This document shows positions 1 through 45,950 of a stretch of DNA of 45,950 bases, piece by piece. Position 1 is the stretch's first letter. Every line of letters begins with the position of its first letter. The DNA is taken from positions 1 through 45,950 of the IMG/VR virus record IMGVR_UViG_3300025892_001919; one strand, 5' to 3'. The translations under genes and the position numbers were made by a program. A model generated the notes under the pieces. The model did not search any database, had not been told where the DNA came from, and saw nothing but the letters and a program-made list of their open reading frames with translations. Origin of the DNA: a virus.

Positions 1-130
1 AGTCGTAAATACGATAGTTGACGTTATGGTTTTGGTCAGAGTTATCTCCCCATATTCCGAATAATGGAAGTCCCTCTTTTCTGTGGTCAACAGTTCCGCC
101 ACCGCCTAATAAATTTGATAAACTAGCCAT
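1..130 (-). CDS. Tail fibre/structural protein, N-terminal fragment
   Basis: The reverse strand reads open from ATG at 128-130 to the window edge, giving 43 residues that begin MASLSNLLGGGGTVDHRKEG. An AGGAG ribosome site lies about 10 bases upstream (140-145), and a late promoter octamer sits at 161-168. The Gly-rich start and its position at the end of the fibre gene series suggest another virion or fibre protein, but too little is visible to name a family. The gene is cut by the window boundary, not broken. Confidence 0.75.
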   Translation of the reverse strand, partial: MASLSNLLGGGGTVDHRKEGLPLFGIWGDNSDQNHNVNYRIYD

Positions 131-160
131 TGAAATTTTCTCCTGAATTTTCTTTTAAAT

Positions 161-168
161 TATTTATA
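161..168 (-). promoter_or_regulatory. T4-type late promoter octamer
   Basis: The minus strand reads TATAAATA, the T4 late promoter core. It lies about 30 bases upstream of the partial gene starting at 130, with a good AGGAG ribosome site in between. Confidence 0.75.
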
Positions 169-189
169 TTATTAATCTTCTTCATAGTA

Positions 190-816
190 TTATGTTAAAA
201 CCCATCCTGTAAATGAAGAAGTTACATCTGGCGTTGTTTTGTACACAAGTCTTAAACTTGCATATTTAGCGTCACCAATTAGATCAGCAGCTTCACCAGC
301 AATATTTTGTCCGTTTCTTGCAATCGTTAGATTTGCGTCTTTCCATTTACCATAACCGTCAGCAATTAATACATAATCGTCATTATTAGGGTTAGCAGGT
401 AAAGTCATTGTAAAAGCACCGTTTGTTGTATTACCAATATAAGCGCCACCAGAAACAGCTGTAAAATTAGCAGTCTTTACATCCCAATTGATAGCAGTTG
501 CGTCTGCCCATACTGGATCAGCCGAAGCACCTTTTGTTTGTAATACTTGTCCACTTGAACCAGCTGCAAGTCTTTGTACACCAGTAGCATCTCTAAATAA
601 GAAATCTCCGTGTGTAGTTAATTGAGTTACATCATCACCTTTTTTAGCGATTTTTGACCAGTAAGTTGCATTTGAAGTTGCATTACCAGTTGAAGCTAAA
701 ATACAGATGAATGATTCACCATCAAAAGTTACAATGTCGTCAACTACATAATCAGTTCCAGAGTTGTAAGCTCCTTGGAATACTGGTTTAATTCTTCCTA
801 AATTTATTGTTGCCAT
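190..816 (-). CDS. Short tail fibre protein with one CBM-like repeat
   Basis: This 208-residue protein looks like a miniature of the 1554-residue fibre at 2390-7054. Residues about 10-40 match its carbohydrate-binding-like repeat (F.GAY..GTDYVVDDIV.F.G.SFICI). They are followed by a shared linker (GDFLFRDATGVQRLAAGSSG) and a beta-rich C-terminal segment also seen in the large fibre (LVYK....F.GW). It is probably an accessory fibre or adhesin subunit. An AAGGAAAC ribosome site precedes the ATG, and two overlapping late octamers lie at 838-851. The receptor is unknown. Confidence 0.85.
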   Translation of the reverse strand: MATINLGRIKPVFQGAYNSGTDYVVDDIVTFDGESFICILASTGNATSNATYWSKIAKKGDDVTQLTTHGDFLFRDATGVQRLAAGSSGQVLQTKGASADPVWADATAINWDVKTANFTAVSGGAYIGNTTNGAFTMTLPANPNNDDYVLIADGYGKWKDANLTIARNGQNIAGEAADLIGDAKYASLRLVYKTTPDVTSSFTGWVLT

Positions 817-837
817 AATTCTATGTTTCCTTATTTC

Positions 838-851
838 TATTTATATTTATA
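838..851 (-). promoter_or_regulatory. Tandem overlapping late promoter octamers
   Basis: Two TATAAATA octamers on the minus strand overlap by two bases (838-845 and 844-851), upstream of the fibre gene starting at 816. Between them and the ATG lies AAGGAAAC. The doubled element could give two adjacent start sites. Confidence 0.75.
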
Positions 852-880
852 ATCGTTTATATCTCAACTATAAAAAATTT

Positions 881-2371
881 TTAATTTAATTCTACTTTTA
901 AATCTCCGTTATCAACACTAAATGTCAGACCAGCCCTCATAAAGAAACTATTTTTAAAGATGTCTTCTTGTTCTTTAGTTTCAAAACGAGTTTCTACGTT
1001 ATCTTTTCCGTCAGTTTTAGTTAATTGCAATTCACCTTTCCATTCAGGTGTGTAGATTTTTCCACCTGTATTACTAAAATTACTTTCATAGTAATATAAC
1101 ACTCCAATAGCACTACCTGGAAACAAACTTACAGATTTCCTTGGTATTTGAATAGTTACTGTTGCACCAGCAACACCTATTGTACCTGAAGTAGTTACAT
1201 TTGTAGTATATTCTACTCCACCTGATTTTGTTCCACCATTTGTAATAGAAAATTTAAAATCAGATTGTAATAAATTAGTATCAGAAACATCAAAAACATA
1301 TGTAAATCCTTCATATAATTTTATATCATTTCTGGTTCTAGTTATATGTGTAATTGGTTTTTCATCATCACCATTATCAACACATAAAGTTCCACCAATA
1401 CCTAAAACATACATTTTTGTTCCATCAGAATTAAATGAAAATCCTTTAATATCTATATTATTTGTTCTAAAACTTTGATTTGAAGTTACTGCCTGGGTAG
1501 TTGAAATATCAAATTCTGTTACTAATGGATATTCCATAACATCATTACCTGTTGCACCTGTGATATAAATTTTTGTACCAGCAGCATTAAACTCAATTCC
1601 TCTTGGTTTATCATCTTCAGTAGCAATTGAATGTGCGTCAACAAATGAAGCAGTTGAAATATCATAAGCAGATGTCAATAGATATTCATTAATATCGTTA
1701 CCGTCATCTCCAACTAAAAATAATAATTCTCCAGGGTTAACAGCACCTCTAGCAACTGTATTAAAATGTAAATCAATCATATTTGCATCCTGAGTTGCAA
1801 CTGAAAATCTTTGTGAATAAGTTGCTGTTGCAACGTCAAAAGCACTTGATAAAGTATATTCATTTATATTACCAGCAGCAATTTGAGGTGAAGCTTCAGC
1901 AGTTGATCCTCCATTTTCAATAACGAACATTTTTGTTCCGTCATTATTAAATGTTAAATTAACAGGACTTTGACCTTCAGTAGAAATACTTTTTTCTTTT
2001 TCGTAAGTCAATGTAGATATATCATAACCAGTTGATAATGAGTATTGTATAATTCTTGCGTGAAATTTATCAACAGAATAAAGTTTTGTTCCGTCATTAT
2101 TAAATTCAAAACCGTTTAAAGTTGACTTACCTGATTGAGTAGAATTTTCAGCATTATTTCTAACTAAAGATTGTGTAGTTGTAAATGTAGCAGTAGTAGC
2201 GTCATAAGCACTTGAAAGAGCATATTCATAGATACTATCATTTCTTTCAGCACCAGTTGTTAATTTAGTAATAACTTTTCTTACTGATTGATTTGTAATT
2301 CCTGCGATATTAAAACCATAGAAATCGTCTTTTTCTTTTCCTGTTACTGTGAATTGTGTTAATTTACTCAT
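881..2371 (-). CDS. Beta-propeller-like virion protein
   Basis: This 496-residue protein carries at least five copies of a repeat of about 55-60 residues. Each pairs an N.DGTK.Y/F.. blade motif with an EY.LSSAYDISTATF-type strand, starting near residues 47, 110, 170, 228 and 278. This is the pattern of YVTN/NHL-like beta-propellers in marine phage adhesins. The last 150 residues lack the repeat and may form a separate domain or trimerisation tip. The gene lies between two fibre genes, so a receptor-binding role is likely but inferred. Its TATAAATA element lies only 5 bases before the ATG, with no clear Shine-Dalgarno. Confidence 0.85.
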   Translation of the reverse strand: MSKLTQFTVTGKEKDDFYGFNIAGITNQSVRKVITKLTTGAERNDSIYEYALSSAYDATTATFTTTQSLVRNNAENSTQSGKSTLNGFEFNNDGTKLYSVDKFHARIIQYSLSTGYDISTLTYEKEKSISTEGQSPVNLTFNNDGTKMFVIENGGSTAEASPQIAAGNINEYTLSSAFDVATATYSQRFSVATQDANMIDLHFNTVARGAVNPGELLFLVGDDGNDINEYLLTSAYDISTASFVDAHSIATEDDKPRGIEFNAAGTKIYITGATGNDVMEYPLVTEFDISTTQAVTSNQSFRTNNIDIKGFSFNSDGTKMYVLGIGGTLCVDNGDDEKPITHITRTRNDIKLYEGFTYVFDVSDTNLLQSDFKFSITNGGTKSGGVEYTTNVTTSGTIGVAGATVTIQIPRKSVSLFPGSAIGVLYYYESNFSNTGGKIYTPEWKGELQLTKTDGKDNVETRFETKEQEDIFKNSFFMRAGLTFSVDNGDLKVELN

Positions 2372-2376
2372 ATCTT

Positions 2377-2384
2377 TATTTATA
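2377..2384 (-). promoter_or_regulatory. Late promoter octamer abutting a start codon
   Basis: TATAAATA on the minus strand ends five bases before the ATG at 2371. At normal T4 late spacing, transcription would start at or within a base or two of the ATG, so a leaderless message is predicted. Confidence 0.7.
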
Positions 2385-2389
2385 TCCTA

Positions 2390-5300
2390 TTAAGCAACCT
2401 CTAATAATTTCCAACCGTTAGTTGCACCAGTATATACTAGTGTAAAGGCAGCGTGATCTGTTTCAGCAGTTAAATTTTCTGCAAGATTCATAATATCGTT
2501 TCCGTTTCTATCAACTGTTAATTTATTTGTTGAAAATGTTCCGTTTAAGTCTAAAAATGTTACAGAGTCTCCAGTTAATGGTGAACTAGGTAATTGTATT
2601 GTACATTCAGCGGCAGAAGTATTAACTAAAAATCTTTGATTACTTTCAGAAACAGTTACCGTAGAACCATCTCCAACAACAGTTACGTATGGTGTACCAC
2701 CACCTAAACCTGTCCAACTTGATCCGTTATAACCTTCCCAAGCAACTAGAGATGTATTGTATCTTATAGCACCTGCGTATAAAAGACCACCGACTGGTCT
2801 TTGAGCTGTTGTTCCTGTTGGTGGAACCCAAGCACCAACGCCTGCATTATCTCTTGTTAAATATCCTAATACAGCATTTTCAGTAGGTACGGCATTGTTT
2901 GAATTACCACCTAAGGTTTCGTCTGTACTAAATTCGTTAATAGCGGCACCTAATTCTGCACCGATAGATCCAAGTTTTAATTCACTTAATCCTGAAAGGT
3001 TAAAGGCGTCTGCGTTTAGTGTAGCAGTACCAGTTGCCTGTTCAATTTTGAATAGATCACCAACTCTAAAGTCACCTTGTTGGTCAGTTGATACCCAATA
3101 AATTCTACCACCATCATTTTCAATAATTTCATCATCTTGGTCAGCAGCCTGTGTAGGTGTATTTGGATAGTTTGTAGTTACAAAACCACCAGTACCGATA
3201 TTTAAGAAATCGTGTCCAGTTAAACGAATGTTTGAGAAACCACTTGATACATCTGTTGATATACCATCACCTTTTGCCTTACTTGTTCCTATATCTTCCG
3301 TTAATCTGATTACTGCTGTTCCGTTTGTTGTATCTTCTTCAGATACTAACCCAATTCTGTAATACTTTGTATCACCTGCCATCTTAACATTTGAAGCAAG
3401 TTTAAGTATATTTTGTGCATTTAAAGTTGTTGTTCCTGATTTAACTGCAAGTAACGGTCCTCTTTGACCTTGTTGAGCAGGTGAACCAAAACTACCATCT
3501 AAAGTAATTTGAAAAGTAGAAGAATCTTCTTTTTCAATTGTACAAATTTCTCCGTTTTGAAAATTACCACTTATGTTTTCTATATGTAAATATGCTAATG
3601 ACGTATTAAATCTGAATATTTTAGCAGTTGCACCTGAAGTAGCTCCCTGAATTGTAGCAGTTCCTTGTCCTTGTATTGAAATCATATTTTCAATATCTGA
3701 AACCGTTGCACCACCTAAGATAGCAGCGGCATTGTATTTCAACATTAAACCTCTAGTTTGAATATTTACTGGTATCTCATCTTCATCCGTACCTTCTGCA
3801 ACACAAGCCTGTTCTCCGTATGCGTGTGAACAGTTTAGTCCTCTAATAAATCCACCTGATTCAGCGTAAATAGCTTTTTCTGCATAGTAAACGAAAACTG
3901 ATACTGCCTCACAACGACCATTTCCTAAGATATGAATACCCATACCGTCGGAGTTGATTTGTGTAAAGTCATTTCCTAAAATTGATTTGTTTGAATTGGG
4001 GAATGTTTTCTTATGTAAGTTACCATCAATCTGCATACCACAAGCACCAGTATTTGCTGATGTACAGTTTTGTATGTATGGAGAAGCGGTTCTGATATTT
4101 CCATTAGGGTCCAATGATATTACTGCAGCCATTATAACACCTTTAGGTAATACTCTTTCACCTACATCTGTAATATTGAATTTTGCTTTTCCTAGAGTTA
4201 CAAAATCACCTGTTGTTAATCCGTGATTTGAGTTTGTGTTAACTGTTATTTGTCCAGCTGCGTGAGCATAATCATAATTAGAAACACTAACATTAACTGA
4301 TTCTGCACCTTCAACAATAACATTACCACCACTAACATAAGTGTGTGCTAAATCTTCTATGGCAGTAGGAACTGTAAATGAATTAGCACTTGTTACAGTT
4401 ACCTCATATAAAGCACCAGCACGTTTTGTGCCAGTTAAACCTGTAAATGTAAAGTTTCTAATATTGTTTGCGTCATTACATAGGAACATATGAGAAGCAT
4501 TATTATCTTCTAAAGAAGTAACTTCTAAAGTCATATCTCCACTACCACCAATATTTGCTGATGCTAAAGTGATTATATCACCAACACTAAATCCTGCACC
4601 ACCGTGATATGTATTAATTTCAACACAAGTACCACCTGCGTTATGTAAACTGAATACTGCACCTGATCCTACATTTGGAAGAGTTAATGTTCCTTCGTGT
4701 GTACTGAAATCCATACCAGTTATTTTGACAGCATCACTAACTGATAATCCGTGAGCACCAGTAGTAGTTATAGTTGCAATACCTGTTACATTGTCATATG
4801 CTACATTTGATATTGTAAATGATCCAAAAGCAGCATTTGTAATTTTACCACCTCTTTTATATGTGTGTACTAAAGATGATGTACCAATGTTAGCAGTAAA
4901 ATTTGTTGAGTCTGGTACACTTGCAACAGTATAAGATTTTTCAACTTTACTAGCGTGAATATATTTGTAATCTCCGTTTGTTACACCTGAACTTGGTTTG
5001 TTAATTATTTTAACTGTTTTAATTTGTGTACCTGAACCAGCTGCAGGAGTTACTTTTGTATTTCTTAAAGTTTCTCCCATTACAGAAACACCTGCTCTAA
5101 TTCTTAAAGGTAAAATTTCTGAATATGTTCCGTTTTTAATTCTTAATATATCTCCAGCAATAGATTTAACATCCATTGTTAATGGAACAGTTGCATTACC
5201 GATTAGTGATCCATCAATGTATAGTTTATCACCTACATTATGATCGTGTGTACCGTTTTGAATATCTACTGTCGTAGAAACACCTGTTGTATCTACTCTA

Positions 5301-7054
5301 AAGAAAGTGTCAGCACCAACAGAAGGTAAAGTTGTTTCTGCACCACTTGTAAGAGTGTAATCTAATCCTCTTAATCTTATAGTATCATTAATAGATAATC
5401 CGTGAACACCTGAAGTTGTAATTGTAACTACACCTGTTACGTGGTTGTAAGGTGCGGTTGTAACTGATAAATTTGAGTTATCTGATTTTTTAATTTCCCC
5501 ACCACTAACATAAGTATGTGTATCGGTTGAAGTTCCTATATTTACTGTTAATTGAGTAGTTGTAGGAACAGAAACAACTGTAACTTCTTTATAAGCAACT
5601 GCCTTAACATCATTGTAAACATTAGCAGTACCACCAGTACCACCAGATACGTTTTCTACTTCTCTTACTGAATTTATTTTTGCTCTTGTAGCAGCATATT
5701 GAATTGTTTTATAAGGTAATGATTCTGAACCTGGGTTATTATCTGAACCACTTGGAGAAACCCATAATACGTTTTTACCTGATATACCACTCCATTTTAC
5801 ATCTAGTCCATCAGTTGTTAAAACTGAACCAGGCATACCAATAGGTAACCTAGATACACCACCTGAACTTTCAAATAATAAATCTCCTCGTGTAGTTAAT
5901 ACAGCGGCAGTATCTCCTTGAGCAAGAATTGTCCAAACAGTTGCGTTTGTACCAGGAGTTACATCTGTTTGTTGATCTTTTAATTGTATGTATGAATTTG
6001 AAGAATATCTAACTACATCACCTATATTGTATGCTGTAGCAGCGTCATAAGTACCTCTCCAATTAAATCCACCAACTACTTGTTTCCAATAAGTTGAATT
6101 TACAGTTCCGTCTGCATTAGAAGGTCTTTGATTAGTTGCGTTTAAAATACATACGTAAGAATTACCACCATACTGAATTGTATCACCAGTTTTGTATGCT
6201 GTTCCGTGTACATAAACACCTTCAGCATTAAATCCAGTTGTTACTACATCCCAATAAGAATTATCAGCAGGAGTTTGTCCTGAAGCTTCTTCAGCATTAA
6301 CATAAACGTAAGAATATCCACCGTAAGTTACAACATCACCTTTTGAGTAAACTGTACTTGCGTTGTATGAATCTTCAAATTGTAATCCTTCAGAATAAAT
6401 TGAAAAGTTTGCCTGAGCAAAATCATCTGTTGTTGCACCTGAAGTGTGAGCAGTTGTAACTCGGTATTGATAAGAACCAAATTTTACAACATCATCTAAT
6501 CTGTAATAAGTTGTTGTAGCCCAATCACCTCTAAATGCTAAACCTTCACTATAAAGTGTAAAGTTTGCTAAATCTATATTAATATCACCACCAGCAGCTG
6601 ATGTGTGTTCAGTAGTGACTCTGTATGTTCTTCCCCCATACTTAACTAGGTCGTTTAATCTGTATTGAGTTGAAGAAGTGTAATCACCTCTAAAAGTGAT
6701 ACCATCTGAATATTGTTCAAAGTTTGATTGATTTAAAACTGCACTTGATGATGTATGAGCAGTTGTAACTCGGTATTGTTTACCACCATAAGTTACTAAA
6801 TCATTTAATTTGTACCAAGTAGCATCCGCATAGGCACCTTTGAAATAAAATGATTCTCCGTGTAGTTGCCAATTTGATGTGTATGTTGCAGGAGAAGTAT
6901 AAAAAATATTTTCGTTATTTGGTGATGTATGATTTGCTATACAAACATACGAATTACCACCGTATTTAACTATATCGTCAATTATATAACCAGTGCTGGT
7001 TGTCCAATCACCTCTCCATTTAAATTTAAGTCTACCTAGTTTAAAATCTGCCAT
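2390..7054 (-). CDS. Giant tail fibre: CBM-like repeats plus beta-helix
   Basis: This 1554-residue fibre has three visible parts. Residues 12-362 contain seven repeats of the type RGDW..T.Y..DD.V.YGG.SY, resembling CBM5/12-type chitin-binding modules. Residues about 428-460 (LWVSPSGSDNNPGS..PYKTIQYA) open a pectate-lyase-like beta-helix, which resumes near 636-710, 850-880 and from 970. Between these pieces lie three related modules at about 492-632, 709-848 and 886-970. The C-terminus (about 1400-1554) is beta-rich and resembles that of the 208-residue fibre at 190-816. It probably binds cell-surface glycan. The ribosome site AGGGAAAC precedes the ATG, and no late octamer lies directly upstream. 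Confidence 0.9.
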   Translation of the reverse strand: MADFKLGRLKFKWRGDWTTSTGYIIDDIVKYGGNSYVCIANHTSPNNENIFYTSPATYTSNWQLHGESFYFKGAYADATWYKLNDLVTYGGKQYRVTTAHTSSSAVLNQSNFEQYSDGITFRGDYTSSTQYRLNDLVKYGGRTYRVTTEHTSAAGGDINIDLANFTLYSEGLAFRGDWATTTYYRLDDVVKFGSYQYRVTTAHTSGATTDDFAQANFSIYSEGLQFEDSYNASTVYSKGDVVTYGGYSYVYVNAEEASGQTPADNSYWDVVTTGFNAEGVYVHGTAYKTGDTIQYGGNSYVCILNATNQRPSNADGTVNSTYWKQVVGGFNWRGTYDAATAYNIGDVVRYSSNSYIQLKDQQTDVTPGTNATVWTILAQGDTAAVLTTRGDLLFESSGGVSRLPIGMPGSVLTTDGLDVKWSGISGKNVLWVSPSGSDNNPGSESLPYKTIQYAATRAKINSVREVENVSGGTGGTANVYNDVKAVAYKEVTVVSVPTTTQLTVNIGTSTDTHTYVSGGEIKKSDNSNLSVTTAPYNHVTGVVTITTSGVHGLSINDTIRLRGLDYTLTSGAETTLPSVGADTFFRVDTTGVSTTVDIQNGTHDHNVGDKLYIDGSLIGNATVPLTMDVKSIAGDILRIKNGTYSEILPLRIRAGVSVMGETLRNTKVTPAAGSGTQIKTVKIINKPSSGVTNGDYKYIHASKVEKSYTVASVPDSTNFTANIGTSSLVHTYKRGGKITNAAFGSFTISNVAYDNVTGIATITTTGAHGLSVSDAVKITGMDFSTHEGTLTLPNVGSGAVFSLHNAGGTCVEINTYHGGAGFSVGDIITLASANIGGSGDMTLEVTSLEDNNASHMFLCNDANNIRNFTFTGLTGTKRAGALYEVTVTSANSFTVPTAIEDLAHTYVSGGNVIVEGAESVNVSVSNYDYAHAAGQITVNTNSNHGLTTGDFVTLGKAKFNITDVGERVLPKGVIMAAVISLDPNGNIRTASPYIQNCTSANTGACGMQIDGNLHKKTFPNSNKSILGNDFTQINSDGMGIHILGNGRCEAVSVFVYYAEKAIYAESGGFIRGLNCSHAYGEQACVAEGTDEDEIPVNIQTRGLMLKYNAAAILGGATVSDIENMISIQGQGTATIQGATSGATAKIFRFNTSLAYLHIENISGNFQNGEICTIEKEDSSTFQITLDGSFGSPAQQGQRGPLLAVKSGTTTLNAQNILKLASNVKMAGDTKYYRIGLVSEEDTTNGTAVIRLTEDIGTSKAKGDGISTDVSSGFSNIRLTGHDFLNIGTGGFVTTNYPNTPTQAADQDDEIIENDGGRIYWVSTDQQGDFRVGDLFKIEQATGTATLNADAFNLSGLSELKLGSIGAELGAAINEFSTDETLGGNSNNAVPTENAVLGYLTRDNAGVGAWVPPTGTTAQRPVGGLLYAGAIRYNTSLVAWEGYNGSSWTGLGGGTPYVTVVGDGSTVTVSESNQRFLVNTSAAECTIQLPSSPLTGDSVTFLDLNGTFSTNKLTVDRNGNDIMNLAENLTAETDHAAFTLVYTGATNGWKLLEVA
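4145..5581 (-). repeat. Three related modules inserted in a beta-helix fibre
   Basis: The modules lie at 5159-5581, 4511-4930 and 4145-4399. Shared landmarks are (A/V)NIGTS...HTY..GG.I, then Y..VTG..TITT.G.HGLS..D...I.G, and in the first two LPSVG/LPNVG followed by (LTM/MTL)(D/E)V.S. The third copy is shorter and ends at the ERVLPKG stretch. They separate segments of a beta-helix region that are normally continuous in such fibres. Confidence 0.7.
5969..7021 (-). repeat. Seven CBM5/12-like protein repeats
   Basis: Seven modules start near residues 12, 70, 120, 173, 225, 277 and 331 of the large fibre. Each holds a W/F-R-G-D/A-W/Y start, a Y..DD/ND.V turn and a YGG.SY/QY strand. Repeats 2, 3 and 4 also share YRVTT.HTS and look like recent duplications of one another, while repeats 1 and 6 share SYVCI. 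Confidence 0.85.
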
Positions 7055-7076
7055 TTGTTTCCCTAATTACTCATTT

Positions 7077-7706
7077 CTATACTGCACTTTGGTAAGTAGT
7101 AGTTGATGAACTTGCCGTTGTGTCTTCAAAAGTATCAAAATCGTCTGAAACTTCAGCGTTTCTTGTTACTCCTGCGTTTGATCGTTTTACTAAATCTCCA
7201 CTAGTATTATTTATAAGAAAAGTAGTGGTAGGATTTACTGAAAAATTAATTTGTTGAAATCTATCACTATCATTATTGAAGTATCTTTTTTTAACTTGTC
7301 CTACTACAATACTTAATCCAGTCTTTGGTATTAGTGTAAATGTAACTACTGTATTATTGACTAAAGTAAAGTCAGAAAATGGTACTTGTTGAACACCGTC
7401 TAAAAATACTGCAATCCTTGACTCATTTAACACAGGTGTTCCTATTGTAAATTCAAATGCCGTACCGTCTGAAGTAAAATAGTTGACATCAAACATCTCT
7501 AGTCTTTCATCTACATAATCTGTTTCTCCTCTTCCAACAAAATCAGACTTACCATCTTCATAAAATTTTGATACCTCAATAGTTTCATTACCCTTGTTAG
7601 GGTTTATTGAAGTTAAGTATAACATACCATCTCTTGTTCGTCTAATTCCGTTAAAAGATTTCTGTTTTACTGAAGCTGATGGTGTGTGATCTACTAGATA
7701 TGGCAT
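7077..7706 (-). CDS. Phage structural protein (unknown family)
   Basis: This 209-residue protein sits between fibre genes. It has a beta-rich central part with a FLDGVQQVPFSDFTLVNNTV-type motif, which resembles assembly or fibre-attachment modules seen in marine T4-like phages, and a Ser/Thr-rich tail. No catalytic motif is visible. A late octamer at 7714-7721 lies seven bases upstream of the ATG, with only AGAAAA between them, so the leader would be very short. A structural role is inferred from position and composition. Confidence 0.8.
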   Translation of the reverse strand: MPYLVDHTPSASVKQKSFNGIRRTRDGMLYLTSINPNKGNETIEVSKFYEDGKSDFVGRGETDYVDERLEMFDVNYFTSDGTAFEFTIGTPVLNESRIAVFLDGVQQVPFSDFTLVNNTVVTFTLIPKTGLSIVVGQVKKRYFNNDSDRFQQINFSVNPTTTFLINNTSGDLVKRSNAGVTRNAEVSDDFDTFEDTTASSSTTTYQSAV

Positions 7707-7713
7707 TTTTCTA

Positions 7714-7721
7714 TATTTATA
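7714..7721 (-). promoter_or_regulatory. Late promoter octamer, near-leaderless
   Basis: TATAAATA on the minus strand lies seven bases before the ATG of the 209-residue structural gene. There is no room for a conventional ribosome site in the expected transcript. Confidence 0.7.
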
Positions 7722-7724
7722 TTA

Positions 7725-8072
7725 TTATGTTAATTCAAGGATACTTGCGTATGCCTCAACATCTACTGAAGACGAATCAGGATTTGCGTCAGCAACTACT
7801 CTAACAATATCGTTAGCCTCTAAATTAACTGGTTTGTCTAAAGTCAATGTATTGTTTGGTGGAACCTCTAAACTTTTACCTATATGATAAAAAGTAGAAC
7901 CACCATCGGTTGTAACTTTTACATTTACAGTAGCACTAGCACTTGTACTTTTATTTGAAATATATAATGCGTGAATTACAGCGGTTGCACTTGCACCAGC
8001 GGTAAATAAATTACCAGCGGATGTATCCACAACTGGAACTGTTATTCCTGCATTTTTAAATGTACTTGCCAT
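7725..8072 (-). CDS. Small beta-rich virion protein
   Basis: This 115-residue protein is rich in Ala, Ser, Thr and Val with an alternating beta pattern (ATVNVKVTTDGGSTFYHIG, then LDKPVNLEANDIVRVVAD). The type is common in marine T4-like phages beside fibre genes and probably forms a small sandwich domain. The gene is three bases from the preceding gene at 8075, so it is probably co-transcribed. No enzyme motif is visible. Confidence 0.8.
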   Translation of the reverse strand: MASTFKNAGITVPVVDTSAGNLFTAGASATAVIHALYISNKSTSASATVNVKVTTDGGSTFYHIGKSLEVPPNNTLTLDKPVNLEANDIVRVVADANPDSSSVDVEAYASILELT

Positions 8073-8074
8073 AA

Positions 8075-8455
8075 TTAACTACCGAATACTATTGAAAACG
8101 CTAATGAATCTCCTAACATTGCTACATCACCATCTGCGTCTGGAAAAGTTATTGTTCTATCTCCTGTAGGTTCTGCAACCGTTATAGTTGTTTCGTATGC
8201 GTTCTCCTGATAGCCTTCAAAAACTAAATTTGCACCGTTTAATGTAATATCATTACTAGTTACGGCACCTGCATTTGTAACTGCCTGTAAAGTTACAGCA
8301 CCAGCACCACCAACTTCTTTTACAACACCACCAGATGTTTTAGTATATAACTTACCATCGGTAACATTCATTGCCAATTCGTGTACTTCTAAAGCAGCAG
8401 CACCTGGAATTTGACTTGGTGTTTCGGATCTTTTTGGTTTAATTACTGTTGCCAC
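8075..8455 (-). CDS. Short fibre-like protein, GTG start
   Basis: This 126-residue protein starts with GTG at 8453-8455, with a strong GGAGGAAAC ribosome site inside the end of the upstream gene. Its N-terminus (ATVIKPKRSETPSQIP) matches that of its neighbour (ATVIQIKRSPATSAP), so the two share an attachment segment. The C-terminal half holds a TTITVAEPTGDRTITFPDAD motif that recurs in the fibre at 27122-27991. It is probably a small fibre component, translationally coupled to the 571-residue fibre with a one-base overlap. Confidence 0.85.
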   Translation of the reverse strand: MATVIKPKRSETPSQIPGAAALEVHELAMNVTDGKLYTKTSGGVVKEVGGAGAVTLQAVTNAGAVTSNDITLNGANLVFEGYQENAYETTITVAEPTGDRTITFPDADGDVAMLGDSLAFSIVFGS

Positions 8456-10170
8456 TAAAAGTTTCCTCCATCAACAGTTACAATTTCAACTTCACCTGAA
8501 GTTACTTGAAAATTGTCTGAGGTAAATGAAGCAACACCTTTATTAGAAGTAGAGGCATCCTCACCTTCAACCTTGATAGTATTATTATCAACGATTGTGT
8601 TAATACCTTCTCCTGCTAAAAACTCTAAATTTTGTTCTAAATAAACTCTACCTGTTGTTGAAGACTCATCTGTTAAAGTAATAAATGGATTTGCTAATTT
8701 AGAAGTTGTTATTGTGTTGTTTGCAATCATAGAATCAACAACACCTAATGCCTTAACTCTTAATGCGTCTGAATTTACTTCTATTGAAGAATCATCAACT
8801 TCTACATCTAAAGTATTTCCACTTTTACTTAAAGCTGCACCTGCAGTTATTTGACCTGCACCAGAAAATTGTGCTACATCTAAATCAGTTGTACCAAATG
8901 TTGGAGCGCCTGTGTGTGTAAATGTGTAACCGTTATTAGCGTTAGCAGAACCTTCTTCAACAAATACGAAAGAACCACCTGATAATTCTGATGGTTGGTC
9001 TTCCGGAGTTGCTCTTGTTAGTACCCAAGGATTTGAAACATCGCCAAGTGATGTTAAAGTGTAGATACCGTTTTGAGTAGCATCTGTTTGATCTTTAACT
9101 AAAATTCTATCACTTAAATTTGTTGCGAGAGTATCTAAAGTTAATGTTCCGTTTGATGTTGATGTTAAAGTTGCACCTATACCAGATGTACCATTTGAAT
9201 AAGTTGCCGTTAAGTTACTTGTTGTTGCAAGTTTACAAGATGGTTTAGTATCTAAACCTTGTGCAACTTGGTCAACATATGTTTTATTTGCAAGTGAATT
9301 ATCTCCAAAACCTGCTCTATCTTCATAACCTGATGGTACAATTACTGTACCAGTACCGTGAGGTGTTAAATCAATATCTTTATTACCTGCTGTTGTAGTA
9401 ATTGTTTGACCATTAATTGTAATATCATCTACAACTAAAGAAGTTAAACCTGCAAGATCAGTTTCAGTTGCACCTAAAGTTAATACTGAAGTACCTAATG
9501 TTGTTTGAGGATTTGCTATATTAGCATTTGAAATAGCAGCACTACCAGATAAGTTAGCGTTTGTTAATGCTGTAGCAGTTACAGTTACCGTATTGTCGGT
9601 AACAGTTTGTGTCATACCACCAGTACCTAAAAAGTTTAATGTTTCTGAAGTATTATAAGTGTCTGTACCTGTATCACCTGCTAAGTTAATAAATTGATTA
9701 ACAGTATCAAAATCTAAATTACCTGAACCGTCTGTTTTTAAGAACTGACCAGCAGTACCATCACCATCAGGTAAAATAAAAGTTTGAGAATTTGTTACTG
9801 CATTAGGAGATTTAATTCCTATAAAGTTACTACCGTTATTAGTACCTTCGTTAAATCTAATTTCACCACCTGCTGTTAGTGAGTTACCTATATTGATTGT
9901 GTCTATTGCTAAGTTAGCGTCTGCTGTAAGTGCTGAATTACCTGTTAGAGTACCTTGTACGTGGTCTAACATATCTGTAAAATACTGACCTCCGATTACT
10001 GATACATTATTTGCGTCACCGTTACTGTCAACACCACCTTCACCAATAAAAATTCTATCTCCAAGATTGCCTTGTGTACCTGTTCCATAAGTATATGCTA
10101 ATTCACCAAGTTTAAGTGTTGCTGGTGCTGAAGTTGCAGGACTTCTTTTAATCTGTATTACTGTTGCCAT
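8455..10170 (-). CDS. Tail fibre protein
   Basis: This 571-residue fibre protein opens with ATVIQIKRS and LKLGELAYTYG, typical of phage fibre attachment segments. The mid part is low in complexity. Residues near 300-400 hold a recurrent phage fibre domain (KLATTSNLTAT...GDRILVKDQTDATQNGIYTL in outline), and the C-terminal shaft has NNTITTSKLANP-type repeats. The function is host contact or tail decoration, inferred from family resemblance. It is the first gene of a coupled pair with 8075-8455. Confidence 0.85.
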   Translation of the reverse strand: MATVIQIKRSPATSAPATLKLGELAYTYGTGTQGNLGDRIFIGEGGVDSNGDANNVSVIGGQYFTDMLDHVQGTLTGNSALTADANLAIDTINIGNSLTAGGEIRFNEGTNNGSNFIGIKSPNAVTNSQTFILPDGDGTAGQFLKTDGSGNLDFDTVNQFINLAGDTGTDTYNTSETLNFLGTGGMTQTVTDNTVTVTATALTNANLSGSAAISNANIANPQTTLGTSVLTLGATETDLAGLTSLVVDDITINGQTITTTAGNKDIDLTPHGTGTVIVPSGYEDRAGFGDNSLANKTYVDQVAQGLDTKPSCKLATTSNLTATYSNGTSGIGATLTSTSNGTLTLDTLATNLSDRILVKDQTDATQNGIYTLTSLGDVSNPWVLTRATPEDQPSELSGGSFVFVEEGSANANNGYTFTHTGAPTFGTTDLDVAQFSGAGQITAGAALSKSGNTLDVEVDDSSIEVNSDALRVKALGVVDSMIANNTITTSKLANPFITLTDESSTTGRVYLEQNLEFLAGEGINTIVDNNTIKVEGEDASTSNKGVASFTSDNFQVTSGEVEIVTVDGGNF

Positions 10171-10179
10171 ATTTACTCT

Positions 10180-10428
10180 CTAAAATGTTCCGCCGTTAAA
10201 TGTTAAAGTTCCAGTAGTAGTAACAATTTCATTTCTACTTACAAACTTACCATCACTAGCTCTGTATTGCAATAATGCACCATCATCTAAAGAAGTAACA
10301 TCAACATCACCTAATAATTTTAATGAAAGAGAACTGTTTTGAAGTGAAGTACCTGAAGGCAAAGTTACTGAAACTTTTTTGGGTCCGCTTCCAGTAGAAG
10401 CATTAATTTTTGCTGTAATACTTGCCAT
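10180..10428 (-). CDS. Small phage structural protein
   Basis: This 82-residue protein has a basic, Ser/Thr-rich N-terminus (KINASTGSGPKKVSVTLPSG) and a DGALLQYRASDGKFVSRNEI segment that resembles fibre-linker peptides in the larger fibres. A GAGAGAGG ribosome site and a late octamer at 10447-10454 precede it. It probably belongs to the same transcript as the 571-residue fibre. No enzymatic signature is seen. Confidence 0.75.
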   Translation of the reverse strand: MASITAKINASTGSGPKKVSVTLPSGTSLQNSSLSLKLLGDVDVTSLDDGALLQYRASDGKFVSRNEIVTTTGTLTFNGGTF

Positions 10429-10446
10429 AAACCTCTCTCTTTGTTA

Positions 10447-10454
10447 TATTTATA
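10447..10454 (-). promoter_or_regulatory. Late promoter octamer
   Basis: TATAAATA on the minus strand lies about 18 bases upstream of the ATG at 10428, with a purine-rich ribosome site (GAGAGAGG) between. Confidence 0.75.
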
Positions 10455-10463
10455 ATACTTTTA

Positions 10464-10805
10464 TTATGTAGTTACATTGGGTCTTACAGTAATTAGACCC
10501 TCAATTACTCTAGTTACTGTACCAGTAGAGGTTTGTGTAATCTCTACATCATAAACATATCTTTCTGCGTCTAAAGATGCTGTCTGAGCTGCCGTCAACG
10601 ACAAAGCAACTACTCCTGAAGTAGCGTCTGTAGCAATAACCGAAGTCATAGATGTTCTTGTTCTTGTTGACGCATAACCTTTTGCTAACTTGGCTTCTGT
10701 TGTGTAACCAGTCAAATTAAATGCGTTTCCGTTTGCGTCTTTTACAGTTACATCTGAACTAAAATTAGCACCTTGATCTATTATTAAATTAGCTATTGCT
10801 GCCAT
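10464..10805 (-). CDS. BppU-like beta-sandwich structural protein
   Basis: This 113-residue protein has the pattern IDQGANFSSDVTVKDANG, NLTGYT...KLAKGY, VALSLTAAQTASLDAERYVYD and a closing VIEGLITVRPNVT. This matches the small immunoglobulin-like/BppU-type domains common in phage baseplates and fibres, from remembered family features rather than a search. The start overlaps the end of the 74-residue gene upstream by 17 bases, which points to translational coupling. Confidence 0.8.
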   Translation of the reverse strand: MAAIANLIIDQGANFSSDVTVKDANGNAFNLTGYTTEAKLAKGYASTRTRTSMTSVIATDATSGVVALSLTAAQTASLDAERYVYDVEITQTSTGTVTRVIEGLITVRPNVTT

Positions 10806-11013
10806 TTGTGTCTTCTATCGGTTGAACTTTCTCTTTTTCCATTAATTCCAAAATTTTCTTATTGTAATATTCTGTTAAAACTTGTATTTTTTCCAACTCA
10901 ACATTGTGTCTTACTTTTGACGCCTCAATTTCTTGTCTAGCAACGATTTTATTTCGTAATTCTATGCTAAAAGATGACTCGTCATATGTCTTTCCGTCTA
11001 TTGTTAAAGCCAT
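10789..11013 (-). CDS. Small coiled-coil protein
   Basis: This 74-residue protein is charged and mostly helical after residue 20. The segment IVARQEIEASKVRHNVELEK and the following KILELMEKEKV have heptad-like spacing. It is the first gene after the accessory block, with a clear AAAGGAG ribosome site and a late octamer at 11031-11038. It may be a fibre or baseplate assembly helper. Similar short coiled-coil proteins occur among structural genes of marine T4-like phages. Confidence 0.75.
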   Translation of the reverse strand: MALTIDGKTYDESSFSIELRNKIVARQEIEASKVRHNVELEKIQVLTEYYNKKILELMEKEKVQPIEDTNGSNS

Positions 11014-11030
11014 TATATACTCCTTTGTTA

Positions 11031-11038
11031 TATTTATA
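11031..11038 (-). promoter_or_regulatory. Late promoter octamer
   Basis: TATAAATA on the minus strand lies 17 bases upstream of the ATG at 11013, followed by AACAAAGGAG. It separates the fibre transcript from the desaturase/oxygenase block just upstream. Confidence 0.8.
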
Positions 11039-11041
11039 TGT

Positions 11042-11698
11042 TTAATTATAGTTATTTAGATTTTTTAACTCATATTCGTGGTGATCTCCGTGATCCCAAC
11101 CCCACCAATTTATGAACTTTTGCCAATGTACATTTCTCGGTTCTCCATTTATATGACATAAAGTATTAACTAATCCAGAAGCGTGAAAAGAATATATGAT
11201 AAAAGGTGAAATTAAGAAACATATTAATCTAATATCTATCAATGCTATCAAACTTATTATTACTATATGAAATTGTAACCAATATTTGTGTACAGTTTTT
11301 TGAAATTTACTTGTTATAAAATCTCTTATGATTAAGGGTGATATATTTTGCCCTTTCCAATCTAAAAGATAAACTCGTTTCCAACCTATGATTACAGGAC
11401 TATGAGGATCTTTTTCAGTATCAGTATGTTTGTGATGTTGTCTATGTGAAGCACTAAAACTTAAAGGTGATCCTAAAGAAGTACAAAGTGTTAATATAGT
11501 ATAGAAATAACTTTTTAAACAATCTTTGTATTTTCCGTGAGCAAAATAAAAGTGCATTATATCACTACCTACAAATTTTGCCCAAAACATACTTGCTAAA
11601 AATATAGGTATTGCATACCAAAAATTAAAACCATAATATATTAATCCTAATATTAAAAAAATATGATGTGATAAAATTAAAAATTGATTTTTACTCAT
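11042..11698 (-). CDS. Membrane fatty-acid desaturase-like protein (short)
   Basis: This 218-residue membrane protein keeps all three histidine boxes of the acyl-lipid desaturase superfamily: H49-x4-H54, H85-R-Q-H88-H89 followed by KHTDTEKDPHSP, and H203-G-D-H206-H207. These bind a di-iron centre that inserts double bonds or hydroxylates substrates using O2. Hydrophobic segments lie near 8-45, 60-80 and 140-170. It ends 11 residues after the last box and is shorter than usual delta-9 desaturases (about 270-300). The substrate is unknown. The ATG overlaps the next gene by 8 bases, and a paralogue lies at 13462-14166. Confidence 0.88.
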   Translation of the reverse strand: MSKNQFLILSHHIFLILGLIYYGFNFWYAIPIFLASMFWAKFVGSDIMHFYFAHGKYKDCLKSYFYTILTLCTSLGSPLSFSASHRQHHKHTDTEKDPHSPVIIGWKRVYLLDWKGQNISPLIIRDFITSKFQKTVHKYWLQFHIVIISLIALIDIRLICFLISPFIIYSFHASGLVNTLCHINGEPRNVHWQKFINWWGWDHGDHHEYELKNLNNYN

Positions 11699-12233
11699 TT
11701 TTATTTAATATTTTTAAAATATCCTCATAATCATCTCTAAAAGTTATTTGAAGACTATAACGCCATTCAGGTGTTTGATTAAAACATCTATGAAATGGAA
11801 TTGGATTTGTTACTACTGATCTTTCATCATATATATATTTTTCTTCAATTGTAGTTTTGTCTTCTTTATAATATTCTAATCTTGTTTCTTCTTTAAAATT
11901 ACGAGGACTTAATAATGTCATTAAAATTGTTCTTCTATACTCATTTGGTTTTGTATATGTATCCGTGTGTATGTGCATATCTTTCCAAGGTGGCAATCTC
12001 ATAACATAAATCGCAGCTGGTTCTTTTATTCTTTTTGTTACAATTTCTTTTGCTCTATAAATTGAATCATCTATTGTCCATTGACCAGTATAATCAGCAA
12101 TAACTTGATATGGTTGATTTGTTCCACTATAATGTGATGTGTGATTTTTCCAACTACCGTTTATTGCACTTTGTAACATTTCATTTTTATGTTGTTCAGA
12201 AAAAATAATATCTGTCGGATATGTGTACATCAT
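11691..12233 (-). CDS. Putative Fe(II)/2-oxoglutarate-type oxygenase
   Basis: This 180-residue protein holds a plausible double-stranded beta-helix metal site: H89-T-D91 within MHIHTD, a distal H148 in PIPFHRC, and R158 ten residues later in WRYSLQITF, where the 2-oxoglutarate-binding basic residue is expected. The H-x-D...H...R spacing is typical of the superfamily, but I do not recognise the exact family. It overlaps the next gene by four bases (ATGA type) and the following desaturase by eight. A hydroxylase acting on a small molecule or protein side chain is possible. Confidence 0.72.
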   Translation of the reverse strand: MMYTYPTDIIFSEQHKNEMLQSAINGSWKNHTSHYSGTNQPYQVIADYTGQWTIDDSIYRAKEIVTKRIKEPAAIYVMRLPPWKDMHIHTDTYTKPNEYRRTILMTLLSPRNFKEETRLEYYKEDKTTIEEKYIYDERSVVTNPIPFHRCFNQTPEWRYSLQITFRDDYEDILKILNKNE

Positions 12234-12943
12234 ACTTTATCAAATCCTTCAATCTTCCATAAGTGTCTTTGACCTCCTAAAGAAGTAGATTCTCTTTTGT
12301 GATTTGTAACTTTATTATTTGCAACTACAAAATCACCCCTTTCCCATTGATGATAATATATTCTACTAGGATCATAAAGTAATTTTTCTATTGCTTGTTT
12401 TTCTTCTTTAGGCAACTCAGTATATGCCTCACAATAATAAACATACTTACCTTTTTTATCTTCTTGTATTAAGTCGTGCCATACGTTTCTGTGTTTTCTT
12501 CTAAACCATCTTCGTTCTACTTCACTTCTAAATTTATATCCGTATCTTTCGTTACTTGTAAATCTTTCCATATCTACAGTTATCTTTTTATTTTCGATAG
12601 GACAATCAATACGATTATCAACGTATAAAGTACGACCTACATCTCCCTCTATTTCTAAAGCATATAGTCCAGTTACGTTTACAGGTCTTTGTGTATAACC
12701 TTTGTCAATGTGCCATTCTAAATCTGTATTACCATATAACTCGTGGTGTACACCAGACAATGTAATATCTAAAAAGATTTTATCCATAGGGTCTTGTGGT
12801 GCGATTTCGTAATATGAAGTTAAAAAATTAAACAATTGTAATTGTGAGGCGGGTGCGTTTTTAATTACAATTAAATCTATATCGTTATTTACTAACGGAG
12901 TTAAATCTCTATTTTTCCAATTCTGTATAATATAATTCATCAT
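12230..12943 (-). CDS. TauD/TfdA-like Fe(II)/2OG dioxygenase
   Basis: This 237-residue protein has the TauD-type metal motif H78-I-D80 (LEWHIDKG), a distal H215 in VTNHKRE and R226 eleven residues later (GGQRHLWKIEGF). RGDFVVANN just before H215 resembles the WxxGDxxxxDN segment of TauD/GbbH-like enzymes. Such enzymes couple O2 and 2-oxoglutarate to hydroxylate small amines, sulfonates or amino acids. It is slightly shorter than TauD (about 280). It is coupled by overlaps to both neighbours, and its substrate is unknown. Confidence 0.85.
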   Translation of the reverse strand: MMNYIIQNWKNRDLTPLVNNDIDLIVIKNAPASQLQLFNFLTSYYEIAPQDPMDKIFLDITLSGVHHELYGNTDLEWHIDKGYTQRPVNVTGLYALEIEGDVGRTLYVDNRIDCPIENKKITVDMERFTSNERYGYKFRSEVERRWFRRKHRNVWHDLIQEDKKGKYVYYCEAYTELPKEEKQAIEKLLYDPSRIYYHQWERGDFVVANNKVTNHKRESTSLGGQRHLWKIEGFDKV

Positions 12944-13469
12944 TTCTTTTAAAATTATTTCCTGTATAACTTATGTATTGTAATCCACCTTGTGATTTTT
13001 TATAAGTTACATAATGTGGACCTTCAAAATACCATTTGTATTTAGAATACTTATTATGGCCTCTTGTCAACTTCTCTAACACACGTTTACCTCTTTGTTC
13101 CATTGACATAAAGATACAACCAAATCCTTTATCTTTACAAAAGTCTGTTTGTTGTTCTAATAAATCTGAAGAAGTTTTTTTAAATAGTCCATCATAATTT
13201 GATGGAAGTAAACCTGTATTACCCTCAATTAAAGCATACCGATCAAACACTCTTACACTATCATTATAACAACTACGAGTTAATATTCTTGCTGTTGCAA
13301 CAGGATTTCCTTTATCGTTATATCTTATAGAAACACCTAATACAGGTTCTTTTAAACCTTCTTTAGTATAATTTTTTGCTGTTTTGCCACCTTTTTTTAT
13401 GACTATATCATAAATGTAATCAATGTCTTTTTGAACATCTAAAGGTGCAACCTCAAATGTCTTAATCAT
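12909..13469 (-). CDS. Putative GNAT-like acyltransferase
   Basis: This 186-residue protein is not firmly recognised. Residues about 45-70 (PVLGVSIRYND, NPVATARILTR) and the following FDRYALIEGNTGL look like GNAT beta strands 2-4. LLEQQTDFCKDKGFGCIFMS fits the later helix and strand, but the canonical acetyl-CoA loop (Q/RxxGxG/A) is not obvious. It lies between a TauD-like dioxygenase (35-base overlap) and a desaturase (8-base overlap), so it probably belongs to one pathway with them. An unrelated phage-specific fold is possible. Confidence 0.65.
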   Translation of the reverse strand: MIKTFEVAPLDVQKDIDYIYDIVIKKGGKTAKNYTKEGLKEPVLGVSIRYNDKGNPVATARILTRSCYNDSVRVFDRYALIEGNTGLLPSNYDGLFKKTSSDLLEQQTDFCKDKGFGCIFMSMEQRGKRVLEKLTRGHNKYSKYKWYFEGPHYVTYKKSQGGLQYISYTGNNFKRNDELYYTELEK

Positions 13470-14166
13470 ATTTTATCAAACGAATAAAAAAGTAAGTAGG
13501 ATCAATAAGACCTAATCTTAACTTTTTAGAATTATCGTGGTGCGTTTTGTGATAACCTTCTCCTGCTGTAAATAAATTTAACCAATGACTATTGGCTGCC
13601 TTGCCGTCTTTATGTAAGTATGCGTTAAACAATCCAAACAAATGTGAACTTAAAACACAAGGCACACAATAAGCAAAGATTAATAATAACGGATCAATTA
13701 AAAATAAAACTGTAACAATAGTAAATACTAACTTCCAATAATGATTGTGAAAAAATTTTAATATTTTATTATCAATTAGACCTTTAAAAAATCTACGTTC
13801 TATCTTGCTGTCTAATCCCCATAGATTAAAATAGATTTTCCAAAAACCGTGATGTACAGGACAACTAGGGTCTTTAGGTGTATCTGCATAAGCGTGGTGT
13901 TGTCTGTGTATTGCGGCTCGTGTTAGATATGGACCTGAACCTACAAATAGACTTAAAAAGTTTGTAAACCATTCAAACCATTTACCTGTTTTAAATGATT
14001 GATGAGAATAGTATCTATGATAACCTGCACTTGAAGAACAGATTGTTATAATATAATACCATACAAAACCTGCAACAAACATCCATAGATTACCATAGAT
14101 GAATCCTGGTATTAATGCCACGTGGCATAGTAAATGATTGAGTAAAAGTTTGTGTGTTGTTTTCAT
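13462..14166 (-). CDS. Delta-9-type fatty-acid desaturase
   Basis: This 234-residue integral membrane di-iron enzyme shows the full set of histidine boxes: H50-RYYS-H55, H87-RQ-H90-H91 followed by AYADTPKDP, and H206-KT-H209-H210. The C-terminal LRLGLIDPTYFFIRL resembles the tail of acyl-CoA/acyl-lipid delta-9 desaturases. Hydrophobic stretches flank the boxes in the usual two-hairpin layout. It would use O2 and reducing power in the inner membrane. It is a more complete paralogue of 11042-11698. A role in remodelling host lipids or an acylated product is inferred. Confidence 0.9.
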   Translation of the reverse strand: MKTTHKLLLNHLLCHVALIPGFIYGNLWMFVAGFVWYYIITICSSSAGYHRYYSHQSFKTGKWFEWFTNFLSLFVGSGPYLTRAAIHRQHHAYADTPKDPSCPVHHGFWKIYFNLWGLDSKIERRFFKGLIDNKILKFFHNHYWKLVFTIVTVLFLIDPLLLIFAYCVPCVLSSHLFGLFNAYLHKDGKAANSHWLNLFTAGEGYHKTHHDNSKKLRLGLIDPTYFFIRLIKYD

Positions 14167-14181
14167 AATATAAATTAAAAT

Positions 14182-14472
14182 TTATTCGTCTTCTAAACTA
14201 AAAGTAATTTCATTGTCTTCCAAATATTCAATTGCGTTAGCTGCTGAAGTTAATATAGTATCTTCATTTACATAATCAATGAAATCTTCCTCGGTAGTAA
14301 ATTCTATTGTCATAGTTTTTACTAAATTATTTTCAGAAATTGTTGTTTCTAATCCTGTTGTTTTACCTACTGAAACATATTCATTTATTTTATTAACTGT
14401 TATTTCTCCAGGCGAATAAAACTCTACATCTTCCGAAGGTCTTTCTTGGATCAATTTTCTTATTTTTGGCAT
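14182..14472 (-). CDS. Small acidic hypothetical protein
   Basis: This 96-residue protein is acidic, with a basic N-terminal patch (MPKIRKLIQERPSED). A middle segment with KTMTIEFTTEEDFIDYVNED looks like a small alpha/beta domain. I do not recognise the family. It has a strong AAAGGAG ribosome site and a late octamer at 14488-14495, which lies inside the 3' end of the upstream oxygenase gene. It may be the first gene of the desaturase/oxygenase transcript. Confidence 0.75.
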   Translation of the reverse strand: MPKIRKLIQERPSEDVEFYSPGEITVNKINEYVSVGKTTGLETTISENNLVKTMTIEFTTEEDFIDYVNEDTILTSAANAIEYLEDNEITFSLEDE

Positions 14473-14487
14473 AAGTCTCCTTTTTTA

Positions 14488-14495
14488 TATTTATA
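14488..14495 (-). promoter_or_regulatory. Late promoter octamer
   Basis: TATAAATA on the minus strand lies 15 bases upstream of the ATG at 14472, followed by TAAAAAAGGAG. It overlaps the last codons of the gene at 14491-14940. It would drive the block from 14472 down to 11042, whose genes are otherwise tightly overlapping. Confidence 0.75.
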
Positions 14496-14940
14496 ACACA
14501 CCTACAATATGTATTCTATCTTCCCTTGAAGCATTTAAAGCAGTATGAAATTTTGTAGTATCTATAATATAACAACTTCCGTCTGCTGGATAATGATTAA
14601 CTTCTTTATCAATTATTATAAAACAATTTTCATTTGTAATAATTGGTATATGTAATCGTTTTGAATAATCTCTATGATATGTATAACAAGTTTTTGATTT
14701 TAAATTCATCACTCTTGTTCTATACATTTTTAAATCTTTCATCAAAGAATTTATGTAAGGCATATCAAATATAGGTTTGTTAAAATCTTTTTCATTATAT
14801 CCTAATTCTTGTATTCTGTAAAAAGTACCACAACCAAAAAAAGGATCATTATTATCTTTAACACCTTGAAGACAAATCTGATCTTCAAATTTAGGAAGTA
14901 TTTTTAATTCTTCTTTAATTTTTTGTAAATCTACGGACAT
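14491..14940 (-). CDS. Aspartyl/asparaginyl beta-hydroxylase-like oxygenase
   Basis: This 149-residue protein matches the Asp/Asn beta-hydroxylase cupin pattern. It has H89-R-D91 followed by YSKRLHIPIITN, then NHYPADGSCYIIDTTKFHTALN with H132, and DRIH with R142 ten residues after H132. These residues suit Fe(II) and 2-oxoglutarate binding. A close relative lies at the right edge (45538-45950) with nearly the same core (WHRD...KRIHIPIITN). Its target may be a protein Asp/Asn side chain or a small molecule. It overlaps the mini-SDR gene by ten bases. Confidence 0.85.
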   Translation of the reverse strand: MSVDLQKIKEELKILPKFEDQICLQGVKDNNDPFFGCGTFYRIQELGYNEKDFNKPIFDMPYINSLMKDLKMYRTRVMNLKSKTCYTYHRDYSKRLHIPIITNENCFIIIDKEVNHYPADGSCYIIDTTKFHTALNASREDRIHIVGVL

Positions 14941-15359
14941 ACTGTAATTTCTTTTACTCTATGTGGTTGATTAAGTATCCAATCTATTACAGATATACAA
15001 TACTCTATTGACATTTTCTTTTTATCTATATGTGATACTCTAGGAGAATCAAAATATCCAAATCTAACTATTGTTGTGTTTACACCTTGATAGTATAATT
15101 GATGATTTGCTTTATCTAGTGCTGATTTTTCAACAGCGTAAATATGTTTGACTTTTTTTGTTTCATCTGGTGCATTAGAACCTATATTAATAATTCTTTT
15201 ATTTAATTCTGCAGCCTGATATAATAACTTAACTTGTTCAAATCCATCGTGTTTACAGTTTATAAAAACATCACAATCTTGTAAACTGTCAACTGTATCA
15301 TATTTTTCACTTAATATTTTTCCAAGGCCTCTACGAGTACCAGTAATATAGTATTTCAT
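14931..15359 (-). CDS. Minimal short-chain dehydrogenase/reductase
   Basis: From ATG at 15357-15359 the product is 142 residues. It has the nucleotide-binding T6-G7-T-R-R-G11-L-G13 motif, S61 in INIGSN, and Y74-A-V-E-K78, a complete Ser-Tyr-Lys catalytic set of the SDR family. It is far shorter than the usual 240-260 residues. The frame is open to an ATG at 15455, but that extension is hydrophobic filler that would overlap the divergent plus-strand gene. The TATAAATA octamer five bases upstream of 15359 supports the shorter start. The substrate is unknown. Confidence 0.8.
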   Translation of the reverse strand: MKYYITGTRRGLGKILSEKYDTVDSLQDCDVFINCKHDGFEQVKLLYQAAELNKRIINIGSNAPDETKKVKHIYAVEKSALDKANHQLYYQGVNTTIVRFGYFDSPRVSHIDKKKMSIEYCISVIDWILNQPHRVKEITVCP

Positions 15360-15364
15360 ACACT

Positions 15365-15372
15365 TATTTATA
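15365..15372 (-). promoter_or_regulatory. Late promoter octamer, leaderless type
   Basis: TATAAATA on the minus strand lies five bases before the ATG of the mini-SDR gene. It shares a 70-base divergent intergenic region with a sigma-70-type promoter on the opposite strand. Confidence 0.75.
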
Positions 15373-15395
15373 GAGGAATAAATAGTGTTACAACA

Positions 15396-15424
15396 TTGAT
15401 TTTTTATGCAAAATATGATATAAT
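15396..15424 (+). promoter_or_regulatory. Sigma-70-type promoter with extended -10
   Basis: TTGATT (15396-15401), a 17-base spacer, and TATAAT (15419-15424) preceded by TGA, forming an extended -10 (TGnTATAAT). Transcription would start about six bases downstream, at the ATG (15430), and no ribosome site is present, so a leaderless message is predicted for the first gene of the plus-strand island. Confidence 0.75.
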
Positions 15425-15429
15425 ACAGT

Positions 15430-16290
15430 ATGATTAATATAGTATGTACAAGCAAACCAGGTGATGGTTTATTAAGATATAGTTATGAACATAATTGTGC
15501 TCTAAATTCTTTAGGTATAAAAACACAATTAGTAATTATACCTAATCCCAAACACACAAAAGAAGAATATATTACTTCAATCAAAGATCAGTATAAGATA
15601 TATGAAAATGTTGTCTTTGATGCTACGCCTAATGGTAATGATGTAACTTTAGTATTGGGTAGAAGTATGATAACTTTGGCATTTAAAGATATAAAAAATT
15701 ATACTATGGATCAAAAGTTATCTTTACATTTACTATTTGGTAATAAAATTATAGCAGTATATTCAGAAAATCATCCTAAAGAATATCCTATTGCATTAGA
15801 ATATTTTAAAACAAAAGAAATATTTGACTTATGTGATTTTGATGTTTACCCTAATGGTGAAGGAATACAATATGAAAAAATTATAAATTTTGATTTATAT
15901 AAACCTATAAAAAATGAAATACATTATAAACATTTATTTTTAGGTACAAATGAAATATATTACAAAGAAATTGAAAAACATATTGACAAGTATCCAGATC
16001 ACGGTATCGTAACTTACAATGAAAGATGGATCAATCCTAAATTAAACAATCTGTTTGCACCTATAGAGAATATACTAGGTAAATTTGAAACATATGTTTA
16101 TACCAAACCAAACTTTGACCCAGCACCTAGACTATTTGTTGAGTTTAAATGGTTAGGTAAAAAAGTAGATTATTTAAGAGATAAAAATATGAAAGACGGT
16201 GGTATGGTTTATTGGAACAGACCTGTACCTACGAAACAGATTTATAAAGACAATATAAATACTTTGATTGATTTGATTAAAACAATATGA
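15430..16290 (+). CDS. Putative GT-B-like glycosyltransferase
   Basis: This 286-residue protein is only partly recognised. The N-terminal part looks like a Rossmann-type domain. The C-terminal FDPAPRLFVEFKWLGKKVDY segment resembles the GT-B motif in which an acidic residue (E) contacts the donor sugar and is followed by a GK-V strand. A DGGMVYWNR segment follows. As first gene of the plus-strand island it directly follows the extended -10 promoter, and it overlaps the SGNH gene by four bases. Glycosyl transfer is likely but not certain. Confidence 0.7.
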   Translation: MINIVCTSKPGDGLLRYSYEHNCALNSLGIKTQLVIIPNPKHTKEEYITSIKDQYKIYENVVFDATPNGNDVTLVLGRSMITLAFKDIKNYTMDQKLSLHLLFGNKIIAVYSENHPKEYPIALEYFKTKEIFDLCDFDVYPNGEGIQYEKIINFDLYKPIKNEIHYKHLFLGTNEIYYKEIEKHIDKYPDHGIVTYNERWINPKLNNLFAPIENILGKFETYVYTKPNFDPAPRLFVEFKWLGKKVDYLRDKNMKDGGMVYWNRPVPTKQIYKDNINTLIDLIKTI

Positions 16291-17054
16291 AAAAAATATT
16301 AATAGTAGGTGGCGATAGCTTTTCTGATAAAGATTTTAGAACTTTTATACATCCAGAATTAGATACATCTTGGCCAAAATGGCCTGAACTTTTAGCAAAA
16401 AAGTTAGATATGGAATGTATTAATTTAGCAAAATCTGGTGCAGGTAATGATTACATTTACGAATCTTTGCTTGAAACTATACAAGATACCGATAAAAATA
16501 GAATAGGATTAGTTATTGCAGGATGGTCTCAATGTCAAAGAAGAAGTTGGCAAGAGTCAAAAGATTTAATATGGAAAAATAGTAGAGTAGATCAAAAAGG
16601 TGATGTATTTTATTGGGTAAAAAGAACATTAAGATTTTATTCTAGTTTTCAAAATTTATGTGAAAGATATAATTTACCTTACAAACAATTTCAAATGATT
16701 TCCCTATTTCAAGGTTGGATAAATGGTTTATTTCAAAATGATTGGGAGGTACATCAAAATATTCTAAATCCCGATCCTAACTTTGTAGAAAGACATAACT
16801 ATCCAGGTGATAAAAATAAAGATGTAATCATATTACAAAATATGATTCTTAATTACGAAAAAAATATTAACACTAAAAATTTTATAGGTTGGCCTTCCCT
16901 AAAAGAATTAGGAGGTTTTTATATAGAACATAGAACAATTAGAACCTTAAAAGATAAAGCAATAGATGATTTAGTAATATCAAAGTATGACGCTCATCCT
17001 ACAGCAAAAGGACAAGAAAAAATAATGGAGTTTATATATGACAGGTTGGGATAG
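16287..17054 (+). CDS. SGNH/GDSL-family hydrolase
   Basis: This 255-residue protein has the SGNH blocks: GGDSFSD (S11 nucleophile, residues 8-14), NLAKSGAGNDYI (G51-G53-N54), and D235-A-H237-P followed by TAKGQEKI, the C-terminal Asp-His dyad. SGNH enzymes are esterases or acyltransferases, often removing or adding acetyl groups on sugars. No signal peptide is seen, so it is probably cytosolic. It overlaps both neighbours (4 and 17 bases) in a glycan-type operon, so acyl editing of the product is a reasonable inference. Confidence 0.85.
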   Translation: MKKILIVGGDSFSDKDFRTFIHPELDTSWPKWPELLAKKLDMECINLAKSGAGNDYIYESLLETIQDTDKNRIGLVIAGWSQCQRRSWQESKDLIWKNSRVDQKGDVFYWVKRTLRFYSSFQNLCERYNLPYKQFQMISLFQGWINGLFQNDWEVHQNILNPDPNFVERHNYPGDKNKDVIILQNMILNYEKNINTKNFIGWPSLKELGGFYIEHRTIRTLKDKAIDDLVISKYDAHPTAKGQEKIMEFIYDRLG

Positions 17055-18312
17055 AGAATATCTGAAACATAAAGATGAATACCTAGAACTTTTTGATAAG
17101 TCAATGCAAAAAGAACAAGAAGGTAATGTTGAGTTTTTAGAAGACAAACTTAAACTAATCACAGGTAGAAAATATGTTGTAGTTTGTAGTAATGGCACAG
17201 ACGCATTGCATTTTGCTTTGAGAAGTTTAAATATTAAAAAAGGCGATGAGGTATTAACAACTAATTTTTCTTGGATTTCTACTGCGTCTTGTATATCTAT
17301 GGTTGGTGCAACACCTGTATTTTGTGAAATTGATATATCGTCTTATCATATATCATTAGACAGTATAAAACGTATGTATTCGGATAAAGTAAAAGCAATA
17401 GTTTATCCACATCTATTCGGTAATATGTCTGACACAAAAGAGATATTAGATTTTTGTAAAGAAAAAAATATTGCATTTATAGAAGACGCAGCTCAATCGT
17501 TAGGCGCAAGTCTTAATGGTGTTAAAGCAGGATCAATAGGTGATATATCATCATTAAGTTTTAACGCAAACAAAGTTGTTGCTGGGATTGCAGGAGGTGG
17601 TGCTATACTTACAGATGATAAAGATAAAGCAGATATATTTAAAAAATTAAGAAGACACGGCAATAATGAAATATTGGGTTATAATTCTAAAATGTTATTA
17701 ATGAATGCTGAATTTATTAACTTCAGATTAAATAGAATGAAAGAATGGCAAGAAAAAAGACAGGAAATCGCAAAACAATATGATGAACAATTAAAAGATT
17801 ATGTTTTAGTACAACCTACAACAAATGGCCTTGACCATAATTATCACAAATATGTTATTAGATTACCTAACAAAGAGATAAGAGATGAATTAAAAAATAT
17901 CTTAAACGCAAAAGTACATTATGATAAGCCATTATCAGAAAATGTTATCTATAAAAACATTGAATATAGAAAAGATAAAACTTATGAAAGTAAGTTAGTT
18001 TGCGACACCATACTAACTTTACCTATTCATCCATATATGACACAATTAGAAATAGATAAAATAATTAATGTAATTATTATTACCTTAGAACATCAAAATA
18101 ATAAATTTGTAAACAATATGAAAAAGATATTAGGTAATGACTTATTTGATAAAGAATTAATTAAAGAAACTACTGAAGATATTTACGATTATATTGTTGA
18201 AAAAACATATCAATTGCCAGAGTATATTGAAGAAGTTGAATTTAAAGATAAGAGAAAACTGAAGATAGCATTTAATAAATTTTATGAAAACATTACAACA
18301 AATACAAAATGA
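17038..18312 (+). CDS. DegT/DnrJ/EryC1-type aminotransferase with extension
   Basis: Residues 1-350 form a PLP-dependent sugar aminotransferase: SNGTDAL (51-57) binds phosphate, EDAAQSLG (149-156) contacts the pyridine ring, and K179 in SFNANK is the expected Schiff-base lysine. The next segment reads GIAGGGA instead of the common GEGG. Such enzymes make amino sugars from nucleotide-linked keto sugars. Residues about 354-424 form a charged helical extension absent from typical members. A GGAG ribosome site lies before the ATG. The C-terminus overlaps the radical SAM gene by 29 bases. Confidence 0.9.
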   Translation: MTGWDREYLKHKDEYLELFDKSMQKEQEGNVEFLEDKLKLITGRKYVVVCSNGTDALHFALRSLNIKKGDEVLTTNFSWISTASCISMVGATPVFCEIDISSYHISLDSIKRMYSDKVKAIVYPHLFGNMSDTKEILDFCKEKNIAFIEDAAQSLGASLNGVKAGSIGDISSLSFNANKVVAGIAGGGAILTDDKDKADIFKKLRRHGNNEILGYNSKMLLMNAEFINFRLNRMKEWQEKRQEIAKQYDEQLKDYVLVQPTTNGLDHNYHKYVIRLPNKEIRDELKNILNAKVHYDKPLSENVIYKNIEYRKDKTYESKLVCDTILTLPIHPYMTQLEIDKIINVIIITLEHQNNKFVNNMKKILGNDLFDKELIKETTEDIYDYIVEKTYQLPEYIEEVEFKDKRKLKIAFNKFYENITTNTK

Positions 18313-19108
18313 TTATCTAGCCATAGATTTCTTTTTATCTATGTCTTGTAATAAAAACTGCCATTATTGTACAAGTTACACTTTAGAAATGCGTAACTTA
18401 ACAGTTGATATGGACTTTTTAAAACAGACATTAGAATATTTGAAGAATTACAAAGTAAGAGTTAATTTATTAGGTGGCGAGCCTGGTCTTATTAAAAATT
18501 TAAGAGAAGTAATAGATGAAATAAAGAAGTATCCTAATTTTGTTTGTTCGGTTTTATCTAACTCATTTGTAAGAAAAAGATATCCTGAAATATTAGAAGA
18601 TAGAGATATACTTTATGTTGAACACAATATATTAGATTGGTATGAAAATGAAGTAACAAAATTAGGTAACTTTGATTACATACCTGAAAATGATTTTAAC
18701 AATTATAATGTTGTTGTAAGAACACCTAACTATTACAAATATAAAGACAAGTTTCCTGAAGTATTGAAAAAATTAAACCATAAAAATACAATGTGGAAAG
18801 CATTTAATGGTAGATCAAAAGATTTTACAGACGTTATACAAGCAGATGAGATTGATCGTAAGATGTGTGCAGCCTTTCCTATGGTACCTGTTATTGACTT
18901 TGAAAAAAGACACATTGTACATTGTAGTAAAAAGTTTGCTAACAATAGTGAGTTATCTAAAACTTTTGAATTGACAAAAGAGAATATTGATAAGATGATG
19001 AACTTTAGATTATTTAAATATGAAAACTACTGTAAGACCTGTACAGAATGGGTACAACCGAAGGGACATTTTCCTATGAGAAAATATGCAAAATTATTAA
19101 ATGATTAA
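18284..19108 (+). CDS. Radical SAM enzyme with auxiliary-cluster cysteines
   Basis: This 274-residue protein has the canonical C22-x3-C26-x2-C29 motif (CNKNCHYC) for a [4Fe-4S] cluster and GGEP at 64-67 for SAM binding. Four more cysteines, C195, C214, C250 and C253, could hold a second Fe-S cluster as in SPASM/twitch proteins. No RiPP-like precursor is visible beside it. Within the island it may catalyse a radical step on a sugar or peptide substrate. It is translationally coupled on both sides (29- and 8-base overlaps). Confidence 0.92.
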   Translation: MKTLQQIQNDYLAIDFFLSMSCNKNCHYCTSYTLEMRNLTVDMDFLKQTLEYLKNYKVRVNLLGGEPGLIKNLREVIDEIKKYPNFVCSVLSNSFVRKRYPEILEDRDILYVEHNILDWYENEVTKLGNFDYIPENDFNNYNVVVRTPNYYKYKDKFPEVLKKLNHKNTMWKAFNGRSKDFTDVIQADEIDRKMCAAFPMVPVIDFEKRHIVHCSKKFANNSELSKTFELTKENIDKMMNFRLFKYENYCKTCTEWVQPKGHFPMRKYAKLLND

Positions 19109-20594
19109 AATATATTCAGTAGCATTAAACTTACACGATCACAATACGTATGATGGCGTCTTTCATAATCAAAGAGAAAGATATACTAGGTTTAAACACA
19201 ACTTACCTTATCACGCTGAAGCATATGCTCATCAATCAGATATATTAAACCCAGCAGACTATCGTTTAAATGATGAGTTTGTAAAAGAGTATTTTAAAAA
19301 GAAAAATGATGTGTTAGCATTTACATATACTTATGGTGGCATAAGAATGTGTAAAGATTTATTACCACAAGATGTGTTTGATTATAAACCTAAAAAATTG
19401 TGGGATCACTATTATAAAGACGGAATTTATTTTATAGACCATCATCAATCACACGCAACATATGCCTTTCTTAATTCTGGATATAAAGAATCTGATATAT
19501 TAGCAATTGATGGCATAGGTTCAAAATATAGATGTGTGTTCTTTGATAAAGACCAAAACTTAATTGATTTGTCTGATAAATTACCTATTGGTTGGTTATG
19601 GAATCATATGTCTAACTTAACAGGATTTGGTACCCTAGGTGCAAGTAAACTTATGGGATTAGTTGCATATGGTAAATTTAGTAAATATTATTATAATATT
19701 TTTCAAACAATATTAGAAGGTCCTATAACTGAAAAGAAACAATCTAAATTTAATTTTATAAAGATAGATGATTATGGAATTAATGATTTAGCATACACAT
19801 TACAAAAATTTACAATAGATAAAATAAAAGAATATGTGTATCCGATAAAAAGTTGTAATAATCTATGTGTTGCTGGTGGTGTTGCATACAATGGTTATAT
19901 GAATGAAGAATTTACAAATCATTATGAAAATGTATTTGTACCACCTGCTGTAGGTGATGAAGGACAAGCAATTGGCACATATCAACACGCTGATTACACA
20001 TTGAATAATAACGTACACATATCAGAAACATTTGCTGGTAAAGAGTATGATTATAATGGAATAGAAGAAGTAAATTATAAAGAAGTTGCACAGGCCATTG
20101 CTAATGGTAAAATAGTAGGTTGGTTTCAAGGCAAATCAGAAAGTGGCAATCGTGCATTGGGTAATAGATCAATACTTGCAGACCCACGTAATCCTAATAT
20201 AAAAGATATTATTAATCATACTATAAAGATGAGAGAAGACTTTAGACCTTTTGCACCTGCTGTTTTAGAAGAACACTATAAAGAATATTTTGATACAAGA
20301 TTACCCAGTCCTTATATGAGTAGAATATGTAAAGTTAAAACTGATAAAGTACCAGGCATAACACACAAAGATAATACAGCAAGAATACAAACTGTTAATA
20401 AAAAATTTAACGAAAAGTTTTATAAAATTATAAATGAGTTTTATAAGATAACAGGTATTCCAATGTTATTAAATACGAGTTTTAATTGTCAGGAACCTAT
20501 TGTAGAAACACCTGAACAAGCTATTAGAACTTTTAAAAGAACATCCTTAGATTTATTAATCATAGATAAGTATATTATTAGAAAGAACAATTAA
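19101..20594 (+). CDS. NodU/CmcH/TobZ-family carbamoyltransferase
   Basis: This 497-residue protein carries the family landmarks: DHHQSHATYAF (H114, H115, H118), LAIDGIG near 134-140, CVAGGVAYNG near 256-265, GDEGQAIG at 285-292, and GNRALGNRSILADPR at 349-363, followed by LLNTSFN and PEQAI. The Kae1-like domain makes a carbamoyl-adenylate from carbamoyl phosphate and ATP, and the YrdC-like part transfers it to a hydroxyl group. Known acceptors include sugars, antibiotics and, in phage-associated members, hydroxymethylcytosine. It sits between the radical SAM and nitroreductase genes. Confidence 0.92.
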   Translation: MIKIYSVALNLHDHNTYDGVFHNQRERYTRFKHNLPYHAEAYAHQSDILNPADYRLNDEFVKEYFKKKNDVLAFTYTYGGIRMCKDLLPQDVFDYKPKKLWDHYYKDGIYFIDHHQSHATYAFLNSGYKESDILAIDGIGSKYRCVFFDKDQNLIDLSDKLPIGWLWNHMSNLTGFGTLGASKLMGLVAYGKFSKYYYNIFQTILEGPITEKKQSKFNFIKIDDYGINDLAYTLQKFTIDKIKEYVYPIKSCNNLCVAGGVAYNGYMNEEFTNHYENVFVPPAVGDEGQAIGTYQHADYTLNNNVHISETFAGKEYDYNGIEEVNYKEVAQAIANGKIVGWFQGKSESGNRALGNRSILADPRNPNIKDIINHTIKMREDFRPFAPAVLEEHYKEYFDTRLPSPYMSRICKVKTDKVPGITHKDNTARIQTVNKKFNEKFYKIINEFYKITGIPMLLNTSFNCQEPIVETPEQAIRTFKRTSLDLLIIDKYIIRKNN

Positions 20595-21293
20595 ATGAAT
20601 TATTTTGATACATTAGAAAAAAGAAGCCACGTCAAAAAATATGATATGACTAAAATACCACCTAAAGAAAAAATAGAAAGAGCATTATGGAAAGCGTGGA
20701 AAACTTCGCCATCAAAAAATCAATCAATGGCATATCAATGTTTGGTATGGGGACCTGATAAAGAAATACACAAACAAGCAATACACAATTTAGTAACTAA
20801 ATCACATAGAGCAGTTGAAGAAAAAGCAGTTGAAGAAGGTAGACAAAAAATTGTTCAACAAGGTGCAGGTCAATTTCCTAATCCTTATTATGAACACGTG
20901 GCATTTAATCCATATTTGTTTACTATTCATAGTAGAGTTTCAACTCCAAACAGATATTATGAAGCACAAATAAAAAAAGGACATCATTACGAACAAGGAT
21001 TTGAAGATAAAATTGAAAAAATTATAGATTCAGTAGCAGTAGAAGTAGGAATATTTGCAGCTAATTTAGGTTATTATTTACTAGAAGAAGGTTTAGATAT
21101 AGCATACAACTCTTGTTTTAGAAGAAGACCTGAAGAATGGCATAAAGTAGGATTAACTATGGTAAAGACAAGACCTATAACAATGATATCCTGTGGATAT
21201 GCAAAAAGATTTAGAAGACAAGATTTAAAATTAACAGGTAAAGAAGATTGGGATAGAAGACCTGAACTAGAAGAAATCATAAAATGGATGTAG
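20595..21293 (+). CDS. Nitroreductase-family flavoprotein
   Basis: This 232-residue protein opens with the nitroreductase pattern R10-S-H-V-K-K-Y, followed by I21PPKEKIERAL and TSPSKNQ (37-43), the segments that bind the FMN phosphate and ribityl chain. A later helix (EVGIFAANLGYYLLEEGLD) and MISCGYAK match the C-terminal part of the fold. Members reduce nitro groups, flavins or enones with NAD(P)H, and some act as dehydrogenases in natural-product pathways. It starts directly after the carbamoyltransferase stop and overlaps the methyltransferase by ten bases. Confidence 0.82.
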   Translation: MNYFDTLEKRSHVKKYDMTKIPPKEKIERALWKAWKTSPSKNQSMAYQCLVWGPDKEIHKQAIHNLVTKSHRAVEEKAVEEGRQKIVQQGAGQFPNPYYEHVAFNPYLFTIHSRVSTPNRYYEAQIKKGHHYEQGFEDKIEKIIDSVAVEVGIFAANLGYYLLEEGLDIAYNSCFRRRPEEWHKVGLTMVKTRPITMISCGYAKRFRRQDLKLTGKEDWDRRPELEEIIKWM

Positions 21294-21898
21294 ATTTACA
21301 ATTATTCAAAAACATAATGAATGAGGCCAGACACAATCCTGACCTATTAGATTCTTATAGTCCAAATCAATTTAAATCAAAAGAGGTATTAATCAATCAC
21401 ATCAACAATTTAAATATTTTAGATGACAAATCTGAAATTATAATACTAGGAAGTTGGTATGGCAGTATATTAATTCCTGCATTTAAACAAGTTAAAAGAA
21501 TTACTGCTGTAGATTCAGATGAAAATATTATTAATATTGCTAAAAATAGATTGTTTAATCATTATACAAATGTAGATTTTATATGTGATGATGTTTTTTC
21601 TACTTTCAGAAATCAATATGAAAAGGCTACTTTGTTTATCAATACTTCTTGCGAGCATATGAAACCTATGAAAGAGTGGGGATCAGCACCAACTTATAAA
21701 AATCCTTGGTGGGACAGAGTATCACCGGCTTACTTTGCTTTTCAATCAAATAATATGAGAGATATTGAAGGACATATTAATTGTGTAGATAGTAGTGGTG
21801 AATTTGAAAAACAATTACCAGATAATGCAAAAGTTTTGTATAGAGGTCATATAGAAGATAGTAGAGGACATAGATTTACATTAATAGGCAAATTATGA
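21284..21898 (+). CDS. SAM-dependent methyltransferase-like protein
   Basis: This 204-residue protein has a Rossmann-type SAM fold start: motif I at 52-60 (IIILGSWYG), acidic D77 after strand 2 (ITAVDSDE), and a D-D pair after strand 3 (FICDDVF). The glycine-rich loop is degenerate (GSWYG instead of GxGxG), so cofactor binding is likely but not certain. The region FINTSCEHM may form the active site. It overlaps both neighbours slightly, which suggests an O- or N-methylation step in the same pathway. A tRNA or protein target cannot be excluded. Confidence 0.75.
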   Translation: MDVDLQLFKNIMNEARHNPDLLDSYSPNQFKSKEVLINHINNLNILDDKSEIIILGSWYGSILIPAFKQVKRITAVDSDENIINIAKNRLFNHYTNVDFICDDVFSTFRNQYEKATLFINTSCEHMKPMKEWGSAPTYKNPWWDRVSPAYFAFQSNNMRDIEGHINCVDSSGEFEKQLPDNAKVLYRGHIEDSRGHRFTLIGKL

Positions 21899-22758
21899 GT
21901 AGAGTAATTTATAGTTTTTACATTGATATACCTGAAGATGAGTTAGATATATTTGATAAGAATGTTTTAAGAAAAGATCAAGTACCTACAAATATCAATA
22001 CTAAAAAACAATTCAAAGATAATTACTTTAAGTTATTAGCAAATAAAAAATGGTATGCTGAATCAATAGGTATAGATTTTTTGATGTTTGAGTATGATCT
22101 TCGGTACCAAAAATTTGCACTAGAAATTAAAAGACATTATCCGTTTATTACAACTTATAATGTAGTTAACTTTTACAAACTAAAATTACTATATGAGTTA
22201 TCAAAGACTTATGATGAAATACTTTACTTGGACTTTGATGTAGTATGTTTAACTAAAGATAACTTTTTTGATACTTGGAATTTAGATAAAGGTATAGCAG
22301 TATTTGACAATACTTACAAAGTTAATACTATGGAAACTATTACTAAAGAAACTCAAACTATTAGAAGTCCTACAGCAAAGTATTATAATGCTCAGGCAAT
22401 GTTAATGGAAAAGAATTTAAGTCCTAAAAACAAAGTTATTAACACAGGTATTATAGGTGCAAATAAAGAACATATAGATAAACTAAAATACTTTGATAAC
22501 TTTAATAGTGATATTAATACAATGAAAAATTTAACAACAAACTATGATGTATTTCCTAAAAAGATTGTAGATTTTTTTGGTTATGATAATGAAACTTTGT
22601 TTAGTGTTAAGTTAAACGAACACAATGTACCTGTACAATGGTTAGATAATCAATGGCATTATTTTTTTGACACACAAGGTTTTATACCAAAAGAAACTAA
22701 ATTTGTACACGCAATTAATAAAGACTTTGATTGTTGTTGGAGACGATACTATGCTTAA
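21895..22758 (+). CDS. GT-A-type glycosyltransferase
   Basis: This 287-residue protein has D113-F-D115 (EILYLDFDVVCL), the DxD motif that binds the metal and nucleotide sugar in GT-A folds. It is followed by NTGIIGANKEH, a typical acceptor-side segment, and a C-terminal FVHAIN motif close to GT8-like transferases. There is no signal peptide or membrane segment. It starts four bases inside the previous gene with AGGCAAATT as ribosome site, and overlaps the next glycosyltransferase by eight bases. Confidence 0.82.
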   Translation: MSRVIYSFYIDIPEDELDIFDKNVLRKDQVPTNINTKKQFKDNYFKLLANKKWYAESIGIDFLMFEYDLRYQKFALEIKRHYPFITTYNVVNFYKLKLLYELSKTYDEILYLDFDVVCLTKDNFFDTWNLDKGIAVFDNTYKVNTMETITKETQTIRSPTAKYYNAQAMLMEKNLSPKNKVINTGIIGANKEHIDKLKYFDNFNSDINTMKNLTTNYDVFPKKIVDFFGYDNETLFSVKLNEHNVPVQWLDNQWHYFFDTQGFIPKETKFVHAINKDFDCCWRRYYA

Positions 22759-23491
22759 GATATGTACTGTATATTTTGATGGTTTCTATACGCCAGATTA
22801 TGTTTCAAAACTTTATAGAAGTTTAAAAAGAAACTCTACTATACCATTTGAGTTTGTATGTATTAGTGATACAGATGTTGAAGCAGATGTTGTGTTACCT
22901 TACAATCATCAAAGTAATATTAAGAAACATTGGCATAAATTAAAATACTTTAGTCCTCAATTCGCTAATCAGAAACCTGGAGATGAGATTATAATTATGG
23001 ATATTGACCAAGTGATTACGGGCAATGTAGATGAATTAATTGGGCATCCTGTATCAGACAATGAATTGGTAACTTATGGTCAATGGTGGGATAGTAAACT
23101 AAAATTAAATGGTGGATTTTATAAATTTAAATCTGGTAGTTTAAAAAGTATATGGGATGACTTTGCACTTAATCCTGAATATTGGCAGTTGCACTATTAC
23201 AATAATGGTGACGTACATACAAAATATTACGGTGAACAAAACTATGTAAATTGGAAAATACAAGAACATAATATAAAATTAACTCTCACACCACAACAAT
23301 GGTTATGTAAATATACAGATGACTTTAAACAAAATTTAGAGTTGAATAAGGTATATAGTAAAAAATTTGATACAGACTATATGATATTAGATGATGTTAA
23401 TAAATATATTAAAATTGTACACTTTACTGGTGTAGGAAAAACAATTCACAACTCTAATGCTAAATTTATAAAGGATAATTGGTATGACTGA
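22751..23491 (+). CDS. GT-A-type glycosyltransferase
   Basis: The product is 246 residues when started at the ATG at 22751, which has GGAG nine bases upstream. An upstream in-frame ATG at 22667 would overlap the previous gene by 92 bases and adds unrelated residues. D84-I-D86 in IIIMDIDQVITGNVDELI is the DxD motif. The C-terminal KIVHFTGVGKTIH is typical of nucleotide-sugar transferases of this type. HKLKYF just upstream of the DxD recurs as NKLQMY in the gene at 24374, so the two are probably paralogues. Confidence 0.85.
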   Translation: MLKICTVYFDGFYTPDYVSKLYRSLKRNSTIPFEFVCISDTDVEADVVLPYNHQSNIKKHWHKLKYFSPQFANQKPGDEIIIMDIDQVITGNVDELIGHPVSDNELVTYGQWWDSKLKLNGGFYKFKSGSLKSIWDDFALNPEYWQLHYYNNGDVHTKYYGEQNYVNWKIQEHNIKLTLTPQQWLCKYTDDFKQNLELNKVYSKKFDTDYMILDDVNKYIKIVHFTGVGKTIHNSNAKFIKDNWYD

Positions 23492-24377
23492 ATATAAAAA
23501 GAGAGAGATGGAAATACGAAAAAGAATGAAAGAAGTTGAAGAAAGAAGTAAAGAACACGAAATATTAGACACTTTAAAAAAATGTCAAAGAAATTGGGAT
23601 TACAAAAAGTTTAATTCTAAATCTAAAGAGCAACAACAATCTATAGTTTACGAATTGTTATATACTGCTCAAAATTCTCCTAGTAAACAATATGAATCTT
23701 ATTTTGATCTTTACTATACAGCTGATAGAGAAGTTATACAAGAAATATCCAGATATACTTGGGGAACAACACATAGAAGAACCCCACCAGCAAATTGGAG
23801 AAACTCACAAGCAAATGCTAGTATCTATATTATATGGGTTGCAAAAGAACCTGAAACAACATTAAATTGTAACGCAGATGGAACATTAAAAGATAATACA
23901 CACCACGAAAGATGGCTTAATGCTTATGTCAGTATTGGAATTTCAATGGGCTTAACAGCACGTGCAGCTGTAAAAATGGGTATGGTTACTGGATTTAATA
24001 AAAGTCATAATGACATAAACGGTGATGACTTTTGGGAAAAAAAATTAGGCATATTAGACGAAATAAATGCAGGAACTAAAAAGATTGCATATGGACTTGG
24101 TATAGGTTATCAACAATACACAAAATCTCGTTGGGTATCAGATGATACTGAATTGATGATAGGTGCAGCTAATGGTAGTAAAATAACATTAACTGAGCAA
24201 GACATACATCCTAGAACAGGATTTAAAATGAGAAAAGCAAAAATTGTTGATATTAAAAACAGAGCAAATGAAATAGAAATTGATCCATATGGCGTTGAAC
24301 ATATGTTACCTGAAAATACAAACATTTTAATTAATGGTTGGAGAGAGCGAAAAATTAAAGTTACAGAAATAAAATGA
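23484..24377 (+). CDS. Second nitroreductase-like protein with extensions
   Basis: This 297-residue protein has a charged coiled-coil N-terminus (residues 1-50). A nitroreductase-like core follows: IVYELLYTAQNSPSKQYESY (54-73) matches the FMN-binding segment of the paralogue at 20595-21293, and NAYVSIGISMGLTARAA with MGMVTGFNKSH (146-175) matches the dimer helix and following loop. Residues about 200-297 are extra. FMN binding and reductase activity are inferred. It may heterodimerise with the other member. It overlaps glycosyltransferase genes at both ends. Confidence 0.7.
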   Translation: MTEYKKREMEIRKRMKEVEERSKEHEILDTLKKCQRNWDYKKFNSKSKEQQQSIVYELLYTAQNSPSKQYESYFDLYYTADREVIQEISRYTWGTTHRRTPPANWRNSQANASIYIIWVAKEPETTLNCNADGTLKDNTHHERWLNAYVSIGISMGLTARAAVKMGMVTGFNKSHNDINGDDFWEKKLGILDEINAGTKKIAYGLGIGYQQYTKSRWVSDDTELMIGAANGSKITLTEQDIHPRTGFKMRKAKIVDIKNRANEIEIDPYGVEHMLPENTNILINGWRERKIKVTEIK

Positions 24378-24952
24378 GAATAATTTGTTGTAGATTTGGT
24401 AAAAAGTTTACAGATTGGCACGTTAACAATCTTAAACATATGATAGACAATTATTCTGGTCTATTTTATGATAGTTTTGAAGTAATAGAAAATGACATTT
24501 ATGGTAATTGGTACAATAAACTTCAAATGTATGATAAATTTAGAGATGGTCAAAACTTATATTTTGATTTAGATGTTATTATCTATAATAAACTACCTGA
24601 TTTAATTAGAAAAGAATTTACATTATTGAATGATAGTTGGTGGAGAGAACCAGCACATACACCTCTTAATTCATCTATTGTATCTTGGACAGGTGATGTA
24701 TCACATATTTGGAAAAAATTTAAATCAAATGAAGACTTATACTTAAAGCAATACAACAAAGGTAGTGATGAATTTTATTATAAAGAAATAGATTTTAGAA
24801 CTTACGATAAAATATGTCCATCTATCAAAGATTATCTTTATGAGGAACCTAAAGATTACAGTATTGTAACATTAGGTCAAATGCACCATATATTAGAAAA
24901 GGGTTGGACAGGATGGTGGTCTGATTATTTAATTAATTCAAAAGCAGTTTGA
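24374..24952 (+). CDS. Short GT-A-type glycosyltransferase
   Basis: This 192-residue protein has D65-L-D67 (NLYFDLDVII), a GT-A metal-binding motif, preceded by a KLQMYDKF helix like that of the gene at 22751. It is shorter than usual, and the acceptor domain is reduced to about 120 residues, including a Trp-rich segment (WWREP, GWTGWWSD). It is the last gene of the plus-strand island. Its final 28 bases overlap the end of the convergent gene at 24925, so no terminator separates them. Confidence 0.78.
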   Translation: MRIICCRFGKKFTDWHVNNLKHMIDNYSGLFYDSFEVIENDIYGNWYNKLQMYDKFRDGQNLYFDLDVIIYNKLPDLIRKEFTLLNDSWWREPAHTPLNSSIVSWTGDVSHIWKKFKSNEDLYLKQYNKGSDEFYYKEIDFRTYDKICPSIKDYLYEEPKDYSIVTLGQMHHILEKGWTGWWSDYLINSKAV

Positions 24953-25401
24953 AGTGCCTCTATTTTAGTTTTTGCCTGTCTTATTTTTTTCTTTAAATCT
25001 TCATTAGTAGAATTTCTAATTTTTTCTAATTCAAATAATGCTATTTTGATAGCAAATAAGTGATCAGCATTATCTTCATCTTCAAAAATAGATTTTACTA
25101 AAGTTGGAAAAAAGTTACTATCTATCTTATTATTATCAACTAATAATCCATCTCTTTTTGCAATCTCCATAACTTTTGTTTCAAAGATTTTTTGTTCTGC
25201 TTTCTTTTTTTGATATGTGTTCTCGTGTAGATCATCAACGGTTACTATACTTGTTAATTCTTTAAATGAAGGATTGTTTTCATCAAAAGGAATTATAGTA
25301 GGCATAATTTGTTTTTTATCTTCACTTGTTGTTAATATCTCTATATTTTTTCTATCGTTATCTATAAAATAAGCACCAATTAAATTTTCTTTAGTTATCA
25401 T
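24925..25401 (-). CDS. Hypothetical protein with helical C-terminus
   Basis: This 158-residue protein has a beta-rich first third (GAYFIDNDRKNIEILTTSED). The C-terminal two thirds are helical with many charged residues and coiled-coil character (EKIRNSTNEDLKKKIRQAK). I do not recognise the family. Its AAGGATAATT ribosome site lies inside the end of the epimerase gene, with an 11-base overlap, so the two are co-expressed. The 3' end overlaps the last island gene tail to tail by 28 bases. Confidence 0.75.
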   Translation of the reverse strand: MITKENLIGAYFIDNDRKNIEILTTSEDKKQIMPTIIPFDENNPSFKELTSIVTVDDLHENTYQKKKAEQKIFETKVMEIAKRDGLLVDNNKIDSNFFPTLVKSIFEDEDNADHLFAIKIALFELEKIRNSTNEDLKKKIRQAKTKIEALQTAFELIK

Positions 25402-26131
25402 AATTATCCTTTAAGTAATCTAGTAAGTTTGTTTGAGGTATCCAACCCATATTAGATAGTGTACCAATTTTAGCAACATTATCTTTTCTTTCGTATATTG
25501 TTCCCATTCTTTTATCTTTTATAGTCATATTTATATGGTCAAAAATATCAATCAATTTATTTGAAATACCTGTACCTACATCTACAACTTTTAGTTTTTT
25601 AGGTAATTTGTTTACAATTAAGAAACCTACTGCTGTTAGTATATCATCTATGTGAATAAAATCTCTACTATGATCTATGTTAATGTAATCAACATCATTT
25701 TTTAATATCTTTGGTATTAACATTTGTTCTCTAGCACCTGGACCATAAACAGTTGTAAATCTCATACCTAAAGCATTATGTGGTGCAATTTGTTCCATAT
25801 AAAACTTACTCATTGCATATGGATTACGCCAAGGTTCTTTTGCAGTAGATGAACTAGCATATAAAATTTTAGGACCATTTTTAAATTGATTGAATACTCT
25901 ATATGTTGCTACAACATTATTTGTCCAATACTCAACAGGATTATCTAAACTATCTCTTACACCTGATAGACCTGCTAAATGTATTACTAAATCTACATCA
26001 TAATCTAAATCACAAGTAAGTAAATCATTACCTGTTTTTTTATCTAAACAGATTAATTGATGTTTGTCTTTTAAAAATGATTTTAGATGTTGACCTATGA
26101 AGCCTTCACTGCCTGTTAATAATATTTTCAT
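25391..26131 (-). CDS. NAD-dependent sugar epimerase/dehydratase
   Basis: This 246-residue protein is an extended-SDR nucleotide-sugar enzyme. It has T6-G7-S-E-G10-F-I-G13 for NAD(P), a serine segment S93-S95 (YASSST) and Y105-A-M-S-K109. YGPGAREQMLIPKIL and SRDFIHIDDI match the GDP-fucose synthase/UDP-glucose-4-epimerase pattern. It is shorter than the usual 310-330 residues. It may supply an activated sugar for the glycosyltransferases of the opposite-strand island, although it is expressed from the late strand. No late octamer lies directly upstream. Confidence 0.88.
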   Translation of the reverse strand: MKILLTGSEGFIGQHLKSFLKDKHQLICLDKKTGNDLLTCDLDYDVDLVIHLAGLSGVRDSLDNPVEYWTNNVVATYRVFNQFKNGPKILYASSSTAKEPWRNPYAMSKFYMEQIAPHNALGMRFTTVYGPGAREQMLIPKILKNDVDYINIDHSRDFIHIDDILTAVGFLIVNKLPKKLKVVDVGTGISNKLIDIFDHINMTIKDKRMGTIYERKDNVAKIGTLSNMGWIPQTNLLDYLKDNYDN

Positions 26132-26140
26132 TTTGTTTCA

Positions 26141-27085
26141 TTACGATTTTCTTATCCTCAAATAATATGTGTTAATTGATGTTGGTGTTCCGTCTGGAAA
26201 TTCTTGTGCTCTGTAATCATCACTTACTTGTCTTGTTTGATAATTACCTGATCCATTTAATCTAGTATCACTCATACCTGAACCTCTTATATTACCTGAT
26301 CCTGAAACACCTAAATTATAATCTAATTTATATCCATCATTAGAATCAGCCGCTGTTTGTCTTATCCAACCTTGTACTAAAGATTTCCAATCAGCAGAAG
26401 CATATTCTTGTAAATTGTTTCCTGCATTTATATAAAATGGATTTGTATATGATGTATCTGATCCATTAATTCTTTGCAAATAATAACTTGTAATTGTAGT
26501 AGGTTGATCTAAAGCTTCACCAGAAGCATCCTCTAAACCTGCATTTGTATATGCTGAAGTATCTGCTCTTGTATCTAAAAATATCGGTGTTGCACTTACT
26601 AAAGTTGATCCTGTAACACTAGTGTTTGTACTAATATGATATGTTCCTGCTTGTTGAGTACCTGTTGAAGCACTTGTTAATAAATCTATTGCAGGATGTA
26701 AAAAAGTATCTTTAACATCTTGTAAATCCATTGCCTGAATATGTCCACTTGCGTTCATATATGCAGGCCAAGTTTTACCTGTATCAGCAGTTGGACTTAC
26801 ACTTGCAATTGATTGACTAACTTTATCATATGTAACCGTAACTACTGAAGGTTCATCTGTTGATGATTCAGGAGGAAAAGAACTATTTGTTTGTATCATA
26901 GAACCTGCCTGTAATCTTGTATCTGAAATAGTACCTATATTACCACCTGAACCAACAACTGATAATGATACACTTGGACTTAATGAATATTGATAAATGA
27001 TTTGGTCTACAATTGAGTTGACCTCTGCTGAGGACATCTCTTTTAAATTTCCACTATCGTTTTTTAAAGGTGATCTTACTGCCAT
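26141..27085 (-). CDS. Marine T4-like phage structural protein
   Basis: This 314-residue protein begins MAVRSPLKNDSGNLKEMSS and a helical segment (AEVNSIVDQIIYQYSLS). A Ser/Thr/Gly-rich body follows with two DTRL motifs (ISDTRLQAG, MSDTRLNGSG) and a C-terminal INTYYLRIRKS strand. This type recurs in marine T4-like phages beside DUF4815 proteins and is probably a baseplate or fibre component. I assign it from resemblance and position. A one-mismatch late octamer lies at 27104-27111. Confidence 0.8.
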   Translation of the reverse strand: MAVRSPLKNDSGNLKEMSSAEVNSIVDQIIYQYSLSPSVSLSVVGSGGNIGTISDTRLQAGSMIQTNSSFPPESSTDEPSVVTVTYDKVSQSIASVSPTADTGKTWPAYMNASGHIQAMDLQDVKDTFLHPAIDLLTSASTGTQQAGTYHISTNTSVTGSTLVSATPIFLDTRADTSAYTNAGLEDASGEALDQPTTITSYYLQRINGSDTSYTNPFYINAGNNLQEYASADWKSLVQGWIRQTAADSNDGYKLDYNLGVSGSGNIRGSGMSDTRLNGSGNYQTRQVSDDYRAQEFPDGTPTSINTYYLRIRKS

Positions 27086-27103
27086 AATATATTCTTTCTC
27101 ATA

Positions 27104-27111
27104 TACTTATA
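27104..27111 (-). promoter_or_regulatory. Possible degenerate late promoter
   Basis: The minus strand reads TATAAGTA, one mismatch from TATAAATA, about 18 bases upstream of the ATG at 27085. It could be a weak late promoter, or chance in AT-rich DNA. Confidence 0.35.
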
Positions 27112-27121
27112 CGACTTCTAA

Positions 27122-27991
27122 TTATGCACCAGCGCCATATAATGATTTTAAAACTCCTCCAGATGAGTTTAGTATTTGTAAGTTTACAACTGATTTAAGT
27201 TGATCTTGTCCTACAGCGTCATCAGCAATTTTAGCCTCACCTATTGAATCGTCTGCAAGATCACTACCTGATAATGCACCAGGAGCAATCATTGAACTTG
27301 TAATTGTGTTTGAATCTCCAGTTGTAATAATTGTACCAGTAGTATCTGGTAAAGTTATTGTTCTATCTGCTGTTGGGTCTGTTACAGTTACAGTAGTTTT
27401 AAATGTGCCAGCAGTAGAACCATCAAACTCAATTGATTCATTGAATAACGGTACAGCATCAAAAGTTAATGCCTTGTTAGTTGCTGAAGAAGTAAATCTT
27501 GGTATACTAGAGTTTTCATCTACACTTAATAATCCACTACCTGTTTCTAATTCACTTACTCTTAATGTATCTAAAACAGAAAGTGTACTAGTGTCAACTG
27601 ATCTAATATTGTTTCCACTAATTTCTACTGAACCGAAAGTATGTGTAGTACCAAGAGCAGTTAAGTTATTTGGTATAGATACATCATTTGGAAAAGAAAA
27701 AGTAATTGTATCTTGTGGAGTTACAGCTGTTTGTATTTGATTAGCAGTACCTAAAACCGTTAAAGTATCACCACCACCAACAATCTGCGTAGTAGATGTT
27801 TCATCAGCAATAGTCCACCCAGCAGTTGATGTTGCAATACTAATTGTTTCATTCATAGCGTCAACTAAATTAGACGCACTAATAGATCCTGATAGATTTG
27901 CAATATCACCGAATTGATTAGCTGATAAGTCGTTAAACTCCAGTCTAAACTGCTCTAGTGTATCTGTTTCTGCTATAAATTTTACAGCCAT
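27122..27991 (-). CDS. Tail fibre-like structural protein
   Basis: This 289-residue protein starts with FIAETDTLEQFRLEFNDL and is dominated by Thr/Ser-rich beta repeats. It contains TTVTVTDPTADRTITLPDT, also present in the short fibre at 8075-8455, and ends with repeated SMIAPGAL/SDLADDSIGEAKI units typical of trimeric shafts. It is probably a fibre or baseplate appendage. AGGTAAAAAATA precedes the ATG, and the start adjoins the stop of the 75-residue gene upstream. Confidence 0.83.
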   Translation of the reverse strand: MAVKFIAETDTLEQFRLEFNDLSANQFGDIANLSGSISASNLVDAMNETISIATSTAGWTIADETSTTQIVGGGDTLTVLGTANQIQTAVTPQDTITFSFPNDVSIPNNLTALGTTHTFGSVEISGNNIRSVDTSTLSVLDTLRVSELETGSGLLSVDENSSIPRFTSSATNKALTFDAVPLFNESIEFDGSTAGTFKTTVTVTDPTADRTITLPDTTGTIITTGDSNTITSSMIAPGALSGSDLADDSIGEAKIADDAVGQDQLKSVVNLQILNSSGGVLKSLYGAGA

Positions 27992-28218
27992 TATTTTTTA
28001 CCTAAACATCCTTTTATTAATTCTTTAATCTCTTTTAATTCAGACTTTAAATTATTTATGTCTTTAACCACATTTCTTATCTTATCTCCTTGTGATTCTC
28101 TTTCCTGAACTCTTTGCATATAAAGTTGATATTCACTTTTATTTGTATTCACAATAGCATTAGAACCTATATCTCTAACTAAATTTGTGTGTCCTTCAAC
28201 TTTTAAAAATTTACTCAT
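27991..28218 (-). CDS. Small coiled-coil structural protein
   Basis: This 75-residue protein begins MSKFLKVEGHTNLVRD followed by AIVNTNKSEY. The second half is a coiled coil (INNLKSELKEIKELIKGCLG). This short gene type is found directly after the DUF4815 gene in many marine T4-like phages. The ATG overlaps the previous stop by one base (TAATG), which implies coupled translation. It may be an assembly or linker component of the baseplate. Confidence 0.82.
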   Translation of the reverse strand: MSKFLKVEGHTNLVRDIGSNAIVNTNKSEYQLYMQRVQERESQGDKIRNVVKDINNLKSELKEIKELIKGCLGKK

Positions 28219-31200
28219 TATACTGCCAATGCAATTCCTCTCATATCTCTAATTACAGGTGGGTATGAAGAATTTGATCCTTTCATAACTACTTTAATTT
28301 CAAACGCTGTAAATTCGTTTAATCCTGTAGCAGAGTATTTGTATTCTTTAAATGTTTCATTATCTTCAGCAGGAGTAATTGTTGTATCTTCTCTTCCTGT
28401 TGTGTTAAATGGAATCCAAGCTAAGTCATCTATATTTCTTACTTCTTCGGAAGATGATGTTCTAAAATAAACTTCTACACTTGAAGTTGATCTTATATTA
28501 GAAGTTAATCTTACATCTAAAGCAGTTGTAGGATTATCTAATAATACTGGTTTAGTTAAGTACACAGCAGCAGTTGATGTTCCTACATTTTCTGTATCTG
28601 CAACATAATTTACATCACCTGATTGTGGTTGATTTAATCTGTTTTGAATTGTAAATGCACTACATCTTTGTAAATCTATTACTGGAGAAACTTTTGTATT
28701 ACTAGTTGACATAACACAATTTACAAATAATGATTTACTTCCTGTCATTTCATTTGTTTCATTTATTGAACTTGCAACCATTCTAGGAGCAGTAAAGTAA
28801 ATATTATCATTTGCAATAACATTTATAGAACTTGCACTACCTGTTAATTGGAATTCTGTTTCACCACCATTTATTGATCTACCAGTTGTAGGTCTCATAT
28901 TGTAGGATAAACTTGTACCTGGTACAGTCATAGTTTGTAAACTTAAATTCAATACATCATACAATCTATTTTGTGTTGCTGTTACAGCATTTGAACCAAT
29001 ATCTCCTGATTGATTAGGATTAACAATTGATCCTGAGTAAGACGTATTGTGTGTAGGATTAATATCGTAACTATCTAAAGTTACATTAGAAATTTGAGTA
29101 TATGTTCCATTAATCTGATCAGCACTTAATCCGTTTAAAGAACCGCCTGTAGGAACTCCTGCGATAGTTACATTGTTATTTGTACCGTGCATACCGTGGT
29201 TAGGATGTGATACTCGTAATATTGCCGAACTATCTGACAATGTTCTTAAAGGATTGTTCTTTAATGTTTTAGTAGGCAATGCCTCGTTAACAAGTGTAGC
29301 AGTACCAGTTACTTGACTAAATTCTGCTCTCTTAATTTTAAATTTAATATCTTCGTTTTGTTCAGCAGTCCAAGTAGAACCGTTTTGTGATTTGAACATA
29401 ACACCTGCATAAGGTTGTTGTGATATTGTTCTATCAGAACCTAATACTTTTTCTCCAAGTCTTCCAACATAAGCAGTATAGTTATTAGAGTTTGCTAATA
29501 ATACAAAACAGTATTCAGTATTTTCTTGTATGAAAACAGGACTGTCAAAAGTAAATGTTGTTGCAACTGAAGCGTCTGTACTTGTACTTACTGAACTAGG
29601 ATTTATAGTCTTTTCTGAAAAAGGTAATATTGTTGAACCAGGATAACCATTTACAACTTCTCTTATTTGTAGAGTTATTGGAATATTTGCGTCTTTACTT
29701 CCGAAGTACATATCCATAGAAGTTAAGAATACTCCTCCAGGATCATCAATCATAAATGTTTGTGCTAAAGGATCAACCCAACCAATTGTTCTTGTAGATT
29801 GTCTAGTTGAAACTCTATTAATTGTTCTAGTAGATGTAGTATCTGTTCTAACTAATTGTGGTTCTCTAGTAGAAATAATTGTGTTTTGTACTGTTTCTAA
29901 AATACCTCTAGCAACGTAATCTGATTCTGCTGAAGTTTCTACATCAAATCTAGTATCGTTTTGAGAACTTGTTAATCTGAATACTCTTGTACCTGTTCTC
30001 CATCTAGGATTTGAACTTACTGCAGGATCAGGTATATTAAATGTTCCTGATACTGAACCATTATTATCTGTATCTAAATTTGAACCTAAGGCAGGAGTTA
30101 CATATGCTGAAATATCTACGTTATCAAAGAAAGCATAAACTCTAGTATTTGGTTTCATTCTAGTAGCAACAAAGTTGATTGTTCTACTTCTAATAAATGG
30201 AACAAATGCAACATTAACTATTCTGTCACCAATTGAGTTTCTTACAGTTTGAGGTACTAATCTTTGTCTAACACCTGTTCTTGTTTGATTAACTAATTGT
30301 TGTGTAGTTATTTCTGTATTTGTAAATACTCGTCTACCACTTCGTCTAGCACCACCTACATCTCTACTTGAAACATCTGATGGAGAACCTGACCAAAAGT
30401 CTTGCCAGTCGTTCCAAACAGTACCTATTTCAATACCTAACAAATTAGGATTACCTAAACCAGAAACTAAACTATCAAATGCACCCACATTATTAATTAC
30501 TAATTCAGGTGCTCTATTAGTTTCTTTCCATTCATCTGAAGCTGGAGTTAATTCTACTGTACCTGCCCAATTGAATACATCAAAAGGATTGACGTTAACA
30601 GTTTTACTTGCAAAAGGTTGATCTATTAAAGTTGTTTCCGTATATGGTAAAGTTAAACAATCACCAGTCTTTTGATAATTTGCAGCTGTTCTATCAGCAG
30701 CTAATATAGAAGTACCATCCTCATCTGCCTCAATTAATTTAACAGCATCCTCATTGAAGGTAGGTCTTAATTCACCCTTTGCCATATCCATAGCAGCTTT
30801 GTAATCTCTATTTTTTACATTACCTATACCGTGGCCTGTAAAATTATCTACGATAAATCCGTTTTTAAATCTGTCAAATCCTTGTGAGTCTTGTATTTGT
30901 AAACTTTGAGCATTACTTTCTAATAAAGACAATTGAGTATAGTATTCTACATTTTCAATTCTACTTTCTAGTTTACCAATATCTCTCATTGTATATCTTC
31001 TATTATCAACTCTTTTAATGTTTATATCTTCGGTTGATAAAGTGTAAGCAGGAATATCTAAAGTGTATAGGTGCATTGCGCCATCTAAAGATTTAGGAAC
31101 TTGTGGGTCTAAAGCACTAGCACCTTTTAATACTTTAAATGAACCTTCTTTGTCTAAAAATATTTTATCTATTCTAGGTAAGTAATATTCAAAATCAGCA

Positions 31201-34200
31201 GTAATATCTGTTCCAAATTTAACAACATCTACAATTGAAGCAGCATTACCAGTATCAAAATCTCTATCAAAACCACCTGAATTAATAGTTGAGTCATCTG
31301 CAACTCTAGGTCTAAAGTCTAAACAATCTCTTAATTGATATGTTCTACCTGTAGTGTCTGAAGTGTAACTTGGTATATTTGCGTAGTCAACAACTCCTGT
31401 GTAAGAGTCAACATCAAAGTAATCTCCAGAACCGTGAGTAAGGTAATCAAACATAATTCTTAATGAACCTGTTGGTTCTAACTCACCAGATTTTAATTTA
31501 ATTCTACCAACATCATAATAGTTATCTCTTTGACCGTTATCTAATTCGTATCTTTCCGTAATATCAACTTCACCTGAAGCACTATAAGTACCAAAAGCTG
31601 TTGCCATTTTTACACTTGTTAATTGATAAATGTCTGCCTGACCTAAATTAATACCACCTTGTTTTACGCAATCTGCTAATGAAGTTACATCTTTTGTTGC
31701 ACCTGATACTAAAGTTTTTGATTTAGAACCAGCAGTTGATCTATTGACCGTTGCGATAATTTTAATTTTTGCATTTGCATAGTTAGAACCAAAATCAAAT
31801 ACACTTGTACCTGCACCTGATGGTTGAGTAAATATAACATTACCCTCGTGGTTATTACCTATTGTCGTTAATACATCTCCTGTAGCACCTAAACTTGCAC
31901 TACCAATATCATCTATTGAAATTGTATAATCTAGGTCATTAGCACTTGAAGGAAATGTTTCATTTGTTCCAGCAGTAATCTGACCAGAACCACCTGATAG
32001 TGTTACAATAAATTGTCTTCTAACAGCAAAACTTGTATCTGTAATATTTGAATTACTAGCAGTTTTTAATGTTTTAATATTGTCATATGGTAATTTAAAT
32101 ATAGAAATATTTTTATTTGCCTCTTGTAATTTTGCTCTTCGTCTTGTTGCAACTGTTTTAGTAGATTGAGCAGCAACAACAGAACCTAAAGTTAAACTAC
32201 TATCTGAAATAATTGCCTCTACTCTTTTTGTTTCAGTAGTACCACTATCATTTGTAAATGAAATTGAATCTCCTACTTTTAATTCTACTGTAAATCTTGT
32301 ATTAACACCTGTTACAGAAGCACTAGCGTTTGCAATATCTAAAAATCCTGATATAACAACATTCTCTCCGTTAGTATCTAAAGATGTATCAGCAGTATAA
32401 GTTGCTACTCCTGGTCCATAAATTTGTTTAACAGCTGAAAAATCATAACTTCTTACACCTGCAAATCCTACAGCGTCTTTTTGAATTTTTGCGTCTAAAG
32501 ATGAAACTGATCCTCTAATAACTTCGTTTGCTGTAAATTTTCCGTTAACACTTGAAACGATTACAACACCGTGTAAAGCATTACCTGAAGATGTGTAAGT
32601 GTCAACATTAGCAGGAGTTATACCATCTTCCAGATATAATTCAAAATCATTTGTACTTGGATTTCTTACCGTAAATACATCACTAGTTGTTATCGCAACA
32701 CCACCGATTGTAGCACTTATAGCGTCAAAAGTTATCTGTTGTCCTTCTTTAAATCCGTGAGCAGTTGCACTTGCAACACCTGGACTTGCAACTGTAATTG
32801 CTGATACAGCAATTGATGATACAGTTGAATCATCTTCTACCGTAGCAGTTGCATTTGAATTATCTCCTGTAATTTTTTCACCTTTTGTAAATGAAACATT
32901 ACTTGTTATGTTCAAGTGTGTGAACATATTAATATCAAATAGATAATGTTTAAAAGTTGAATCTGTGATGGATGCACTAGAATAAATGTTAGCAGTAGCA
33001 GTACCAGAATTAAATTCAAAACCTTTTGATTTTGCCTGACCTATTGTATAGATACTTGCACCTGATCCTGTATTACCTGTACCACGAACACTTGTAGGTT
33101 CATTATACAAATATAAATTTCTATAAGGTAGTGTTTCACCAGCTACAGCACCATAGTCTGGTGTATTGAAAACATTAGTTACTTTAACAAAGTTACCTAC
33201 ATCAAATCTTGTAGGGAAAGCATTTTGTGTATCAAATTCTCTTGCCTTATCAATATCTATAAAAGAAGAACCAATAGTTTCTATTTCATAACCTCTTACA
33301 TATGCCTTACCTGGTGCTAAACCAGCAGCAATTTTACTTTCTAATCCACCATTAGCGGCAGTATATACTCCTCTATTATTTGCTGATATTAAATGTTCTC
33401 TTAAATCTAAATCAAAATCTTTTACAGAATAGTCACCTGATTCGTCAAATGTTCTACGAGCAAAAGTATCTTCTAATACAGCATATTCTGTTGTTCTAAC
33501 TTGATTTTGTAAAATACCACTTTGCAATCTTAATAATTCTACAAAGTTTGAATCATCAACAGCACCTACAGCTTTTTTCTGTAAGGTTAAATCTATTTTA
33601 AATCTATGAGCACCTGGAGCGTTTGTGTTTGAAACGCCTTGAGCATTATCGTTTAAAGTATTATCTTGTGTAGGAGTTACAAAAGATTCTGTAACTAATA
33701 ATCCTACTCTATATGAAGGTGTGTTTGTATATTTGTCAAGTATAATTGTTTGTTCAGCAACATTAACCATAAATCCATTAATGTAATATGATCCTGCTTG
33801 TACCTGAGCAGCAGAACCTGTAGCACAAGTATTAACTATTGCAGTTACATTAACTGTATCACTATTTGTTCCTGTAATTATTTCTCCGTCAGCAAATTTA
33901 AATTCATTTTTATTATTTCCACCTGACTTACTATATTTTACAAATAAAGTATCTGGATCTGTTCCGTCTGTTGCACTTTGATTTACAATTGTTGCAACAA
34001 CACCTGAAGTTGATCCTGTTAATACAGTACCATTAGTAAAATGTGCTAAAATATTTGTACTATCAATACTTGTAAGTTTTACAGCATAGTAATTTAAATC
34101 ATAGCCAATCTCGCCAGGAATAACCATAGCGCCTTTTTCAAAGAAATGGTCACCTAGTTTTTCAATTTGGTTTTGTAAGATTGTTTGTGATTGTGTTAAC

Positions 34201-34310
34201 TCTCTTGCCTGAACAGCAAATGCTGGTCTAAAAAGTATTCTATGAAATGATTTGCTTTCCGCAAAATCATCATAGTAAGGCGAGAGGTTAAAGTCTGTTG
34301 GACTTGACAT
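28218..34310 (-). CDS. DUF4815 giant virion structural protein
   Basis: This 2030-residue protein is the largest in the window. Its N-terminus (FNLSPYYDDFAESKSFHRIL, then FRPAFAVQARELTQ) is the hallmark of DUF4815 tail/baseplate proteins, spanning roughly the first 600 residues. The centre holds beta-rich repeats including an ATAHGF..G..ITF module. Near 1480-1640 are WVDPLAQTFMI and NTEYCFVLLANSNNYTAY, typical of the C-terminal half in these phages. It lies downstream of gp8 and is likely a peripheral baseplate or tail appendage component. AGGGG precedes the ATG. Confidence 0.9.
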   Translation of the reverse strand: MSSPTDFNLSPYYDDFAESKSFHRILFRPAFAVQARELTQSQTILQNQIEKLGDHFFEKGAMVIPGEIGYDLNYYAVKLTSIDSTNILAHFTNGTVLTGSTSGVVATIVNQSATDGTDPDTLFVKYSKSGGNNKNEFKFADGEIITGTNSDTVNVTAIVNTCATGSAAQVQAGSYYINGFMVNVAEQTIILDKYTNTPSYRVGLLVTESFVTPTQDNTLNDNAQGVSNTNAPGAHRFKIDLTLQKKAVGAVDDSNFVELLRLQSGILQNQVRTTEYAVLEDTFARRTFDESGDYSVKDFDLDLREHLISANNRGVYTAANGGLESKIAAGLAPGKAYVRGYEIETIGSSFIDIDKAREFDTQNAFPTRFDVGNFVKVTNVFNTPDYGAVAGETLPYRNLYLYNEPTSVRGTGNTGSGASIYTIGQAKSKGFEFNSGTATANIYSSASITDSTFKHYLFDINMFTHLNITSNVSFTKGEKITGDNSNATATVEDDSTVSSIAVSAITVASPGVASATAHGFKEGQQITFDAISATIGGVAITTSDVFTVRNPSTNDFELYLEDGITPANVDTYTSSGNALHGVVIVSSVNGKFTANEVIRGSVSSLDAKIQKDAVGFAGVRSYDFSAVKQIYGPGVATYTADTSLDTNGENVVISGFLDIANASASVTGVNTRFTVELKVGDSISFTNDSGTTETKRVEAIISDSSLTLGSVVAAQSTKTVATRRRAKLQEANKNISIFKLPYDNIKTLKTASNSNITDTSFAVRRQFIVTLSGGSGQITAGTNETFPSSANDLDYTISIDDIGSASLGATGDVLTTIGNNHEGNVIFTQPSGAGTSVFDFGSNYANAKIKIIATVNRSTAGSKSKTLVSGATKDVTSLADCVKQGGINLGQADIYQLTSVKMATAFGTYSASGEVDITERYELDNGQRDNYYDVGRIKLKSGELEPTGSLRIMFDYLTHGSGDYFDVDSYTGVVDYANIPSYTSDTTGRTYQLRDCLDFRPRVADDSTINSGGFDRDFDTGNAASIVDVVKFGTDITADFEYYLPRIDKIFLDKEGSFKVLKGASALDPQVPKSLDGAMHLYTLDIPAYTLSTEDINIKRVDNRRYTMRDIGKLESRIENVEYYTQLSLLESNAQSLQIQDSQGFDRFKNGFIVDNFTGHGIGNVKNRDYKAAMDMAKGELRPTFNEDAVKLIEADEDGTSILAADRTAANYQKTGDCLTLPYTETTLIDQPFASKTVNVNPFDVFNWAGTVELTPASDEWKETNRAPELVINNVGAFDSLVSGLGNPNLLGIEIGTVWNDWQDFWSGSPSDVSSRDVGGARRSGRRVFTNTEITTQQLVNQTRTGVRQRLVPQTVRNSIGDRIVNVAFVPFIRSRTINFVATRMKPNTRVYAFFDNVDISAYVTPALGSNLDTDNNGSVSGTFNIPDPAVSSNPRWRTGTRVFRLTSSQNDTRFDVETSAESDYVARGILETVQNTIISTREPQLVRTDTTSTRTINRVSTRQSTRTIGWVDPLAQTFMIDDPGGVFLTSMDMYFGSKDANIPITLQIREVVNGYPGSTILPFSEKTINPSSVSTSTDASVATTFTFDSPVFIQENTEYCFVLLANSNNYTAYVGRLGEKVLGSDRTISQQPYAGVMFKSQNGSTWTAEQNEDIKFKIKRAEFSQVTGTATLVNEALPTKTLKNNPLRTLSDSSAILRVSHPNHGMHGTNNNVTIAGVPTGGSLNGLSADQINGTYTQISNVTLDSYDINPTHNTSYSGSIVNPNQSGDIGSNAVTATQNRLYDVLNLSLQTMTVPGTSLSYNMRPTTGRSINGGETEFQLTGSASSINVIANDNIYFTAPRMVASSINETNEMTGSKSLFVNCVMSTSNTKVSPVIDLQRCSAFTIQNRLNQPQSGDVNYVADTENVGTSTAAVYLTKPVLLDNPTTALDVRLTSNIRSTSSVEVYFRTSSSEEVRNIDDLAWIPFNTTGREDTTITPAEDNETFKEYKYSATGLNEFTAFEIKVVMKGSNSSYPPVIRDMRGIALAV

Positions 34311-34320
34311 TTAAATACCC

Positions 34321-35817
34321 CTAAAATTCTATGACCAGTTTAATGTTTTCCGTTTGATCTGGTGCTCTTTGTATCGGTGTTCTATTTTCAATATAAAGTA
34401 CATCACCTGAATTATGGTCTATTTCAGGAACTGCATATCCTGAAGTAAACGAAACATTGTTAACTGTTCCTGTTGATGAAGTGTCAGGTGTTCCTGTAGG
34501 AGAACTACCACCTTGACCTGTAATAACATTTGCACCTGAGAACGCCGTTAAATTACCATTTGCGTCCACACCAGCATCATTATGTCTTGTTTGAATGTAA
34601 TATAAAATATTGTTTGTTGAATCCCACTCTACAACTTTACCAACAGCACCTGTTGTTGCCTGATTAATTTCTTCATCAACTGTAAATGTACCTGGTGTTG
34701 GTGAAGCAGCAATTTTAATTGCCTTTGTTAATCTTGCCGTATTTGAAGTTACTGCTAAAGAAGATTTTGTAGGATCTCTTAATAAAGCAATTTTTCTAAA
34801 GTCATTAACAGCAGAAAAGTCGCCAGAGTTTGCACTTTCTGTTCCTTCTAAACTTGTGTTCATCATAACAAAGAAAGCACCTAATTCTTCTTGTGCATTT
34901 GCACCGTGACCACCTTTAGGTGGAATAATTACATCTAATTCTGCACCTGCTAAGTTAGTTGCACCAGCGGCAACTATCTGTGCATTTGAAATTGTACCAA
35001 AAGTATAACCTGTACCTGGAGTAGTTACTGTTACTGAAGTTACAAGACCACCACCAACAACTACTGTAGCAACACCACCAGAACCATCTCCTCTAATAGG
35101 TATACCTGTAAATGATCCATTTGCACCACCTGAACCAGCAGATTTAATTTTTACTATATCTATTGAACCATCAACAGCAGCAGAAATTACATTTGATTGA
35201 TCTGACCCTGGACTAGAGTTTGGCGAAACTGCCATAAAATCTGTTGATAAGAAATTTGATTGTTGAGCAGCAGAAAGTGTGTACATATATTTCCACTTGT
35301 ATCCATCAGTAGTTGTAATTACTGAAGTTGAAACACCAGTAGGTTCATTTGTTGAAACAGCACCACCGTTGTTATCTAAACATTTGTAAATATTTCGTGC
35401 TGAAGATAAAACATAAAAAGTTGCGTCAAATAAAGTAGTTGCACCACTATTTGCTGTTTGTTTTACACTTGTTGATCCTGTTGTATATTCTCCATAGTCG
35501 TGTCTGTAAATATCATATATCGTACCTGCTATCCAATTTCTTCTTGGAATAACAAAAGCAACATCTGAAGATTGTACTCTTTTAGCAGCAATTAAATCGT
35601 CAAACGTATAAAATTCTCTACCTATTGAATCAGCAGGTGTATTTGGTAAAGAATCAGTACCTTCGTAATCTGTTCTTCCATCAGGTCTTGTTGCAGTACC
35701 AAAAGGTTGTGGTCTTCCAATACCTAGGTAATATACATTATTTGCTGTTTCAGAAAATGATTCTGAAAATTGTTCAGCGTTGTTTAATCTAAATTTATTT
35801 GTTATAATAGCTGGCAT
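34321..35817 (-). CDS. 8: Baseplate wedge subunit gp8
   Basis: This 498-residue protein is recognisable as T4 gp8. Shared landmarks are ITNKFR near the N-terminus, IGRP.PFG, VIPRRNW, IYKCLDNN, TTDGYKWKYMYT in the middle, and YIENRTPIQRAPDQTE-NIKLVIEF at the end. T4 gp8 is about 330 residues, and the extra length here lies mainly in Gly-rich beta inserts (residues 220-300 and 380-470). gp8 bridges wedges of the baseplate through gp7 and gp10. The late octamer at 35838-35845 and an AAGGAAC ribosome site precede it. Confidence 0.92.
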   Translation of the reverse strand: MPAIITNKFRLNNAEQFSESFSETANNVYYLGIGRPQPFGTATRPDGRTDYEGTDSLPNTPADSIGREFYTFDDLIAAKRVQSSDVAFVIPRRNWIAGTIYDIYRHDYGEYTTGSTSVKQTANSGATTLFDATFYVLSSARNIYKCLDNNGGAVSTNEPTGVSTSVITTTDGYKWKYMYTLSAAQQSNFLSTDFMAVSPNSSPGSDQSNVISAAVDGSIDIVKIKSAGSGGANGSFTGIPIRGDGSGGVATVVVGGGLVTSVTVTTPGTGYTFGTISNAQIVAAGATNLAGAELDVIIPPKGGHGANAQEELGAFFVMMNTSLEGTESANSGDFSAVNDFRKIALLRDPTKSSLAVTSNTARLTKAIKIAASPTPGTFTVDEEINQATTGAVGKVVEWDSTNNILYYIQTRHNDAGVDANGNLTAFSGANVITGQGGSSPTGTPDTSSTGTVNNVSFTSGYAVPEIDHNSGDVLYIENRTPIQRAPDQTENIKLVIEF

Positions 35818-35837
35818 AGTTCCTTATTCTTTCTTAT

Positions 35838-35845
35838 ATTTATAC
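35838..35845 (-). promoter_or_regulatory. Late promoter octamer
   Basis: TATAAATA on the minus strand lies about 20 bases upstream of the gp8 ATG, followed by an AAGGAAC ribosome site. Confidence 0.78.
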
Positions 35846-35854
35846 TACTTTTCA

Positions 35855-37474
35855 TTAAGTTATGTTAATTGTTCCTACCATTGCTGAGTGTGATGTACAT
35901 TGATAATAAAGTGTTGCTGGAGCGTCCATAGGTATATGAAATATAATAACACCACTAGGTCCTGAAGCATTGTTATTAGTAACGCCAGTATTATACGCAG
36001 TACCACCTGTACCTGTTGTAGATTGTATTCTAAATGGGTGTCCACTACTTGTATTTCTGAAGTAATATGTATTACCTTTTTTCAAGTGTAACTCAGGATT
36101 ATCAGCACTTGTACCTGCTGGAAATCCTGCACCATCAAATCTATATGCACTTGAACCGTTAGCAGTTACTACAAATTGAGATACTGGCGTTGTTGCTTGT
36201 ACCCAACCAGAACCATCATAGACTAAAGACATACCTGCTGTAGGCGAACTATTAGTTACATCTGTTAAATTGTCTAATGCAACTGAACCACCTGTAGGAG
36301 CAGCGGCATTAAATCTACCTTGTGCTGAACTCCAAGTTAAAACATTACCGTCTGCAACACCTGTTATATTAACATCTGTGTGTGCTGAAACGGAAGAGTT
36401 TTCATCTAATACTCTGACCCATCCACTACCTGAAGAATAATATGGTCTGTTACCTACACTATCATAAGCATACATTCCTACATATGTTGAAGCTGATGGT
36501 AATGAACCAAAACCTGAAAAATCAAATCTTATTTTTGAACCTGCAGTAGTTAAATCAATTGTACCTGTTCCTGATAATGATGATGTGCCAGTTAGGTTTA
36601 AATTTGCTGTTGTACTTAATGTTGTACCTAAATTAACTTCCGTAGAACCAATTGTAACTGAATCATTTACTAAAGATGAATTAGGAAGATTTGAAACACT
36701 TAACTCTATTCTATTATTTGTAATAGCAGTTGATACTCCTAAACCACCTACTATTTCAAAACTATCACCTAAATTAATGTCAAAGTTAGTAGATGTATCA
36801 TCACCTATTGTAATTTTTTTATTAACAAGTTTGTCGTTTGAAATAGAACCATCTAATTGAGCATTTGTAATTGTTCCTGATAAAGAACTTGTAGGATAAT
36901 TTGTTGCGTCTGATAAATCAAAAGCAGGAGTAGCGTCTGTACCACCTAAAGAAAGTTGTACACCACCATATGAAACCGTTGAATTTGTTAAAGAAGTATT
37001 ATCAATAGATGATAGAGTATTTGTAGAACCTGAAATTGTTTTATTTGTTAATACATCTGCTGATGTTTCAGTTAAAACAGTACCGTCAATAGCAATAGAA
37101 ACTTTGTCTGCTGTTACAGTAGTTGCAATTCCATTACTACCTTCAACAGTTAGAGTATCGCCTAAATCTACTGCGTGAGATCCAGTATCACCTGAAACAG
37201 TAATTGTTGAATTATCTAACTTTGAATTTGGTAAAGATGACAAAGCACTTGAAGGTATATTTGTAATCGTGTTTGACGCACCACTAATTGTTTTATTAGC
37301 AAGGACAACTGAATTACTATCAGTTATATAATTACCTGGCGTTAAAGTAGTACCATCACCTAAAGCAGTGTACAATTCATCAAAGTTTGTATTTACTTTG
37401 TTTGCACCTTCTCTTAAATTATCACCTGTACCATCATTTGCTGATGTTCCTCTATTTATTAATTGTTTTGCCAT
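35855..37474 (-). CDS. Fibre protein with C-terminal cupredoxin-like domain
   Basis: This 539-residue protein begins with the phage fibre segment GTSANDGTGDNLREGANKVN. A low-complexity beta-helical shaft with repeated LANKTISGSTNTL-like units fills residues about 50-300. The last 110 residues (from about 430) resemble a cupredoxin. H479 (SGHPF) together with C526-x2-H529-x2-M532 (YYQCTSHSAM) gives the four ligands of a type-1 copper site. In phages this fold is probably a receptor-binding or stabilising tip. Copper binding is an inference. It lies between the gp7-position gene and gp8. Confidence 0.85.
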   Translation of the reverse strand: MAKQLINRGTSANDGTGDNLREGANKVNTNFDELYTALGDGTTLTPGNYITDSNSVVLANKTISGASNTITNIPSSALSSLPNSKLDNSTITVSGDTGSHAVDLGDTLTVEGSNGIATTVTADKVSIAIDGTVLTETSADVLTNKTISGSTNTLSSIDNTSLTNSTVSYGGVQLSLGGTDATPAFDLSDATNYPTSSLSGTITNAQLDGSISNDKLVNKKITIGDDTSTNFDINLGDSFEIVGGLGVSTAITNNRIELSVSNLPNSSLVNDSVTIGSTEVNLGTTLSTTANLNLTGTSSLSGTGTIDLTTAGSKIRFDFSGFGSLPSASTYVGMYAYDSVGNRPYYSSGSGWVRVLDENSSVSAHTDVNITGVADGNVLTWSSAQGRFNAAAPTGGSVALDNLTDVTNSSPTAGMSLVYDGSGWVQATTPVSQFVVTANGSSAYRFDGAGFPAGTSADNPELHLKKGNTYYFRNTSSGHPFRIQSTTGTGGTAYNTGVTNNNASGPSGVIIFHIPMDAPATLYYQCTSHSAMVGTINIT

Positions 37475-37496
37475 TTCTTTTCCTAATCTTTTATAC

Positions 37497-37504
37497 TATT
37501 TATA
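37497..37504 (-). promoter_or_regulatory. Late promoter octamer
   Basis: TATAAATA on the minus strand lies about 22 bases upstream of the ATG at 37474, with an AGGAAAAG ribosome site between. Confidence 0.78.
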
Positions 37505-37511
37505 AACATTC

Positions 37512-40109
37512 CTATGGGGTTGTATCATCAAAAGTTACAGTTGTTTGAGCAAAGTTAGTAACCGTGTTATCAAAAACATCCTGAGAAGTTGCAAATTGTG
37601 TAGGCATTGCGAAATTTGTCTTTAATAACTGACCATCTGGATTTGAAGTTGCTAAGAAAATAGCACCTCTTCCATCTAGTGATGTTCTTGTACCTTGTAT
37701 TTTTATTCCACTTAATTCTTTAAATGTTATTTTACTTGCACCTGAATTTACACCAAATAATGTATTTGCGTATTTGTTTATTGTACCAAATTTAGGTCCT
37801 GCATATGCGTACCCTTGTTTAACTTCTACACCATCTATTGTTGCTCTTTTTCTACTAGTCATACTAATTTCAATTGGTGGTCTTGTTAAAGTTATATCTC
37901 TTGTATTTGTAGTAAATGGTTCTCTATAATCATCACCTGCGTTCATTAATCCTTCAGTCATATTGTCTGATCTTAAACTTGTGCCATCATCTACTGTTCC
38001 TAATCTTCTACCAAAGACAGTTGTAAACAATACATTTAATACATTGAATAATGGAGTATCTATAGCGCCTGATATAATACCAGTAATTGGTGTTCTAACT
38101 TTTAAACTTAATCTACTTTGTAAATCAACTTGACCTGTAAAATAAAAACCACTTGTGTGCATAGTTTTTTTGAAACTATCTCGCCAGTCATTAATAGATT
38201 GACCAACTTTTATTACATAAGAAAAATCTTGGTAGTATAAACTATCTTGTATTTTCATTGTTTGTTCAGATACATAACCATCTTCATTTAAAAATTTACC
38301 ATCTGTATCTGCAACAGAAACTACATTAATTGTAGCACTAGCAACATCTAATCTACTTACTGTTGCTGATCCACTACTTGTTGATGTTATAGTTTCATTT
38401 AAAATAAAATTAGTATTTAAATCTTTTACTTTTAATAAACTTATATCAGCATTATAACTTGCAAGTGTACCAGTTGCACCTGAAGTAGCACCTGTAATAG
38501 TATCATTAGAATTAAAGTTACCTGATTTGTTAGTAAGTAATAAACAGTTTCTAAATTTAATTGTTGGAGATGGACTGTTTTGATAACCTTCTCCTAATTC
38601 GTTTGTTTTTAATCCTATAACTCTACCTATTTCTGTACCGTGTGCTAAAACATTTGCACCTGTACCACTTGATGTTATTGATACTTTAGGTAAGGAAGTG
38701 TAACCACTCCCTCTATTAACTAAAAATATATCTGTTATATCATTTAAGTCGGAGTTTGTAGCACCTTCCATAACAATTTTGTTTCCAAAATAAATATCGC
38801 TTCTTTGTGTTTCGTCTTCAAGTACAATATGATCTTCTTCATTTGTTCCTGGTGTTCCTGACTCTTGTGTGAAACCACCATTGACAACAGAAACAAATCC
38901 TTCTGCATTAACTCCTTGCGTACCTGTATTATCAAAAACTAAATCATCTCCTACTGAATAACCTGATCCTGAATTATCAACGACTATTTCTGATACAGGT
39001 CCTGAACCAATATCACTAATAGCAATATCAGCACCAACACCACCACCTATCACAGATAAAAAATCACCAGTAGAATATAAGTTACCATCATTTGTAATTG
39101 TTTTTAATCCTGGTATACCTGTAACATTTGCTTTTATAAAATATCCATCTGTATCATTAGAGGTTCCTGTAACTTCTTCATCAATAACAAAAGTACCTGT
39201 CATTGAGTTTATATTAAGTACAAATTCAGAAATTTCTATATTTCCGATTACAAATTTCTTTACTGATTCTATAATAGCAGTTGCATTAGAATTATTGCCT
39301 GTAATTGTTCTACCAACTAATTGTGTTGTATCACCAACTGTAGCTTTAACTCTTATAACTTTTTGTGTGTTCCATTGTCCATCAGATACACGTAACATTT
39401 GTTCTCTAGGATAAAATGTTTCTGATACTTGATTAAATAATATTCTAAAAAATAATTCGTGTCCTTTTTGTGTACCTTTCATACGGTACATAGATTTAAT
39501 GTTTTTAATTAAATTTCTTTTGTTTAATCCATTTGCTAAATTTTCAGGTATTGTTTTTAAAAATTCATCTCTAAATTTTGATAAAAAATTTGATATTACT
39601 TTGTCTGGATCTCTAAAGTTTGTTAAATCCTGAATACTATTTACAGGATTAGGAAGATAATTATTAATAATTGCTTGAGCACCTGAAGTGTTACCAATTA
39701 TAGTTTCATTTAAAGAAAATTTGTCTTGTGCTGTTATAAAAATTTTATTAGTAGATAAATCTTCAGCAACAACTGTAGCAGTTGCGTTTGATGTAGCACC
39801 TTTTATTGTTTCACCGACTGTAAATTTACCAAATACTGAATCTTCAAAAATTATTTTATCGCCTTTGTCTTGTTGCGTTTTTTCTGAAGTTATTTTTGAA
39901 CCGTCTAATAGTAAATTATCTGTAAGACCTGTTTCGTTTTCTAAGGTAATACCATCTGTGGTTTCAATACTAGTAACCTGCAAACAAGCAGATTCCATAA
40001 ATTGATAATAAGTTTTTAAGAATTGAACAAACTGTGGGTGGTCATCAATTACAAAATCAGGTAATTGACTAGTAATGAGTGTTGAGATTTTATCATTAAA
40101 CTTTGCCAT
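37512..40109 (-). CDS. Large baseplate protein in the gp7 position
   Basis: This 865-residue protein starts with LITSQLPDFVIDDHPQFVQF, followed by LKTYYQFMES. That motif opens large structural proteins of marine T4-like phages. The centre contains several (F/V)..NE-TI.G.TSGA.(A/G) modules, and near 640-680 there is YQDFSYVIKVGQSINDWRDS. In T4 the gene between gp6 and gp8 is gp7, the central wedge protein (1032 residues). The position agrees but I see no gp7-specific motif, so the assignment rests on synteny. Confidence 0.75.
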   Translation of the reverse strand: MAKFNDKISTLITSQLPDFVIDDHPQFVQFLKTYYQFMESACLQVTSIETTDGITLENETGLTDNLLLDGSKITSEKTQQDKGDKIIFEDSVFGKFTVGETIKGATSNATATVVAEDLSTNKIFITAQDKFSLNETIIGNTSGAQAIINNYLPNPVNSIQDLTNFRDPDKVISNFLSKFRDEFLKTIPENLANGLNKRNLIKNIKSMYRMKGTQKGHELFFRILFNQVSETFYPREQMLRVSDGQWNTQKVIRVKATVGDTTQLVGRTITGNNSNATAIIESVKKFVIGNIEISEFVLNINSMTGTFVIDEEVTGTSNDTDGYFIKANVTGIPGLKTITNDGNLYSTGDFLSVIGGGVGADIAISDIGSGPVSEIVVDNSGSGYSVGDDLVFDNTGTQGVNAEGFVSVVNGGFTQESGTPGTNEEDHIVLEDETQRSDIYFGNKIVMEGATNSDLNDITDIFLVNRGSGYTSLPKVSITSSGTGANVLAHGTEIGRVIGLKTNELGEGYQNSPSPTIKFRNCLLLTNKSGNFNSNDTITGATSGATGTLASYNADISLLKVKDLNTNFILNETITSTSSGSATVSRLDVASATINVVSVADTDGKFLNEDGYVSEQTMKIQDSLYYQDFSYVIKVGQSINDWRDSFKKTMHTSGFYFTGQVDLQSRLSLKVRTPITGIISGAIDTPLFNVLNVLFTTVFGRRLGTVDDGTSLRSDNMTEGLMNAGDDYREPFTTNTRDITLTRPPIEISMTSRKRATIDGVEVKQGYAYAGPKFGTINKYANTLFGVNSGASKITFKELSGIKIQGTRTSLDGRGAIFLATSNPDGQLLKTNFAMPTQFATSQDVFDNTVTNFAQTTVTFDDTTP

Positions 40110-40115
40110 AGGACA

Positions 40116-41957
40116 TTAGTAACTTGATGTTGTTGTGTACCCTACTCCTGCCTCGGAAGAACCACCTACAAAGGTATCTTCAGAAACATTTACAATTGTA
40201 TTAGCAACATCAATTTCTAAAATTTGATCTCTTACAGGTACAACATCATTTGAACTAGGAGTAACAGTTATTTCAATTTTACTAGAAGCAGAACCTCTAA
40301 TATTTGAAATAGAAGCAACACTTAAAGAATTAAGAGTAACTTGTCCTGAAGAATAATCTATTGTGCCTTGTGTAGCATTTTGTATTGTTTTAATACCACT
40401 TACAAGATAATAAACTCTAACATTTCCCATACCATCATCATCTAAAAACATTTCATTACTATTACCTGATATTTTAAAACCAGTAGATGATAAAACTGCT
40501 TCGTGTCCTGAATGAGGATTGTAAATTGCATTTCTAAAGTAAACATCATATTTTGTAGATGAATTAATTGTAGGTGTAAAATCTTTTCTCATTTTAACGG
40601 TTGTAATATTAGATAATATTGAACTATCTACATTATCAATTATACCTGCCATTTTAGAAAATCTAAACACACCATCAAATGCTGATAAAGTATTTGTATT
40701 GTAATTTGTTATCGCACTTATAATATCTGACTTTAAAGTGTCTGGAGTTTTAACAGTTGAGTTTTTATTATACTTAGCATTAACAACTAATATTATTGAA
40801 GTTATAATTGGGTCAACTATTTCTGGTCTAACAGAAGCAACATTGTAATTTTTTAATTTTGTAACTATATCTAATTTTGTTGCGTTAGTTAATGGTGCAC
40901 CTGACTGACCTTTGACTGCAATCTTAACAACACCGTAAATAGGTGTTTCATCATCTTCACCACCCCAAGCACTTATAGAAGTTGCATTAGGATAAATTGA
41001 TTTTACTAAAGTTTCGTAATCAGTTGTAGTAACTGCTCTGTCTTGTGATGTATATTGTAAAGGTGCATTAAATCTAATTGATTCTTTTGTTTCAGGAATA
41101 GAACCACCTTGTGCTGCTGTTTTAGTTACAACAGTTACATCTGAAAATCCACCTACTGAACCTTTTGCTGTGAAATTTGATGTGCCGTTTGCGTCTTCTA
41201 AATTTGAAACTACATATTCTAAAGTTATAATATTACCATCTGCTAATTTTTTACCTAATATATCATCTCCAAAATAAATTTCAAATTTACCTGTATCTGT
41301 TTCTGATAGAAAATATGCCTTTGATGTATTATCTAAACTTTTTAATCCTGTTGCTAATGTATAAACTTCAGTTGTTGTATCACTAATAGAAGTTTGTACA
41401 GTTACTTTTAAAGTTGTTGTATCAGCATTTACATTTGGAATTACAAATCTTTGGTCAACATCTGTACTATCAACTGTATATTTAAAATTTACTAAAGTGC
41501 CTTCATATAAAGTTATATTTGAAAATTTATAAACACCATCTTGTGGTGATATTGTAATATCTTCATTAGTTACAAAATTATAATCTATATTATCTATCTT
41601 TGCTGAAAATGTTGTTCCTTTGTCCATTGTAACTGAAGAACCAGTAGCGTTGTTTAAAGTTATGTCAACAACAGCAGTAGGTGATTTTGCTGATGAAGGA
41701 GTATATCCTAACATCTTTGCTAATGATACTACATTTTTTCTAATATCAGCAGAGTCAAGGTACATTTCATTTGCAACCATATTAGCATTGAAACCTAGGT
41801 AGTGTGTATTGTATGCTAAAGTGTCTAACAAGACAGCAAAACCTGAACCTTCAAAATTGTAATCTGAAAACTCTGGTTGATCTTGTAAGAATGATTTTAA
41901 ATTTGATTTTATTGCGTCAAAATCTAAATCTGCTACTACGAATTTATTACTTGCCAT
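40116..41957 (-). CDS. 6: Baseplate wedge subunit gp6 (J-like)
   Basis: This 613-residue protein matches T4 gp6/baseplate J. The start FDAIKSNLKSFLQDQPEFSD and the segment GSGFAVLLDTLAYNTHYLGF are characteristic, followed by NEMYLDSADIRKNVVSLA and the LGYTPSS...A loop. The central domain holds ETKESIRFNAPLQYTSQDRA and AVTTTDYE, the conserved J motif. gp6 forms the inner ring that joins the wedges around the hub. It adjoins the gp25 gene, so both are probably translated from one late transcript. Confidence 0.95.
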   Translation of the reverse strand: MASNKFVVADLDFDAIKSNLKSFLQDQPEFSDYNFEGSGFAVLLDTLAYNTHYLGFNANMVANEMYLDSADIRKNVVSLAKMLGYTPSSAKSPTAVVDITLNNATGSSVTMDKGTTFSAKIDNIDYNFVTNEDITISPQDGVYKFSNITLYEGTLVNFKYTVDSTDVDQRFVIPNVNADTTTLKVTVQTSISDTTTEVYTLATGLKSLDNTSKAYFLSETDTGKFEIYFGDDILGKKLADGNIITLEYVVSNLEDANGTSNFTAKGSVGGFSDVTVVTKTAAQGGSIPETKESIRFNAPLQYTSQDRAVTTTDYETLVKSIYPNATSISAWGGEDDETPIYGVVKIAVKGQSGAPLTNATKLDIVTKLKNYNVASVRPEIVDPIITSIILVVNAKYNKNSTVKTPDTLKSDIISAITNYNTNTLSAFDGVFRFSKMAGIIDNVDSSILSNITTVKMRKDFTPTINSSTKYDVYFRNAIYNPHSGHEAVLSSTGFKISGNSNEMFLDDDGMGNVRVYYLVSGIKTIQNATQGTIDYSSGQVTLNSLSVASISNIRGSASSKIEITVTPSSNDVVPVRDQILEIDVANTIVNVSEDTFVGGSSEAGVGYTTTSSY

Positions 41958-41958
41958 A

Positions 41959-42384
41959 TTATCTTAATCTTTCTAAAAATGTTTCTACTTCTACTGGTGA
42001 ATTTGATCCAACAACGTAAAACATAATTTTTAATTCATAACTATTTCTATCAATATTAGGATTTGCTAATATTTGTTGTAAACTAATTCTTGGTTCAAAA
42101 TTATTTAAAACTTCAGCAACCTTTCTTTGTAAATTAAGAGCAGTTAGAGGTGTCATTGGTTCAAACAACAACGATCTAACATCACTTCCTATTTCAGGAT
42201 GAAAAGGTCTCTCATAATGATTTGTATTAATTAAATTTCTGACACTTCTCTTTACTGCCTCTACATCTGATAATTTATTAACATCATTTGTAATAGGATT
42301 ACGACCAAAATCTAAATCTAAATCTTTATAGATTCTATTTGCTCTTTTAGAGTTGTTATTAGTGCTAGCATCATAGTTTGACAT
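41959..42384 (-). CDS. 25: Baseplate wedge subunit gp25
   Basis: This 141-residue protein is gp25, the lysozyme-like-fold wedge subunit without lytic activity. Visible marks are DLDLDFGRNPIT near the N-terminus, VKRSVRNLINTNHYERPFHP, GSDVRSLLFEP and the conserved NFEPRI motif near residue 95. gp25 forms the wedge core with gp6 and gp53. A late octamer at 42393-42400 lies eight bases upstream of the ATG with little space for a ribosome site. Confidence 0.95.
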   Translation of the reverse strand: MSNYDASTNNNSKRANRIYKDLDLDFGRNPITNDVNKLSDVEAVKRSVRNLINTNHYERPFHPEIGSDVRSLLFEPMTPLTALNLQRKVAEVLNNFEPRISLQQILANPNIDRNSYELKIMFYVVGSNSPVEVETFLERLR

Positions 42385-42392
42385 ATCTCTTA

Positions 42393-42400
42393 TATTTATA
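42393..42400 (-). promoter_or_regulatory. Late promoter octamer, near-leaderless
   Basis: TATAAATA on the minus strand lies eight bases before the gp25 ATG. Only TAAGAGAT lies between, so the predicted 5' leader is one or two bases. Confidence 0.72.
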
Positions 42401-42402
42401 CG

Positions 42403-42702
42403 CTAACCAGAGAAAACATTAGAAGAACCTTTAGTCATTGCACCAGCGTCTGCACTATCGCCTACTCTTGCAACTGATAAACCACCTACTCTTACAGTTG
42501 AAGAACCTGCATTAACTTTTGCCACGTGAGGCGCACAAGGTGGTAATGGTGGAAAAGGGTGTGATACAGTTGGATCAGTAACCCTTGCAATTAATATACT
42601 ATTTGCAAAAACAGTTGATTGTCCTGGTGTGTTTAATGTTGTTGTACCAGCACAAGCGTGTCCTGTACTTAAACTATCCCCTTTTCTACAAACTTTTGGC
42701 AT
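42403..42702 (-). CDS. 5.4: PAAR-repeat spike-tip protein (gp5.4-like)
   Basis: This 99-residue protein has the PAAR layout: VCRKGDSLSTGHACAG at the start, a TVFANSILIARVTDP strand pair, C and H residues in PLPPCAPHVAKVN for metal binding, and STVRVGGLSVARVGDSADAG near the end. PAAR proteins cap the central spike of contractile tails, and T4 gp5.4 has this role. The gene lies next to gp25, matching its likely use in baseplate assembly. It overlaps the upstream gene by one base (TAATG). Confidence 0.92.
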   Translation of the reverse strand: MPKVCRKGDSLSTGHACAGTTTLNTPGQSTVFANSILIARVTDPTVSHPFPPLPPCAPHVAKVNAGSSTVRVGGLSVARVGDSADAGAMTKGSSNVFSG

Positions 42703-42968
42703 TATGCACTTCTTTTACTTGCTTCTAATTTCGCTTTTGCGATTGCTCTTCGTTTTTCAACCATTATTGATTGTCTTATTTTTCTTCCCATAGGGATTTT
42801 TACTGAAGTTTGTATTTTATTACCTTTTTTAGTAATAAATTCAACTCCTATTCGTTCATCTTTAAAATCACCTTGAACAGACATAACTGCCTTCTTCAAA
42901 CTCATTGATTCTTTCTCTTTTTCGTCACCTGCTTCATTCCAAAACTTAAATATTCTCATTTTTGCCAT
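42702..42968 (-). CDS. Small basic hypothetical protein
   Basis: This 88-residue protein is rich in Lys and Arg in its C-terminal half (GRKIRQSIMVEKRRAIAKAK). The first half contains a beta segment (FKDERIGVEFITKKGNKIQT). I do not recognise the family. GGAGCATAAAA before the first ATG supports that start over the internal Met4. The gene lies between a Cys-rich protein and the PAAR gene in one late transcript. It could be a DNA- or assembly-related factor, but the sequence gives no further clue. Confidence 0.78.
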   Translation of the reverse strand: MAKMRIFKFWNEAGDEKEKESMSLKKAVMSVQGDFKDERIGVEFITKKGNKIQTSVKIPMGRKIRQSIMVEKRRAIAKAKLEASKRSA

Positions 42969-42970
42969 TT

Positions 42971-43162
42971 TTATGCTCCATTAAATAAATCTTCATTGTT
43001 TAAATCGTATTTTACAGTATCTTCCCAAGAATCATCATCTTTTTCGCAACGACAATGTGTACAACAAACAGTTTTTTCTTTTTCTCCGTAATCTTGTAAA
43101 CATTTTTCGCCACAATGCGATTCGTGTCCGCAATTTTGACAATATTTTTGTGAATTTACCAT
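42971..43162 (-). CDS. Cys-rich zinc-ribbon-like small protein
   Basis: This 63-residue protein has nine cysteines and three histidines in its first 40 positions. YCQNCGHESHCGEKC and VCCTHCRC form paired CxxC and CxHC knuckles that could bind two zinc ions. The tail is acidic (DDDSWEDTVKYDLNNED). Such small zinc-binding proteins in T4-like phages often have unknown regulatory roles. A late octamer at 43168-43175 lies just five bases upstream of the ATG, which predicts a leaderless transcript. Confidence 0.8.
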   Translation of the reverse strand: MVNSQKYCQNCGHESHCGEKCLQDYGEKEKTVCCTHCRCEKDDDSWEDTVKYDLNNEDLFNGA

Positions 43163-43167
43163 ATTAC

Positions 43168-43175
43168 TATTTATA
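43168..43175 (-). promoter_or_regulatory. Late promoter octamer, leaderless type
   Basis: TATAAATA on the minus strand lies five bases before the ATG of the Cys-rich gene, beside the stop of the small lipoprotein gene upstream (43177). Confidence 0.72.
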
Positions 43176-43176
43176 G

Positions 43177-43356
43177 TTAAAATTTACAACGTGTTTTGTG
43201 TTGCAAATTTTCAATTTGTCTTAATCCATCAAGTGATTCGCTCATTGATTCGTTGGAATTATCAAATTCTGGTCTATAATCGCAATTTTCTTTGATTTTT
43301 GTACAATTTACGAGAACAAAAAGAGAACATAACAAAAAAAGTGTAATTATTTTCAT
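43177..43356 (-). CDS. Small lipoprotein (59 residues)
   Basis: I read this frame directly on the minus strand: ATG at 43354-43356 and TAA at 43177-43179. The product begins MKIITLFLLCSLFVLVNCTK, a short basic start, a hydrophobic stretch and the lipobox L15-V-N-C18. Signal peptidase II would give a 42-residue lipid-anchored peptide rich in polar residues. Outer-membrane spanin subunits and superinfection-exclusion lipoproteins look like this, but no inner-membrane partner is obvious nearby. The ribosome site is weak. It is divergent from the gene at 43407. Confidence 0.72.
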   Translation of the reverse strand: MKIITLFLLCSLFVLVNCTKIKENCDYRPEFDNSNESMSESLDGLRQIENLQHKTRCKF

Positions 43357-43374
43357 ATTTTCGGGATTATTTTG

Positions 43375-43403
43375 TTGACTTTAGGGTCTTTTTCCTATAT
43401 TAT
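43375..43403 (+). promoter_or_regulatory. Sigma-70-type early promoter
   Basis: TTGACT (43375-43380), 17 bases, then TATTAT (43398-43403). The start would be near 43410, within the first codons of the downstream gene, so translation may begin at the second or third ATG (43413 or 43416). The minus strand also shows TATAAT at 43399-43404, perhaps serving the divergent lipoprotein gene. Confidence 0.65.
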
Positions 43404-43406
43404 AGT

Positions 43407-43610
43407 ATGTATATGATGACAAAAACACAAAAAACAAACAATTTGACAATAGTAAGAAACGTTGCTTATAGTCAAATTAAAAAAATGAAGAAAAACATCA
43501 AAGAAATCGTTGAAGTTGACAAAGAACTTTTAGATATAATTGATATTAATATGAAAAATGCTATTAATAAAATTATACACGATTATAACTTTAAAAAAAT
43601 AAACCAATAA
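43407..43610 (+). CDS. Small basic helical protein
   Basis: The product is 67 residues, or 64-65 if translation starts at the later ATGs. It is rich in Lys, Asn and Ile and mostly helical (VAYSQIKKMKKNIKEIVEVD). I do not recognise the family. It is the first plus-strand gene of the early-type cluster and sits directly before the sigma-4 protein, nine bases away, so the two are probably co-transcribed from the 43375 promoter. It could be a small host-takeover factor, but there is no motif evidence. Confidence 0.7.
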   Translation: MYMMTKTQKTNNLTIVRNVAYSQIKKMKKNIKEIVEVDKELLDIIDINMKNAINKIIHDYNFKKINQ

Positions 43611-43619
43611 AGAAACACT

Positions 43620-44039
43620 ATGATAAAATATAAAACATATCCAGTTGACAATTCAAAAACTATTTTTGTACCTACTCGTATTAATAAATCAGTTGTACAT
43701 AGAACAATGAAAAAAAATAGTAAAGACGCTATTTTTAGATCAGTTGAACTTTCAAATGCAAAAAAATTAGAAAGTGATTTAAATTTAGATGAAGTTGTTG
43801 CTAAAAATCAACTAAAAGAAAAAATAACTAAAGTTTTATCTACTCTTACACCAAGAGAAGAAAGAGTTATAAGAATGAGATTTGGTATCGGTTTGAATAC
43901 TGATTATACTTTAGAAGAAGTAGGTCAACAATTTAGTGTAACCAGAGAAAGAATTAGAATGATAGAAGCAAAAGCTTTAAGAAAATTAAAAGATCCTAGT
44001 AGAACTAAAGAATTAAAAGATTATTTACAAGTTGCATAA
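43620..44039 (+). CDS. RpoD-like sigma region-4-only protein
   Basis: This 139-residue protein has no sigma region 2 or 3. Residues about 73-135 match the C-terminal domain of group-1 sigma-70: [16 protein letters not shown] (76-91), then [17 protein letters not shown] (97-113) forming the 4.2 helix-turn-helix that reads the -35 element, and [14 protein letters not shown]. The pattern follows alphaproteobacterial RpoD closely. The first 60 residues are basic and unrecognised. It could bind the RNA polymerase beta-flap in place of host region 4, as T4 gp33 does in late transcription. Confidence 0.93.
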
Positions 44040-44056
44040 CAAAAAGGAGAAAAAAT

Positions 44057-44236
44057 ATGACTAACATTTTCGCAATAACAGGAATATTATCGTTGATATT
44101 TGCCGCTGGTGCCATAGAAGATTGTAACGGTGCTTGTATCGGACAAGAAAATTGGACTGCATTTTTTATTTGCTTGACAATCGCTATAATTTCTGTTATA
44201 CTAACTATATTAACTATGAAAAAGGAGACTAACTAA
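44057..44236 (+). CDS. Small two-helix membrane protein (59 residues)
   Basis: The frame runs from ATG 44057, after a strong AAAAAGGAG ribosome site, to TAA at 44234-44236. Residues about 4-20 (IFAITGILSLIFAAGAI) and 35-53 (AFFICLTIAIISVILTI) are hydrophobic helices. They flank a short loop with C23 and C27 and one Asp and one Glu. It has the size and layout of phage membrane proteins of the holin, immunity or inner-membrane type. Its last codons contain the promoter for the next gene. Confidence 0.8.
   Translation: MTNIFAITGILSLIFAAGAIEDCNGACIGQENWTAFFICLTIAIISVILTILTMKKETN
44174..44202 (+). promoter_or_regulatory. Strong sigma-70 promoter with extended -10
   Basis: TTGACA (44174-44179), 17 bases, TATACT (44197-44202) with TGT just upstream. 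The -35 is a perfect consensus and the -10 is extended. It lies inside the 59-residue gene and would start a transcript about 30 bases before the ATG at 44238, which has its own AAAAAGGAG site. Confidence 0.8.
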
Positions 44237-44237
44237 T

Positions 44238-44600
44238 ATGATAAAAGTAGAAAAAACAGCAAAGACACTAGACGAAGGAATTAATAACTTAATGGCTTGT
44301 GCTAAACAAGACTATGTAAGAATGTCAACAATGGGTGGCAAAGAACTTACTGGTTATTCTAAAGAACAAGTTGATAATTGGGATATGAAAACAAGAGTTA
44401 CACAAGGTAAGAAATACATTAAAGTTGTACACGATACTGGTGTTTTTTGTTTTATCGCAAAAGAAGACTTTAAACATTTTAAAAAAGGTGATATATTAAA
44501 GGCGGCTGGTTGGAATGCACCTGCATTAAATTCACCACGAGGTAATGTATTAACTGGTAACTATCCAATTCAATGGACAGGACCTTTATATTTAAAATAA
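44238..44600 (+). CDS. Early-type hypothetical protein
   Basis: This 120-residue protein has a helical N-terminal half and a C-terminal segment FKKGDILKAAGWNAPALNSP, then RGNVL, ending in QWTGPLYLK. Similar proteins with a (W).AP....RGN core occur in marine phages without known function. The strong extended -10 promoter inside the upstream gene and the AAAAAGGAG site suggest high early expression. Acidic and basic residues are balanced, and no enzyme motif is seen. Confidence 0.82.
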   Translation: MIKVEKTAKTLDEGINNLMACAKQDYVRMSTMGGKELTGYSKEQVDNWDMKTRVTQGKKYIKVVHDTGVFCFIAKEDFKHFKKGDILKAAGWNAPALNSPRGNVLTGNYPIQWTGPLYLK

Positions 44601-44618
44601 CTAACATAGGAGAACATT

Positions 44619-44894
44619 ATGACAAATGAACAATTACGAAACGAAATTATTAACGTTGCAAAGAAAGTTGGTGCTACAGATGTGAATGTAGTTTGTGGTT
44701 CTTTGTTTTGTAAATTCAATAAGAATATTCACAACGTAATGGCAAATAATCTTAAAACTGTACTGCAAAAGTTTTTTGATAAAAAGAAACCAAATGATAC
44801 TTTGGTTAAAATGTCAGGTGCCCTACCTGATTATGAATATGCCTACGACTTTACACCTGTTGTAGATTTTAGATTAAACGAATACGGAATTTAG
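44619..44894 (+). CDS. Hypothetical protein of early cluster
   Basis: This 91-residue protein has an AGGAG ribosome site. It looks alpha/beta, with a KKVGATDVNVVCGSLFCKFN segment and a C-terminal FTPVVDFRLNEYG strand. I do not recognise the family. It is the last gene of the plus-strand cluster, followed within 30 bases by a Rho-independent terminator, so it probably ends the transcript that starts at 44174 or 43375. Confidence 0.8.
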   Translation: MTNEQLRNEIINVAKKVGATDVNVVCGSLFCKFNKNIHNVMANNLKTVLQKFFDKKKPNDTLVKMSGALPDYEYAYDFTPVVDFRLNEYGI

Positions 44895-44898
44895 AGTT

Positions 44899-44951
44899 AC
44901 CCTATAAGGGTTGTTTTTTCCCACCGAGGCTAGAAACCTCGGTGGGTTTTT
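44899..44951 (+). terminator. Rho-independent terminator (tandem hairpins)
   Basis: The main hairpin is a perfect 10-base stem, CCCACCGAGG with CCTCGGTGGG (44920-44929 and 44937-44946), with a 7-base loop and TTTTT at 44947-44951. A smaller stem ACCCT/AGGGT with a 3-base loop lies just upstream (44899-44911) and is followed by TTGTTTTTT. The T-runs fit termination of the plus-strand genes only. Confidence 0.9.
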
Positions 44952-44956
44952 CTTAT

Positions 44957-45151
44957 CTACCAATTATTATTTGATTTTGGCGAATAGTGACCTAATATTT
45001 TATCTTTGTTTGGTCCGTGTTTAACTATGTAACCAGACGTTCCACCACCATTGATGTCAACTTCTTTTCTGGCACTAAACATAACCTTTACTTTTTTTTC
45101 TTGGTCTTTTGCTTTACTATATTTTTCAAGCACTCTTGTATGTCTATCCAT
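44957..45151 (-). CDS. Short peptide gene under a glutamine-type riboswitch
   Basis: This 64-residue basic protein begins MDRHTRVLEKYSKAKDQEKK and has a Gly-rich middle (DINGGGTSGYIVKHGPN). I do not recognise a function. Its leader contains the riboswitch at 45177-45223, which in known phage and cyanobacterial examples stands before short ORFs of 17-100 codons. The ribosome site GGAGGGTG (45154-45161) is strong. A role in nitrogen status or glutamine metabolism of the infected cell is an inference. Confidence 0.82.
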   Translation of the reverse strand: MDRHTRVLEKYSKAKDQEKKVKVMFSARKEVDINGGGTSGYIVKHGPNKDKILGHYSPKSNNNW

Positions 45152-45176
45152 AACACCCTCCTTTTAAAAGTTAGGT

Positions 45177-45223
45177 GCGTTCCTTCGGCATTGCCTACTT
45201 CCGTCCGTTTCAGGATGAACGAT
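45177..45223 (-). promoter_or_regulatory. Glutamine riboswitch (Downstream-peptide/glnA type)
   Basis: On the minus strand the leader shows P1 as CGTTC/GAACG (45217-45221 with 45178-45182), a small TCC/GGA helix, then the conserved core GACGGAAGTAGG, a GGC-AAT-GCC helix, and CCGAAGGAACGC. These are the invariant elements of the glutamine aptamer class (Rfam glnA and Downstream-peptide RNAs), recalled from memory rather than searched. CACC just after P1 (45174-45177) can pair with GGTG in the ribosome site, which suggests control of translation. Confidence 0.88.
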
Positions 45224-45229
45224 TATAAC

Positions 45230-45237
45230 TATTTATA
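45230..45237 (-). promoter_or_regulatory. Late promoter octamer for riboswitch leader
   Basis: TATAAATA on the minus strand lies inside the last codons of the IscA-like gene. Normal late spacing puts the transcript start at about 45224, the base before the riboswitch aptamer, so the aptamer would sit at the very 5' end of the RNA. Confidence 0.72.
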
Positions 45238-45541
45238 CGCTAAAAGATGTACCACAACCACAAGAAGAAGTTGCTTTAGGATTATTAAATACAAAGGCAG
45301 ATTCAAAGTCATCATAAGTATAATCTAATTCCATACCTGTTAAATACAATTCATTAATTCTATCTACAACTAACATATCATCAATAACAATATCTTCCCT
45401 TTGTTCTTCATCTGTAAAAGACCAATCATAATTAAAACCAGCACAACCACCACCTTTAACAGAAAGTCTAACAAACTTCTTGTTATGTTTCTTTCTTAAT
45501 TCGCTTAATCTTTTATATGCGTTGTCTAGTATTGTAATCAT
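45233..45541 (-). CDS. A-type Fe-S carrier (IscA/HesB-like)
   Basis: This 102-residue protein has the three conserved cysteines of IscA/SufA/ErpA: C33 in GGGCAGF and C94-G-C96 in SSCGCGTSF near the end. The segments VRLSVKGGGC and MELDYTYDDFESAFVFNNP also match the family. Such carriers deliver Fe-S clusters or iron to client enzymes. Here possible clients are the phage radical SAM enzyme and host proteins. The ATG overlaps the stop of the oxygenase gene (ATGA), which suggests translational coupling. Confidence 0.93.
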   Translation of the reverse strand: MITILDNAYKRLSELRKKHNKKFVRLSVKGGGCAGFNYDWSFTDEEQREDIVIDDMLVVDRINELYLTGMELDYTYDDFESAFVFNNPKATSSCGCGTSFSV

Positions 45542-45950
45542 TCTAATAAGGTTGCCACTAAATGCACTCTATCAACTTCACTACCATTAAAGAAGTTGTG
45601 ATATTTTGTATTGTCAGTTATATAAGCAGCGCCATCTGAAGGCATATGAAATGCTGTGTCTTCTATAACCATAATATTACCTTTGTTTGTTATAATAGGT
45701 ATGTGTATTCTTTTTTCAGGATCTCTATGCCAACTTAAACAAGTACGACTTGGTTTCATTAAGAAACGAATACGACCTATTTTAAAATTTTTCTTAATAA
45801 GGTTATAAACCTCTTCAACATAAGACCCTTTAAACTCTGGACAGATTTCTGTATATTTGTGTTCTTCAACAAAAGGCAATCTTTGTTCTTCAACATTAGT
45901 GGTATCAGGCATTGTCCAATAAAGACCTCTAACATTACCACCAGAAATAG
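45538..45950 (-). CDS. Asp/Asn beta-hydroxylase-like oxygenase (5' end outside)
   Basis: The frame is open to the window edge. An ATG at 45910-45912 exists, but the twelve codons upstream of it (ISGGNVRGLYWT) are also open and plausible, so the true start probably lies outside. The core SWHRDPEKRIHIPIITN, then FHMPSDGAAYITDNTKYHNFFNGSE and DRVH, supplies the H-R-D, distal His and Arg of a 2-oxoglutarate-type cupin. It is paralogous to 14491-14940 and is coupled to the IscA-like gene. Confidence 0.87.
   Translation of the reverse strand, partial: ISGGNVRGLYWTMPDTTNVEEQRLPFVEEHKYTEICPEFKGSYVEEVYNLIKKNFKIGRIRFLMKPSRTCLSWHRDPEKRIHIPIITNKGNIMVIEDTAFHMPSDGAAYITDNTKYHNFFNGSEVDRVHLVATLLE

Follow-up and report, generated by a model that had tools for sequence, protein, structure and literature searches.

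We found that a membrane desaturase gene, a gene for a predicted GNAT-fold protein and a TauD-type oxygenase gene form the conserved core of a multi-enzyme cassette in marine phages, and that this cassette looks phage-specific in the samples we searched. AspH-type oxygenase genes are near-universal in the same genomic slot, and two further genes of the cassette are accessory. Viral desaturases have so far been read as stand-alone fluidity genes, but those of two phage groups repeatedly keep GNAT, TauD-type and AspH-type partners, whereas none of the cellular desaturases sampled do so. The repeated retention of the same kinds of partner in phages, and in none of the sampled cells, points to a defined product.

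The cassette lies in a 45,950-nucleotide stretch of viral DNA (IMG/VR record IMGVR_UViG_3300025892_001919; the window) from a marine T4-like, pelagimyophage-like phage. Eight tightly packed genes occupy positions 11042-15359 on the minus strand. An initial annotation had described two desaturases, putative oxygenases, a possible GNAT protein and a miniature SDR in tightly overlapping genes here; all of the genes are present where first placed, and neighbours either overlap by 4-35 nt or sit 15-18 nt apart. Tail-fibre genes adjoin the block, and its slot fits the earlier definition of a pelagimyophage host-recognition cluster (PMC7029224): it is a variable island that lies within the structural region and holds O-chain genes as well as tail fibres. 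The block genes are under purifying selection (dN/dS about 0.06-0.28 where computable), and a PHROGs search gave a named function for none of them.

Both desaturases have the complete set of iron ligands, with His-box and Asn ligand positions in common, which bears out the description of two three-His-box enzymes. DES1 (13462-14166) matches PF00487 over the cut-off (E = 1e-14), aligns with the solved acyl-CoA desaturases 4zyo (E = 2e-9) and 4ymk (E = 8e-8), and has hydrophobic segments at residues 7-47 and 143-181. It thus combines the three His boxes, extra Asn/His ligands, hydrophobic segments and family score of an integral-membrane diiron desaturase of this family. The second membrane desaturase, DES2 (11042-11698), is divergent: its PF00487 match is under the cut-off (E = 0.02), and its match to the NCBIfam DesA model (E = 9e-8) is far below that model's cut-off. 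Elsewhere in viral contigs we found only one near-identical copy of DES2. The gene upstream of DES1, SM96 (14182-14472), encodes a small acidic protein of 96 amino acids and is often directly upstream of DES1 (17 loci); it has no convincing family match in Pfam or PHROGs.

Three Fe(II)/2OG oxygenases of different types had been proposed, and two of them have clear family matches. TAUD (12230-12943) is a TauD/TfdA-family enzyme (PF02668, E = 5e-14, 53 bits against a cut-off of 27) in which H78xD80, H215 and R226 are invariant among 13 homologues; its nearest solved chains are the TauD/TfdA dioxygenase 7tcl and PvcB, and its match to the fatty-acid oxygenase ScoE is weak (E = 0.07), so we gave it no weight. 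AspH (14491-14940) belongs to the aspartyl/asparaginyl beta-hydroxylase family (PF05118, E = 1e-10, 42 bits against a cut-off of 22.6), and its best solved relative is the caprazamycin beta-hydroxylase Cpz10 (PDB 7v4f; PMC9814697), with which it aligns at E = 6e-17 and shares the HxD, H and R positions. The substrate of Cpz10 is a glycyluridine intermediate of an antibiotic pathway (PMC9814697). PF05118 also contains LpxO, to which AspH has a weak NCBIfam match (E = 1.6e-5). We rejected the assignment of AspH as an LpxO lipid A hydroxylase, because it scores 24 bits against a cut-off of 500 and has no hydrophobic segment, unlike LpxO with its membrane segments. OXY2 (11691-12233) is a putative oxygenase recognised by its HxD...H...R motif (H89xD91, H148 and R158, invariant in three homologues). 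It has a handful of relatives and no significant match in Pfam or in a PDB sequence search, and profile comparison with AspH placed the motifs in register but was not significant.

GNAT (12909-13469), first noted as a possible GNAT protein, is predicted to have that fold. An AlphaFold2 model built from close homologues alone had a pLDDT of 47, and adding distant members gave a confident model (pLDDT 88.3, pTM 0.86) whose top Foldseek matches in the PDB are all GNATs, specifically ordinary acetyltransferases (best E = 8.4e-7, probability 1.0). By sequence, the window protein matches no Pfam family, LuxI-type and acyltransferase families included, and finds nothing significant in the PDB; two of its 19 homologues have a weak Acetyltransf_1 match. 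The (R/Q)xxGx(G/A) acetyl-CoA loop expected after strand 4 is absent from the alignment, and loop 84-93 is modelled with low confidence. The miniature SDR (14931-15359, with its ATG at 15359) has the TGxxxGLG and YxxxK motifs, a Ser, and homologues of the same length with 70-87% identity, which agrees with its first description, but with 142 amino acids it is only around half as long as classical SDRs, and its profile scores are weak (adh_short in Pfam, E = 0.02).

The DES1-GNAT-TauD core is kept in about 20 contigs in several gene orders, through inversions and insertions, so gene order in metagenomic phages does not show the singly scattered genes that had been named beforehand as evidence against a pathway. 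Within 6 kb of dereplicated phage desaturases, AspH is present at 32 of 39 loci, TauD at 27 of 39, and a GNAT-type gene at 28 of 39, a count that takes in a second family (GNAT26) on the strength of a weak Acetyltransf_1 match and the annotation of phage Mosig, its profile probability of homology to the window GNAT being 12%. Each of the three is absent from all 55 dereplicated cellular desaturase loci, and we therefore rejected a cellular origin for the cassette. Two further families, f8 and f25, were not accepted as secure 2OG enzymes because profile comparison was not significant, so the 2OG figures given above are those of AspH and TauD only. We also examined 21 slots picked by the neighbouring tail gene regardless of whether they contain a desaturase. 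DES is associated above slot background with TauD (Fisher P = 0.007) and with GNAT (Fisher P = 0.03) in this sample, whose members are few and related and whose P values ignore kinship. Slots that lack DES, like those that have it, nearly always contain an AspH-type enzyme, so these enzymes are not specific partners of DES. The set of genes originally grouped together is therefore a real conserved multi-enzyme set with unequal membership: DES2 and OXY2 are peripheral, and the eight genes are not one unit. One locus filed under a Rhodobacteraceae genome (L217) looks like a phage contig.

Late transcription of the block, as first suggested, is supported by the positions of a late-promoter-like octamer, TATAAATA. 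On the minus strand, 11 of its 16 sites precede a gene start by no more than 40 bp, compared to 10% for permuted 8-mers, and two of these 11 belong to the block. One (15365-15372) is directly upstream of SDR-AspH and the other (14488-14495) is upstream of SM96-DES1-GNAT-TAUD-OXY2-DES2; a further minus-strand site (11031-11038) precedes the next tail gene (10789-11013) and marks the downstream boundary of the block. We take these sites as candidate late promoters.

Single phage desaturases and this variable slot were known already; for the conserved combination, neither the initial annotation nor our literature search, whose reach left out many subscription papers, produced a description. Cyanophage lipid desaturases (Roitman et al. 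2018, cited in PMC11480375) and the vFAD of Arctic viruses (PMC7300359) are, like those of the window, phage-borne three-His-box membrane enzymes that probably act on host acyl chains, but they are discussed as single fluidity genes, whereas the window's are tied to GNAT and 2OG oxygenases. In the nearest isolate, Pelagibacter phage Mosig (EXVC030M, MT647606), this slot, again flanked by tail-fibre genes and a divergent glycan operon, holds a cassette that is related but not the same. Both have a desaturase gene (that of Mosig is 35% identical to DES1) together with genes of the TauD, AspH and N-acetyltransferase types; Mosig differs in carrying genes for aminotransferase, FMN reductase, peroxiredoxin and methyltransferase, and a search for the window GNAT found no homologue in it at E = 1e-3. 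TBLASTN searches of 50,697 phage records with TAUD and GNAT found no match, so the window's version is unseen among isolates. The ornithine-lipid enzymes OlsB, OlsA, OlsC, OlsD and OlsE (PMC3972451) carry out a comparable sequence, in which an aminolipid is formed by N-acyl transfer and its head group or acyl chains are then hydroxylated, but that pathway has neither the TauD-type enzyme nor the desaturase of the window. The block has no match at the level of OlsB or OlsA and is not an ornithine-lipid operon by membership; since GNAT matches no Pfam acyltransferase family, an OlsB-type role is only an analogy.

The chemistry and purpose of the cassette we infer from these comparisons. In our preferred reading, held at a little under an even chance, the cassette is a pathway specific to phages and expressed late, by which an acyl product, probably an envelope lipid resembling an aminolipid, is desaturated, hydroxylated and N-acylated. 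The membrane-bound desaturase or desaturases would act on host acyl chains, and GNAT would couple an amine to an acyl group. Hydroxylation or further oxidation, of either the amino-acid portion or the acyl portion, would fall to the soluble 2OG oxygenases, and a modified aminolipid-like or N-acyl molecule would end up in the host envelope late in infection. The most likely benefit would be an altered envelope that lets fewer virions, whether released or competing, attach to infected or lysed cells, or that makes release easier; later adsorption might also be affected. This reading draws on the retained core triad, the phage and cell counts, the anchored association, the membrane acyl-desaturase type of DES, the late sites, purifying selection, the Pfam family that AspH shares with LpxO, and a beta-ketoacyl synthase gene directly before the desaturase in a related phage locus (L139). 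It also draws on the amide-linked aminolipids made by SAR11 and roseobacter cells, and on a Ruegeria mutant lacking them that adsorbs its phage about four-fold less (PMC9938194). Against it are the lack of a Pfam acyltransferase match for GNAT, the score of AspH far below the LpxO cut-off, and one locus (L013) with DES1 and AspH but without TauD or GNAT. AspH may serve something else, since slots that have DES and slots that lack it both commonly contain it. The small desaturating, hydroxylating and acylating pathway first proposed is consistent with the conserved set, and would act on a lipid or an amino acid.

A divergent operon on the plus strand (15430-24952; DegT, radical-SAM and carbamoyltransferase genes) starts 71 bases from the block, as the earlier mention of epimerase and glycan genes nearby implied, and its DegT aminotransferase has its best matches among LegC/PseC amino-sugar enzymes. 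DegT and GNAT enzymes cooperate in amino-sugar pathways, so GNAT might N-acylate an amino sugar from this operon and the 2OG enzymes modify its acyl or sugar part, the region as a whole remodelling the host O-chain; O-chain genes abound in the host-recognition clusters of pelagimyophages (PMC7029224). We consider this unlikely. The operon is present in relatives without DES (L143 and L149), many DES cassettes have GNAT and 2OG genes but no DegT (found at 6 of 91 loci), and it is hard to see what an acyl desaturase embedded in the membrane would do with a sugar; a pathway shared between block and operon is therefore not clear. A role in modifying virion proteins, with AspH-type or other 2OG enzymes hydroxylating the adjoining tail-fibre proteins and GNAT acylating them, would suit the constant place beside tail-fibre genes and the apparently late-type expression, and AspH-family enzymes are able to modify proteins. 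It would leave two membrane desaturases and the SDR unexplained, and the substrate of Cpz10, which is nearest to AspH among solved structures, is a small molecule (PMC9814697), so we judge it very improbable.

Independent accessory genes that are merely frequent in a hypervariable slot, with no shared pathway, would explain the high variability of the slot and the locus with DES1 but no TauD or GNAT, and membrane fluidity is the published proposal for viral desaturases (PMC7300359). What makes this explanation distinctly unlikely is that DES does not associate at random with TauD and GNAT in the slots picked by the tail gene, that the set persists through inversions and insertions, that its reading frames overlap, and that it recurs in two phage desaturase groups. 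We give still less weight, little more than a slim chance, to the idea that the GNAT fold works in the manner of LuxI or FeeM and makes a diffusible N-acyl compound, either a signal or an antibiotic-like metabolite: the missing acetyl-CoA loop motif would fit, as might tailoring by a desaturase and 2OG enzymes, but LuxI-type or other Pfam matches are absent and the closest structures are ordinary acetyltransferases.

The envelope-lipid reading has a broader form that we regard as rather doubtful, in which marine T4-like phages have evolved a pathway of their own, absent from known cells, for an N-acyl molecule, both oxidised and unsaturated and either an aminolipid or signal-like, that is made late in infection, its parts shuffled beside tail fibres during adaptation to the host surface. 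If the product is an envelope lipid, phage-borne metabolism would be tied to adsorption in one abundant group of ocean bacteria. Pelagibacter HTCC1062 and phage Mosig provide a cultured system with a related cassette.

By sequence similarity, the 45,950-base window, a virus record, covers part of a pelagimyophage-like genome. It encodes a T4-like baseplate and tail, and its gp6-like protein has 64% identity to that of the Pelagibacter phage Mosig EXVC030M, 52-53% to those of Melnitz and HTVC008M, and approximately 40% or below to those of cyanophages. A SAR11 host is likely. The block consists of eight minus-strand genes arranged head to tail, running from 15359 to 11042. The two three-His-box desaturases proposed in the initial annotation were borne out: DES1 and DES2 both retain the HxxxxH, HRQHH, NxxxH and HxxHH motifs, and solved acyl-CoA desaturases align with the DES profile. 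Its three Fe(II)/2OG oxygenases stood in part, because TAUD, AspH and OXY2 all contain the HxD...H...R pattern but only TAUD and AspH match a family above cut-off, leaving OXY2 as a candidate by motif. The possible GNAT protein has no Pfam match. An AlphaFold2 model of it, built from 19 sequences with identities down to 15%, is confident (pLDDT 88.3) and matches GNATs in Foldseek (E 8e-7), so we retain this assignment; the usual acetyl-CoA loop motif is absent. The mini-SDR is a short protein that keeps its cofactor and catalytic motifs. The computable dN/dS values for the block are about 0.06-0.28 (NG86; several comparisons were saturated).

After dereplication at 90%, 39 phage desaturase loci remained; within 6 kb of the desaturase, 32 of them carry AspH, 27 carry TauD and 28 carry a GNAT-type gene, compared with 0 of 55 cellular desaturase loci for each partner. 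Remote cellular versions could go undetected, because the profiles were built from phage loci and the cellular loci were picked for their resemblance to DES. In the sampled loci, the association is phage-specific. The phage desaturases form two main groups in a tree, both with these partners; the tree leaves their relation to cellular desaturases unsettled. Contig FZLS01000007.1, filed as a Rhodobacteraceae genome, looks like phage DNA; it carries DES, GNAT, AspH and further 2OG-like genes as a single run.

To avoid selecting for DES, we also gathered loci by the neighboring tail gene (window 8455-10170). Twenty-one of these extend 3.5 kb or more upstream, and their slots combine the same parts in a mosaic. 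TauD occurs in 7 of the 8 slots that carry DES, compared with 3 of the 13 that lack it (P = 0.007); for GNAT-type genes the corresponding figures are 8/8 and 7/13 (P = 0.03). Numbers are small, some slots are incomplete, and these P values ignore relatedness. AspH shows no association with DES in this sample (7/8 versus 12/13).

DES1, GNAT and TAUD form one overlapping run in most loci, and queries with DES1, TAUD or GNAT recover largely the same contigs. The order varies: DES1 is inverted relative to GNAT and TAUD in L014-L016, AspH is inserted and TAUD inverted in L020, an extra gene precedes TAUD in L019 and L132, and a GNAT-like gene (family f73) follows TAUD in L060-L062, while another desaturase group has the order GNAT-TAUD-DES (L071, L073, L118). 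The exception is L013, which has DES1 (91%) and an AspH, without TAUD and GNAT partners. By profile comparison, families f73 and f37 are homologous to the window GNAT (98% and 96%); homology of GNAT26 was not established. The acidic 96-residue protein SM96 (14182-14472, minus strand) recurs at slot edges in either orientation, even beside different enzymes (L008, L010, L189, L193), and may mark a cassette boundary.

The proposal that the block is transcribed late gains sequence-level support from TATAAATA, the core of the T4 late promoter. Of 16 minus-strand sites, 11 are found no more than 40 bp upstream of a gene start, compared with 10% for permuted 8-mers, a conservative comparison because some permuted words overlap TATAAATA itself. 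The whole window shows little excess (17 observed, 11.8 expected), so the evidence rests on placement. The block accounts for two of the sites. The window also encodes a sigma-70 region 4 protein (43620-44039, plus strand), a domain that the T4 late sigma factor shares; it is possibly this phage's late sigma factor, which would fit the sites.

As an integral-membrane acyl desaturase, DES would act on acyl chains; GNAT would acylate an amine, and the oxygenases would hydroxylate an amino-acid or acyl part. Such logic would work like aminolipid modification, and we limit the claim to this analogy because no member of the set passes membership tests for the ornithine-lipid pathway or LpxO. Both SAR11 and roseobacters synthesize amide-linked aminolipids; when these are missing, as in one Ruegeria mutant, adsorption of its phage is about four-fold lower (PMC9938194). 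Phage desaturases, pelagimyophage AspH genes and the variable slot are already known (PMC7300359, PMC7029224, PMC11480375). In agreement with the initial annotation, which knew of no phage pathway with this set, we found no description of the conserved combination in the literature searched. The block belongs with the metabolic genes carried by phages, and there is a real chance that the pathway is new.

Other marine phages including Mosig carry, in varying combinations, a desaturase with a small aminotransferase-like protein, AspH, TauD, methyltransferase, FMN reductase, redoxin and a GNAT-like protein; Mosig is the sole match to the aminotransferase-like gene among isolates. A run of DES, AspH, TauD, small aminotransferase-like protein, 2OG, methyltransferase and others recurs in L084-L119 (for example, L095 from 942). 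The phage contig L139 (4634-7138) has a beta-ketoacyl synthase directly followed by a more distantly related desaturase and an unassigned 197-residue protein. The divergent operon (15430-24952, plus strand) contains GT-like, SGNH-like, DegT aminotransferase, radical SAM, NodU-type carbamoyltransferase, nitroreductase and methyltransferase genes; several of them share 65-90% identity with Mosig, whereas the adjoining oxygenase block is replaced. Aspartyl/asparaginyl beta-hydroxylase is listed as core to pelagimyophages (PMC7029224), and the window has a second AspH-family gene (PF05118) outside the block, at 45538-45912 on the minus strand.
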